Assembly (NCBI GenBank): GCA_948470475.1
Contig: OX419343.1
Coordinates: 21,319,821-21,383,820, forward strand
DNA length: 64,000 nucleotides
Direction of reading: 5' to 3'
From: Galaxea fascicularis
Lineage: Eukaryota > Cnidaria > Anthozoa > Scleractinia > Euphylliidae
The notes below the pieces were generated by a model. It worked only from the letters and a program-made list of their open reading frames with translations, searched no databases and was not told where the DNA came from. This document shows positions 1 through 64,000 of the stretch, in pieces; position 1 is the first letter of the stretch, and each line of letters begins with the position of its first letter. The position numbers and the translations under genes are program-made.

Positions 1-1522
1 GGCTCTATTGCACCATTTCCCATTACTTAAGATATCTTAAAGCGATAACTATGATGGCACTTCACTTTCAAAACAGGCAAGTCGGGCACTGTATGTATTT
101 CATCCACAATAATTTTAGTTGTATTTCAATGCATTTCTTTCTCAGTGGGAATTCGCGTAATTTTAACTATTTACTAATCTAATTATCACTGAGGTTATTG
201 TCGTATGTTTGATGGAGTTTTCGTTTGTTGTAGCATAGACTATAGTAATTTATCAATGATATGACTGGCGGAATAGGAAGAAAGGGATCTAAGCAAAAAA
301 GAAAAAAAAATCCCTGTCTACCAATTCAAGAAGTACAAAGTAATTGCGCATCCCAGCGTACGATTTTCACCAGCACGATCGCTTATGTCCTTAGGCAGCC
401 GTGTAGGAAGGTCGAGTTTAGTAATCAGATAGCAAGCGAGAGGTTCAGTTTTCTAGTTGTTGTTGTTGCTGTTTTTTAGGTACGCGACGGTTCCACTGAT
501 GGTAGAAAAAGAATATATGCAAACTAAAATGAAAACGGTTTTTGAGGTTCATGATGTAGTAGCATAAATAAAGGTGATCCAAGTGAATTGGCCGCCAAGA
601 GGTCGAGGGTGTGTTATGGAAAATTATGTGAGAGATGTGTGGGAGCGGCTGAGGGACGAGGATGAATACATGCTGATGATCAGTTTCAAGTGAATCGTGA
701 AATTAGAATTTGAAATTACGTCTATAAATGGCCGTTTGCCCACACAAAGGACTGGATCTACCCACATTTCACTCGAAACTAATCATTAGCAAAATGGTGT
801 ATTAGCGAAGAAATATAACGAGGAACTGAAGGTGGTAGGAAGTGACGGTCCGAGAAGGGAGCTAAATTGACTGTAGAAAGTAGCGATCTCCTTATTTTTT
901 TTTTTTTCTTCAAATTTCTATTCATTCCTGATGTATTAACTTCACCGAAGACCGCGGAGCGATCATCCGCCACGCAAAAAGGTGAGTGAGTTTGATGACT
1001 GCTAGATAATGGTACCCTTTTATACGAAGTTTAAATTGCACAATCGCTTTGCTAACTTCCGGTACATCATCCGGTTCTGCAGTTACAACAGATTAGAAAT
1101 GCGCTGCTAGATAATTTTCAAAGTTTAACTCAGCTTTTTTCATAACTGTTTTCCGATTGGTAACTATTTTTTTAGTAAGAAAAACGATATTCAGTGATGT
1201 AAATTATTACTTTTATTTTATTTTTTTTCTTAGCAGAATTTGTTTATCTAAATCACTCAGTTTTGTAAATATAATTGAATAAGTGATGATAATGATGATG
1301 ATGACGATGATGATGATTATTATTATTATATAAAAGCAATCTAATGCACCACTTAGTAGGCTTTGTTGATTGGCCACAATTCAACATATTTAAGGTCTGA
1401 AAAGTTAGAACTACCATTGATGATCAATTGCGCTTCCCCGGAAAGTGCTATTTAGTAAACACACACATTCTGGTGGAGGTATTAACGAGTGGTTTTACGG
1501 CATTTCTGTTTTCACTTGACAG
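1..1522. other. No assignable gene; upstream intron or flank of SPARC
   Basis: No convincing exon was found here. The SPARC exon starting at 1523 needs an upstream exon that ends one base into a codon, plus a signal peptide, and neither could be placed with confidence. A strong donor-like site (AAAG/GTGAGT) lies at 981/982, but the short open stretch before it (about 951-981) has no good start or acceptor. The 5' exons may therefore lie to the left of the window. Confidence 0.5.
1284..1330. repeat. GAT/ATT microsatellite
   Basis: Imperfect run of GAT/ATG triplets passing into ATT triplets. Simple-sequence repeat with no coding signal. Confidence 0.8.
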
Positions 1523-4500
1523 ATCCTTGTTACAATGTCTTCTGCACCAAGGGACGCATGTGTGTTGTGAACGAAGATCGTTCAACTACATGCCTGTGTC
1601 CTGAGGCCTGTCCGGATGACTACAGTCCCGTATGTAGCACGTACCTCAGAGAGTTTAATAACACTTGCAAACTGCACAAGTTTGCTTGCAAAGTCGGCAT
1701 CATGATGGGAATTGAACGAAGCGGAAACTGTGATCTTGAAGGTGTGTTTTGACTCGGTGCACTTAGTAGATTTAAGACTACCCACAATCCAGGTTTCTGG
1801 ATGATCGAGGACGCAAGCCGCCAATAGGGGAGCGAGAATGACCAGGTGCAGCGGTGAAAGCAATCTCCCTCTACCAGTGTGGTCCGGGCTCAATTCCCAA
1901 TCTCACATGTTGGTTTAGTTTGTTGTTGGCTCCGAGAGATTTTCCCCCTCTCCTCAAAAACCAAAATCACCAAATGTTCCAATTTGATTCGAGCTTGCCA
2001 CGGATTTGTCAGTAGCACGGCGAGTCTGGGGAGCGGAAAAACGAGAAGGGAATGAAGGGTGGAACCTCTCCCCAACCTGTTCTTGGTTTGTTCGCTTTGC
2101 ACTTCTGTTAGCAGCTTCATATATTCGTGTATTTATGCATTCATACGTATAGCCAGTTACCCAAAGAAAATTCAAAAAATCGATAAGGCCAAGTACGATT
2201 TTTCGTTCTCTTATTGTTTTAAACTGTTTCTTGGACCTTTTCTGACTTCAGTTATTTATATGTCTAAGATAGTGTTTTCGATGCACCCCTTACTTTAAAT
2301 CTGATGTTCAAATCTAGAACAGTCTCCTGCTATCTCTAAAAGAATTAAACAAAATTCAATTTAAATCCGAACTAACGAAAATTCTTCTAAAAATCCTTGA
2401 GACTGAGAATGACTATATTGAAATATCCCAAATTATTAATTGCGTCCGTAAATTCAAATATTAAATAAACAATTTATATCTATTTCGACATACTGTCCTA
2501 TACAATATATCAATTTATACACCTGTAATTTCTATGCTAAACACTGGAGTGCGTCTAGATATTTATAACTTTAACTTTTGTATTTATTTGCTGTATTATT
2601 TTCTCTTGAACCCGCCTCGAATAGTTATCAAGCTACCTGCGGTCTCAAGAATTTTTGTATTTCTTACATATAAATTAATAAAGTTGTTGTTGTTGTTATT
2701 GTTTGTTGTTATTGTTTCGCGGTATGTTCTGCAAATTCTAACCATTTACGTCTTTTCTGGTTTATGAATGAGAACCGTGCCGTCTGCCCAATATTCTGTA
2801 GTTTCGTGATCAAAGTTCAAGTTTGCATTTATACCTAGCGTTTACTAGGTAATTGAAATCTTGGCATTACTAATTTAAGCATTTACTTTGATTCGCTTCT
2901 CTTTAGGTTATGAATGGGAACCATGTCCGGTTCCTAATCTTCTACAGTTCCATGATCGATACCTTGAATTTTTGAGGGTAGCTAAAGCCGAGGGGGAACT
3001 TCCTCGTGAGGAGACAGATGGAAATGACTCTGCGTTGACGTACGAGGATAGGAAAGCTATTATTGAGGCAAGCTGAGATAATACTTAAACAGTTTATTAA
3101 GGGCGATGTACTGTCATTTCCCATGAACACGCAACATTATACAAAAATTATTAGATCATTTTGTTGGTAGTCTGCATAGTCTAGCCGACGAGTTACCGAA
3201 AACTCTGGACGTATATAATTTAGTTATTTTTATTAGTTGTATGTTTCGGTAACAGTCGCCCTCAATAATGCTTCAGTTCTAAGTGTGATTGTTAGGGACT
3301 TAGAACGATTTAGAATTTATCATGTCTTGCCCAAAAAAATTACTAGGAGCCTCTGACTTTCTGTGGTTCAGTCTGGAGATGAGTCATGACCAATCAGCCA
3401 CTATGGGGGAGTCGGGAGACCTGATAATGAGCTCTCTATGCAGTAAACTAGCCTGAAATGAACCCGTGGAAGTACGGTGTGTGCACTTTAAAGGCCCGTT
3501 TACACAGGCGATTTTTGTCGCGGCAACTCGATGCAATTTTTGTCGCGCTAAAGTTGCAACTTCGAAATCGCACGTGTAAACCAGGTGCGATTTTCAGCGC
3601 GGTTTGTCGCCGCGATATCGCAGAGGTTTCGAACATGTTTGAAACTTGATGCAACTTTAGCGCGACAAAAATTGCATCGAGTTGCCGCGACAAAAATCGC
3701 CTGTGTAAACGGGCCTTAAAGGGAGAGGTTCACGGTTCGAACATACGCAAAATTGGCAGTGGAAAGCTAACAGATAACACTTGAAATAAGTTTTTAAGTT
3801 TTTTTTAGATAAAAGACCACTCCTATGAAATACAAGTCAGTATAGACTATAAGTTGAGCAAGCAAAGCGGAAGAATGACCAAATTATATTTGTTCAGCCC
3901 TTGAAAGACGACGAACACATAGCCCGCGTAGCAAGGAAAATCCGCATGGTTTTGGATGCGCGGTAAATGGGGAAAGAGCAAAACAAAGATGCGAAGAGGG
4001 GGGGGGGGGGGCAGACGTTCTTTTGGCTCGTCACGCAGTCTTCCGCCTCATTTTCCGGGCATCCAAAATTCAGTTCAGTCCTGAAAACCGCAACCTCATT
4101 CTTAGGATTCTCTCCTACTCGTCCCCCGGAGAAACGCCTGGGAACGAGGTTGTCAAAACCGCACGGAAACGTTTGCTACGAAAGCTAAGAAACACTTAGA
4201 GTATTTACAATAATCGTATTTTTTTCTATTTGTATTTAACTTGTTAATTGCTTGACTGTTTAATATTTCAGTGGGAATTTAACAACCAGGATAAGAACAA
4301 GAACGGAATTCTCGACCGAGACGAGATCAACGCCATGCTCATTCCAGATGAGGACTGCATGGTTGGATTCATGAAGTCATGTGCCTATGATCATCAGCCA
4401 GGAATCAGCAGAGTGGAGTGGAGCACCTGTTTCCCGCCAATTGTACCTGGTGAGTGACGACGGGAAGCTTCTTACAAAAGGCGAAAAAATAAAACGAACT

Positions 4501-4991
4501 TGAGCGGTGTGGAAAAAGGGGAGAAATCCGACTAGCAATGAGCCACTGATCTCGGAAAATGAGTTGCAAGCCACTCGGGGCGGGGTATTAGGTTTTGATT
4601 CCTTTGTAAGGAAACGTTGCTGGTAGCTCCATGAAGGAGCGGAGGAGTACAATCAACTCCATACATACAATCCTAGTTAAGAAGGGGAATCGGTCATTAA
4701 AACTTGACAAAAGACTAGTTTCTACGTAGTGTCAATGGAATAGTTTGTTGAAATTTGAATGCCATTTCCTCAGAAAATTAAATTTCTTTGAAAGATCAAC
4801 TTTTTCATCCAACCTTAGTAGGAAGTAAAATGGTTTGGTTCTACTAAATTTAACTGCAATCGTGGTTGAACTGGGTACAATGTATCAGACGCAGTGTTTT
4901 CTTACGTTTTGACGTCTAAATTCCGATTACTTATCATTTGTTTCTATTCTGTCCTTTTTTAGAGCTCCATGAAGAGGACGTAGAGGCATGA
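1523..4991 (+). CDS. SPARC: SPARC/osteonectin (BM-40), 3' part of gene
   Basis: Secreted calcium- and collagen-binding matricellular glycoprotein acting in the extracellular matrix. Four exons are seen: 1523-1741, 2907-3067, 4272-4449 and 4963-4991 (stop TGA 4989-4991), and their phases agree at every junction. The first encodes a follistatin-like/Kazal module that begins DPCYNVFCTKGRMC and is rich in cysteine. The second starts the extracellular calcium-binding domain (YEWEPCPVPNLLQFHDRYLE). The third carries a canonical EF-hand loop, DKNKNGILDRDE, followed by the paired-cysteine segment expected of SPARC. The last adds only a short acidic tail ending EEDVEA. The signal peptide and acidic N-terminal domain were not found, so the model is 5'-incomplete. 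The second intron uses a GC donor. Cnidarians are known to have several SPARC genes, some found in coral skeletal matrix; a role in this animal is inference. Family assignment is secure. Confidence 0.9.
2534..2715 (+). repeat. Dispersed repeat 3' end with (GTT)n tail
   Basis: Lies in the first SPARC intron seen here. The sequence CCCGCCTCGAATAG is followed by an AT-rich stretch and ends AATAAAGTTGTTGTTGTTG. A similar arrangement occurs on the minus strand near 42,460-42,570 (CCCGTCTCGACTAG, then AATAAATTGTTGTTG). This suggests two copies of one short, probably retrotransposed, element. Confidence 0.45.
3068..3073 (+). promoter_or_regulatory. GC-type splice donor of SPARC intron
   Basis: The exon ends ATTGAG and is followed by GCAAGC. 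No usable GT lies near the end of the open frame, and the downstream exon at 4272 continues in phase 0 with the SPARC EF-hand segment (WEFNNQDKNKNG). This fits the known GC-AG class, in which the donor otherwise matches consensus strongly. Confidence 0.75.
3490..3718. mobile_element. Foldback (MITE-like) element in SPARC intron
   Basis: Arms of about 70 bp at 3490-3558 and 3650-3718 are nearly perfect reverse complements (left arm begins AAGGCCCGTTTACACAGGCG). They enclose a GC-rich centre of about 90 bp. There is no coding capacity. The form is that of a non-autonomous DNA transposon. A diverged relative may lie near 13,070-13,210 (shared GCGATTTTCAGCGCG core). Confidence 0.8.
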
Positions 4992-5030
4992 AAATCTAGA
5001 TCATTTTGAAGTTTGGAGAAGACAAACACC

Positions 5031-5036
5031 AATAAA
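5031..5036 (+). terminator. Poly(A) signal of SPARC
   Basis: AATAAA, 40 bases after the SPARC stop codon. Confidence 0.7.
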
Positions 5037-5039
5037 TTA

Positions 5040-6930
5040 TATTTAACTGTTTGCTATGAGTAGTCCAAAAAAGTCGGAGGGCATTTTGTTCCAAACCTTG
5101 TTGTACTATCAAAGTAAGAATTAGTAGGTCTGTTGCGGGTAGCCACTGTTGTTGTTAAATAAAATGAGCGGTTTCCTTAGTTAACCCACACGTGTGGATT
5201 TATAGTCTTTCTTCTGTCTCGTCGTTTTGCCTGGATTTCTTTAATTCGCAAATTCAAACTCGCAAACATTGCTGTCTACAAGGTAAGAGGTTTCTTAACT
5301 TTATCCGATGTATTTGTATAGATTATATTTTACCCATGAATGAATTGAAAGTTACTGTGAAATCCAAAAACCGTGAACACTAGTAATATTTATGGCATGT
5401 TATAGCGATATTCACTGTTTACAAACAAGTCTTTTGATATTTAAATTTTGCCAACCACAGAACAAAAGAACCATTTGTTTCGAGAGCCAATAAACCTCTG
5501 GTTGGCACATTAATGACAATAGATGACGTAACGATGAGTATCGCTATTGTGTTTCAAGTGAAAAGCCAATCACGCGTCAGAAAACTTAACCACAAACTGT
5601 AACGGTAATTAGTTTGTGGTTTCATGTCGCTTCTGATTAAGCTTTTGTACATTATGCTTTTGTTTCCCCACTAAAGTTCTCGGTCTCCCCCCCAAAAAGT
5701 CACTAAAATGCTCGGATAATGCTCATTATACAAACGGTTTTTTAAATTAATTTCAAAGTTTACACTTACAAAAATTTGCAAACGTTGCATGTAACAACAA
5801 CAACGAATACAAGTTAAAAAATACAGCCAAAAAACCATAATCCTCGAAGATTACAAATATGGCCGCCTTGACTCTTGAAAGGTAGAACCGCTGACTTGTC
5901 CTAAGTCTCCACTTTACCTTGTGAATTTTGAGTTTTAGTCTTCATTTTCTCTCTAAAAAAAAAAGTTTATTTCTATTTTATTTCTTCGGAAAAAAAATCT
6001 ATTTTCCGGGAAAATGCCACTAAAATGCTCAAATAATGCTTAATGCTTTTGCCTCACTTACATGCTCGAAAAAATGCTAGCATAATGTACAAAAGCTTCT
6101 GATTGGTTGCTGATCAATTTAAAATGTCAAAATCAAATAAAAGTGTCCACGGTTTTTGGATTCGCAAAGTAAATGGTTGATGGATCGAAAAATTTCTATT
6201 CGAAGCTGTACGTAAGAGAACGAACATAGTGAAAACCTTGTCAAACTAAATTGAGCTTTCCCCATCCTTTCACGTTTTTCATATTTTTTCGTACGTATGA
6301 CGTGTTCAATCTGTCCAATTAAGTTTTCTGATTTTTTTGTCTACCTATGTATCTTTCAAATCCAAGAACACCCACCTCCCCCCCCCCCATCCCTTCGGGC
6401 AAACCCCGGGGCATTTGCCCTTTTAGAAAAATTTTGGCCAAATTTCCCACTATGTTGCCAGTTTTAAGGTCAAATGCCCCACCGGGTTAATTCGGAACAT
6501 CAAATTCCCATGCTCTAGATATGTAGGTAGCTAACCAAGACATTTACTGCAAATTTTCTCGCGTTTCAGACCTTTAAAACCATCTTATTATCAAAACATT
6601 CAAATTAAATATATGCAAACTGTTTTAATGTAAACTTTGCGTCAATAAACACTGCACAAATAAACAAGAAATAATTAATTGCAAGAAGTTCGCACTGAAA
6701 ACTGAAAAATAATCTTCAACAAAATGAAGAAAATGCTGATGTAAAGTTTTTTTTAGTCCATCAGCTTAAATACGCACTTTCAAGCTCTACCAATATACAG
6801 TAATCATGAATGGTAATACCCTATTCATAACGCATTTAAGCAAAAAACTATTATGACAGCAAATCCACGCTTCAGGTTTTTTTTTTCTTTTTTTACAGAG
6901 GCAGAGAGACACCATGTGACATTAATTGTT
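5040..6930. other. Intergenic, AT-rich
   Basis: No gene seen. It holds a short hairpin at 5588-5621 (AACCACAAACT and its complement) and scattered copies of an AAATGCTC...ATAATGCT motif between about 5,690 and 6,090 that look like a degraded repeat. Confidence 0.6.
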
Positions 6931-7209
6931 TCACAGCCTTTTTCTCAGTCGTGTACTTTTAGCCTTTTCCACGTAATCCTTTAGCCGACCGGGCGGGCTG
7001 GGTTTCACATAAAATTCCTGAACATACGGAGCTAACCTCTCATCAAATGCCCGGAGTATGTCCGGGGGATAGGAGTCCTTGGATTTGACTGATACATTAC
7101 TTGATTGAAACCTTCATCAAATTCTACACGCTTTCATTCGATTTTTAGTAAATTCACTCTTTAAAACTGATGGCAACTCACAAACAACCTCAGCTCTCTT
7201 CACAAATTC
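6931..7209 (-). pseudogene. Coding-like minus-strand stretch broken by two TGAs
   Basis: After a pyrimidine-rich acceptor-like site (GAGTCAG at about 7210, minus strand) one frame reads EFVKRAEVVCELPSVLKSEF and continues to KACRI. It then meets TGA TGA at 7119-7114 and goes on in the same frame with DSYPPDILRAFDERLAPYVQ and a basic end (RLRKRL) before TGA at 6933-6931. Both halves have the composition of real protein. I do not recognise the family. It may be a decayed gene copy, two terminal exons of an overlapping minus-strand gene, or an exon with an acceptor at about 7096 (TATCAG). Its neighbour NEMP1 starts about 400 bp away in the opposite direction. Confidence 0.35.
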
Positions 7210-7603
7210 TGACTCAAAATCAGTTCAAGAAATAAAAACGAAAAGGTGATAAAAAAAAAAAAAGAACACTTGCGTTGTCGCGTTCCCTCTCTAAAACTTC
7301 CTGGCGTAGAAATGAGGAAAGGCAATCCTACCTACCTAACTTATGTCATGTGATCAGTCCTTGTGTTTAGCGTGTGCTCTTCTCTTCCACTGTAACTCAT
7401 AGCAACTAGCTAGTACGGCAATGGCAACAAGAACGCCTCACAACAATAGTTTATGGCCAAATTGAATGATAAAAGCAAGAAGGTATTCCCGTCATTGCTA
7501 AAGCTCCCAAGCGAACGGCCCCTAGTGACTGGTTTCCCGCGGAAACGTTATGTGCGCCGATGATTTGGTCAGCGGATGGCCGCAGATTTATCCCCGAAGC
7601 AAA

Positions 7604-9925
7604 ATGGCGGCACACGCGGCGTTAGTAATCGTTGTATCTCAATTTTTGTTTTCTTCCATTGTATTGGCCTCGGGAGCGCTTCTTTGCGAGGGTTAGTACC
7701 AAACGCCATGTTACCATTACTTTTGTTCCTATTTTTCCGCTGATATGGTTAAAACTAGTGTGGTCCACTTACTGTAAGCTTAAGAAAGCTTATAAGTTTG
7801 TTATAGCGATTCTCGCTGCGGCGCGCGTTTTATTCATGGTGACATTGTGGTCTCCTACTTTTGCGATTAAATTAAATTGACATTTTAAGCTTAAAGAAAC
7901 TGGTTTAATTTAATCAGATTCAATGGAACGGAATTTTTTTATCTAACAGGCTTCAGTTACTCTGTATGTACAGCTGTACACAGCTCTAAATGTTATTTAC
8001 TTACTGTAAGCTTAATACTTAATTCATCTTAATTGGTATTTGTTCTTTTTCGAGCAGATATCTCCATTTCTGACCTTCCTAGGGAACGAAAGTTTCGTGT
8101 GCCGCATAGTCGAAATAGGCCGATTGTAGCAATTTGCATACATGGAGGCGAGCTCTCGCTGTCACGCTTATGGGGCAGTGTGAAGGTTGAATTAGAATTT
8201 GAGGAAACCAGTGTCCACTCTTATGGTGCTGAAAGGCGAGTTAATATAGCTGTGAAACTCAGAAAACCATGCACACTAGCAATATTTCTAAAATGTCTGT
8301 TGTGTTGGAAAATATAACCAGATACAAGATGGCTAAACTGGAAATTCTAACTAATATCAATAGCTTTTGTCAATGTGGCTCGTGATTTCGTCTTGCAGTT
8401 TCATCCCATGTCTGATTGGTTGACGAAAAACAAAAAATCCAGAAGTAATTCTTAGTGTTCACTGTTTTCTGATTTTTACAGTAATAATTCTGTGGTAAAT
8501 ATTGTATTACTTTGGGGACTAATTTTTATACTTATTATCTGAATCCTTTCTTCCAAGTGATCCACTGTAAACTCTATCTTTAAAAAGGAAGTATCCAGCT
8601 GGAAAGATGGATGAAAAATAGGGGGAAACTTTGAAGCATTCTTTGAAATTTGGGGGCTAATGTGTCAGCCTCTCTCTCTAGTCCCTGATACATGTATGCC
8701 AGTGACATGCAAAGGTGTTTTTTTATTCATTATCTTACATGTTCAGTGTATGATTGAGGCAGCCCTTTAGAAGTTGCACTCCTCATTATAATGGAAAGAA
8801 AGGAGTTTCTTGGCCGTTTGCAACAATAAATAATGATATATTTGCCTTGAGGTTAGAAGACCTTGTCATCCAAATACATACATGTATTCTCTTTAATCCC
8901 TTCTTAATGAAATGGCTGCTACAGGTGTATATTACAGTAAGGCCCGGTTCATATGTTGATACTTTTCATGTGCCAAGTCTAATGCAAGGGAGTTAGGACA
9001 AATGCTTTCCTAATTAGCATTCAATTCAGCACATGAGAAGTTTGACATTTGAACCAAGCCCAAGACACTGGAAGAGTAGAGTAGTAAGAGAGATTAAACA
9101 GAAATTTTAAAGCTACACGGATCTGTGAAGTGGGATTGTGACATTGGTAAGGGTCTTATTTCCCATACGAATCCTTTTTATTACAAATAGCCATAGAGTC
9201 TGCAGATGTGCTCTTTTTGAGAATGATTGTTCATGTGTAAACCTGGAAGTGCCCTACAAGTGTAATTCTAATTCTAGTCTGTATGGTCATTGTATCATTT
9301 TGAAATTATCTCTGTGACAAAAGATGAATGCAGAACAGACCTCGGCAATGAAACACCTCTAATCCTGGAACAAGAGAACAACTTTCTCAGTCATCGCGGC
9401 CGCCATGTTGGTTTCCCAAAATAAACACCTGGGAATGGCATTCTATGTTTATGCAAATAGCTTCTTTTGTTTCAGTAAACCAATATGGCTCATAGCCATG
9501 CGAGTGAAAACACTCTATAACAGACATTTTGGTTGTTTTTCCTTAAATTCATATGATTATAATGAGGTATTTGAGAAAACAAACCCATGATATGACAAAC
9601 CACCTTCCGCAGTCCCTTGGCACTCTATTGAATTGAGGTTCCAATGTACTTACCCTTTACTGTAAATTTGTAAGAAACAGTCAAGTGTTTCTGTGTTGCA
9701 CAAGTACAGTATATAGAGGGCATATAATAACAGGATCTTGTTCAACAGAGGGGGAGGGACAATATTATTGTATAGTACCTGTAGTTAAGTTTGAGCAATG
9801 TAACTTGTCAGTTTTACCATTTTTAGTACATAGGTAGATAGGTGTCCCCAATTAGTTTACACTTCGTGTAAGCTAGGTAATTATTGACACATTGATAAAG
9901 TTATTATTATCATTGTTATCATTAC

Positions 9926-9956
<31 letters not shown>

Positions 9957-12900
9957 TATAGCTAATTTATGTCAGAATGTAATTGGCAACTGTTATTGGC
10001 TGATGTCTGTTACCCGCTTGATACGTCATGTTTCTCCTAATGACAGTGCAAGAAAATATATATTTTTTCTTTTCATTCAACAGTTGTTCAGCTCTCAACC
10101 CAGACAATCACACTTGGGCATCTGTGTTTCAGTCTCTAGTCGCCAGCAGTAATTTTGTGGATCATATTATTTTCAAACACTCACCATTCAAGACATCATG
10201 CTCAGCGGTAGATCTTGGAAAAAAACAAGATGTGATAGTTACTGCTGAGTTTCAAGGTGATCCTGAATTCCTTGTTTTATTGTTTTTATTTTAAAAAATA
10301 CACTCCTAAAACAGCAGAAATATTTTATTTCAAAAAAGAGAAAATGCCCTTCTCCAAATCTGTCATGTTACCAATTTGTGTCACTCAAATAACATTATGA
10401 AAGTATCAGTACATGCGTCCTGGAGTTCTGTATGAACTACTGTTCTAGTGTGCATGAATAAAGTAATCGAACATGGCCGCTGGTACTGAACTTTACATTG
10501 TAAGTTCATTCTTCATCAATACTTTGCCTCATAACAAGTCCAGTCTGCTCTCCTAGGGGAAGTTGAATGAATGTACACTATTTTTTCTTAATCTTGTACA
10601 GTTTTTTATGTTTTCCCTTTCTAGCCAATTATTTCAAGGCACTTAAATCATTATTAATTTTTTTTGGTCTGAAATGATTGTTTTGAGATTACATATAATT
10701 AAAAAAAATAATAATATGGTCCTCAAGATACCTACATGTACATGTATGCCTTGTATGGAGTACCTTTCTGAACGAAAATGTCTGACTCTCTGCAGATTTT
10801 TTAGCAATCCCACAGGATTGTTATTAAGAGCTATTAGAGGGCTTAAAGTTTGTGCATACACATACATGTAGGTTCCTTTTGTTCGTTATTATTGTTATTA
10901 TTATTTATACATGTAGCTAATTTATGTCAGAATGTAATTGGCTGATGTCTGTCACCATCTTGATACACCCTCTCTTGTTTGTTTCCGCAGAATATTTTTT
11001 CCTCCACATTTTTGAAGAAGTACAAAATGCCATTTTTTCTCTGGTCAAAGAATTATCGCAGTAGAAAAACATTTTCAATTCACACAGAGCATCCTTGAGG
11101 TGACTGCGATTGTATGATATTAAATTTGAAGTCACAAATCCCCTAATTTGCATAACTGGATGCAATGTGAATCGAACATGTTTTCCTATGTACACGTAGT
11201 GTCAAGGAAACCAAAGCCTGTCTTCTACAAGAAATTTTGATTTCAACACATGTAGGTACACCCCTAAGCCAGTAGCTTAAGTTCACATCCTCGTTTGTCA
11301 AATTTGGGTTTGTTTTGTGCTTGATTCAGCATCTAATTTATAATTTGTGTTACAATGTGCATACTGGATTTATTATTTTCATCTCACTCAAGGCTTTTGT
11401 GAATAACAGGTTACATGTAAAAAAAAATAATGCGTTAATCTGTTTTTGTCTATTCAGTGATAGACTGGCAGTTCCCTGCAGCATTTTTGGCAGGTCTTGT
11501 CATCTTTTACAATGCAGAGAGACTCAGTAGGTACACAACTCAATCTGTCTTCTAAATTTGTTTGTTCATGTACCTGTAGCTTGATACCATTTTGGTTTGT
11601 GCATGTCACTAAATCTAAGAACAGACTAGTTGGGCACCCACAATCTCTGAACCCTTGAAATTCAGGGCACCCAGCATATAAGTTTGGTCACCAGGGGCGA
11701 CCGGATGCCCCTAGAGTACAGCCCAGTACACCTTAAAGTTTGAAGTTAAAAATTGTGTGTCCAAGAGGCTTTTTCCTCTAAAATGTTCAAAAGATTGATC
11801 CACTTGCTGACATAAGGAAATCAAGCCTTTTTCTGATAATTATAATAGCAGCATTTAAAAATAATACATGTTCATGTTCATTGATGCTGTGGTGTACATG
11901 CAAATTTGTTTTTGGAATACAATTTTCCAAGCCAGTTTAATTTTCATTTTCCATTGTCTAAGGATCAGTACCTTAATTTGGTATAAAGTCAAAGTGTGTT
12001 GAATTTTTTTTAGACCTCCAAAACCAAGTTGGAACGCAAATGCCGCCGCAAAGAATCTCGCTATTACTTGCAAAGGACATCCAACAAAACACAGTTAACC
12101 AACACAAATTAGGGTTGCGTTCTCCTCCTTCGAACGCAATAGGAAGTTTAAGAGACGGCTACAGCAACGAAAACGTCGCTTCACTTCAATATAAGCATTT
12201 TGCGATTATTCCATCTCGTTCAAGTTGTTGTGGGCGACGTATCCTAAAACTGGATTGGTATAAACGGTCTTGAAGAAAAGATAACGAATAAAAGATTCAG
12301 TGTTACGTACTCACGTTGTCGTGAAAACCTAAATTTGGCCAGTATGGCAAAGAAATGTACAAAATGATCCGGCCCGCACGTGCAGTACAATTGTTTTTCG
12401 TCATTAACCCCACTGTTTTCGGTATTGTCCTTGCCGTAGTCGTTTCTTAAACTCCCTAAAGGTCAAGTAATACGACTTGCAACGCAACAATGTTGCGCGA
12501 CAAGTTGAAAGAAAATGTTGCCCGTATTACTTGACCTTAATAACCAACTGTGTACATATACAGTGTAGTAGACTTTTTTGTTTTCATTTTTCAGTAACAG
12601 TCTGTTCTTTTATTCATCTGGTGTGTCAGTTGGCCTTCTCATGTCTCTGTTGTTACTCGTCTACATTCTTCACAGACTGATCCCTGGGGTAAGGTCGTCT
12701 AGACTACTACTAATAATTATTTTTTGAACAGCACTGCAAAATCATCTTTATGGGACTTCCTAGTGAAGTTTAGCTTCATCACGGTACCGGATCGCATCAG
12801 CGTGAGCAACGGCAATGGCAGCAGACATGAAAATGCCACAAAAATGATTTCAACAAGCGAAACCAATCCCTCGGCATCTGTGTTTTACTGGTTCTATATT

Positions 12901-15900
12901 AGTGACAATTCTACCTCAACAACTGGTTTATTGCAAAACTCATCCAAAACATCAATCGAAGGTAATCGAGGGTAATATCAACTCTTTCTTGGCCTCTGCA
13001 TAAGAGTGAGATACGGTACTTGGCACTTGCCATGAAGCCAGCTTTGCTTTCTGTGTAATTGAACAGCTTATATCATGCGGCGCGCGGTGGTGGCTACACG
13101 AGTAACAAAGTCCGTGATTTTTTCGCGAAAATTTCAACTGGAGAGAGGGTGGCTACACAGTCCTGCGATTTTCAGCGCGCGCTGGCGACAGACAAGATTT
13201 TAAAAAAAATTGCATCACAGTACTATTACTCTCTTATCTGATCCCCAGAGAGGAGGTGCCTATGCTGTTTTAATTGGGGGATGGAGTCTTGGAGCTTACT
13301 TGACACAGTGGGTACTGGGCAATTTAAAAGACCTCTTACTTAATCACAATCAATGGGTCATTGGTTACCTTGTGGTAGTAGGTGAGTGAATTGAAAGTTC
13401 TTTCCACTCCAGAGTTTTTGTTATTTCTATTATCTGTTCGGAGAAGCGAACAGTTTTCCGAGAGCGTAGGTGTATCGTTACGTGTGCATCCCTTTTGATC
13501 TTCGCTTCATTTCCTCTCACTTAGGCTTGATAAGCTTCTGCGTGTGTTATTATTACGGTCCAGTAACAAGTGACCGTGGCTTGGACCTCATCCGGTGGAT
13601 GCTGCAGGCCATTGGATTGACTCTGCTTTACATCGGTACCCGGTCAGACGAGGTGTCACTTGCTCTGGTAGTCACTTTGCTCTCATCACATGTTATCCGT
13701 AACAGTGGCATCCTGTGGTACTTGGTAAAACTCCTTCCACGCAACTGGTAAGTTGCCACAGTCTTAGTTACCACGCGGGTGGCGTCCAAAGCCGATTTTT
13801 TTTTTTTTTTGGGGGGGGGGGGGTGGGGATATTGGTTTTCCTCTATCTCACCCATCCCCCCACCTCCGCGGGTGATAGTCCGCTGTGGGGTACATGAAAC
13901 AGATAACGCAGCTGAGCTTTAAGCTTCAATGTTGTTTCTGTTGGCTAGCATTTTTAGCTTTCCCTAAGACACCGTTCCTTTTTTTATATGGGTAGGGGAT
14001 AGGGTGGGGCTGGTGGGATTTGGGGGACTGTCAGTTGCAAATTTTATGACCCCCTCCCCACTTACCATAAACGCTCCACTTGGGGTGGAGAGCGTTATGG
14101 GGGGGGGGGACGGAGGGGGGGTTTATGAGCGAACATGAGCTCCCTTTTGAGCGAACAGATGAAAGAAAGTGGGGACAATTAGGCAGTTTTCGCGATCAAT
14201 TATTGGCTTGCAATAAATAACTGGCTTGTTGCATTACCTTTGCAATTGTACATGTAGCGGTAATTTTGCAGTTTTTTTTCTTTTTGACTCCAAACCCATG
14301 TCTCTCATTTAAGCTAAAATTGCTCTTGATGTTCTGCTTTCGACACGTCTTCGTATAACTTAGGGCACAGTGTTGACTATAAGTATAAGTAGAGACCCCA
14401 TGTACAGTTGCAATGCTTTTCTAACCTAGAAGAAATATCTACAGGGGAATGAAAAAAAAAACATTGACCGAACTTAGTCTTATACCAGAGACGGATTACC
14501 CATCCAGATAGATCACCCCTGCGTCAGGACGAACCATCTATCTAGTAGGAATACCAACAACAGATTATCCGTCTGGGGCGAACTCGGGCAAAGAAGGTAG
14601 CTGATAATTCGTCCGTGTATAAATACGGGACAAAAGACGAATCATCCGTTCAGACGACATATCCACGATAGTTCGTCCGTTGTCGTCGTTCTCTATAGTT
14701 AACCGTCTTCGAAATGTTTTTCTTCCAAATTTGTTCAATGGTGTCTGCGTTGAGCAGTTTAGTTCGTTAAATTTTACCACAAACTGTCGGGTTGGATTTC
14801 GAATAAATCGGCATGATTTCAAATGACGGGCATTGCGCCTCCGTTCCTATGTAATGGTAACAGTTGTTACTCTGAATGGAGCATAAATAAACTCGAAATG
14901 ATGGCGTAGTATACATGAAATTGAAGCCTGTCTTGAGTTCCATGTTTTGAAAAGATACAATTTCAGCCGAAGAAACTGAAAAACTCTCCCTTAAGTAAAG
15001 TTGCGTTTGAAATTATTGATTTTGAATTTACATTTCAGGTTGTCCTATAGGGTTTATTACTTCTTCTTTCCTCCAAAACGTAAGTTTTTATCTGAAGATG
15101 AGTATGTCCTCCAAGGATGCGAAGAAACAAGAGTGGCCCTAGAGCATCTTAGAGAATACTGTAACAGCCCTGAGTGTAATGCATGGCGCGTCGTTAGTCG
15201 ACTGAAACACCCCACCAGGTATGTGACTGTCACAACAGAAATATTGTTCTTCTTTTGCCTACATGTTATAGTAGGACGTGTCGTCTTTACAAACCTCTTT
15301 GGTAGATTCTGTCATTTGTTACCTGTTAGCTGAGTCATAATCCGTCAGCGCACACAGCGCTTGTTAAAAAGGCGGTGTTACATCTTACGACCATTGTTAT
15401 CATAACTACTTTTCAATGAATAGATAGAAATCCTCCAAGCAACAACAGCCTAAGAGAGGATCGAAACGCACCAATCAACACAAACCTGCTACTTATACTT
15501 TTACGCAACCAGTAGACACCATCGCCTGATGAAACGTCGTGATCCCCATCTGTGTAACTCAATCGTGTGACAAACGGTTAACTCGGCCATCAATTATCTT
15601 TTATGATCAAAGTTCGTACAGGACGGTGAGGCATTAAACATCGAATGGTGTGCGCAAATCGCCCAAAACACCAATAACAATGATATGACCACTGAGGTGT
15701 GAACAGCATCAGTTTATAGCATTGACGTTATTCAATAAGACTACATAGCGACAGGGTACACGAACATGTTACAACAGATAACTTAGTTTTAAGGACAAAA
15801 GAACCCTCTCCCCGCCACTATCTTCCCCCTTCTTCTTACTCCGTTCTCCTTCCCTTTTTCTCATTTCCCCACCTTTCTTGTTCCCTTCCCCCTCTCCCCC

Positions 15901-16703
15901 CCTTCTCCCTCCCCATTACCCCCTTTCTCCTTCCCCCACCATTATTGTTCCCCTCCCCTTCTCTCTCCCCACTATCCCCTTTCTCCTTCCCCCACCTTTC
16001 TTGCACCCCCCCCCCCTTCTCCTTCCCTCTCCCCCTTCTCCTTTCCTATTCCGCCCTTTTCCATCCCCCTTCCACCCTTCTCCGTTCGCCTAAGAAAGGT
16101 CTGATACTTGCGGTATTTCGGTTCTGGTAGAGGTGCTTAAGGGTGATTATTACCAGGTCCAGGGTCCAAGTAAGTTAAGTGGTTTGAGCAAACACGATTG
16201 AAATTCATGACAGAAGAGGATGTTCAGAACTAAATTCAACAGCCTAGCGGCAACGAGGTCAGCTACGTTCTAAAAAATGAGTTCTTTTGTGCCCTGAGAC
16301 CTGGTTGGAGAATCAGTGCAACGAAAGGAACTGATGCGGAAAATAACCCCAAACTCTTGACCTTACGATCGAGTATGAGCGTGCAAACGACCACAACATT
16401 GCCCCGTTAAAAAGCGCGCACAGTTTCTCACCATTATCCGAAATTTCTCATGGTACATCTGAAAAGGTCTTTGATGATCTATTTTTCTATTGCCATGACC
16501 TGTATGTCTGATGAAACGGTGATTTTGTAAGGAGAAAAAAGGGCTATCTGACGCAACGCCGATCTTAATGTTCTAGATTCGCATACTTTGTGTCCACCGG
16601 GCAGCATTTTATGGACGGTGAAATAAAGGCATACGATGAAGACCCTTCCCCTTGGCTTACATCTGATAGTGACGATGAAGGTGACGGTGGCATTGAAAAC
16701 TAA
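7604..16703 (+). CDS. NEMP1: NEMP1-like nuclear envelope integral membrane protein
   Basis: Inner nuclear membrane protein of the NEMP (TMEM194) family, known to support nuclear envelope mechanics and fertility in animals. Nine exons join in phase to give 422 residues: 7604-7691, 8058-8235, 10084-10256, 11458-11530, 12595-12688, 13249-13381, 13525-13747, 15039-15218 and 16577-16703. The start at 7604 opens a signal peptide (MAAHAALVIVVSQFLFSSIV); an out-of-frame ATG at 7576 does not. A soluble, probably lumenal, domain follows (exons 2-3). Then come about five membrane segments, including AAFLAGLVIFY, VGLLMSLLLLVYILHRLIP, GWSLGAYLTQWVLG and WVIGYLVVVGLISFCVCYYY. The tail has the motif LSEDEYVLQGCEETRVALEH and ends in an acidic stretch (DSDDEGDGGIEN). 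Intron 2 appears to use a GC donor (GAAAG/GCGAGT at 8235/8236), the choice that restores phase and skips a premature end. Family call is strong; exon 2-3 junction less so. Confidence 0.88.
8236..8241 (+). promoter_or_regulatory. Probable GC-type splice donor of NEMP1 intron 2
   Basis: GCGAGT after GAAAG. Using it joins phase 2 to the exon at 10084 (codon AG/T) and reads SYGAE-SCSALNPDNHTW. I found no GT in the remaining open frame that gives both a good donor and the right phase. Confidence 0.55.
9901..10035 (+). repeat. (TTA)n plus dispersed repeat copy 1, NEMP1 intron 2
   Basis: A TTA-rich run (9901-9959) leads into TAGCTAATTTATGTCAGAAT and about 75 further bases. Essentially the same sequence recurs at 10,886-10,980 in the next intron, again directly after a TTA run. 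Confidence 0.7.
10886..10980 (+). repeat. (TTA)n plus dispersed repeat copy 2, NEMP1 intron 3
   Basis: Second copy of the element at 9901-10035, with the same order (TTA run, then TAGCTAATTTATGTCAGAAT). It differs by small internal deletions. Confidence 0.7.
12457..12540. mobile_element. Short palindromic MITE-like element
   Basis: Terminal inverted repeats TAAAGGTCAAGTAATACG and CGTATTACTTGACCTTAA enclose about 50 bp that itself holds an inverted AACTTG/CAAGTT-like core. It sits in NEMP1 intron 4. Confidence 0.65.
13795..14125. repeat. Homopolymer T/G runs in NEMP1 intron 7
   Basis: A run of T followed by a run of G at about 13,797-13,824, then further G-runs (GGGTAGGGGATAGGGTGGGG near 13,990 and more near 14,098-14,125). 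Low complexity with G-quadruplex potential on the plus strand; no gene. Confidence 0.6.
15790..16085. repeat. Long C/T polypyrimidine tract, NEMP1 last intron
   Basis: About 290 bp built almost only of C and T in loose repeats of CCCCTTCTCCTTCCC type. The long open frames here (proline/serine/leucine only) are an artefact of composition. Confidence 0.8.
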
Positions 16704-16705
16704 TT

Positions 16706-17311
16706 ATGTTAGACTTTGAACTTCTGCCACTTCAGTCCCACAAAGCAACATGTCCAAAATGCGTCGTACGGTACCAAGTGCGAGGGAAAGCCACACGATT
16801 CTGTTACCCCAGTCGCGACCAAAGTTTGGAAGAGCGCTTCGCCAATGAAAAAGTCATCAATCAATTAACTATCATGCGAGCATTCGTTATCCTTAGCGAT
16901 GTACTAAGCATGTTTGGGCACGCGCTTCAGGGCGAAATGGATCTGGTAAAGACATCAGATCTCCAAGAACCAAACAGGCCTGTCGGAGATTACAGAACAA
17001 CTGTGAGTTTGCAAGGAAAAAGCCAGTTGCGGAAAACAGTAACATTTAATTGCCACTAAATGTTTCCCGGTTTTTTATTTTAACGAAATCTGGGCCACTT
17101 TCTACAAACTAAAGTAACAGAAGAGATTGCCCCAAAGTTTCAACAGGAACCAGGATGTTCAACTATTTAGTTAGGTAGAACGTGTTGAAATTCTTGTCAT
17201 CAGCCCAAGTTGTACTTTCTTACAGTTAATTGTAACATTAGTGCATGCATCATTTTTACACTGTACGTTTTCTTATAATATATATTTCAGTTTTAATTCC
17301 AGTTGAATAAA
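16706..17311 (+). other. NEMP1 3' UTR with a 117-codon ORF and poly(A) signal
   Basis: AATAAA lies at 17306-17311, about 600 bases after the NEMP1 stop. The UTR contains an ATG-initiated ORF of 117 codons (16706-17059) beginning two bases after the NEMP1 stop, with a CPKC motif near its start. An ORF this long is expected by chance in 64 kb, so I treat it as untranslated unless shown otherwise. Confidence 0.55.
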
Positions 17312-19980
17312 CATTCTTAGTTTCACTTTGAAACAGTCTCGTCTCGTTAACTGATATAACAGCAGAGAAATCCCCTTCCGGAAATTCTCCTTCCCCCCCC
17401 CCCTCCCCCCATCCTCCCAGGGAGGAGCCTAGCGGGATGGATGCGATAAGAGAATGGACGGAAAGGGAAAAGGAGTTACTTAGTTGTTGTTATCAAACAC
17501 GCAGCCTTGGCCAGTAAACTGATGCAAAAACGATATTTTCTCCCTGGGTAGCTGGATGGTAAAAATGGGAGAATGGAAGGGGGTGAGGGAGGTTGAACAA
17601 ATATATCAGTATTTTTGCCAAAGGCGTAACCTTGGAAATTTAAAACGGTGTAAATTTAGATTAAGGCTCTTTGATCGTTGAGTGACTGTTTAATCCTCGA
17701 ATGGTCACAGTGGCTCGACCATTTTTAGCTTTATATTCTGTCCAGTGGTGAAAATTCTAGTTATCAGTCTTCTATTGACAAAACCAATGTTTGTTTTGTT
17801 GCTTGTTTCATTTTTGTTTTGTTTTGTTTGTTTTTTTCATTTCAGCAGTATATTTTTCCGTTTTTCTCTGACAAAGATGCACTATTTTGTATTCCTTCTG
17901 TTTCTCACTTCAGATCAAAATAGCTCACAAAAGCGTACCACTTTCCAACGGTGAACAGTTCAAAAATAATATTGAACAGTTTTAACTAATGTACGGAAAA
18001 CATTCAGTGTCATATCACGACATAATTTGAATGGAAATTGTAAACGCCTCTTGTTTTTTGAGTGATAGTGTAGCTCTTCCAGACCTGTATTTTTATTGGT
18101 TCCTATGGCCTGTAACTTCGTCTGTTGGGATAGGGGTATTGTTTGTGTCATGTCATGTATTATTTCGTTCTCTAATCACAGACCGCGTCTGGAAAGCTAC
18201 GGAGTTTCTCTGTTTTATCTAAACTGGTACTTCACCATAATCTTTGGAGCTCAAACCCACCCCTCCCCCAGTTATCTAATGGGGTGCTTATTTTGGGAAA
18301 GGGTATAAGGGCTGATGCACAGATGCCTTTATGTTGTGTGGTGGCGGGGTTTTGAGGCTGAACTAGAAATTGATGAATGTTGTTGGAGACAAATTCCAGT
18401 AGCGAAGGTGGTGAGCATTCTGGTGTCGTTTTCCTCACAGTGAACTGTCTGTGGTTTAACTTCGAAAGAATCTACATGCCCCATTCCTCAGTGCACGTCA
18501 AATCGAGGAGGGCTGGTGAACTTCAGTGAGATATAGATCATCCTTCCAAAACTTGAAATGCTTGATAGTTTATAGTCACAAACGGAGTGTCAATTTCTCA
18601 CTGCCTGCACCTTTGGTGAAATTCGAATCCGCACGTTGAACTTCAGTCACCCACTCCGTTACACTGATCTGTTCCACTCTGTTGGAGAGAGAATCTCAAG
18701 ATATTTCATCATTAAAGAATCTTCGGTTTAGAGATGCGTTCATCACTGGGATACTTTACGGGTTTTGATTTCTAACGCTTGGCTGGCAAACCGTTGAACC
18801 TTGAACACGGCGCAGGCCAGCCGTGATTGATTTCAAATTCTCTTCACTTGCTAGTTCAAAGAGAATTTGGCTACCACCCTCTTGTCTTTATTCATGAATA
18901 GTGTCCATTGCAGCTTGTGTCGCGTGCGTCGCAGTCTTTCTTACAGGGAGAGTTCTGCATTGAAACTGAGTTAAAAGTAAGAGCAAACAAACTTGTTGAT
19001 AGTCTTGGTGTTTGCCACCCGTTGCAGGTATTAAATCTAACGGCCTTTTCTCGCGATATTGCAGGCTAATTAATCAATTCGGTGAGGCACAAGGAACAAG
19101 AAAATCGATCTTCTCCTTAGTGCTTGTGTAGTTATTTTTCCCTATTTTCCCTTAAAATTCTAGTTTGTTTGTTGCTTTAGTTCCACCATTCAGATGTCAT
19201 TTTTAAGCAGAAAGTGACGGCAAAATATAAGCAGTGCAAATTGCAACATAATCAGATCTTAACTGCACCTCTTTTATATACCATCGTAGAGATCGATCAG
19301 AAAGATATATAGTAACTTTCCAAGCATTGCTTTCAATGAAGCACTCGCGACTTAAAATGTTTGCGGGAAACTACTTGACTGCAAATGTCTCAGTTTAGTC
19401 CTTGGTGTTATTTACTTTTTGCGTAGTAAAACCGATTTCAAAGCAATAACTCAGAAGCCAATCGAATTCCGTATCATGGACCGCTTAACACTGAAACACC
19501 CGCGATATTTTCAAATCGTTTATGCATCTCGTCATTTTCAAAACTATTTCCCCGCGAAACCCCTCACAGCACCAGCAAGTTTGAAGCAAAATAAACTGTT
19601 AAACATCATGAGGAATAGACTACATCTCTCTGAAAAGTCAATAATTCCTGTATTCAAGGAATGTATTAACGATGTATTAAGAGCAATTGGACTTTCAATT
19701 GTCCTGATTTCTTTGCAGCAGCATTCAAATCACAATTCAGTTAAGGTGATTCTTCGTTTTTTCTCCAAACAATTAGACACCAGCTAGGTATTTGTTTATA
19801 AGTTTAGATAACATTAATTTTGACATTGGTTAACAACGCTGTTATTTACCGGTGGGATATCTTCAATCAGTGTCAATGAACCCAAGCGTGAACACAATGA
19901 CTGCCACGATCCCCGCAAATGGACAAAGGAGATATCCATCAATTATTTACCGGCTGCCTCTCATAAAACTACTGAGTGGA
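17312..19980. other. Intergenic between NEMP1 and minicollagen 1
   Basis: No convincing gene. A 122-codon open frame at 19419-19787 starts at TTG, not ATG, and has no recognisable features. The last few hundred bases are presumably the promoter region of minicollagen 1. Confidence 0.55.
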
Positions 19981-19984
19981 CAAT

Positions 19985-20022
19985 AGCGGCCGCATATAGC
20001 GGAATATATCACTACTGAAAAG
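19985..20022 (+). promoter_or_regulatory. Possible 5' UTR exon end of minicollagen 1
   Basis: A good donor (GAAAAG/GTGAGA) at 20022/20023 and a pyrimidine-rich acceptor (TTTTCTTTTAG) just before the start codon at 20132 suggest a non-coding first exon and an intron of about 100 bp. The exon start is not visible; an AT-rich CATATAG stretch lies just upstream. Confidence 0.4.
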
Positions 20023-20131
20023 GTGAGAGACACTGTTACTTCTATTGAGAGTCTAGTGTATAACTTGTTGTTTGACTAATCGGGTCAAATATCAGATCTT
20101 ATCTGGCTCGTATTTTCTTTTAGGCTTAGCC

Positions 20132-22790
20132 ATGGATTTTAGGCTGGTCTTCTGTTCCCTCTTATTTGTAGTCGTCTCTGTGACCGCCAAATCAACACAC
20201 CGAGGAAGTAAGTTGATATATTGTTTGTGTCTGTCTTGGGTTCTATAATTTGCAATGTCAGTGCGGGATTTTACCGTATACGGGATTTATTATCTGCATG
20301 GCAAGTCGAAATCAGCATTTGTCGACTGGCCAGTGATATTATGAGTTGAAGAATTTCAAAAGAACGGACACAACAAAAAAGTAATAGAAATCGAAAAATT
20401 CTTTAACGAGGGGGGACTTTAAATGAAAAAAGTACACCATCAAATCATCATAATTCAAATTTCCATTTGAGTCGTTAGATAAAGAGCGATTCCGAACTTC
20501 TTTTCTCCTTCATAAAAGCGCGGAAAAAATCTAAATCGTTAATATTCTTTGGACAGTTCTTTTCTTTGAAAATTCTGAGTAATCATTTCTTGGTGGTAAT
20601 ACTTTGAACCAAAGTTTTACTTTTGTTTTAGGAATTTTCAGTCATTTGATTAAAAATTGCAGTTGATCTTTCAAGCGAAGTTTAACCGGACACTTGATAA
20701 TAAAATATTTAACTGAAAGCTGTTGTGAAATTGAAATCGAGATCTTCAGAATAGTATATTAATTTTTCCATGGCATGGTTTTCGGGTCAAATTGCGATGT
20801 CATAAAGCACGCTTTTTGCACACACGTTTAATTTCCCTTGGTTCTGCATGAGGTCAAGGTAAAATTTTGTCTATAGTGTCGTTTGATTTCCAGTCTACTC
20901 CTTCAGTTGCCGAATGAAAATTGCGGTCTTTTTTTCCAGACAGTTTCTCCATTAAATTTCGAAGTTAAATAAATTCTCAGTTTTACCACACGGAGTCTTT
21001 AAGGATGATGAAGTCACAAATTTTGTCAGATATTTACGTTCGAGATCTACGGCTGTTTCAAAACAGACCTGTTTCATATTATTAACAATTCATGTAATCT
21101 TTAAGTTTCCCTACATCACTTATATCACTGTTTTCAATTTCGTGCAAGCGAGATTTTGGTTTAAAAAATGGGAAACACGTCCATATTCTCGACCCGCAAT
21201 AGAGTATACTGTACTGTCTATATGGCACTTTACCATAACCCTTAAAACCTAAGATCAGAATTATAATTCTCATTTGTTGTCTCTACACATTTCCTGTAGA
21301 TCTAAAGTAGGGGGAAGCAGTTGTTAAAATATCAATCAAATTAATCTTGTGAGGTCCTGTCCTTAATTTTCGTGTTTTGTAGTTTTTAGGTTCATAGTGC
21401 CTTATAATACTTTCACTTTGCCTTTAATCTCAAAGCTCGGCAAAGTAGCAATTTTCATCGGCCCTGCTATACATTCGTTTGGTGCCGCTGGAAAGAATTT
21501 AGTAATACATCAAGACTTTGTTATTTACCTTAGCTAGTGTTTTCTTTTCCCATTACATACCTCATTACAAAAGTGTTTATTCTTAAGAGGAAAAATGTAC
21601 TTCTATAAGAACGAGATGTCAGGTGAATGAATTTGTAGTAAAATCAGAAAACGAGAGCCTTAATTTTTAAAGGCGGCCGAACGTGAGATTGGTACGAGGC
21701 ATTTTAGGATTTGCTTTGCCTCGTGATTTGCTTTTAAGTTGTCAGAGGTTTCCTTCTCTTTAATGAAAATTACGTAGCTTTTAGGCTCAAAGATTTAATT
21801 TCGCAAGAACTGACGGATGTAATTCATGTGTGTATGTCTGATGGCACTCATTTCCTCGTTTCCAGGTATTTTCAAAAGAAGTCCGAACCCATGTCCGCCC
21901 GGATGTCCCGGATCTTGTGCCCCGTCATGTACAGCGGTATGTTGTGCACCTCCACCACCACCTCCACTCCCACCTCTCCCACCACCACCACCCCCACCAC
22001 CACCTCCCCCACCCGGCCCCCCTGGTCCTGATGGTCCTATGGGTATGGCCGGTCCAGCTGGGCCCGATGGTCCCAAAGGACCCCCAGGACCTCCCGGACT
22101 TCCCGGCCCACCTGGTCTCCCTGGACTCCCCGGTGCCCCTGCTGGACCTCCAGGACGTGACGGCCCCATGGGACCTCCAGGACCCTCTGGCCACCAAGTA
22201 AGTCTTATAACTATACTGAAGATATTAAGTTTCAAGTTACCATGTTCTAGTACAAGCGCGTTTACGAACTAGATTGGACATTTTGGCTGCTGTAGTTTAG
22301 ATACGTTAGTTGAATGATGATTGACTAAAATTCGGTTATCTGCCAGTCATCATTTCAAGGTAAATGATGCATTAAGCAATATGCAAACATTTGCCTCTTA
22401 TAACTTATCACAATGGACACAAGGTTTCCCTGATTTTATTTGCGCTCTGCCCCTTTCAAGGTAGTCCGGCACTTCTCTGTTTCCTTCCTTCTCTTCTTTC
22501 ATAATGCTGTTCGCGAGTGTTGCTCACATACTGCTCCTTGGTATCGACTTCTGCTCAGAAAAGAGTTACTCGTGCGCTTAATTTAAGTTTTGACGACACT
22601 GCTCTCTTTCTTTCAGGGACCTCCCGGAGATCTCGGACCCATGGGTCCCCCAGGAGCTCCAGGACTACCCGGACCTCCAGCACCACCCGGTGGAATGCCT
22701 CCATGCCCACCCGTTTGCGTTCACACTTGCATTAAGGCCTGCGCTCCGACATGTTGCCACGGACGAAAGAAGAGATCACACCTGCAGTAA
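20132..22790 (+). CDS. Minicollagen 1 (nematocyst capsule wall protein)
   Basis: Structural protein of the stinging-capsule wall, cross-linked through its cysteine-rich domains. Exons 20132-20207, 21866-22197 and 22617-22790 give 193 residues. Order: signal peptide ([19 protein letters not shown]), short propeptide ending in the cleavage pair KR at residue 30, N-terminal cysteine domain [18 protein letters not shown] (residues 35-52; C-x3-C-x3-C-x3-C-x3-CC), polyproline, then 14 Gly-X-Y triplets. One extra alanine follows, then 13 more triplets, a short proline stretch and the C-terminal domain [18 protein letters not shown] (166-183). The tail is basic ([10 protein letters not shown]). Both cysteine domains have the canonical spacing, which fits the ancestral type of minicollagen. 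Collagen length is about twice the 12-16 triplets commonly described. Intron 2 falls between codons inside the collagen. Expression in developing stinging cells is inferred from the family. Confidence 0.95.
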
Positions 22791-23022
22791 AAAGAACACC
22801 AACAACAATTACTACAATAACAGCTTTTTTTATACTCCTATTTCTTCGAGTTGTAGTAGTTTTTATCTCACCGCTGAGCGAATGAAATTTAGTGATGCCT
22901 ACGTTGAATCGTTCTGTTTTCTGTTAGAGTTTAGAGGATCTCCTTTGCTTTTGAGTTTATTTTGTTGTATATTCACAAGACAAAAATCTTAACTCGCTTA
23001 GTGTTTTTCGTTTCTCTTTTGA

Positions 23023-23028
23023 AATAAA
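23023..23028 (+). terminator. Poly(A) signal of minicollagen 1
   Basis: AATAAA about 230 bases after the stop codon; the first such hexamer downstream. Confidence 0.6.
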
Positions 23029-23508
23029 AACGACCACAGCTGTAAGCTTTCAGTGAAAGAATTCGTAAGATTGTATCGGTCAGACTATGGCAGTCCCACG
23101 CTGCATACAAGCTGATTGCATAGGCGTATTGAAAGAAGGAATCAGTCAAATGTTTAATAAAATTTTCTCTGTTAGTATACATATGTCTATCTATTATCGA
23201 TATTTCTGGTCCAGTTCTTTCACCTGATCTGATGTGCAAGATCTCCCCTTTTATAATGGATATGATAACTGGATCTTATCTTATAATAAAAAACGCGCCG
23301 AGTGCATCGTTGAGTTGTATAAGCACACGGGAATTTTTAAGAACAAGAGAGAAGTGCCTAGAGAAGCAGAGTGTTCTTAAAAATTCCCAAGTACTTATAA
23401 AACTCAATAATGTACGAGGAAGAAGTTTTTTTTTTTTCTTTTATAAAATGTCTCGGAGATTTAAGCGAGCTTTCATACCTACGCACGAGCTTGTGTTGTA
23501 GGCTGCGG

Positions 23509-23592
23509 TGCATTGTAACTGAACAGCGCACGCGTGTGACGTACGCAGCGTGCATTATAACTCAACAGTGCACGCGCGTGACGTAAGCGTGT
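23509..23592. repeat. Two 42-bp direct repeats with CRE-like sites
   Basis: Two adjacent copies beginning TGCATTGTAACTGAACAGCG and TGCATTATAACTCAACAGTG, offset by 42 bp. Each holds TGACGTA in the same place (TGACGT at 23537 and 23579), a match to the CREB/ATF core. It lies 0.7 kb 3' of minicollagen 1. A regulatory role is only a possibility. Confidence 0.5.
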
Positions 23593-26057
23593 GCTTTGTC
23601 GGAACTCGATTCGACCAATCAGAGCGCACGTAACTCTTCCAACAGCTTTTGTGGTGCAGGTTACCTGTTAATACCAAAATTGAGTGTTATCTTGCTAAAG
23701 CATCTAGTCCAACTACTATCAGGCGATCACAAATCACCCATTCAGCACGCGCGAGCGTGCATACCACTGATCACGGTGGTCGTGAGCAGCTTATAATGCC
23801 GTTGTTAGTGGTGTGTTTGTCCCAGATTGTGTTCTTTTTATCTGTTCATCCGACCAACGAGCCACTTAAATTTACTCAACCCACGGACAGGTGTGTCTCT
23901 GATGGAGGTGACTTCTTTTATGTAGCCTGAAGAGCAGGCGTTTTTCTGGTGTATGAACATTTTTTGAACGCCTCCATTTTGGATGCGCAGCAAGTTGAGA
24001 TAAACTCGCCCTCCTCTCTCCTGCAATCATTTATTGGCTCGCCCCAACCCTCTGTCAATTTCATCATCCAAGATGGTGGCAGAGCGCAAATCATATCCTA
24101 TCGCTCGGCCACTCAAATAAATCAATCCATCTTTTGTGTGCCATGCAGGATGTGTTCTTTTTATGTCAACACCCAAGCCTCAAGCCCGTCTAACGTGCAC
24201 TTTCCGCATCAAGCTCTTATTCTGACCCCATAGTTAAACTGCGAACCTGTTCTTTTACAATGAGCCAAAATGCTAAATACGCTTATTTGGAGGGGTGTTT
24301 AACTCTTTTAATGATTTTAGATTAGAGTCTTTTATCGCATGTTTAGATCCTCCGGAGTTCTTTTTTTAGCCATATCGCCCAGCCAATAGAACCGTACCGA
24401 ATCAGCTAAAAAAAAAACTTTGTTGCGTATACATGAACGCACTATCAGTTTACAATTATCTTCTGACTTTGCTATTGTAAACAAACAAATTGAAATCATG
24501 GGACAAGTTATAGTTTTTACCAATTGCAGCAAAATTCTTAGCTAACGTGGACTAAGAACTTTGGCCGAGTCCTTTGCAACACAGACGCCCACGCAAGAAT
24601 ATCGTGACTCCAGTATGGAATCTGTGAATCCACCGTGCATTGCCGCACGTGCCGAAGCGTTGAAGATGACCTGCAGCTCGTTCTGGTAGGTCACGCTTAA
24701 ATATTTTAGATTTTATTTGATGGATTTCTACTTACACATCATTGCAATTCAACTGCGTATTTGTCAAGACGTCCAAAATTTAACCATGCCAAAAGATTCC
24801 AACTACATTTTTCGCCTCCCCCTTTTTTATCGTAATTTCCACGCTGGTTTATCTGAAAGTCAATACTCGAACCGAGAGTAGAGAATTGGCGAAGTGCGTT
24901 TGTTTGTTTTTTTTTTTCTTTAAGCTGAATCACAAAAGTTGTAAAATGTGATAACAAGTTTAAGGGCAATAATTTCGTGATCTTAGTTTCATGTTAACTC
25001 AGATGATAATTTGATTTGAAAGCATGATTGCTCCCACCTTCCCGAGCCTTGAAACTAAATCTTTTGTCTTTCGTGTAAGGGTTCCTGAAGCTGTATTTGG
25101 AGAAATTGAAATCTTTTAGTTTCATCTGAACTTAAGAAACAACAGTCGAAATAATAAATTCGAGGGTTTTTTTTTTTTTAATAACGAAAGGCACGTTTTG
25201 AAACTCAAGCCCTACAGGCTGGTACATTATCGATGGTCTTTGATCCAGTTGATGTAAAATATATTTCTTCATAAGGGTTAAGTTTCTTCACACTCGATGT
25301 TCGTCATGTTTGCAGTAATATTTATCGCTGAGGTACTTCAGTTCTCAGAGGGGATGCTCGGTAAAATGGTTCAAATTGTTTATTAATTTGTAGATGTTCG
25401 GATGCAAAATGCTTGCTTTTATTTAGTAAACTGCGTCCAGATGATCTATCATACAAAGACATGTTGATGGCCGAAAGTTGTCGAATGCATGTCATTTTAA
25501 AACTGAAGTTCGAAGCCAGCAAAGTCATCTCATTCGAATTTGTGCAAGTCTTGAAAGTCCCAGCAGTTGTAATGAATTGTTTACATTTCAGTGTATTTTT
25601 GCGTCCATTATTTTACTGCACAAGACGCGATGCGATACAGTACAGTCTTTAGAACACAGTGATCAAGTTAGGTTGTCTCCCGTTGAACCTCATGTGGGAT
25701 TTTTTTCTGCGTCAAGGGAGGAAAATGTGTTAGTGAATCCGCCATGGCGGCTGAGCGGCGTCCCATGTCAGTGCAAACAAGTTACTGGAAGTTCTCAATC
25801 CGTGTCGGTTGTCACAGAAGGCAAATATCTATTCGTTATTTCAGGTACTTGTTGTCATCCTTCCTCTAGCATTTTCTCCTGCAGTGGTCAGAGCAGAACG
25901 TTAGAACTGATTTGCTACACAACTGGACCGTTTTTCTACATACTTGTTCCGGGAAAAATACGTTAAAACGAAGCACACTATTAACGCGAGGAAGCATGAG
26001 CGTCTTAGCCACATGTACCAAAATTTCTCGCTGACTGAAGCCCAGACTTTCAACAAA

Positions 26058-26160
26058 TTGTATTTCCTGGCTAACTCTGTCTGTGCAGTGGATTGTCGTT
26101 TGGTTTAATTCCGCCCCACTATAGTTATTAACTGAACTTAGTGAACTGAGTCTTCAAATG
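26058..26160 (+). mobile_element. Retroelement fragment shared with 57,337-57,440
   Basis: About 100 bp, from GTATTTC(C)CTGGCTAACTC to GAACTGAGTCTTCAA, is almost identical to the stretch immediately 5' of the endonuclease-coding part of the non-LTR element at 57.4 kb. It is probably a truncated copy of that element's 5' region. Confidence 0.65.
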
Positions 26161-28108
26161 AAAGAAAATTAAGTCTTCAGTCGATTGTAAGCACTTGTTC
26201 GCTATCAGCCTAGAGATACGTTTTGAGTGTTCCAATACTAATCCCCTTTTCCCCTGCAAATTGTCAGAATATAATCCTGAATTGCAACTCAGAGCTGTAG
26301 AAATTTACTTCACATGGACTTCGTGTGCCCTCTTAAAGCCTAGTGTCACTTTTTTTCTCCTGGATATCGATCGAGCGCGTTACATTCATGCGTTCGGTTC
26401 TGTTATTGAGTGTTAACCGATTCCAGTTGATGGGATGGATGAATTTTGCGACTCCAGGCCTGCTTTATGGTTACTAGAACTACTAAGTGCTGATATAGCC
26501 GGGTGAATTAGGAAGCTGAGGTAACATTCGATTTCCGTGGATGTGAATGTAAACATGAGCATTTCATGTTTTCTGCGAAAAATGCCTCATCCAGATAAAT
26601 CTAGCCAGTGTGCACGACCATCAGGTCTCAGATTTGTTGGTTTGGTGTTTCTGAGAAATCTTGGGCATTTTAACTAGAGTATTGGCGAGTCATAGAGGCA
26701 ACCACAAATCCCCAAGCCTCGGCAAGCAGTCCATGTTTGATGATTAAAAAAGAACCTTGGTTTTCATCCTCTGGCCCAGGAATAAATCATATCTCGATCT
26801 ATAACTCGCCTTTAGAAGATAGCAGGAGATACAAACACGAAGAAAATGATGTTAAAAGTAAAACTGAAATTTTGTCTTCGCAATAACAGAAAACTAGAAC
26901 GTTTCTGTGCAAGAAGTCACGCTCCTCTCTAAAGCATCGTTCATCTTGTTCCCACAGGAAAGGTTAAAGCCTTAGCTAAACAAAAGCTCGATTGTGGAAC
27001 GTTTTTTGGCTCTCTCATGTTGCAAATTCAACAAATAACCCGTACAATTGAGTCCTGTACAGTACATAAAATTCCCAGCAAACAGAGCATATATTGAGTA
27101 AATAATGCTTATTGGCCATGCCGACTTGAGTCACCTGGTACAACAAGATGACAATTAGACTCATCTCAATATGCTTATGCATGCAACATCTCATGTCATC
27201 ATACAACAGGCCTCTTGTATGATTCTATAACTTGGACTATTGCAAAGGCATGAACCAAGCAGTTTTGGCTTTGTGGCTGTGTAGGCTGTTTTAAGTTTAT
27301 ACATCAGTGTTATCAATGTTGCACATCAATTTGGGGCAGTGTACTCCGTTTTTATCCAGGTAATGAACATTGGATCTCAGAGATGCGTCAGTAGCGTTCC
27401 AATTAAAACAGAAAATGTTCGATTTTTTGTTCTTTAAGGCTGACAGAAACATGCGATTCTTTAACCTCTAGTTTATTCGAGGAACATATTAGATTATTCA
27501 GGCTCCAGGTGATCAAGTATGTGGAAGTGGTCGATATGTCAGTATTGATAGCGCTAAGGTATTCTCTTTATTGTGGGAGGAATTTCCACGATAAAAATCG
27601 GCCTCTTATGTTACACAAAATAATGGGATGATCCGTGTAACAATATCAATTACCGTTTAGCTCTCTTTATTTCTAGGTTTCTTATAAAACTCTGCGGGAT
27701 TCAAAGATTTATTAATATAGTTTACTATGTAAAATTGTGCTGGTGGGGGGTTTGATAAACAGAAATCGCTACGTGCCGCCAGTCGAAAGCTTGAAATTCC
27801 TCACCATTGTACGCCATGTACTTCATGCTGGTTATACGTTAGCTCTAATCCAGTTTTCTCAGTTGAGTTGTCCCTCGTTCTTTAATTTAATTATTCTTGC
27901 GGGTGAGAATGATTTAGTTTCCCTGAACAACTCCTAAGAACAAATCATTTCCCGGCCGGTTTTTGTCTTGCATGTCCAAAAAAAAAACTAAATCTGGAAT
28001 GATGTGAGTATTATGATAAAGGCTCAGTTTTTTTTAATTATCTTGGCGACTTCAGCCCCATATTGTTGTTATATTGTTCTTATTTTGTTATACTGTATAC
28101 AACACGGT

Positions 28109-28146
28109 CCAACTCACGCGTGTATGCCAGCATACACGTGAGTTGG
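28109..28146. repeat. Hairpin
   Basis: CCAACTCACGCGTGTATG faces CATACACGTGAGTTGG across a 4-base loop. It pairs fully except for two bases missing on one side. Confidence 0.6.
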
Positions 28147-28576
28147 AGTATGGGAAGTTCTTGTTAATCTTCAGCAACACTTACACCGCATGAGGAATTC
28201 AAGGCTTCTTAATTACTACCTTCCGCTTTTTTTAAATAAAAGAAATGCGATTTTGGACAGACAGTAACCATGAATTTTACAACTTTATCTGTGTATATTG
28301 ATTCAATAAAATACTGGAATTTGTCTGATCAAAACTTCAGCCTGGGCTTATTCTTAGCTCAGTTAACGTTGGGGCAAATGGTTCTTGGAAAAAAAAGATT
28401 GTACATTTTCTTTACTCCAACTGGGCAGAAAACAATATACTTAGATCTCGCATTGTATAGTTTTTTACTTGTTTATACGAGCAATGCTCAGAATGCATAA
28501 CGGTTTCAGATCGAAAATTGAGTTGATGCCATGATTGCTGAAAAGTCTCCCTCCTGATTGGAAGGCAAGATATATT

Positions 28577-28602
28577 TGATAGGCCATTTCCGATTTACCT
28601 CA

Positions 28603-28635
<33 letters not shown>

Positions 28636-28774
28636 TCTTTCATATGCAAATCAATTTTCATTCACATGAAAATGAGTTTAATTTGCGTGTGAATGAAAAT
28701 TGATTTGCACATGAAAGAATGCACACTAAGACTCGCTTTGAAAAAGAGGTCTGAGGTAATTTGGAAATGGCCTA
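28577..28774. mobile_element. Foldback (MITE-like) element
   Basis: Long near-palindrome. The left end TAGGCCATTTCC faces GGAAATGGCCTA at the right end, with matching interior segments such as CTCTTTTTCAAAGCGAGTCT against AGACTCGCTTTGAAAAAGAG. Arms are about 90 bp with almost no spacer. No coding capacity. Confidence 0.8.
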
Positions 28775-30250
28775 TACTATTTATCTATCCAGAACAAAGG
28801 CAAATAGTTGCAAACTCAATTTACAGCTTTTAGAGATTGTGAGGCGAATTTGATGGTTCTCGTTAACTACTGGTGTCTACTTATTTCATTTAACTTCATC
28901 CTTTGATCTGTTCTGGAAAACACATTTAATGGCCCACGGATAACGTTTGGGCGGTACCATCTTTATTAACTGAAGTGAATTTGCTTTTTGGGATCGTTTC
29001 ACTTTTTTTGTATGGTGCCTCGACCCTTCTTTCTTTGGTTTTCATTCCGAAACATCCGTCTATATTTACCGTCTTTTGATTATCACAGCAGGTAAAATGC
29101 AATTGAGTTATTGAGTTGGCCGGTTACGCAAATCGTATTTTAACAGCTCGAAAGCCTCATATAGTAAGGCAATTGACAATCAATCAAAACAGTGGCACCT
29201 TGTCCTAAAACAACAGAGTTGCACCCGGCGAGGATCAAATGAAATTAGAGGTTTTAAAGAGGTACAGCCCTATCCCCTTCTCATCTCATTGACCTTGAGG
29301 CCATATGTGTGCAAGTGCTTCTGCTTTGCTCATAACCGATTTGATTATTTTGTGTGAGCTTGGCTATTATGCTGGGTACATCAGAAGTAAACTGTCACCA
29401 ATGAAAGGTTTTGATTTAATTCTGCAGGTGCTATATGTTTTTCGGGTGTCCCCTTTACAATCATTTCTTACCTCAGTATGTTCGCAGGAGGTGGGGTGAG
29501 GGGAGAATTCGAGGGGTTCAGATGAACCTCCTCTTGCCTTTATTGAAATTGTGTACATTGGAGAAAAACGTTCAAACGTGACTGCATGGCAATCAGTAGA
29601 TGGGACATACCTTATAGTATACCCCCTTCTGCAAAAAATCCTGCGTGCACCCCTGATTTGTTATCATCTTGACAGAAACATAGGCAGTTTTCTTTCTTTT
29701 CCAAAATATGTCTGGCCTGCGGGAAAATGGATGTATGCCAATCCTTATTAATGCTCAAAGAGTAATAAAATATTGAACAATGAATGGTGATATGCATTGA
29801 TACGAACGGTCATGACATAATGAAAATATGAGAAGGCCCCAGTAGAGATTAGGCACGATGTGTTCCAATCGGCACTTAAGATGTTTATTGAACATTCCAT
29901 TAATTAGGTTTTTATGGCAATTTGTGAGCGGTCTCCCACAAGTTTAGCTCGTTTTGAAATATCACGATAACTCGCTTTGCATTTGCAGCTTGGTTTTGTC
30001 TGATTTCATTCTCTTCTTGTGTAAATTCTGTGGTGATTAATAATTTTTATGGCTAAATGAAGTGTCCCGCACGCCATTTTCGTAACATTCACGTAAAAGA
30101 TCACAGCGGTGTCCTGATGGGGGCTCCCGGTTGGGGCATATGATATACTCGTGGAATAATGACTTAATACAAAGATTAGGTAGATCTGTACTTTAATATT
30201 CTCAATTCATTTGAGAAAAACTTAATTTTAAGATACACTACAGAGTGGCA

Positions 30251-32987
30251 ATGGCTATTGAGGTAACGCTCTTTCTGTCCATAATCCTTGCTTTTGCTCT
30301 GTAACAGAACACGTGGTTAACTTGAATTTTGGGCACCTAAATTGATTTACTGAAAACTTCGTAGCATAAATCCTTTTGCTTTCCTTCTGCAAGCACTTCA
30401 AATACTCTCCTAGATGGGGTTTTGTCATTTTACGGCTTTTAATAACCCAGTAGCAGAAACACGTTTTCCCCTGAACAGACTGATTTTTTCGAAGTATCAA
30501 ATTAATTTCAGACGAGAGTCAATCATTTTGCAGGCGATTTTTTGGGTTCTCTCTGCCCGTCATAGCATATTTGTACACTTTAATGTTGTCTTTAATGTTG
30601 GGACTTATTTGACTTTAACTTTTGAGACATGAGGACACGTCGTTATTCAATGATACCAGTATAATTATATAAACCACCCTAGTGGGCAGCCAGAAACCGC
30701 GCCTAATAATCAACTGAATTGATTGTTATACATATCTTGTTTTTATTCTAGGTCACATACTCACTTGTTTCGATCGTTCTGTTGTTTTGCATCAACATTG
30801 TCACCGCACAATACATTCCATGCCAAATCCAATCGTTCTATGCCCAACAATGCGGCTCTGGTCGAGGCAACCTTCTTCGAGTGCATTTGAGTCAGAACGG
30901 CTCTCCCACGAAACTGTCCTTCACGGGCTCTTGTGAGAAAACAACACTGAAATTTACAAGTAAGTGTACCCGTGCCTGTCTTAAAAATTAGCGAAAGAGT
31001 AGCGCCACTGCCGGAAAGTGTCGTCTTTAACTGTCACAACAACTCATCATTTGCCTTCGTCGCTATGCACAGTGATAGATCGTTGATTTCTTGGTCACAA
31101 TTTGGCTTTGAATGCGCCATGTAGGTATAAGAGCATGATTAAAAACATTCCGATTACCTAAGACTTTGTTCGACATTTTTGGACAAAGTGGGCCCTGACC
31201 TAGTTCTCTTGACAGCTTTCTTGAAAGCAGGAGTTAGAGGTAGCTTGAAACAAAGCAATAATGGAAAGTTGACCGTAGCAGTTCGAGGTAGAGTAGGATT
31301 TTACACGATGTATTGCTCGGGATACCTTGCGAGAAGAGTTCTCTTCGATCTTCCTACAACTGAAAAAAGAAAGAACGAAGGGGCCTCTGCTGCCAGGTAA
31401 TCCTCGGGAAAGCAAAGATTTGATGCAGCTTTGGTAATTCTTTCTGTATGTATAGTGTCACATGTCAGTGTTGTACGAAGTTTAATATCAAAATGGTTCA
31501 AACTGCCTTCGTATTTTTCCTCCTCACTTGACCAATCGGTCATTCTCTTTTACGTAAAGAAAGAGAACAAAAAAGGCCAAAAATAGACAGCAGTGCAAAG
31601 CGAATTACAATAAACTAGTCAGAAACATCAAGCCAGAGTCGACACAGCCGTTTGGCACACGATAAACCTTTAGAGAACAAAGATTTGCCTTACATCTGTT
31701 GCACTTTTAGTGACTGTGTATATTTTATTCAATAGTTTAGATTACGGCATTAGTTTTCTAGTGTCATTCTCTTTTACGTAGAGAGAAAGACCTTCAGTAA
31801 AAAATCGTTGTTAAGATCGGCTAGATGAACGACAATTGTACAGAATCTTCAGGTCAAAGTTGGCAAGGTTAAGAGCAATATTAACGCTTAATGTCTCTTA
31901 GGAAAACAAGGATTTGATTTATTTTCGTTGCCTTTTTGGTCGAAGACGCTCTAACACTGTGCCAATGTATCGGTTAGTGATACATCAAAATGATTCTTTT
32001 TATTTACGCGTCGTTCAAAGCTGTATTATTTTGGAAACCTGCCACTCCAAACGATTAGTTATAGTATTTAATCAACCATTTGCTAAGCCATCGTGTAAAA
32101 AGGCTGAAAGTCCTTGTTGAAGTTGGATGTGTTACCACCACAGTTATTAAATGCATCCATTATCAGTAAATCCATTGGTCTTTCGAAATAAAGCGTGAAA
32201 GAAAGCACCGAAAAGGTCCAACATAAATTGAATGCCCAGAAAGTGCTCATTATTCATACCTGGTATGCATTTATTTATCTCATCTGCATGAAAATCTGAA
32301 GAATTCATGGAAGAACGAAGGGTCATGAATGGAACAGTAACAGTGTCCATCCGCTGGGCTCAGGACCGCCGTTATGTGCTTGCAGTAAAAGAAGGCGCTC
32401 TTACCATCGAGGTAGGATTCAGTAATCTTCCCTTGCGTAACCTTGAGGAATTACTTCTAAAGAATGATCAGAAGAGGTAAAATCGAGTTACGCTATAGAG
32501 CAAGATGTGAAAGGAATGAAAAGAAAAGGAGAATCGACGGCAAAAATCTCTTTGTTGACTTAAACACAAATTTCTATACACCAGAACTTTTCTACTCACG
32601 GGGCATAAACATTTAAACGTTGCACTGTTTCTAATGCCAGACAGAAATGAGATGCCCCAGTCTCAGAACTGTTGTTTTATTTGCCTTCATGCTTCTGTCT
32701 GGTTGTTTTATTCAGTTTTATTCTGTTCTCGTGAAGGCTTCTCTTTTTCCTCCCTCCTCTAGTTTTCGCCGAAGAAAAGCTATCGGAAGAAAGCTATGAC
32801 TTCAGAAATCCACCACTGGTTTATTCTAAGATCTGCGTGCGATCGATGCTATGCAGGACTCACCAAACTGGAGACTTTATCAACACCTCATTTGTTTGTA
32901 GAGTCTGATGATTTTGGCACTGTTTTTATGGGTGTGCAGGCGAACACAAAGGCATGGTTAGAAATCGTGAGTTCTGCTTGTTCGTAA
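30251..32987 (+). CDS. Secreted beta-trefoil (IL-1-like) protein A
   Basis: I see no certain family, but the sequence reads like an interleukin-1-type beta-trefoil. Exons 30251-30262, 30752-30959, 32302-32411 and 32763-32987 join with phases 0, 1, 0 to give 184 residues. Exon 1 codes only MAIE; with exon 2 it makes a signal peptide (VTYSLVSIVLLFCINIVTA). The mature part starts QYIPCQIQSFY and holds GSGRGNLL, a trefoil-like GTVTVSIRWAQDRRYVLAVK strand pair, LTIE, HHWFILRS, KLETLSTPHLFVESDD and a C-terminal AWLEIVSSACS. These blocks line up in order with IL-1beta features: YLSCV, LQLE, RFVFNKI, LEFESAQFPNWYIS and FTMQFVSS. Six cysteines remain after the signal peptide. Protein B on the minus strand at 40.4-44.3 kb has the same exon plan. 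FGF-type or another secreted trefoil is the main alternative. Gene model is sound; the fold is inference. Confidence 0.8.
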
Positions 32988-32999
32988 GCATTGCTTCTC

Positions 33000-35870
33000 G
33001 TCACAAAAAAGTGCGTATAACTGAAACGACACAAGTTAATTTGGTATTACCATAGAGTACATTAGTCCATCCATTTGTCTCCCAAGACTGTCAGGGGAAA
33101 GTGTGTAAACCGCAACGTTTAATTTGTAATGGTAACTGAACTCAGTGGAGTGCAATTTGATTTGAAATCGGCATACGCGTGATTTCAAAATCGAACTGAG
33201 CGCGCAGCGCGAGTTCAATTTAAAACAACAAGTATGATTTCGGACCAAAATTGCAACGGACACGAAGTTCAATTAACACTTTATTACACCCATTTTGAAA
33301 TCACACAGTCTTTTGTCCATATAACTATTATTTAATACCCACTTCAGGAATCCCGGTTTTGAATTTTGATAGGCTAAATATAAGATGCAGTTAGGAGCAT
33401 CAAAATAGTGCACTTTGTGAGTAAATTGCACTTTTGAGAAGCAACCAGATTGCAAGAATATCCAGTGATTTCAAAATGGTTGAAATAAATAGAGTCATTC
33501 AATCATTTCCGTAGAAATGAAACTTAATGTCAGAATGGTCTTTTTGGTTATCGTCGTTTATCAAACTGTGGGTAAAAATAACAGTCCTCGCTACTCTAAA
33601 ACCTTAAGCTTTTTCTTCCTTTTCTTTACTTTTTCCCAAGCGAAAACCATACTGATATTGCTTAAGTTGGGTCAATGAAATATAATATAATGGGTTAGTG
33701 TTGAATACTGAAAAAGTGATTTCAACAACACAGTCTTGACTTTGTGTCAGGTTTCGTCATTTCGTAATTCAGTAATGAGAGTAATAACCAACTTAACACG
33801 ATTTGTTTTAATTCAGCCATTGACAAAATTTAACCAAAAAAAATCTGTAGCCCGAAAAGTCTTTTAAAATTTATATCCACAGTTCTAAATCTAGGTAATT
33901 ATCCATAATTCCAGATTTGTCTTTTTGGGATTGACTTTGAGAGACGACTAGCAAAACAAGTGATGTTAAGGTGAATCCAAAACAAAAAGCAAATTTCCAC
34001 AGCGCCTCGTTGAAGTGACAGAAAATGAATGTCGTATATTTAAACTGAGCGGGCAGATTGTCCGTGTCCCGTGAAGTTGTTGCGTTGTAGTCAGGCCTAT
34101 ATTGAAAAACTAGTCGGCATACTGTTTTACATCTGATGCATAGCCACAAAGAGGATTAATGACATTTCATACAGCTTTGATAACGCCTGTCGTGAACTTA
34201 ACCTAAATATTTTGCCACACCTAACAAGCTGGAAAATTAACAGAGGAATCGGTCAACGTAGACTTGCTATCGATAATTTTCGTGTTACCGCATTTCCTCT
34301 GCTTTTTTTTTTTTTTTTGCAAGCAATTCTTTAAATTTGTTGCGACTGTTTGGTGGTTGTTTCACTTCCAACTTCCAACTTGGACGTGCTACACCTCAGT
34401 GGGTCGTACATATTCTATTCTTTTCATTTCATCAAGGGCCATTAAACTATGAGATAGGAGTGTATTTGGAATTATCCCTTCTGCTAGCCTTTTAAACAAA
34501 ATACCGTGAACATAAATGTGAAATGTCTAAAGCAGTTTCAAACTTCTTACTGAACTTCTTACCTTACCTAGCACTTAGCCACTTTTCGCTGAAACCTTGA
34601 ACAGTTACTCGCTGAGCCTTTTTCTCCGTCAGGTTTACTTGGTTTACACAAAACACCCGGCAGGGTGTTAAGGTGTTTCTAAAATTAATTACTTTGAATC
34701 AAAATAATCGACTGAGCGATGTTTTCGCATCCAATCAAAATTTAGAAATGCGGTCACCAACCGGAAAGCGATTGTTGTTTTACTGGTGACAAATTTTAAA
34801 GCTGGTGATTACTTTAACTCGCTTTGTGGGGACGATAAATCTGTCTTGAGCAAAAACAAAATGTTAACTACAGCTGCAGGCAAATAGCAATCCACAACGC
34901 AGATTACTCCAACAAAACAGTTTTTTTTTTCATCACTTTGCAGTCACCGGCTTTAACAAATTAGCTGTCCACAGGCTTTCGCAAGATAACCGGTAGAAGC
35001 CCAAACTGTTGAAAGACTGAGAATCTGCTGAGATTGTACGGGTAAAGCGTGACAAAAAAGGGGAAGGGGGGAGGGCGAGCCTTTAACGAATAACCCAATT
35101 CATTAGTCGTTAATTTGATTCCTATCTGTTTCTGCTTTTTCTAATTTCAGTATGTAGTCTAAATAAATAACACCTTTCGTGATCCTCGTTCGCCGAGTTT
35201 CGAGACATGAGAAGTTCTGCTTTTGAGAAAAGTTGGTTAACCCAGCAATGTGTGCCATTAAACAGGTACCTGTTGAGAAAAACTTTACGGTCGAGTTGAA
35301 GCTCGTTCGCCGAAATGTTCCCACTCATGAGTAAAGAATGCCAAACATGTTGTAGTTGGTGACATTGCCCAGTTTCTTTTTTACGTGTGCACCCTTTTTA
35401 TTTTTAGCGTTATTTTGCTTATTTACGTCTGTTTCTTTTCCCGTCAGTTCATACTATTGCATTTCTCGGTATTCGATTGACCTATAGTGGAACCAAGTCC
35501 TCAAGCCATGAAAGCCAAATACTACCCGCTCGAAGTAAATTTTTGGGCCGCACAACCTGCTACGCAAACAATGGAATCGTTTCGTCCCCTTTCAATATGA
35601 CGTAATATCGGTCAAAATGCGCCAGCACGTAGACCGCCGCAATTTGAGAGGTCATGGGTGCGCTTAACACAATTGATAATAACAGACGATATAAGAAGCC
35701 AATTTCAGTAGTTATAACACCCCACTGAGATTATCGATCGTTCGAGTTCTCTACAATGTTGCTATGGAATGCTTGATCAGTTTCGATGCTCTACCAGCCA
35801 GCTGAAGCGTTAAAAGACCAGATGAACCAAAAGATGAAGTAATTAATTATTCAGCACATTCAGACGTTTA
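33000..35870. other. Intergenic between trefoil-like A and minicollagen 2
   Basis: No gene supported. AATAAA at 33484-33489 is a candidate poly(A) signal for the trefoil-like gene A. The sequence is AT-rich and its short open frames have no features. Confidence 0.5.
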
Positions 35871-35879
35871 AGGCCCTGA

Positions 35880-35922
35880 AGTTGAAAGACGCGAGCCACA
35901 ATTCGCAGACAGCTTTGCTAAG
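35880..35922 (+). promoter_or_regulatory. Possible 5' UTR exon of minicollagen 2
   Basis: A strong donor, GCTAAG/GTAAGG, sits at 35922/35923. The start codon at 37051 lies directly on an acceptor (TTGTTGTAG/ATG), so minicollagen 2 must have an upstream non-coding exon, and this is the best candidate. TATAAG occurs about 230 bases upstream. The left edge is arbitrary. Confidence 0.35.
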
Positions 35923-37050
35923 GTAAGGTATTAACGTAACACTTTGCCCTTCTTTTTTATTGATTTAATTTTCTTCCTTCTGGCGTTTTTGTCTGCCCTT
36001 TGAGATTAGTTTACTTTAAATGTTATGACAGACGTTCATTGACTTTGTTTGTAAATTTTCTTGTAGTTCTAATGGTATTATTTTGATCATTTTGAGGTTA
36101 TTTATATGGGATAAGCCACAAGCGAAAAAATATTTTTATTCATAATTTGTTTATATCCCCATTTTATCTATGAACACACATTTCCAAAACAAATGAAACT
36201 TCAGACCCGCAGTGAATTTGTAACACCAGCTTTGACCACTGTATTTATTATTGTCATTTTCGCGTTTATTTTAGCGTTAAAATTTATCTCTAAACAGATT
36301 CTAACACCAATGCATACTCATTCATAGATTTTATACTCTATAATCGATAAACACGGTTATAACGATTAAAAACGCTAGGATAAGTTACTTTCTCGCAACA
36401 TGTCAGAAATTCCGTAAGCCGGTATCCTTTTTTAAGTGAAAATAACGAGCGAAATATTCTATCTCCTTAGCGTGTCCTTACCTTCGAATTAAGTTGACTG
36501 GATGTTCCTTTATTTGTTCGTTTAGAAATTCAAGTTACATTGTTAAGGGCAATGAAATGAAAATATTTAGACTTGCGAACTGAGTTATCGTATTCGTATT
36601 TAGATGCACATATTAAATTTGCACTTACGAAGAAGTTGAAAATTGGTTTCTTTTTTTCCAAACTGACTGCCATTAAAGCGGAGAAAGTTCCTAAATCTCT
36701 TCAGTTTTTGTTTTAATCTTTATTTATTTATTTATTTTAATATACTATAGAAGGAAATATCAGGGTATTAATGAATTTTGTAAGGTATCACCTTATCTGC
36801 CGCTCTGACAGCGTAACATCAAAACTATCAATACTTTCTAAGCCAATTGACCACGGGAAAAAATGCATTGTTAGCTGTGGAAACTACAGCACACGGCAAT
36901 GCAAATTTCTCCCAGTTCATATACTCCGTAATGTGTTTACTTGATAATTTATCAGTGTACGGAGGGACAAGATGCTATATCAGCTAATGGAAATGGTCCA
37001 AAGCGACTTCAGGCAGATCCTGACACTGTTTGTTTTTCCTTTTGTTGTAG

Positions 37051-39310
37051 ATGCAGGGTTTATTATTGGTGTTGGGTTCCGTTCTTTATATCTGCTCTTT
37101 CGCCTCGGCGACATCACTCGGTAAGCTTTGGCAGCACAATTACGTTATCGCTTCATCAGTTATTAACTAGGTAACATGTTTTCTCTTCATATAAGACATC
37201 CTTGAGAGTTTTAAGCATCTTGTTAGACAAAATTTTAAGTCAAGAGAAAACAAAAAGCAGAATTCGATTGCCAGGAACTAGTCTGTCCAAACCACCACCA
37301 CTATAACTTGCTCATAAATTTCGTTGTAAACAAAAAGAATTATTGATGAGCACACAAAACATTCAGTGTTAACAAGTACAGAGTCAGTTTTATCAACAAA
37401 CAACCGAAATCTCAGTTGTTTCAAAGCCCAGCAATAAATTCAGAACGTATTTTCAATCGCACAACATTCAGTTGATTGATAGATGAGGGGACCGTGTCGG
37501 TTATTTTCATACAAGAGCAGGTCTTAATAGCACCACCAGTTGTTGTTTTGTTATGACCAGCCTCTTGTACTGTTTGGAAGGCTCTGCTTTGTCTTGTTGT
37601 TGGAAAAGTTTATATAGTAGCTCACAGTTTACTCAACAGATAGTCTTTCTTTAGCGAATCCGTCAGCCTTTAGAAAAAGCGTCTTAGGATGACCGGTATA
37701 GAGTTCAGTCATTGGTCCAAGAAAAAATACCTTTCTTAAATACTTACTAACCGAGAGTGGGGTGTTTATGGGAAAATGTCAAACTGAGGCCTTGCCTTAT
37801 CGCTCGGTAATATACAGCAAGGCCGAGGTTGTTAATTTTTTTGTTGTATGACTTAAATATAAAAACATTTAAAAGTTGTTTTTTTTATCATAATTCGTAA
37901 TTGGCCCGTAGGCATAACGGAAGAATAAGGCCCTAGCACTTAGCCAATCAGAGTGTGTTATGTCAGCTACAAGGCATCAGCCATGTAATACTGAAGTTGG
38001 TTGAATCCCGATTGTATGTTTAACTAGGTATCAGTGCGGTCCCCGTAACTCAAATAAGTGACTACTCAAATTACGAAATTGAGACACTTCGTAATTGTCG
38101 ATTATTATCTTCAATTTTTGTGTCACTAGAGTTCGAGACATGAGTTGTTGAGTAAAACGTTCGCTGTCTAATTGAAAGGTTTCAATAAACAACTGCATTC
38201 CAAAAGTGTTATTTCTTTTTCTTTTTCCTTTTTTTTTTTTACCAATTTCGTAATCCTAATCTATCTAGCACCTTCCAAACTAGCCCAAAACACCCTTTTC
38301 AAGCTGCGAAAAAGCATATTATGTACAGCTCAAAGCTAACTTCATTGCTTATTTTCAGAACACCTCCGGCACTACAAAAGAAGTCCCAATCCTTGTCCCC
38401 CAGGATGTCCCGGTCACTGTGCCCCATCGTGTCAAGTAACATGTTGTTCTCCTGCACCTCCACCGCCGCCACCTCCTCCACCACCTCCTCCCCCGCCTCC
38501 TCCTCCCCCTCCTCCCGGTCCCCCAGGTGTTGATGGTCCAATGGGACTACAAGGGCCTCCAGGACCAGATGGCCCTAAGGGACCACCAGGAGCAATCGGT
38601 CTCCCTGGCGCTGTTGGATTACCGGGTCTTCCTGGAGCACCAGCTGGTAAATTCATTGTTGTCGTTGTTTCTCATCTAAGGATTTCCTTAGCTTGGAACG
38701 GTCGCAATCTAATTCAAGTACACGTGTCATTGATTGATTACCAGACCGTATATAAGTTAAAAATTTTAAGACGCCGGAATATCAGAAAACACAACTGAAT
38801 GAAGCGAATCTCTAATGCTTGAAAAAGCGACGGAAACAAATTGCCTGAGTTGTTTTCCCTTTAGTTTAAAAATTTAAAAAATGAGTAAAGCTATTTTCGT
38901 AGTTTCCGTTTTGTTCCCTTTTGCTTTTGTTTATCATCATTATATGACCTTGCACATTTATTCAACAGGCCCTCCCGGACGTGATGGACCCATGGGACCC
39001 CCTGGACCTCCCGGCGGTCAAGGCGCACCTGGAGATGCTGGACCACCCGGTAAAATATCTTCTCGTAATTTCTTTGTTCCTGAGTTTTCCCTGGTGAAAG
39101 TGTCTTTCCTTATCCCGGTAATCTAACGATATGTTCATTGAAATCAAAGCATTCTAGCCTAACGAGTTTGCTTTGCTTTGTTACGTAGGACCCCCAGGTC
39201 TCCCTGGTCCTGCAGGTCAGCCAGCTCCTCCCGGCGGTCCCGCCCCCTGCCCCATGGTTTGTTCCCACACATGCATTCGATCCTGTCCGCCGCCATGTTG
39301 CCGTCGCTAA
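37051..39310 (+). CDS. Minicollagen 2 (nematocyst capsule wall protein)
   Basis: Paralogue of the minicollagen at 20.1 kb. Exons 37051-37120, 38359-38646, 38969-39049 and 39189-39310 give 186 residues. The start codon is the first triplet of its exon. Order: signal peptide ([20 protein letters not shown]), propeptide ending KR at residue 31, N-terminal cysteine domain [18 protein letters not shown] (36-53), and a polyproline run. Then come 14 Gly-X-Y triplets, one extra alanine, 13 triplets, a short Pro/Gly stretch and C-terminal domain [18 protein letters not shown] (167-184), followed by RR and the stop. The extra alanine after GAP is in the same place as in minicollagen 1. The collagen is interrupted by two introns, both after the first base of a Gly codon, whereas the copy at 20.1 kb has one intron at another site. 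Both cysteine domains are canonical. Confidence 0.95.
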
Positions 39311-39433
39311 TGCCTGATATGTCTGACAGCGGCTTTGTTGTCGACGTCGCCAAATTTTAAAGACATACCGCCTGTGCGCGGCTTTGTTGCTTTAGTTTGT
39401 TGCAGTTTGAGAATGTAGCTTCGTTTTTTCACT

Positions 39434-39439
39434 AATAAA
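39434..39439 (+). terminator. Poly(A) signal of minicollagen 2
   Basis: AATAAA about 125 bases after the stop codon. Confidence 0.65.
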
Positions 39440-40001
39440 ATGATTTGTCAAAAACAACGACTTGGTTCTGTGACATTTTCAGAAGAAATAACTAGCAAAC
39501 CTCACAAAAGTAACGCCTAGTATTGCAGATTTTGATTCATACAAGTGAACTGTGCGAAACATCCAGTAACTGAAAGAAAACTCGTATGTGTTTCAATTTC
39601 TGTTGTAAACAAGAATTTAGATCCTTGCAGCTGTATATACACTAAGTACTGCAAAATGCAACAAGACGAACAATATCCTTGAATAAAAATCATTAATAAC
39701 GCTCTTATTACAACAAACGTCACTCTAATCAACAGTTCGTCTATTTTCTCTTTTATTGACCTCAAGGCGATCGAATAGGGCAGGTTTTTAGATTCTAACC
39801 TTTATTCCTAAGACTACTGCTGCAACCTCGTTCCTACAGCTGCTGTTACCATTGCATACCCCTTCTCCTTATGGCACATTATTCTCCTGACTTACTAAGT
39901 GTTGTGACGACTCCATTCAAGGACTATAATCAACTGTCGATCAAAATAATAGTTTCGCTGAAAGCTGGTATGGATGTCGTTGTTGTCGGTGTTGTTTTTT
40001 G

Positions 40002-40007
40002 TTTATT
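40002..40007 (-). terminator. Candidate poly(A) signal of trefoil-like B
   Basis: AATAAA on the minus strand, about 380 bases after the stop of the gene at 40.4-44.3 kb. Confidence 0.4.
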
Positions 40008-40386
40008 GGTTGTGTTGGTTCTTCGTCGACAATTAGGGGCTGTTCTTGCGCTTTCCACGGCCAGAGCAACCACTTGACTCTCAAAGCACCAAAAATGATT
40101 CAAACTTTGAAAAGTGGTCATTGCACTTGTAAAATACCGTCAGTTTTTCTCTGTTTTAGTCATGGGAAAGGGTCTGATCAACCGCAAGCGAAACTATTTA
40201 ATGTATAAATGTGAGTCGACATGTATATCTGATCTGATGCTTTGTGGACGACTGATGCTGTCTACAATTCTATGGTATCGATCCTGAATCTGCAATGTTT
40301 CTCGCTACGTGTGCCAGTGTACAGGGTGAAAATGTACTTTGATGAAGTTAAGGGGTGAACTAATAGAATGTTTAATATCCTTTGCT

Positions 40387-43300
40387 TCAATGATCGCACG
40401 CATCGAGGCTAAGAATTTTAAACCATGTGGTCACATCCGGATTCCTGCCTACCATTGGTCGGCCAACATAATCTGTTTTGATGTAGAAATGAGATAACAC
40501 ACTTTTCAGGGTCCTTTGGGGATTACAGCTGGCCGTAGCGCATTTGAATATGAATTCTTGGTGACGATGAAGCCGGGATTTATGCTGCAAAATCAAAGAG
40601 GCATTGTAAACATGTCTTCTAATGTTGTTTGGTTGGTAGAATCATATATTTAGATGATAAAATCTGCCAGGATTGATTCACTCTTGCTTTTAAGATAGTG
40701 TTGGAGACTTTAGGTAAAAGAGTGTTGAAAGGATCAGATCGCCATTAGATCGCCATTAGATCGCCCCCATCCCCCATCCCTCAGTCTATAATGCGTATCT
40801 TCCTTTTAAGTTCGCCTCTACATGGTCCCTTGCGTTTCTTAGGGACAGTGAGTCGAAGATATGCACACATCGTAAAATGCTGGTGTCACTCGCGTTGCTA
40901 TGTTGAAGAAAATTGAAGGCCTACAGACTAGTTGAAGCTTCAGAGAACATCTTACCTCTATTTGCAGGCTCCTATTTCTAATTGCTACCACATAGTCTTT
41001 GTTTGCTCTCCAATAGAAACTGACTATAAGCGATCCTTTGTTGTCCGGGCTCTTGGACATAACGAATTCTGAAATAAAAAAAAGAAAAAAAAGAATTTGC
41101 CAACATTTTACGGTGGTTTTCCATTGACAGCCGAAAATTCCTTGGCCAAACTCGCGCCACTTTTTCAACCAATCAGAGGCATACTCGCACACTTAAATCG
41201 CGGTTAGTTACTGACTATATATGTTGGTTGCAAATCCTGGTTTGCCTGTTGTTTTGCATTTTTACGTTGGTTGTGGTTAGAAAACTTATTCCCCTCGTTA
41301 TAGTTGTTGTTTTTATTTCGTTTTCGAGCTTTTGCCTTTTGAAAATGTGAATCTTGTGGGATGTGGCTTCGAGTGACAAGAATACCACACAAATTAATTT
41401 GCTTAGGCAAGCTGAAAGCCACTTATAGGGCACTATGGCCACGTGGTAGCGGGCATTAGTATCCTTTGAGTGGCTTTCAGCTTATACCTAAGCACATTGA
41501 TTTGTGTGGTATTGTTGTTTGTTTGCTTTACTGTTTTATAACAGTAACTTGAAAATCGCTAAGTCGTGTCTACCTCTTTTAGTTGCTGAGTCATTGCATG
41601 TAGCAGTGAATGTTAAACCGCTTGGTGTTATCACAGTTCCGTTCAACTGGACCTCCTCGACACTAAGAAGATTCCCAGATCCTGCTGTTCCACTGCCAAC
41701 CACCTCTCGGTAAAAAGACTGAATGAGACAAAAGACCGTCTGTGGCTTTGCAGTACAACAGGATAGAACAGTCACCAACATAAGACTTAAATACACCTGA
41801 AAAAGGAAGCATCGTATTCAACTATTGACAGGGACATGTTCAACACTTTACAGATTATATTGTGTGAGCAATTTACTAAACAAGTTAGACTTCTTTCCAA
41901 CGCTAAGAAAACCAGTGAAATACCACTAAGGGAGGTTAAGGTGGAAAGCTCTATGTCTGCATTATCAAAGAGATCAAAACTTGCCTCAGCTTTGGTCGCC
42001 CCGTCATAACCCAAGCTTTAACTCTCAAGGTGCTGAAATTCTGTGCATATATAGAGACAGTGAATTTCATATCCCCGCTTTTATTACTATTAACTATGGA
42101 AAGCATTCTCTAAGATATCAGGGACCTCACATATGGTAGAAACCAGATAATGAATTGAAAAGTTCCCTGAATATCGAATCATTCAAAATTAAAGAACATT
42201 AGGAAAAAAGACCTAACGTCATTTCTGCACCACAACAATAGTTGTTGTAACCTATGTAATTCTTAAAGACTACCATTAATATGCCTACTGTCTTATGTGC
42301 TACTTATACATACATTTTACTGATTGACTGCAGATACACTTCTTTTTTATCTATTTAATTGTAAATAATTTTAACTTTTATTTTTCTTGTCCCCAGTTAA
42401 TAGTAAATATAGATTGAGTCTTTGAACCGTATGGGCCTAGTTATTCGAAAGCCGATTTAAGCTAACACAACAACAACAATTTATTTTATTAGTAACTCAA
42501 CCAGCTTAAGCTAGTCGAGACGGGATATATGTACACATAGTAGAATCGATAAATTGTTAAAAGGAATAAATTACCCATTTACAAGCGAAAAGAAGAAGAA
42601 TAGAAAGAAGGAGAGAAATGTAGAGTAATTACAGAAGTAATGAAATAAGTAGAAGCTACAACAGTTTCCCATATTTGTCTACTTTAGAAAGAAGATAGGC
42701 TGCGTCACCATAAGCCCCCATCAGCATCAGAAAGTGCAAACTTTCCTCAGTGAAGGCACGATTAAAGATTAGCCAAGGTTTTCATTTTGTTTGTTCAGGA
42801 TGTTTTTAAAAATAAATTGTAAGTTTAAGGTAAAGAAACGTCTATGTTAAAACGTATGGGCGAAAACTTTAAAAAACATCGTTATAGAATGGTTACTACT
42901 GACTGCAATCAAAGTTCACATTAACCTTGGATTAGTATAATCTGAGCCCTGATTTTGCCTGCTACCCAATGACATGCAAAAACATACGAACCTTAAGCCT
43001 TAACACAAGCAAGGAAGGTTTGAATGCCGGCTTAATGCTGTGCGTCGTTACCATCAAATCGGTATATTTAATTGTTTTCGAAGTTATTTTAATGCTTCGT
43101 TATGATTACCTTGATCGATAGCGGATCGGGTCATTCATCTTTAACTGGCAAAATAACCCATTCTTTTTAACGCGTTTTCTATTAACATTGTTTCTTAGCA
43201 ATCAGAAAAAGTCTGAAACTAATGATCAAGTCTTTTTTTTTTTTTTTAACAGATCAGAGAAAAGCTATTGATATGAGGTCCAATTCATGTGGGCCAGAGA

Positions 43301-44292
43301 AATGAGAAGCCGTAATAATCAGCGTAAATCTACTGAGCGTTAAAGCGTAATTGGCTACACTCTTTACTGCCTATCCGTGCTCACACTGCAAATTAAATGT
43401 TCACTAGCAAAAAGATTTTTCAACGTAAATGGACATGTCATTGGGGAATATGGACAGTCACGAGTTACTCCAAAACAATTAGATTAATGACCCTTGCGTT
43501 CCCTTGCATGTTAATTGACTCGAAAGATGTCATTAGCTCTTATTGGCTTTCTTGCTCTAAGAATAGAAACGTTATTCCCTCATTAGCACTTTACGCCTGT
43601 AATTAAAAGTCATGAAATGGCCATTTCAACACATCGTGAGTGTAATCTCGTTTTTTTTTCCGCACTGATCAATAACCTACAAGATAATTCTCAGATATTC
43701 TGGTAAATTTCTTTCAGTGGGGAAAAGTAGACTCCTTTTTCTAGAACATCCTTTAATAAAAGTGAAGACTCTTCTGGGGTGAACTTGGGAAGTATTAATT
43801 TTAATTTCATTTTCTGTAGTTCCGCACCCTGTGACACCACGATAATAATTCCTAAAATGTCTTACGTTCCCCGAGCAATAAAGTTTTTTTTTTCTTGACG
43901 AAAGCAAAATACAGTGGGAATTGTCTTCAACCCTTTCACTCTCACGAGATCAATATTGATTCTCCTCACTATCTGCCATGCATACATGGGTTATAATGTT
44001 AGTTCGGAGAATTATTCCTTAGTTCATTTTTTCTTTATTCTCATTAACTGTCTGGTTGACAAAATCATGAAATTGGTAACTCCTGGGAGTGATCAATAAG
44101 CCGACAGTAGCAGTGAAATCGAGTAAGCTAATTGCTTTTCTCTTTCAGTTTCTTTTTTTCATAGTACTTCAATTGCATGTTAATCTGACTGACTTGTGAT
44201 AAACAACAAACTGAAACACTATCATTATAGAACCAAAATAACGCAAGCATTTCAAAGAAATGTACCTGGCAAGACACGACGCTTCTCTTCAT
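40387..44292 (-). CDS. Secreted beta-trefoil (IL-1-like) protein B
   Basis: Paralogue of protein A (30.25 kb) on the opposite strand. Exons, in transcript order, are 44292-44266, 41796-41574, 41068-40956 and 40584-40387, with phases 0, 1, 0 as in A, giving 186 residues. The start at 44292 is chosen because MKRSVVSCQ joined to VYLSLMLVTVLSCCTA forms a good signal peptide and the phase fits; it depends on a 2.5-kb intron. The mature part shares CxIQSFY, GSGxxGNLL and the strand pair SLIVSFYWRANKDYVVAIRN. The last exon starts right after LQIE, as A does after LTIE. It contains EFIFKC, SHFYIKTDYVGRPMVG and WFKILSLDAC, matching A's HHWFILRS, PHLFVESDDFGTVFMG and WLEIVSSAC. Five cysteines follow the signal peptide. 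The order of these blocks is that of IL-1-family trefoils; FGF-like or another trefoil cannot be excluded. Only moderate identity to A suggests an old duplication. Confidence 0.78.
41377..41520. mobile_element. Foldback element in trefoil-like B intron 2
   Basis: Arms AATACCACACAAATTAATTT...AAGCTGAAAGCCACT and AGTGGCTTTCAGCTT...GATTTGTGTGGTATT are inverted copies of about 48 bp around a spacer of about 45 bp. Confidence 0.7.
42460..42570 (-). repeat. (GTT)n-tailed repeat, minus-strand copy
   Basis: Read on the minus strand, CCCGTCTCGACTAG is followed by AATAAATTGTTGTTG. It resembles the copy at 2534-2715 and lies in intron 1 of trefoil-like B. Confidence 0.4.
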
Positions 44293-44344
44293 CTCTTTGA
44301 GTTCGAATTATAGTTCGAGTGAGAGCTTCTGGTCGTTTATACCT

Positions 44345-44452
44345 GCGTTGTTTTCTGCTGTTGCGTTTGCGCGCTGTTGCCTCAGTGAGTTTAACGCGTG
44401 TATTGTTTTCTTTCCTACTACTCCTCTTGCGCTTGCGCGGTACTGCCTGAGC
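44345..44452. repeat. Diverged tandem repeat upstream of trefoil-like B
   Basis: Two related blocks (44,345-44,385 and 44,398-44,452) share TTGTTTTCT, TTGCGYTTGCGCG and TGCCTSAG in the same order. They lie 50-160 bases upstream of the inferred start codon, so they fall in the likely promoter or 5' UTR. Confidence 0.45.
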
Positions 44453-44459
44453 ACGAAAA

Positions 44460-45920
44460 CAGTAAACAATTGTTAGTTGCTTCGGATGAATTTAAAGAGA
44501 ATTTTGGACACGCTGTCCTCGTTACTTTCTGATTTGAATAACCCCGAAAATGAAGATGATCGATATTAGGAATTTAAGCGACTTATTGGCTCAAAAGGAT
44601 TAATATGGAAACAACTTTAACGACTTAACAGGGTCACATTTGTGAGAATATCACCGTTTATTGATAGTTGGCCCGTAAGGCTTGCCACAGCGTTCGCCTG
44701 TTTTATACAATCAATTCTTTTTTAAAGATTTCTTTCTGTGTAAGGAGAAAATCCCCCTGTTGACGAAACGTTTATTTTACTATTCAAAATACTACGCAAT
44801 TCTTTCATCAAAACATGTTCCTGTGCACGGTCGAAGCTTTTCAACGCCCAACTCCAGCAAGAACTACACTAGTTGCAGTTTTAGATTTAAAACAATTGCA
44901 TTTGGGGTATTGGAAAATTAAAAATGTTTCCAGAACTGAAAATTTAACTAAGAGGAGGTGGTTACGTTTGTCGTAATTCTGCCCTCAGCAAAAGTATTGA
45001 GGAAATTGCTCTAGTGTTTGCTTTGTCTAAGAAAGCATTAAAAAAACAGAATTTGTAAACAAACAGCTATCCAGGTACTCTCTCTACTCTCGGTTTGAAA
45101 TCTAGGTCCACGACAATAGACCCTGTGGATAAAATCTTAAGCCCTGATCATCCAGACGTGTCAGTATGCCAGCATCGTACAGTGGTGTTCTTTTTCTGGT
45201 ATTCCGTTTGTATCTTACAATATATGAAAAACCTTTTTCTATTAACGACAGTGCGAAAAGATCGTGAAATGCTACATCCGACTAATAGTAAACAATACCT
45301 TACGCTCAAAGCAAAAATCTGCCATTGTCATCGTCATTGCGGGAGGAAACTCCAAAGTTGTAGCTTCTAGCAAAATTGAGCTGCTTGATCTGATTTTCTT
45401 TTTAATCTACACTCTCTTGGGAGCGACTAAAAGTGGCTTTTTTTTCCACCCACGCAAAGTGAGTACTTAGCCTAGTATAGCTGGTTACTGATATTCGCAT
45501 GTGTCTTATAAAGGGCAGTTTAACTACCCTCTAGCGGTGTTTAATGTACCGCTTAAACCTTCCTGTGCTGAAGAGGCCAACGAGTTAATTAGAAGCCTAT
45601 CATCTCCACTTATCGCTGACAATAATAGATTTTTAAGACGGTTAATCACGCAAGCAGGTTTTTCAGGTTGACTGAAGCCTCCTGAATGCATACCTCCATT
45701 GCCATTTAAATAAAATACTATAAACCATCTCACCAGACAGTCGTTGGCTAAATGAACGTAAAACTATATTTTGTGCGCTAGCAAAAGCGAGCCTGCGACT
45801 AATCTCAGCGGCATTTGTTGCAGTACGTAAAAAAGATAGATTTGTTCTCTAAAGAATTTAGACCTTCAGTGGCACCATCTTAAAGTTCTTCTACTTATCA
45901 CGTGAAAACTATGTGGGGTG
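44460..45920. other. Intergenic
   Basis: No supported gene. A minus-strand open frame at 45,524-45,733 (70 codons) has protein-like composition (e.g. LLINSLASSAQEGLSG) but lacks splice partners or recognisable domains. Confidence 0.45.
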
Positions 45921-45928
45921 CGTGGAAG

Positions 45929-45934
45929 TTTATT
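45929..45934 (-). terminator. Poly(A) signal for the 121-residue ORF
   Basis: AATAAA on the minus strand, three bases after the stop codon of the ORF at 45937-46302. Confidence 0.4.
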
Positions 45935-45936
45935 TT

Positions 45937-46302
45937 TTACACGTGAATGCGATGTTTTTCAAATACAGGTACAAAGTCTAAGCGATACAGCGTATTGAGG
46001 TCAGTTGAGTGCGGTTCACAGCCAGTGGATTTACGATAAAATTCTTTAAGTCTTAAAATACGCTCAACGTTCATGCGGTGAGAAGTCATTTCATGGTTTA
46101 CCGAGGTTAGCTTGTGCATTTTATACATACCTTCGCACAGAATTAACAAAATGGCTGAATCGGGTTCAGTAGCATCATCAAGCGAAAAATTTTGCCAGAG
46201 CGGATCATCTAACTGGAAGGGTACTGTAGCAGCTCTCGTAAGCTCTAAATTCCATAGGTAGGCATAGTGTAGCACCTCTATTGTTTTAGGGATAGGGTCC
46301 AT
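45937..46302 (-). CDS. Unrecognised 121-residue protein
   Basis: Not a family I recognise. The open frame begins with an ATG in good context (AACAATGG) and reads MDPIPKTIEVLHYAYLWNLE. It includes a hydrophobic helix-like stretch (DSAILLILCEGMYKMHKL) and ends VFEKHRIHV. It has no signal peptide, membrane segment or repeats. Composition and lack of low complexity look protein-like, and AATAAA follows the stop at once, so a single-exon gene is plausible. Length is near what chance can give in this window, and no partner exon was found. A 16-base inverted match (GTAGCAGCTCTCGTAA, about 46,225-46,240 against about 46,363-46,378) spans its first codons, which hints that repeat sequence may be involved. 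It could also be a terminal exon or a relic. Confidence 0.35.
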   Translation of the reverse strand: MDPIPKTIEVLHYAYLWNLELTRAATVPFQLDDPLWQNFSLDDATEPDSAILLILCEGMYKMHKLTSVNHEMTSHRMNVERILRLKEFYRKSTGCEPHSTDLNTLYRLDFVPVFEKHRIHV

Positions 46303-46539
46303 TGTTTGTGTTGTTTGTTCTTTTGTTCACCTGAAGAGTTGCTTGCAAGGCAATCTTGTAAGACGTTACGAGAGCTGCTACATGCCCCAACTGGGGGTAT
46401 AACTGGAAACGATATACACTAATTTTGGAGCTGAGGCTTGACGTTCTTATTTCTTTTCGCGATTTGAGCCTGGGAACCGTTCTTGAGGTGTTACATGGTG
46501 CGCCACTAAATTTAGCTTTACAGAGAGCATTGAACACAG

Positions 46540-48660
46540 AGGTTCACAACGCGACATAAAGTCACCAAAGTTTGCGGCGAAAACGCAGAAAACGTTCATG
46601 TGCTCATAGAATACTACTCATTTATAAAAAAAATAAATGAGCAAAATAAAGATGTTCTTAACTGACTCTCAGCCTTAGTTGTGTTATAAGCATGTTCTTA
46701 AAATTTGGGTTAATCGCGACCTCAACGTTCTCATAAAAAGAGTTCTTATAAAAAAAGAGAGTGTAGGTTGAATCTTAATCAAATCAGACCACTTTATGAA
46801 TTCAACTCACGCTGGCTGAGAAGTGACCCTGTTTATTTAATTTTCAAAAAGAAATGTAGACCCAGCCAGGCTAAGGCCTCCTGTTTGGTCTATCAAATGA
46901 AAGCAGTTGGAACAGCTTGATCAGTTTATACCCGGTCACTGCAATAACAAATTCAACTGGCAAGGTTGCTGCTGAAATATTCAGTTCAGTTTTTTTTTTT
47001 TTTTTTTTTTCGTGCCACTTTTTCTTTCTCTTTCGGTTTTCGTAGGGTGGAGTAGAAGCAAAAACAAATATTGGAGAGCAAGGTTTCTGAGGTTTGGGGC
47101 AGAGCACCTCACAAGCGCCCAACTAAAATGGAACCCTTGCCTGTTACCTACCACAAATTTACTCTTCCAATTATTTATTTTACTATCATTATTTATTTTA
47201 TTTTATTTTTGCTCTCTTTTTTCACATGCATTCCTTGTACCATTCCTCGGCTTTATTTACTTTATCTATGCATAAGCGTTATTCTATCTGTCATATATTT
47301 TATTACCTCATTCATTTTCTATTGCTCCTTATCTAAAATTGTACAGTGTGGAATGCAAACGCTAATCAAACTGTAGAATGAAAACAAACAGGATTAATTG
47401 CTTTGCGTGAAAAAGGTCCACTACACCTTTAACCTGAACTTATCAAAGACATGGTTAAGATAAGACTGGCCTCCGGCCCTCATGATTTCCTTTGTATAAA
47501 CACGCCGTCCAAAGGGTGAGTTTAGTTGCTGCACGCAATGGTTAGAAAACACTTCAGTTTCTTTTCTTTTTGTTGATTATGATGGGTGCATGTCCATCTC
47601 GGTCTGTCCATGGAAAAATGGACTGCAAATTCAAAAACACGTGCGAATTTGGATGTATGTTTGGAGAAGAGCAAATATACTGTTAACAGTCTCGAGGTTA
47701 CAGATTACCATGTAAGCGGTACGTGAAAAACAGTGACTAATTGCATTACGTAAATAGTGCGTTGTCTTTTGGCCATTTGCCATCATGCACTTGAGAGCTA
47801 TGCCGCAGCCGAAACAAGACGGCAATCACGCGTTACGCCATTCACGATGGTAATCAAAGACATCCTGTGATGAGCTCGTGAAAAAAAAAAATGTCAACCT
47901 GGAACTGTTCTAAACATTGTCGATTTCCTGTCGACAATTCACGTGATAAATATGATTACGGTGATTGGCTACCGGCATTGCGCGTCTTCCAGACGATCGT
48001 AAATTGACTGGGAAATTCAAAGCTACTATTGGCTCCAATGTTTCTTTTGTTACCCGTTACCCGTGAATGAGCCGTGATGCCGCTAAATACCTCGTAGATT
48101 CTACGAATTCCACGAACCCAAAAAGGCAAACTCTGCGAGTTGGAGCGCAGGCTCTCGTGTGTAGCAAACAAAACATATGGAAAGCCTAAATAACGACACT
48201 GAGTTCAGAATCAGAAAAAAAGTGTTGAATATTTAGCTCAAAGTATCGTATTATTTCAATAGTCATGCCTAAGCGCCTGAAGTCATGATATAGACAAAAA
48301 AAAAAGGTGTTTAGTCGGTTTATCAGTCAATCGATCAACTGAAAGCCAATTGCCCCATGGTTATGTTTTTCTTTAAGAAGGGCACTGTCAAATATTTTTA
48401 GTGTCGCCCCTTAAATAACAATAACATATTTGAATCTATTGAAATTGTAAACAATGACCCCGCAAGTCCAGTGAAAAAAGCACTCATAAATATGTTTGTC
48501 TGTGGCTGGTTGTTAAGGATTTAAACATATTGAAACTTGAGAAAAAAATCTACAAGGTGCACGTGTAAGTTGTTAACTATGAGCTTACAATAAACAGCTC
48601 GGCACAGCCGAGTAGCTAAGGGCATGTCAAGGTTTTACTATAGTAGTGAAAAAACATCCC
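46540..48660. other. Intergenic
   Basis: No gene seen. Long T-run at about 46,990-47,010 and AT-rich filler; open frames here are short or hydrophobic from T-richness. Confidence 0.5.
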
Positions 48661-48672
48661 CTCTCGTTAACG

Positions 48673-49771
48673 TTAATTGGACTCGACCTTCAGATAAACC
48701 CCATCTTTAGGAGACAGCGTGTTTCCTGCATGCATGACCATGGGCACTTGGGTGTCTGGGGATCGCACAAATTTGTACTTCATCAGGATTTTCACCAAGG
48801 CGATCTTGATTTCCATCAGGGCAAACCTCATCCCAATGCAGTTCCTTGGCCCGGCTCCGAATGGCAGGAACTGATACGGGTGACGTGTATCTTTGGCAGG
48901 GCCCTCGAATCTCTCGGGATCAAATTTCTCCGAGTTCTCCCATGCGTCCGGATCGTGGTGGAGAGCGTAAAAGGGTATGATGATCTCTATTCCTTTGGGA
49001 ACTGGGATGCCATTGACTTTGCAATCTTCGGTACACTCGCGATTGAGTTGATGTGCTGGAGGATACAATCGCTGAGTTTCGCTGATGACGCAATCCAGGT
49101 ATTCGATACCGTGCGATATCTCATATAACGAAGCCCCAGGAACCTCCTCCACCTTTTGACGGATCTCTTTTCTCAGCTTTTCTTGTATTTCTTCATTTAG
49201 AGCCAAGAGATAGGAGACGGTGGAAAGAGTAATCATCGAAGTTTCGTGTCCACCCAACAAAAATGCCACGCACTGTGCGACGATTTCCCCATCCGTGAGT
49301 TTGCTGCCACCCTGAGCGGTAGACTCATCGTGGGCAGTCAGCATTAGCTGCATAAGATCCTGTCGTTGATTGTCGCCTTGCTCTCGACGTTGATGAATCA
49401 TCTCCATGGCAATCTGACCGAAATATCCCATACTTCCTCTCAGACGCATTCCTACGCGAAAGAGGGTTTTGAGGATCGGCAAGCGGCCAACAATGCGTAA
49501 TATGAAGGGAAAACGAAAAGACTCTCTGGCTTTTTTAAGAAACTTTTCGTCTGGATCAGTTTGAACTTCTGCTTTGATACCGAAAGCCGTTGAGAGGATA
49601 ATTTCTAAAGTAAGGCTGCTGTACCAGTCCATGAGGTTAACAGACTTGCCTGCGACAAAAAAAAAAGTAAAACCTAAAAAAGACTGATTGTGTCGACGCT
49701 GTTGCACAAAACACTGATCAACCCTTTCGTCATCCCTGTCCTCTAACTTTAGGAGACAGCGTGTTTCCTAC

Positions 49772-49851
<80 letters not shown>

Positions 49852-52800
49852 GGGCTTTAGGTAGAAGGCCCTAAATGCCCTCCGTCCTTCTTCAGGTATC
49901 ATCCGCAATCCTCACTTCCGGCATTTCTGAGCAAGCGCTAACGAAGAACAACAACAAGAAAGCCACCATGTTGGATCACCAAAGAGAAGCCAACTGTCGA
50001 GGCAAAGATGCAAGGAACGTCTCTACTTCATGACTATTACGAGCATTATCTCATACATTTTGCATACTGCAGTTAGTGGATTATCAGCTCTTTCATTTTT
50101 CTATGCATAAGTTGTCATAAGTTTCATCTGTAATCTTGTACCTTCGCATGTTGTACACGTTGAAAGCGTCATCCAACACAAACAATGTTCCATGTACTTG
50201 AACATGCGTTGCATTAAAGAAAACAAAGCAATTACCCTGTACATAATCAGCATGATGCTGTAGTGAAAATAAACTGGAGGCCATACTGGCCTTCACTCGG
50301 CCTTCCAAGTGACAATTGGACATGTTGGAAATTGCAGTTTGCTACTCATTGATTCACACGCACGGCTGTAAATATAATTCACAAACTTATAATTACCATA
50401 ACGAGATCTGAATTCCTTTCTAAATTTTATTTTCACTTCGGTATCATGTTGATAATTTTGCAAGTACATTCAATATTGCTTGATGTGTTGAAGGAAAGAT
50501 TTCCACACAGCCCATACATTAATTATCCACGTATCACTGTCATACCAACCCTGTTTTTTTTTTTTTTTTTTCATCTTTATTTAAAACACGGAATCCCATT
50601 GACAAAATGCTCTTCCAGAGAGCCGTGCAAAAATCATGCAATAAAACAGTATAAGCTAAATATAATAATTACAATTCTGCTAAATTACAAATGTGAGATA
50701 AAAGATTTCAGGCTTGTATGCTCCTAATCGAATTAATTTGAAAGACTATTCCAGAGAACCACCCCTCTATAATGGAAGCTGCTTTTACCAGCCTCAGTAT
50801 ATGGTCTTGGTACAAACAAATTATGTTTTGAGTTTCTTAGATTATAGGAATACATAGAGTTTGTACTATTAAAAGTTTGAGCCAAATGATCTCGTGCAAT
50901 TTGATTAATTCAAACATTATTGCGGCTAATTGCCTTTTCCTTCGTGTCTCAAGGTTATCCTACCCAATTAAGTTAATCCAATATCTTAACAGATCGTCTA
51001 TCATAATTAGAGGAGGTGAACACCCGGGCAGCTCTGTTCTGTAGGGTCTGGAGTCTGTTACACATTCCTTCCCCGCAGCTTCCCCATACTATACTACAAT
51101 AATAGAAACATGGTAAAACAAGGGAGTTGTACATCGTAATCACTGTGTGATTAGGTACGAGATGCCTTACCCGTCTCAAAACTCCGATCCCTCCAGAAAT
51201 TTTCTTAGCAATTTTGTCCACATGAGCACTCCAAGTCAATGATTGATCAACTTCAACACCAAGATATTATAAGTCTCGTCTCTGCTAAGGCGTTTGCAAT
51301 CGACTTGAATATTAAATTGGTGCTCTTGGTGTTTTATCCTGTATTGTTCCAAAAATGAATAGAGTTTGAGTCACAAAATGCATGCATAATTAATGTCGGG
51401 GCTGTGAAGAAATCTTGTCCAAGTTACCAACATCTTCGCTTTGATGCATGGCTGGACGTGGCTTCTTCACTGACAAGGTGGCCTTCTTGTTGATATTCTT
51501 CGTTAACGCTTGCGCAGAAACGCCGGAAGTGAGGTTTGCGGATGATACACGACGATGAAGAGGAACGGAGGCCGCATTTTTAGACTCGGGCCTTCCACAG
51601 AAGTCCGAATAAATATAGAGGGGAATTCAGATCCCGTCATGATAAGGCTATGTACAAAAATTATAATTTCAACTGTGCATGTGAATAAGTTGTTAGTTGG
51701 GTGGCGGCAAAGGTTAGGTACGTATAATACATCCCCTAATCCCACGATCGATGATAACGCTTATAAAACAAGTAAAATGAATAAAATCTTTGGGAGTACA
51801 TATAGAAGATAATCTTTCATGGAATGCCCACATCTGGCATTAGAGCCCTGAAGCGCTGTCGGCCTTTTGTTCCTCAGACTGCGCTGCAGTCTATTTACAA
51901 TGCCTTGATTCAATCTCATTTTGACTACTGCAGTGCGGTCTGGGGGCATTGTGGCACTTCTTTGGCAAATAAGCTTCAAATATTGCAAACCCGTGCGGCT
52001 AGTATTCTAACCCTCTCTAGTCACGATTCTAGTCATGACCCCTTGATTTGAACAACTAGACTGGAAAAGGTTAGATACGTAACGTCAAATTCAAGAGGCC
52101 GTTATGGTCTATAAGTCGCTAGATGGCCTTGCTCCTAATTATCTTAGCTCTCTTTTCACTCAAAGAAATATCTATTATAATTTTAGGGCCAATGAGAACA
52201 AAGTGGTTATTCCACTGCCCCGCACTAACCTCCTCAAAAACAGTTTTAGGTACAATGGTGCGATCATCCGCAATAGCCTTCCCCGGGAATTGCGGTAAAT
52301 TTTGGAAGGGGCTGTCACAATTTTTTTGCTTGACCATCTATACACGGCATTCTTGTAAAGGAGGTTTATTAATTTCTTGGGGGTGGGATAATTTATACAT
52401 ATTTTAATATTTTAGCTTTTTATTACAAGGAATTTGATACTTTTAGATAGATTTATATAGCTTGTAGTGTTGTCATACCTGATGAATACACCGTGTCTAA
52501 ATGAAGTTATTCCTTACTTAGTTACTTACTTACTTAGTGAAGTAGCAAATTGCAAGTGATTCCCGAAATCATGTAAACAGTTGCAGGACCGAGTGAAGGC
52601 CAATATGGCCTCTAGTTTTTTTGCAAACAATCTATATTTTAGAAAAACATTCCTTGTTCACAGCCATTCAGGCCAATTCCAGGGGCGGATCTAGGGGGGG
52701 GGGGGGGGGGGGGAATTGGGTTGCTAGAAGTCAACCATAAAAATCTAATACGTGACAATAAAGGAAATACATGCATGGGTCCCAAAAAATATAGTATAGT

Positions 52801-54088
52801 TTGGTGGCCGACTGTATCAACCACCCCCCATTAAAAAAACCTGGATCCGCGCCTGTCTTCAAAGCGGCCTCGGCGGACAGGTTCAAAACATCCTTATTTA
52901 ACACCTGGTAAGGTTTCCCAATGCAAATGACTATCGATATCAATTAATCGATGACCAATCGTTTGCGAAGATGCGTGTGGTTATCGATTGGTCTCCATTT
53001 TCAGTAACAATCGATAGAACGTCTAGCGTAGACATAATGAGTACATTTAAACGGAGTATATTCTTTGCGTTGAGAAGACTGGGTCGGAATTGTTTTACCA
53101 ATTTCGTCCCCAGGGCTCCCTAAAAAAAGGCTGATGAACCGCAGAAAGCGTGCGTGATGTCTGTTCCAGGTTGCTGTGTCAATCGATAGCTATTGAATAA
53201 CGGTTTTAGTGTGGTTATCGATTGATCATCGATTGACCGATACCAGTCAATACCAATTAACTGATTTTATTGATTGATCAATTGGCTTTCCAATCATCGA
53301 TTACGCGGGATTTTAACCTCGCCGATTTCGCGGCTCGGTATATATCCATCACCATTCACCTCCACTTCGGTGAATTATAGTTAACTAGGGTTTCATCTGG
53401 GGCTTAAATCACAATGAGGTTTGGTGATACAATCATTACATGCTACGCCTACGGCAATAGTTATCACCGGGCTCGACTGTAAAGAAAAAAACAACTGGAT
53501 ACGTTACGGTCAAGTTGGTTTGAAGTAACAGGGCTACGAGACAACATATTGTGTGATTTACTTTCGCTTACCAGTGTCAGCTATTCCTTCAAACTTCTTC
53601 AGCAATACGTCACACGACTCTTCAATCAATGGAACCATTAGCTTCATTTTTCTCGCGCTGAACGAGGGCGTCAGGATGTTTCGAATACGCTTCCATGTTT
53701 CGTCGCGCGCGGAGAAAACGTTCGCACTCATCGGTGGGGGTGGGAGTGGAATCATACGATTATGAAACGACGAAAATTCCTTGACCATAATCGTTTTCAA
53801 CACTTCTGGGTCCGCGACGACAAGAGAAGGCTTTCTCCCAAGGGAAATGGCGAAAATTTTCCCATATAGCTTCACGAAATCGAACATCATCAGGTGAATA
53901 CTACCGTATCTGCGTACATCGAGAAAATTCCCGACAAAGGGCAGTGGTTTTGGTCCCGGGACGTTTAGTCGCTTCAGCGTTTTGAAACCGCTTGTTCCAT
54001 ACCAATAGATGAGTAACAACATTGTGATTGCCGCGGAAAAGACGACACAAGGATCCCAAGGACTGATTAGATGCTGAGTGATCGTCAT
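48673..54088 (-). CDS. Cytochrome P450, CYP3-clan type
   Basis: Haem-thiolate monooxygenase, expected on the ER membrane. Two exons, 54088-53572 and 49649-48673, join in phase 1 (codon G/GC, reading IADTGKSVNLMDW) to give 497 residues, the usual P450 length. Visible in order: an N-terminal membrane helix (VVFSAAITMLLLIYWY); proline-rich hinge VPGPKPLPFVGN; helix C WKRIRN; I-helix GGHETS with the acid-Thr/Ser pair; ExxR as ETQR; PERF; and the haem-binding loop PFGAGPRNCIGMRFAL with the ligand cysteine. The end KDGVYLKVESN resembles CYP3A and thromboxane-synthase-like enzymes. No stop or frameshift is seen, so it is probably functional. The substrate cannot be told; cnidarian CYP3-clan members are usually linked to xenobiotic or lipid metabolism. 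The 3.9-kb intron is filled with transposon remains and a cluster of ATCGAT sites near exon 1. Confidence 0.93.
49747..49769. repeat. 23-base copy of the P450 3' coding end in its intron
   Basis: TTTAGGAGACAGCGTGTTTC within this stretch is identical to plus-strand 48,705-48,727, which codes the GNTLSPKD region of the P450. It abuts the TTA run. The identity stops at both ends. Confidence 0.6.
49774..49850. repeat. (TTA)n microsatellite
   Basis: About 25 perfect TTA triplets. Confidence 0.95.
49856..51594. mobile_element. Element with about 115-bp inverted ends in P450 intron
   Basis: 49,856-49,970 and 51,474-51,594 are diverged reverse complements. For example, CACTTCCGGCATTTCTGAGC faces GCGCAGAAACGCCGGAAGTG, and ATCATCCGCAATCC faces GGTTTGCGGATGAT. 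The 1.5 kb between holds a minus-strand reverse-transcriptase remnant, so this is either a composite non-autonomous transposon or a nested insertion. Confidence 0.6.
50730..51239 (-). mobile_element. Non-LTR retrotransposon RT C-terminus, minus strand
   Basis: The minus-strand frame reads WSAHVDKIAKKISGGIGVLR and includes FYYCSIVWGSCGEG and LQTLQNRAARV, hallmarks of the C-terminal part of CR1/L2/jockey-type reverse transcriptases. After a frame change it continues with SYNLRNSKHNLFVPRPYTEA and VVLWNSLS. Broken and 5'-truncated. Confidence 0.85.
51690..52540 (+). mobile_element. Non-LTR retrotransposon RT C-terminus, plus strand
   Basis: Frames that shift at least twice read KLLVGWRQRL, then GVHIEDNLSWNAH, then FDYCSAVWGHCG and LQILQTRAASI, and finally VYKSLDGLAPNYLSSLF and RNSLPRELR. 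This is the same RT-end signature as the minus-strand relic at 50.7-51.2 kb but a different copy. A CTTA-rich tail ends near 52,535. Inactive. Confidence 0.85.
52680..52855. mobile_element. MITE-like element with poly(G)
   Basis: Imperfect terminal inverted repeats CAGGGGCGGATCTAGG and CCTGGATCCGCGCCTG, with a run of about 19 G just inside the left end. Confidence 0.55.
52933..53301. promoter_or_regulatory. Cluster of eight ATCGAT sites in P450 intron
   Basis: ATCGAT occurs at 52933, 52947, 52983, 53010, 53182, 53217, 53228 and 53296, with further ATTGAT and ATCAAT variants between. It begins about 270 bp downstream of the P450 first exon in transcript direction. Onecut/Cut-type homeodomain proteins bind such sites. 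It may be an intronic enhancer or a diverged repeat. Confidence 0.4.
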
Positions 54089-54089
54089 T

Positions 54090-57000
54090 TTAACCGGTAC
54101 AAATAGCCGTACGAATCAGGCTGCAGTAGAGTATGTGACATAGGAATAGCATCAGGTCAATGAATAATCATTCTGGAAGGGTTGTTTTTGCATATTAGGG
54201 AGTTATGTCAACAAACATTAAAGTATTATATTTTGATCAACATTTACTAAGCAAAGAAGCATTTTTTCCGTGCTAGCTCAAAGCTTGAAACTAAATGTTA
54301 ATTTACTGAGTCATGTTCCGACCAGTTTAGAGTCCACAGATAAACCTTTCTAAAATAACTTTCAAACACCGCGCGTGACAATTCTCGGATCGCGTGACCA
54401 ATTCGGATCAAAACGAATTTTTGCACGATTGGATAATAAATTTCAAAATAAGGTTTTATCCTCCACTCCGCTTGACATTTTTATTAACATTAAGTAACGG
54501 ATACGAGGTTTGACTGAGGACGAGAGAGAAGGAAAGGTTATCCGTATAAAACAACAACATGTTTCGAAATTTCGTGTCAAATAGTCGTGAGTTATGCAAA
54601 ATTTTTCTACTTTAGTGACTTTGTATGTAAACCCGTGTTATTGTTTTCTATTTAGTATTTGCTTTAACGCTTGACTCAAAGCATAGTTTGAAATTCTTAA
54701 CACTGCGGAACCGTTTCGGTCGTCCGAAAACGTTTTGTTCAATTATCTTACAAAAAGAAACAACTATTTGGCTGATCATGTTAACTGCGATTACAGAGCC
54801 GTAGCCAGCTGGGGCGCTGCGGGGGAAGGGGAGAAATATCTCATGACAAGTGCTGAAAATAGAGTTTCGGAGCCTCCAAATTGGAAATTTTTTCTGAGGA
54901 GAGGATACCCCCCCGCCAACAAGGCTCCTGACCTCGGCACTCGCGATAATGCCCCCCGTTACAAAAACCTAGGCTACGTCCCTCCCTGCATTAGAGTGGT
55001 GAAACATTCGCTTTCAGAATCGAAACATGAAAATTTAAATAATACTGATGTAAGTTCCGTCCTGACTTGGCAATGTAGGACCATAATGATATTTTGCGTA
55101 ATCACAAGGGGAATTCAGTCAAGGTTCGAACCAAGTTTTTGTGGCTGCGCGAAAATTGGGGCGAGTGCAAAAAATGGACGACGGGGATTCTCCTCCTTCT
55201 CGCCCCACTCCCAACCCCGTCTTCCTTCTTTTTGCTCCATACCCAGTTTTGTGGTGAAATAAATGGGTTCGAAAGGGAACGCTTGGTACACAGGCTATGT
55301 TCAGTCCGTCAAAGATGCCAAGGGTCTTTTTAGGAGGGGCTAGCCGTCCTGAAGAAAGTATCGAACTAAAGCAATGTTACCTTACCCTTCTGGGAACGAG
55401 ATGCACATATCACTTCCCTCGAAAAACTCAAACTCGGAAAATTTAAACTGAACTAATACTCAAAAAATCATGGAAGCCATTTTCGAGTCTGTGAAGAAAC
55501 TATGCATGCGTTTTGTAAAATATATGAAATATTTGATTCAGGGCAGGAAAATAATGACACGTGGCAAACATTTCAAATTTAATGAAATTTAAACTGTACT
55601 GAAATAATTTATGTGCCAACCAGAAATTGTAATTGTAGTGACTAAACGTTCTCAGCGTTGGGACAGGCTGTTATCAGGCTTGGCCGCCAGCATGACCGCC
55701 ATGACGTCACATGAAAACCAACAATTGCTCCTGGCTTCCAAGTCTCCACCGATGGAGCGTAAAACAAGGCGAGCTTTTGGAATTCAGTGTTTAGTAATAT
55801 ATCGTACAATTAATAGGGATAGACATTTCCATACCAGCAAGCTGTTTAGTTTCACACGTCCGATTCTTGTCCACTTGCCAGTGAGCATAATATATATGAA
55901 ACGGTTAAATTGAAGCACTTCAGTGGCCAGTCTCAGCGTATAGATGTCACTTATGCCAGCCCAAGTCAGTTTCTTTCGCTTATACAAACGCAAAACAGTC
56001 ATGAGGAACTGGCATGGAAAGCTATCATGAAGAGTCGACGATGGATTTCGCAAAAAACTTTATAGCGGATGAACAAGCGCTGGAGAAAACCACACAAACG
56101 TAGGAATTTGTATATATTATAATATAGACGGATAAGGTGGTGGGCGCTCTAAAAAACGTTTCGCTGTTTTTCAGTGCGTCGACCTTGCGGGCCTAGGCTC
56201 TGGTCCAAAAAAAGGAAGGGGGGAGGGGTGCCAGCGCCTAACCCCTATCCCTTCCTGGCTCCGCCACTGACAGACATTTTGTTATATTGAAAACTGAAAT
56301 CGCACTTGAATCTGAAAAACAACCGGAACGACTGCACCGTCTTTAACCCAGTATCAGCATGTATATTCTTCACAATGTTCTTCGCAAAAATCTCCTATGG
56401 TAATGATGTTGAGAATTTGCTAAGCAATCAAGACCTTTGATACTTGTTGGCCTCTCTCTTTTTTTCTAACAACGTTTATGTCTCATTGGAACTGTTTTTT
56501 TTTTAGGAGACTAACTTAAACATCGGTTACCCTTAGGCCCAGGTCAAATGCTGTACTTCACATGAGCTGTACTTAATTACAATTAAGGTCGACCTAAATT
56601 AGTAAAGTTCGTCTTTTGAGTCAAACGTCGGACTTAATCCAGCGGCACTTAACTAGATCATGAAAATAAACCGATTTACACATTCATATACCATTAGTAT
56701 GATTATACATTTGATTCGGCTCATGTGACCTAAACTCTATCTTCAGCCGTTATTTCCGCCTGGCCAGCCGCGAAGAACGCACCAACCGATCTAAATGAAA
56801 TCTAAATAAAATCAGTCGAACTTAATTGCGTCAATCGTAGTACTTAATTCACATGATCTATAAATGACTGAGTTTAGGTTGGCTTATGTATACGGCGTTT
56901 GACCTGGGCGTTAATTATCAGCGGCACCCAACGAAAAGTTTCGGTATAGTTGTTCGGCACGGCACTGTAGAGTAGTTCGTTTTAGGTTTTCGGCGTCGAT

Positions 57001-57330
57001 CAAAGGGTGCGCTCGAATTCTCGAAACTGTAACGTGGCCGAAAAGATTCGCAATGGGGAAATAATAACCCCTCGGACGTTTTCGGAAGGATCAATTTTGC
57101 TGTTTTTGGCAGTCAAGAACGTCAGCTAGATTTAGACGTTCCCTAGAAAGTTCGTGGAAAGTTTACTTTAACTCAGATAAATGTTATCCTCTAAACTTTT
57201 CGGGCAATTAAAACTTTAGCTAAGGCCTCCAAACACATAAAATTCGTCTAGCTAATGGAAACATCACCTTCAACAGGCTTCAAACACCATAAGGTACATT
57301 AAATGCCTTTTTACAGCTTTTCATTGATTT
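54090..57330. other. Intergenic upstream of P450
   Basis: No gene supported. A 175-codon open frame at 54,735-55,262 lies in sequence that looks repeat-derived (GTAGCCAGCTGGGGCG; C/T-rich stretch near 55,190-55,230). Another repeat-like patch with A/G-rich runs is at about 56,190-56,270. The first few hundred bases should hold the P450 promoter. Confidence 0.45.
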
Positions 57331-57336
57331 GGTTCG

Positions 57337-58935
57337 TTGTATTTCCCTGGCTAACTCTGTCTGTGCAGTGGATTGTCGTTTGGTTTAATTCCGCCCCACT
57401 ATAGTTATTAACTGAACTAAGTGAACTGAGTCTTCAATGAACTCGCTTTATTCTGTAGCCATAATAATAGGTTTGGTCATCGCTTCCCTTAATATTAATA
57501 GTTTGCTCAGTCTCACACTGACGAACCTAAAATTGATATTCTGTTAATTAACGAGACTAAATTAGAATCAACCGTTCATGACAGCGATGTTTACATACCT
57601 GGCTTCGAAATAGTTAGAAAAGACCATAGAGTAAATGGAAGGAAAGGGGGCGATATTTGTATCTACTTGAGCACAAATTTTAACTATCGAGTACGTGGTG
57701 ATTTAAACAATTATAACCTCGAGTGCCTTATTGTCGAAATTAGTAAGCCACGCAGTTCAGCATTCCTGGTGGGCACCTGGTATCGACCCCAAAACTCTCC
57801 GCCTGAACGTTTCAATGACTGATTTGAGAATGTAATTGACAAAATTGACGCTGAAAGTAAGGAACCATATATACTTGGTGATGTTAACTGCAATTTTTTG
57901 CCAGAAGTTTCTGCTCATAATTCCTCATATCTAACAAACATTTTTGACATTCATGGTCTTAGTCGGTTAATCACTGATCCAACACGCGTCACTCCCGTCT
58001 CTAAGACACTCATTGATTTATGTATCACCAACTCCCCAGAGAAAGTTACAAATTAAGGTGTCATTCACCTTGGGATCAATGATCATTCTCTTGTGTTTGT
58101 GACGCGCAAAGTCCATCATGACCGTAATTGCCTACGAACGATCGAAATGTGGCAATTAAAACACTTTCAAAAAAAAAGTTCTTAAGTGATCTTAAACAAA
58201 TGCCATGGCCGAATGTTGATTTGTGTTCTCATCCAGATGTCATGTGGCAAGAATGGAAACAAATGTTTGTTAGCTGCATGGACAAACGCGCACCAAGCAA
58301 AGCCTAAAAAGAATGAGTAAAAAGAGGACTCTGTGGAAGGTTATTGCATAAAATGCATAGAAGAGATTTAATTAAAAAGAAAACAATTTCTTCGATTTCA
58401 TTTTGATTACTGCAGCCCGGTCTGGGATTGTATGAGTGGTTATTTGAGCGACAAATTACAAAAATTACAAAATCGCGCAGCCAGAGTAATTACTAAATCA
58501 CCTTTTGATACGAACTCCAACCGAGTCCTTCTATCGATGCTTAAGTGGGAGAAGCTGTCTCTTCGTCGTAAAATCCCGAGAAAGCTTTAATTATATATAA
58601 AACATTGAATAAACTTGCCCCAGAATATCTTCAATGTCGTTTCACTCAACTTAAGAAATCTTAAAGGAAAACTTTCGCTGCCCAAGCCAGACACTAATTA
58701 CTTAAAATGAAGCTCTTGTTATAGCGGGGCTTGTTTGTGGAATAACTTGCCCCAAGATTTAAAAAGCATTGGTTCTACTGGGCAGTTAAAACGAAGCATT
58801 AAGAAGGTGTCTGAGACATCGGATTGCCACACGGCAATCATGTAAAACAGTTGTAATGAGTTTTAGTTTTTAAATTTTAAGTTATAACTGACGATTCTCC
58901 GCGTCTAAATAACGTTTTACATTACATTACATTCC
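57337..58935 (+). mobile_element. Decayed non-LTR retrotransposon lacking RT core
   Basis: One frame reads an endonuclease/exonuclease/phosphatase domain, with LLINETKLE, VYIPGFEIVRKDH, RKGGDICIYLS, VGTWYRPQNSPPERF and ILGDVNCNF, and internal stops (e.g. TGA after FND). Near 58,390 the sequence jumps to an RT C-terminal end (FDYCSPVWDC, KLQNRAARVITKSPF), so most of the reverse transcriptase is deleted. It ends in ACATT-type repeats at about 58,915-58,935. Family is CR1/L2/jockey-like; not active. Confidence 0.88.
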
Positions 58936-59308
58936 ATTACACACATGTAAACTGGGGATTCTGGACCATTTTGACCAAGCAAACCAACAAAGAGCTGAGC
59001 CCGCTGAAAGGCCGCGAAATTAGCCTAAGCCACCCTTCGCACTCACATGGGAAATAAGATTCAAAACACCGAAAACACACTTTATCCACTTGTGCAACCA
59101 ACGCAACCCAGGCGCGCGAGCGCTGTTGCGGCGGTTGAGTGTGGTTACACAAGCATGCCCCTCCAGCGGCACCGCGCCCTAACAGCCATCCCGGATTTAA
59201 CCCGGCGCTCATTGGGGTGGAGGCTAATTTCGCGGCCTCTCGGCGGGCTCAGCTCTTTGCTGGTTTGCTTGGCCAAACTTTTCCAGAAGCCCCATTTTTC
59301 ATGTGTGT
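58936..59308. mobile_element. Foldback element directly after the retrotransposon
   Basis: Arms at about 58,936-59,025 and 59,217-59,308 are diverged reverse complements. For example, AAGAGCTGAGCCCGCTGAAA faces TCTCGGCGGGCTCAGCTCTT, and CTGGGGATTCTGG faces CCAGAAGCCCCA. The spacer contains CAACGCAACCCAGGC..., which recurs just outside the right arm (59,345-59,385). Confidence 0.65.
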
Positions 59309-59639
59309 GTCAAGCTTTACAGGTATATTGCGCCCCCGCCGCGCCGCGCAACCCAATGCAACCCAACGCAACCCAGGCATGCGAGCGCTGTTGCGTTCGG
59401 TTGCGCACGGTTGAGTGAGGTTGCCTTGGCAAGCCTTGGAAAGCCATGGCAAACCACGCGCAATGCGAGGCAGAGCGACACCCCATTTAGAGAGAGAGGA
59501 GTGCCCAGTGCAGCCGAGATGGTAAATGCAGCCCTTTTAAATAGAGAGGGGTACCAGGTACATACCGAGATGACTGCGCGAGGCAGAACGCTGGCCTTTT
59601 ATAGAGAGGTCCTCTCAGGGATATGGCAGCTCCAACAAT

Positions 59640-59824
59640 GGCAGCACCTCTCGAAGAGCTGATTCTGGAGCCTCCACCCAAGTTCCGGGACCCGGCTCCC
59701 GCGACGAAGCTCTCTTGGAGATTTTTCATCGTTTGATTGGCGAAGAAACCGATTTCGGCGAGGATCTTCAGCAGTTGTTCAGAGAGCCGGACGAAGACGA
59801 TTTCGGTCACTATCTTCAGCAAGT

Positions 59825-59855
<31 letters not shown>

Positions 59856-59880
59856 TTAAGCAACTGGAAAGAAGAAGCCT
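59640..59880 (+). other. Coding-like fragment left of the tRNA array
   Basis: One plus frame reads DEALLEIFHRLIGEETDFGE then DLQQLFREPDEDDFGHYLQQ and runs on into the tRNA repeat unit before a stop at 59,879. No start codon or family is evident. A 25-base segment (59,763-59,787, ATCTTCAGCAGTTGTTCAG core) recurs at 61,340-61,364 on the far side of the array. Confidence 0.35.
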
Positions 59881-59890
59881 GAAAAAATCA

Positions 59891-59891
<1 letters not shown>

Positions 59892-59924
<33 letters not shown>

Positions 59925-59963
59925 GATACCGGTGCGATGCTCTACCAACTGAGCTATGAAGCC
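59892..59963 (-). tRNA. tRNA, anticodon GGT by position (Thr), inverted copy
   Basis: Identical in sequence to the five plus-strand copies to its right but inverted. It forms a full cloverleaf with 7-bp acceptor stem GGCTTCA/TGAAGCC, D-stem GCTC/GAGC and T-stem ACGGG/CCCGT. Box A is TAGCTCAGTTGG and box B GGTTCGAATCC. Position 33 is C instead of the usual T, and the pair 31-39 is A-C, so the isotype call is tentative. A T6 run follows the 3' end on its own strand. Confidence 0.82.
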
Positions 59964-60072
59964 ACACATTGGGAGCGAGGTCAATTATTGAGTTCATATT
60001 TTCCCGCACAGTGAAGTGATGTGAAGTATATATGAAATAATTCATATTTGTACTGCGGTTGTAGATGCAAGT

Positions 60073-60103
<31 letters not shown>

Positions 60104-60157
60104 TTAAGCAACTGGAAAGAAGAATAAGGTCAATAATTGACCTCGCTCCCAATGTGT

Positions 60158-60196
60158 GGCTTCATAGCTCAGTTGGTAGAGCATCGCACCGGTATC

Positions 60197-60229
<33 letters not shown>
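60158..60229 (+). tRNA. tRNA (GGT, Thr by position), array copy 1
   Basis: 72-base cloverleaf, same sequence as the inverted copy. It is followed by CTGATTTTTTCAG, a T6 RNA polymerase III terminator inside a short inverted repeat. No CCA is encoded, as expected of a nuclear gene. Confidence 0.85.
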
Positions 60230-60230
<1 letters not shown>

Positions 60231-60265
60231 TGATTTTTTCAGGCTTCTTCTTTCCAGTTGCTTAA

Positions 60266-60296
<31 letters not shown>

Positions 60297-60405
60297 ACTT
60301 GCATCTACAACCGCAGTACAAATATGAATTATTTCATATATACTTCACATCACTTCACTGTGCGGGAAAATATGAACTCAATAATTGACCTCGCTCCCAA
60401 TGTGT

Positions 60406-60444
60406 GGCTTCATAGCTCAGTTGGTAGAGCATCGCACCGGTATC

Positions 60445-60477
<33 letters not shown>
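60406..60477 (+). tRNA. tRNA (GGT, Thr by position), array copy 2
   Basis: Starts exactly 248 bases after array copy 1; the tRNA and its terminator are identical. Confidence 0.85.
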
Positions 60478-60478
<1 letters not shown>

Positions 60479-60513
60479 TGATTTTTTCAGGCTTCTTCTT
60501 TCCAGTTGCTTAA

Positions 60514-60544
<31 letters not shown>

Positions 60545-60653
60545 ACTTGCATCTACAACCGCAGTACAAATATGAATTATTTCATATATACTTCACATCA
60601 CTTCACTGTGCGGGAAAATATGAACTCAATAATTGACCTCGCTCCCAATGTGT

Positions 60654-60692
60654 GGCTTCATAGCTCAGTTGGTAGAGCATCGCACCGGTATC

Positions 60693-60725
<33 letters not shown>
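60654..60725 (+). tRNA. tRNA (GGT, Thr by position), array copy 3
   Basis: Starts exactly 248 bases after array copy 2, with no difference seen in gene or spacer. Confidence 0.85.
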
Positions 60726-60726
<1 letters not shown>

Positions 60727-60761
60727 TGATTTTTTCAGGCTTCTTCTTTCCAGTTGCTTAA

Positions 60762-60792
<31 letters not shown>

Positions 60793-60901
60793 ACTTGCAT
60801 CTACAACCGCAGTACAAATATGAATTATTTCATATATACTTCACATCACTTCACTGTGCGGGAAAATATGAACTCAATAATTGACCTCGCTCCCAATGTG
60901 T

Positions 60902-60940
60902 GGCTTCATAGCTCAGTTGGTAGAGCATCGCACCGGTATC

Positions 60941-60973
<33 letters not shown>
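60902..60973 (+). tRNA. tRNA (GGT, Thr by position), array copy 4
   Basis: Starts exactly 248 bases after array copy 3, with no difference seen in gene or spacer. Confidence 0.85.
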
Positions 60974-60974
<1 letters not shown>

Positions 60975-61009
60975 TGATTTTTTCAGGCTTCTTCTTTCCA
61001 GTTGCTTAA

Positions 61010-61040
<31 letters not shown>

Positions 61041-61149
61041 ACTTGCATCTACAACCGCAGTACAAATATGAATTATTTCATATATACTTCACATCACTTC
61101 ACTGTGCGGGAAAATATGAACTCAATAATTGACCTCGCTCCCAATGTGT

Positions 61150-61188
61150 GGCTTCATAGCTCAGTTGGTAGAGCATCGCACCGGTATC

Positions 61189-61221
<33 letters not shown>
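61150..61221 (+). tRNA. tRNA (GGT, Thr by position), array copy 5
   Basis: Last gene of the array. Its 3' spacer is cut short about 115 bases downstream, where ATCTTCAGCAGTTGTTCAG replaces the repeat unit. Confidence 0.85.
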
Positions 61222-61222
<1 letters not shown>

Positions 61223-61257
61223 TGATTTTTTCAGGCTTCTTCTTTCCAGTTGCTTAA

Positions 61258-61288
<31 letters not shown>

Positions 61289-61425
61289 ACTTGCATCTAC
61301 AACCGCAGTACAAATATGAATTATTTCATATATACTTCATATCTTCAGCAGTTGTTCAGGGAGCATGAATAATTCAATTCCGAATCTCGCAAACCGACTT
61401 CCACGGTTGACTCAAAGTTTGGAGA

Positions 61426-61605
61426 ATGAACGTCAGCCCCAGAAACGAGAAAGTAAGAGACATCCTAGGTTTCACCGAAAACACAATGAAATGGAAAGCC
61501 TGGAATGTCCTCGAATACGAAATCGAAAAACTGGGCAGCGTCAAAGCATGCCTGTTCGAGTTGGAAGTGAAATTCAAACGCAGAAGGCGTGTTTCGAGAG
61601 CGTAG
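61426..61605 (+). pseudogene. Coding fragment, probably transposon-derived
   Basis: ATG at 61426 opens 59 codons that look protein-like: MNVSPRNEKVRDILGFTENT, then MKWKAWNVLEYEIEKLGSVK and LFELEVKFKRRRR before TAG at 61603. The overlapping longer open frame (61,365-61,667) is lower in quality (many K/R/Q/N, no pattern). I do not recognise the family. Its position between the tRNA array and the broken gene at 62.3 kb suggests it belongs to a repeat. Confidence 0.35.
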
Positions 61606-61669
61606 CAGCCCAAATCAACTTTCAACGCATCGGGCAGAATAGCGCGACACTCACGCATAATAAATGAGC

Positions 61670-62300
61670 TTGTTTGGCGGGGTATTCAAGCGTAAATACT
61701 CTCAAAAGCGCCACAATAAGAGAAAAAAGGGGTGAATTTGGCGAAGTGGACCCACTAAAATCATCATTTCGCAGTATTGAGAGGTAATTTTCTCACGATA
61801 AAACAACGGCTTATTAAAGTTGAAAAACGAATCTTCAATTATAACTAAAAACTAAGTAAATTGAACGAGTTTACGTTGTAGACTTTTAAGTTTCAAAATT
61901 GTGTATTTTTGGCATTTTCAGTATGAGAAACAACCCTAATTAAAATTCCGCTACGCAATTCTCATCGAAATGAGCGACAATCCTCAGATAAAACAGCGGA
62001 TAATTGAAGATACAAGTCTTCCGTACACGTGGATTGTTTTTTCCTCTAAATTGGACAAAAAGAAGTTGTAGACTTTTACCTTCAAAAATTTGAGATTCAA
62101 AACTCGCGCGTGTTCTTGACTCAGGGTATTGTTTAGCTGTATAACAATTGTTGCCATGAATAAACAATACCGTATTGATGAAGTGCAGCCATCTGTAAAC
62201 TTTTGGTCTATTAACTTGCTAATTAACGCTAAACTGTAAAACAGAGATCGCTCACGCGCGAGATTTAAAGCACTCGAGGCTATCCTACACGCTTGCTGTT
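61670..62300. other. Intergenic
   Basis: AT-rich, no gene supported. Two related stretches (about 61,790-61,900 and 61,970-62,080) share ATAAAACA(A/G)CGG, GTTGTAGACTTTTA and TTCAAAA, suggesting a diverged duplication of about 180 bp. Confidence 0.45.
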
Positions 62301-62322
62301 GCATCGAATACTAATACCAATA

Positions 62323-64000
62323 ATGGCCGATAAAATCGCGGATGATTTGGACCAGGAGCTCTTTTCAGAGCTCATAGAACCCCTGGTCCAACCTTTACTT
62401 TTAAATATGATTCCTCCGTTTGCCGACGGCAAAGATCCCAACTTTAAGTTGGAAATTAATGGCAAAATTATATGGGAATGGAGGAAACTGGAAGGGTGTC
62501 ATATGAAGTTATTTCATGTGCTGCAAGCAAACTTGCTGGCCATCGGCTATAAGTTGGAGGTAACTGCCTTGGATCGAATCGCCAACCCTCTGAACGTTAG
62601 AACAGCAAACTTCCTGCACAAGTTAAAAGACGAGCGCAATGGAAAAAGAAGGGAAAGAAGGAAATGTGAGACGTGGATAAAACTGTCCCTCTTTCCTTAT
62701 GAAATCGCGAGATCGCCGTTCGACATCATTAACGAAATCAAAGAAAAGCAGCGTGAATTAAGAAAGGAGAACGGTGCGCTAGAAGCAACGCTAGAAGAAC
62801 AAGCAGCCGAGCTTTACCAGCAGCTGACGCAAACAGGCGGACATAGAGGGAAACTCTTCTGTGAGGTGAGCCGCAGACAACAAGAAAGGCACCTTTCACA
62901 AATCAAGTAAGTGTAATGCGCTTTATTTTCCCCTAGATTACAACGGTTTTCAAACCAGTTATTCTCAAAGGCACTACATTTTTTAGCTAAATGGTGTTAC
63001 AAAGTTACAGTAAACTGTTGGTTCACAATTTTGATACATGGTTATGGATGACTCCCAACAATTACACCTAGTCAAAGAGTCGACTCCGAAAGTGCATTCA
63101 AGATCTTATACCATTTTTTACACAGAACAAAGACCAGAAATGCTCTCTGGTTTGCTGAAACGTATGGTCTTATGCCCAAGTCTATTGTGCTGAGTGATGA
63201 AAGTGGCAAACTTTATTCAGTTGACATCAATGGCTCCTCTGAAGGTAACCACTTTTTAAGCAAACTATCTGATTGAGATATTTACATCTTTTAAATGGAT
63301 TTCGTTTTAATTTACACTTTTAATTACTATTGTCAGCTACTGCACCAGATGACACTGTTGAAAGAGATGAGTTACATGTAAACCAATCAGAAAATAAGGA
63401 GAACAACAAATCTAAGGGTAAGTCAGTAGTCCATCGATAAGTGTATCACTCATCTTTCTGATGCAATTCCTAACATGGGTGTGGGTGTTACATAAAATTT
63501 TGAAAGAAATTTGCCAATTTTATCCCTCAAGGAAAAAAAGCTCAGTACCAAAGCCTTTCAACAGAGGAAAAATAAAAAATAAAAACCATACTTTTCATAA
63601 TGGACAAGTTTTCCATCTCCCAAAGTGCTTATCATGAGTTGACTCAACAAGAACCTTCTCTGCCGAGGACACATCTGGTTGAAGCCTGTTAGCAAACCCT
63701 TGATGAAAAGTGGAGCCCAACAAGAACTCCAGGAGAGTGCCCAGGGGCTGAACTCCCATTTGAGCTCCTGTTAGAAAAGGAATTAAAGGACCATGTAAGT
63801 AAAGTCTAGTTAATCAATTTACCATGATCAGTAAATCTCCTCCTATGAATTCATCTCTGCTCCCCTTGTAGTATACAAGTTAAACTCAAAACTGATTTGT
63901 TTCATTGCCAGCTGAAAAATTTAACTGAGGAGAAACCTACAGTGAAGGTAAAGATCTCTGGAGATGGGGCGCGAATGTCACATACAAGCTCCCTTTTTGT
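62323..64000 (+). pseudogene. Broken copy of a multi-exon, probably transposon-derived gene
   Basis: Exons 62323-62906, 63126-63244, 63337-63417, 63532-63794 and 63912 to the right edge join with consistent phases. The first reads MADKIADDLDQELFSELIEP, then a basic segment, then a coiled-coil-like stretch (KEKQRELRKENGALEATLEE). The next has TRNALWFAETYGLMPKSIVL. The fourth carries two in-frame stops, TAA at 63573 (LSTEEK*KIKTILF) and TAG at 63690 (LVEAC*QTLDEKW), between well-formed segments such as DKFSISQSAYHELTQ and AELPFELLLEKELKDH. The fifth reads VKVKISGDGARMSHTSS and continues off the window. I believe such sequences form a large family in cnidarian genomes, possibly derived from a DNA transposon, but I cannot name it. 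Stops plus intact splice sites suggest a recently inactivated copy, assembly errors, or selective splicing around the exon. Confidence 0.6.

Follow-up and report, generated by a model that had tools for sequence, protein, structure and literature searches.

In the 64-kb window (the whole stretch of DNA analyzed here), we identified two genes, A and B, which, as judged from their sequences, are paralogues and belong to a real, undescribed gene family of stony corals. The interpretation that we favor, with somewhat more confidence than doubt, is that the family consists of small, basic, secreted and probably disulfide-stabilized β-trefoil proteins that comprise two subfamilies and most likely function as receptor ligands. 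Such a family could be either related to or convergent with FGF and IL-1.

Gene models rebuilt from the DNA reproduced the initial annotation of two four-exon genes with equal intron phases. Gene A (plus strand, 30,251-32,987) has 4 coding exons and encodes a protein of 184 aa, and gene B (minus strand, 44,292-40,387), also with 4 coding exons, encodes one of 186 aa; the intron phases are 0,1,0 in each gene, and all six introns (6/6) have GT-AG boundaries. The exons, with E-values for the match to the profile of the family, are:

Gene A exon 1: 30251..30262, plus strand; ATG and 3 codons, with a GT donor next, in phase 0; the least certain part of the model.
Gene A exon 2: 30752..30959, plus strand; hydrophobic leader, CQIQSF and GSGRGNLL, putative strands β1-β3; E 6.3e-29; homologues P0003, P0004 and P0008-P0010.
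Gene A exon 3: 32302..32411, plus strand; 110 nt, phase 1 to phase 0, putative β4-β7, ends with LTIE; E 1.5e-13.
Gene A exon 4: 32763..32987, plus strand; putative β8-β12, C-terminal Cys and stop; E 7e-24.
Gene B exon 1: 44266..44292, minus strand; 9 codons, predicted from the gene model.
Gene B exon 2: 41574..41796, minus strand; hydrophobic leader, CLIQSFY and GSGTAGSGNLL, putative β1-β3; E 5.2e-23; homologue P0001.
Gene B exon 3: 40956..41068, minus strand; 113 nt, phase 1 to phase 0, putative β4-β7, ends with LQIE; E 5.1e-12.
Gene B exon 4: 40387..40584, minus strand; putative β8-β12, C-terminal Cys and stop; E 3.8e-25.

The CxIQSFY, GSGxxGNLL and C-terminal blocks that had been proposed to be shared are present in both proteins. 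A search of the six-frame translation of the window with the family profile retrieved exons 2-4 of both genes (E from 6.3e-29 to 5.1e-12) and no further match above the threshold, the first exons being too short for the profile. For gene A, an upstream exon is required because a stop codon lies directly upstream in the frame of exon 2, and the short first coding exons predicted for both genes (4 codons in A and 9 in B) are plausible. Immediately after the exon 1/exon 2 junction, each gene carries a Val codon. A Val also occupies what we read as the equivalent position in P0002, P0008, P0011 and P0012; P0003, P0004 and P0013 are among the homologues that lack a readable Val match there. Although the pyrimidine tract at the acceptor of gene A intron 2 is weak, the homologues continue at this point as predicted. 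In the case of gene B, exons 2, 3 and 4 are joined in P0001, a protein 99% identical to the gene B product and encoded on a 1000-base contig; given the size of this contig, its ORF, which spans introns 2 and 3 of gene B (505 and 371 nt), must be spliced over both. Where gene B stops (window positions 40372-40389, minus strand), P0001 continues with Trp and four more residues (five extra), so that the two sources differ at this point. The homology between the two genes, the wider family and the spliced contig rule out spurious or unrelated ORFs for A and B.

Three overlapping protein searches (2, 5 and 19 proteins listed), all of which required shared 5-residue words and one of which, a profile search, scored 7995 candidates, yielded 20 distinct homologues (P0001-P0020). 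The named ones come from the stony corals Oculina patagonica (LOC144665018) and Desmophyllum pertusum (OS493_002139 and OS493_002137), both of the suborder Vacatina of Scleractinia. In a tree of 13 sequences (genes A and B plus 11 homologues; nine hits that are fragments, fusions or read-through models were left out), subfamily A (n=7, with gene A) and subfamily B (n=6, with gene B) each received 100/100 support. Desmophyllum encodes one A-type and one B-type protein on a single contig of 8,124,112 bases, with locus tags two apart, and for this reason the pair appears to predate the split between Desmophyllum and the window species; the two subfamilies would accordingly have separated before these lineages parted. 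Several database models appear to preserve traces of the gene structure. Seven of them diverge from the family at the site of the phase-1 intron 2 of gene A, where the exon 2 predictions run into the intron (P0014, P0015 and P0018, ...KFS then SKL; P0016, ...KFT then SK; P0007, ...FT then GK; P0019, ...FT then RKF; P0020, ...FT then SKF), and the residues fit the first base of a codon followed by GTAAG. Similarly, P0017 contains an insert after TLVVK, starting with VR, which is what retention of a phase-0 intron 3 would produce. These protein letters suggest that family members share the intron 2 and intron 3 positions of gene A. A separate case is P0006, a gene prediction, and probably a model fusion, that joins a gene A-type exon 4 to an F5/8 type C domain (PF00754).

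Both window proteins start with an N-terminal hydrophobic leader and are 31% identical over 192 columns (E 5e-21), which bears out the earlier description of a secreted paralogous pair. With cleavage placed three residues upstream of the first conserved Cys, the mature domains comprise ~158-160 residues and should have a mass of ~17-19 kDa. Across 11 proteins (2 from the window and 9 homologues), the pI of the mature form lies at 8.4-9.95, every sequence (11/11) contains at least one N-x-S/T motif for potential N-glycosylation, and Cys residues are found at position 4, at 41-49 and near the C-terminus in 11/11. A disulfide between the first and the last Cys is plausible because the N and C termini lie together in a trefoil.

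The initial annotation had identified the pair as interleukin-1-like, and sequence comparison did not sustain this assignment; the label says more than the results allow, while the milder wording of the same annotation, ligands ancestral or convergent to IL-1/FGF, may still apply. Neither the Pfam IL1 profile (PF00340) nor the FGF profile (PF00167) matched the 2 window proteins or 8 alignment members at E up to 10, a range in which the HMMER filters drop most matches above ~0.1; HMMER searches of the coral proteins with profiles of the two families detected nothing above the threshold. A PDB sequence search returned weak unrelated matches for each protein and none for the profile of 8. In 9 proteins scored for the signature patterns, 5-6 of the 9 IL-1 positions and 3-4 of the 8 FGF positions agree, both at the level of shuffled sequences (P 0.37-0.99 and 0.72-1.0, respectively). 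Local and global HHalign comparison of the coral profiles with profiles of IL-1, IL-18, IL-33, FGF, trypsin inhibitors, hisactophilin and fascin peaked at a probability of 1.4% (trypsin inhibitor), with at most 0.5% for IL-1. In control comparisons, the IL-1 profile identified IL-18 with 92% and FGF with 33% probability (19% in reverse), and the power of this test is limited, given that IL-33 scored only 2.7%. We rejected a classification as IL-1 or FGF on the strength of the Pfam and signature results. No unrelated family, such as a lectin, emerged as the best profile match either.

Structure prediction points to a β-trefoil as the most likely fold of both proteins, a conclusion that is supported but not proven by the models. 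The AlphaFold models of P0003 and P0001 have mean pLDDT of 46 and 37, respectively, both below 50, and Foldseek searches of the PDB with these models gave no match at E≤0.001. For the P0003 model, all 50 PDB matches listed are, by our own assignment of entries to fold classes, presumably trefoils, led by IL-1β; for the P0001 model, the top three matches are IL-33, and 33 of the 50 listed are, by the same assignment, not trefoils. FGFs account for 1 of 50 Foldseek rows and 3 of 50 VIA rows among the matches listed for P0003 and are slightly weaker than IL-1, although tied by the rule of the VIA tool. R-type and other trefoil lectins, with tied Z, and Bombyx lipoproteins are also present among the fold matches. 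Re-alignment with VIA, which covers Foldseek's own matches only, brought no other fold class to prominence among the 50 listed, and a BFVD fold search gave no result. Hence, the trefoil proposed initially held up as the most likely fold and not as an established one; no clear non-trefoil fold was predicted, and models of such low confidence leave room for a different one.

In the P0003 model, exon 3 corresponds to residues 77-113 and contains, but for one residue, the predicted strands 78-85, 88-95, 101-106 and 109-114; in the P0001 model, it corresponds to residues 70-107 and, again but for one residue, contains strands 71-77, 83-89, 92-100 and 103-108. If the trefoil fold is right, these models support, without demonstrating it, the equivalence of exon 3 to strands 4-7. 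We take the IL-1β and FGF exons that run from phase 1 to phase 0 to hold strands 4-7 as well, and the reference intron sites to lie after ...TLQLE in human IL-1β and after ...LLAS in FGF2. The last three intron phases reported for IL-1β genes are 1,1,0, and the twelve strands are assigned to the last three exons in the text and to the last four in the legend (PMC4880838). The exon lengths given for pacu IL-1β (74, 34, 73, 181, 168, 137 and 541 nt, with a 5'UTR of 76 nt; PMC7687281) place exon 6 between phase 1 and phase 0 and make codon 198 the first of exon 7, which puts the IL-1 signature, at 231, 33 residues further on. In FGF5, exon 1 contributes 364 nt of coding sequence and is followed by an exon 2 of 104 bp that runs from phase 1 to phase 0 (PMC2754481). 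The intron phases thus resemble those of IL-1 and FGF genes: the last two coding introns are in phase 1 and then phase 0 in coral genes A and B, IL-1β and FGF5 alike. The trait is not specific, and being common to both families, the intron plan cannot choose between IL-1 and FGF.

The positions of the introns were compared by aligning each mature window protein globally, with introns ignored, to 9 IL-1 and 11 FGF sequences (with those of IL-1β and FGF2 verified) and counting the targets that place a coral intron ≤2 residues from the reference site, under 3 scoring settings with 400 shuffles each; the targets are related rather than independent, and the P values are uncorrected. For gene A against FGF, intron 3 was placed on the site in 8, 6 and 9 of 11 targets (P 0.005, 0.015 and 0.0025) and intron 2 in 7, 6 and 8 of 11 (P 0.012, 0.012 and 0.005). 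Against IL-1, the counts were 5, 5 and 3 of 9 for intron 3 (P 0.017, 0.020 and 0.12) and 2 of 9 in each setting for intron 2 (P 0.24-0.29). For gene B, intron 3 fell on the IL-1 site in 5, 3 and 2 of 9 targets (P 0.032, 0.082 and 0.25), and the corresponding count for intron 2 was 1-2 of 9 (P 0.23-0.57); against FGF, the counts were 0 of 11 for intron 3 and 1 of 11 for intron 2. With a circular-rotation null, the P values for intron 3 were 0.015, 0.015 and 0.082 for gene A against IL-1, 0.0075 in all three settings against FGF, 0.076, 0.13 and 0.23 for gene B against IL-1, and 1.0 against FGF. These alignments provide fair support for intron sites shared with IL-1/FGF in gene A and weak support in gene B, and do not favor either family.

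One narrower interpretation is that the proteins are divergent FGFs that branched off in corals, no longer carry the FGF signature and use FGF receptors. The leader peptide, the basic pI and the short middle exon running from phase 1 to phase 0 are FGF-like, the length of this exon (110/113 nt) is closer to exon 2 of FGF5 than to the 137-nt exon of pacu IL-1β, and the gene A introns land best on FGF sites. The basic pI would also be compatible with binding to FGFR and heparan sulfate. However, the coral genes have an extra intron near the start codon and their own set of cysteines, the FGF signature and Pfam match are lacking, the introns of gene B do not land on FGF sites, and FGFs are rare among the fold matches listed, so that we regard this interpretation as unlikely. 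The same low probability appears appropriate for the proposal that the proteins are true IL-1 superfamily ligands, with an IL-1-like cytokine older than the vertebrates acting on cnidarian Ig-TIR receptors. In its favor, IL-33 and IL-1β top both PDB fold searches, which is a likeness at the level of predicted models, and the coding region ends with phase-1 and phase-0 introns as in IL-1β, but this is equally the case in FGF. The coral proteins have conserved cysteines and lack a pro-domain, the IL-1 signature and any detectable sequence similarity to IL-1, and their hydrophobic leader differs from most IL-1s, which have no leader peptide. IL-1R-like Ig-TIR proteins have been reported in Cnidaria (PMC9020223 and PMC5094078), but the latter source cites arguments for their independent origin. 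Both proposals are narrower forms of the favored reading, and their probabilities accordingly overlap with its own.

The genomic neighborhood is relevant to a different proposal, namely, that these are secreted trefoils or other β-proteins with a local role (nematocyst, mucus, lectin-like or skeletal matrix) rather than signaling ligands. Other genes and fragments in the window include:

21823-22272 and 38340-39126, plus strand: minicollagen-like genes with CxxxCxxxCxxxCxxxCC, poly-proline and a short collagen stretch.
48673-49767 and 53558-54115, minus strand: cytochrome P450 open frames (PF00067, E 1.4e-79 and 2.2e-21), probably exons of one gene.
1486-1752, plus strand: open frame that encodes a Kazal-type domain (PF07648, E 6.1e-6).
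50973-51266, minus strand, and 57502-57822, plus strand: retrotransposon-like reverse-transcriptase and endonuclease fragments, recognized by eye; the plus-strand frame has no Pfam match.

The first two, which resemble minicollagens in their cysteine pattern, match Pfam Collagen with E of 3.6e-8, 9.3e-6 and 1.7e-4; the second and third of these matches fall short of the curated cut-off. One of the genes lies between A and B, and the pair may accordingly have a role in the nematocyst. The presence of these genes beside and between the pair and of trefoil lectins with tied Z among the fold matches would fit a local role, but QxW, the mark of R-type lectins, is absent (0) from both window proteins and occurs singly, never as a repeat, in 2 of 20 homologues. 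On balance, a local role seems improbable. We are comparably skeptical of a coral-specific β-rich secreted fold that is not a trefoil, in which case the fold matches would merely reflect the low quality of the models: the low pLDDT, the lack of a significant match and the majority of non-trefoils for P0001 agree with this view, whereas the single fold class of the matches listed for P0003, IL-33 at the top for P0001 and exon boundaries that bracket four predicted strands in both models speak against it. Least probable of all, in our estimate, is the more specific scenario of a secreted, two-member IL-1-type trefoil family that descends from an FGF/IL-1 ancestor, retains the ancestral exon coding for strands 4-7 and provides the missing ligand for the cnidarian Ig-TIR receptors.

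Under the favored interpretation, the secreted coral trefoils would act as extracellular ligands of cell-surface receptors, in the manner of FGFs and IL-1s; we rank this function first because the pair is secreted, basic and glycosylatable, has the intron plan of cytokines and probably their fold. The receptors could be Ig-TIR IL-1R-like proteins or FGFR, and the family might share common descent with FGF and IL-1. "IL-1 in a cnidarian" is a possibility and not a result.

Among the literature matches listed (titles and beginnings of abstracts, mostly without subscription papers and preprints), none describes a cnidarian IL-1 or trefoil cytokine. According to a 2022 review, invertebrates, Cnidaria included, have yielded IL-1R-like receptors but no IL-1 ligands, so that receptors preceded ligands (PMC9020223). 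Other papers describe the IL1 gene as missing in invertebrates and jawless vertebrates (PMC9382457), trace IL-1 ligands to the earliest vertebrates (a survey, PMC12108812) and hold convergence of trefoils to be reasonable (PMC5861070). Against this background, a coral family of secreted, probably trefoil proteins with the FGF/IL-1 intron plan provides concrete candidates for ligands of the orphan IL-1R-like receptors, and could trace FGF and IL-1 back to a single ancestral gene. Should these proteins turn out not to signal, they are nonetheless an undescribed family of secreted coral proteins; if they do include an IL-1-type ligand of Ig-TIR receptors, the IL-1 ligand-receptor system would predate the vertebrates.
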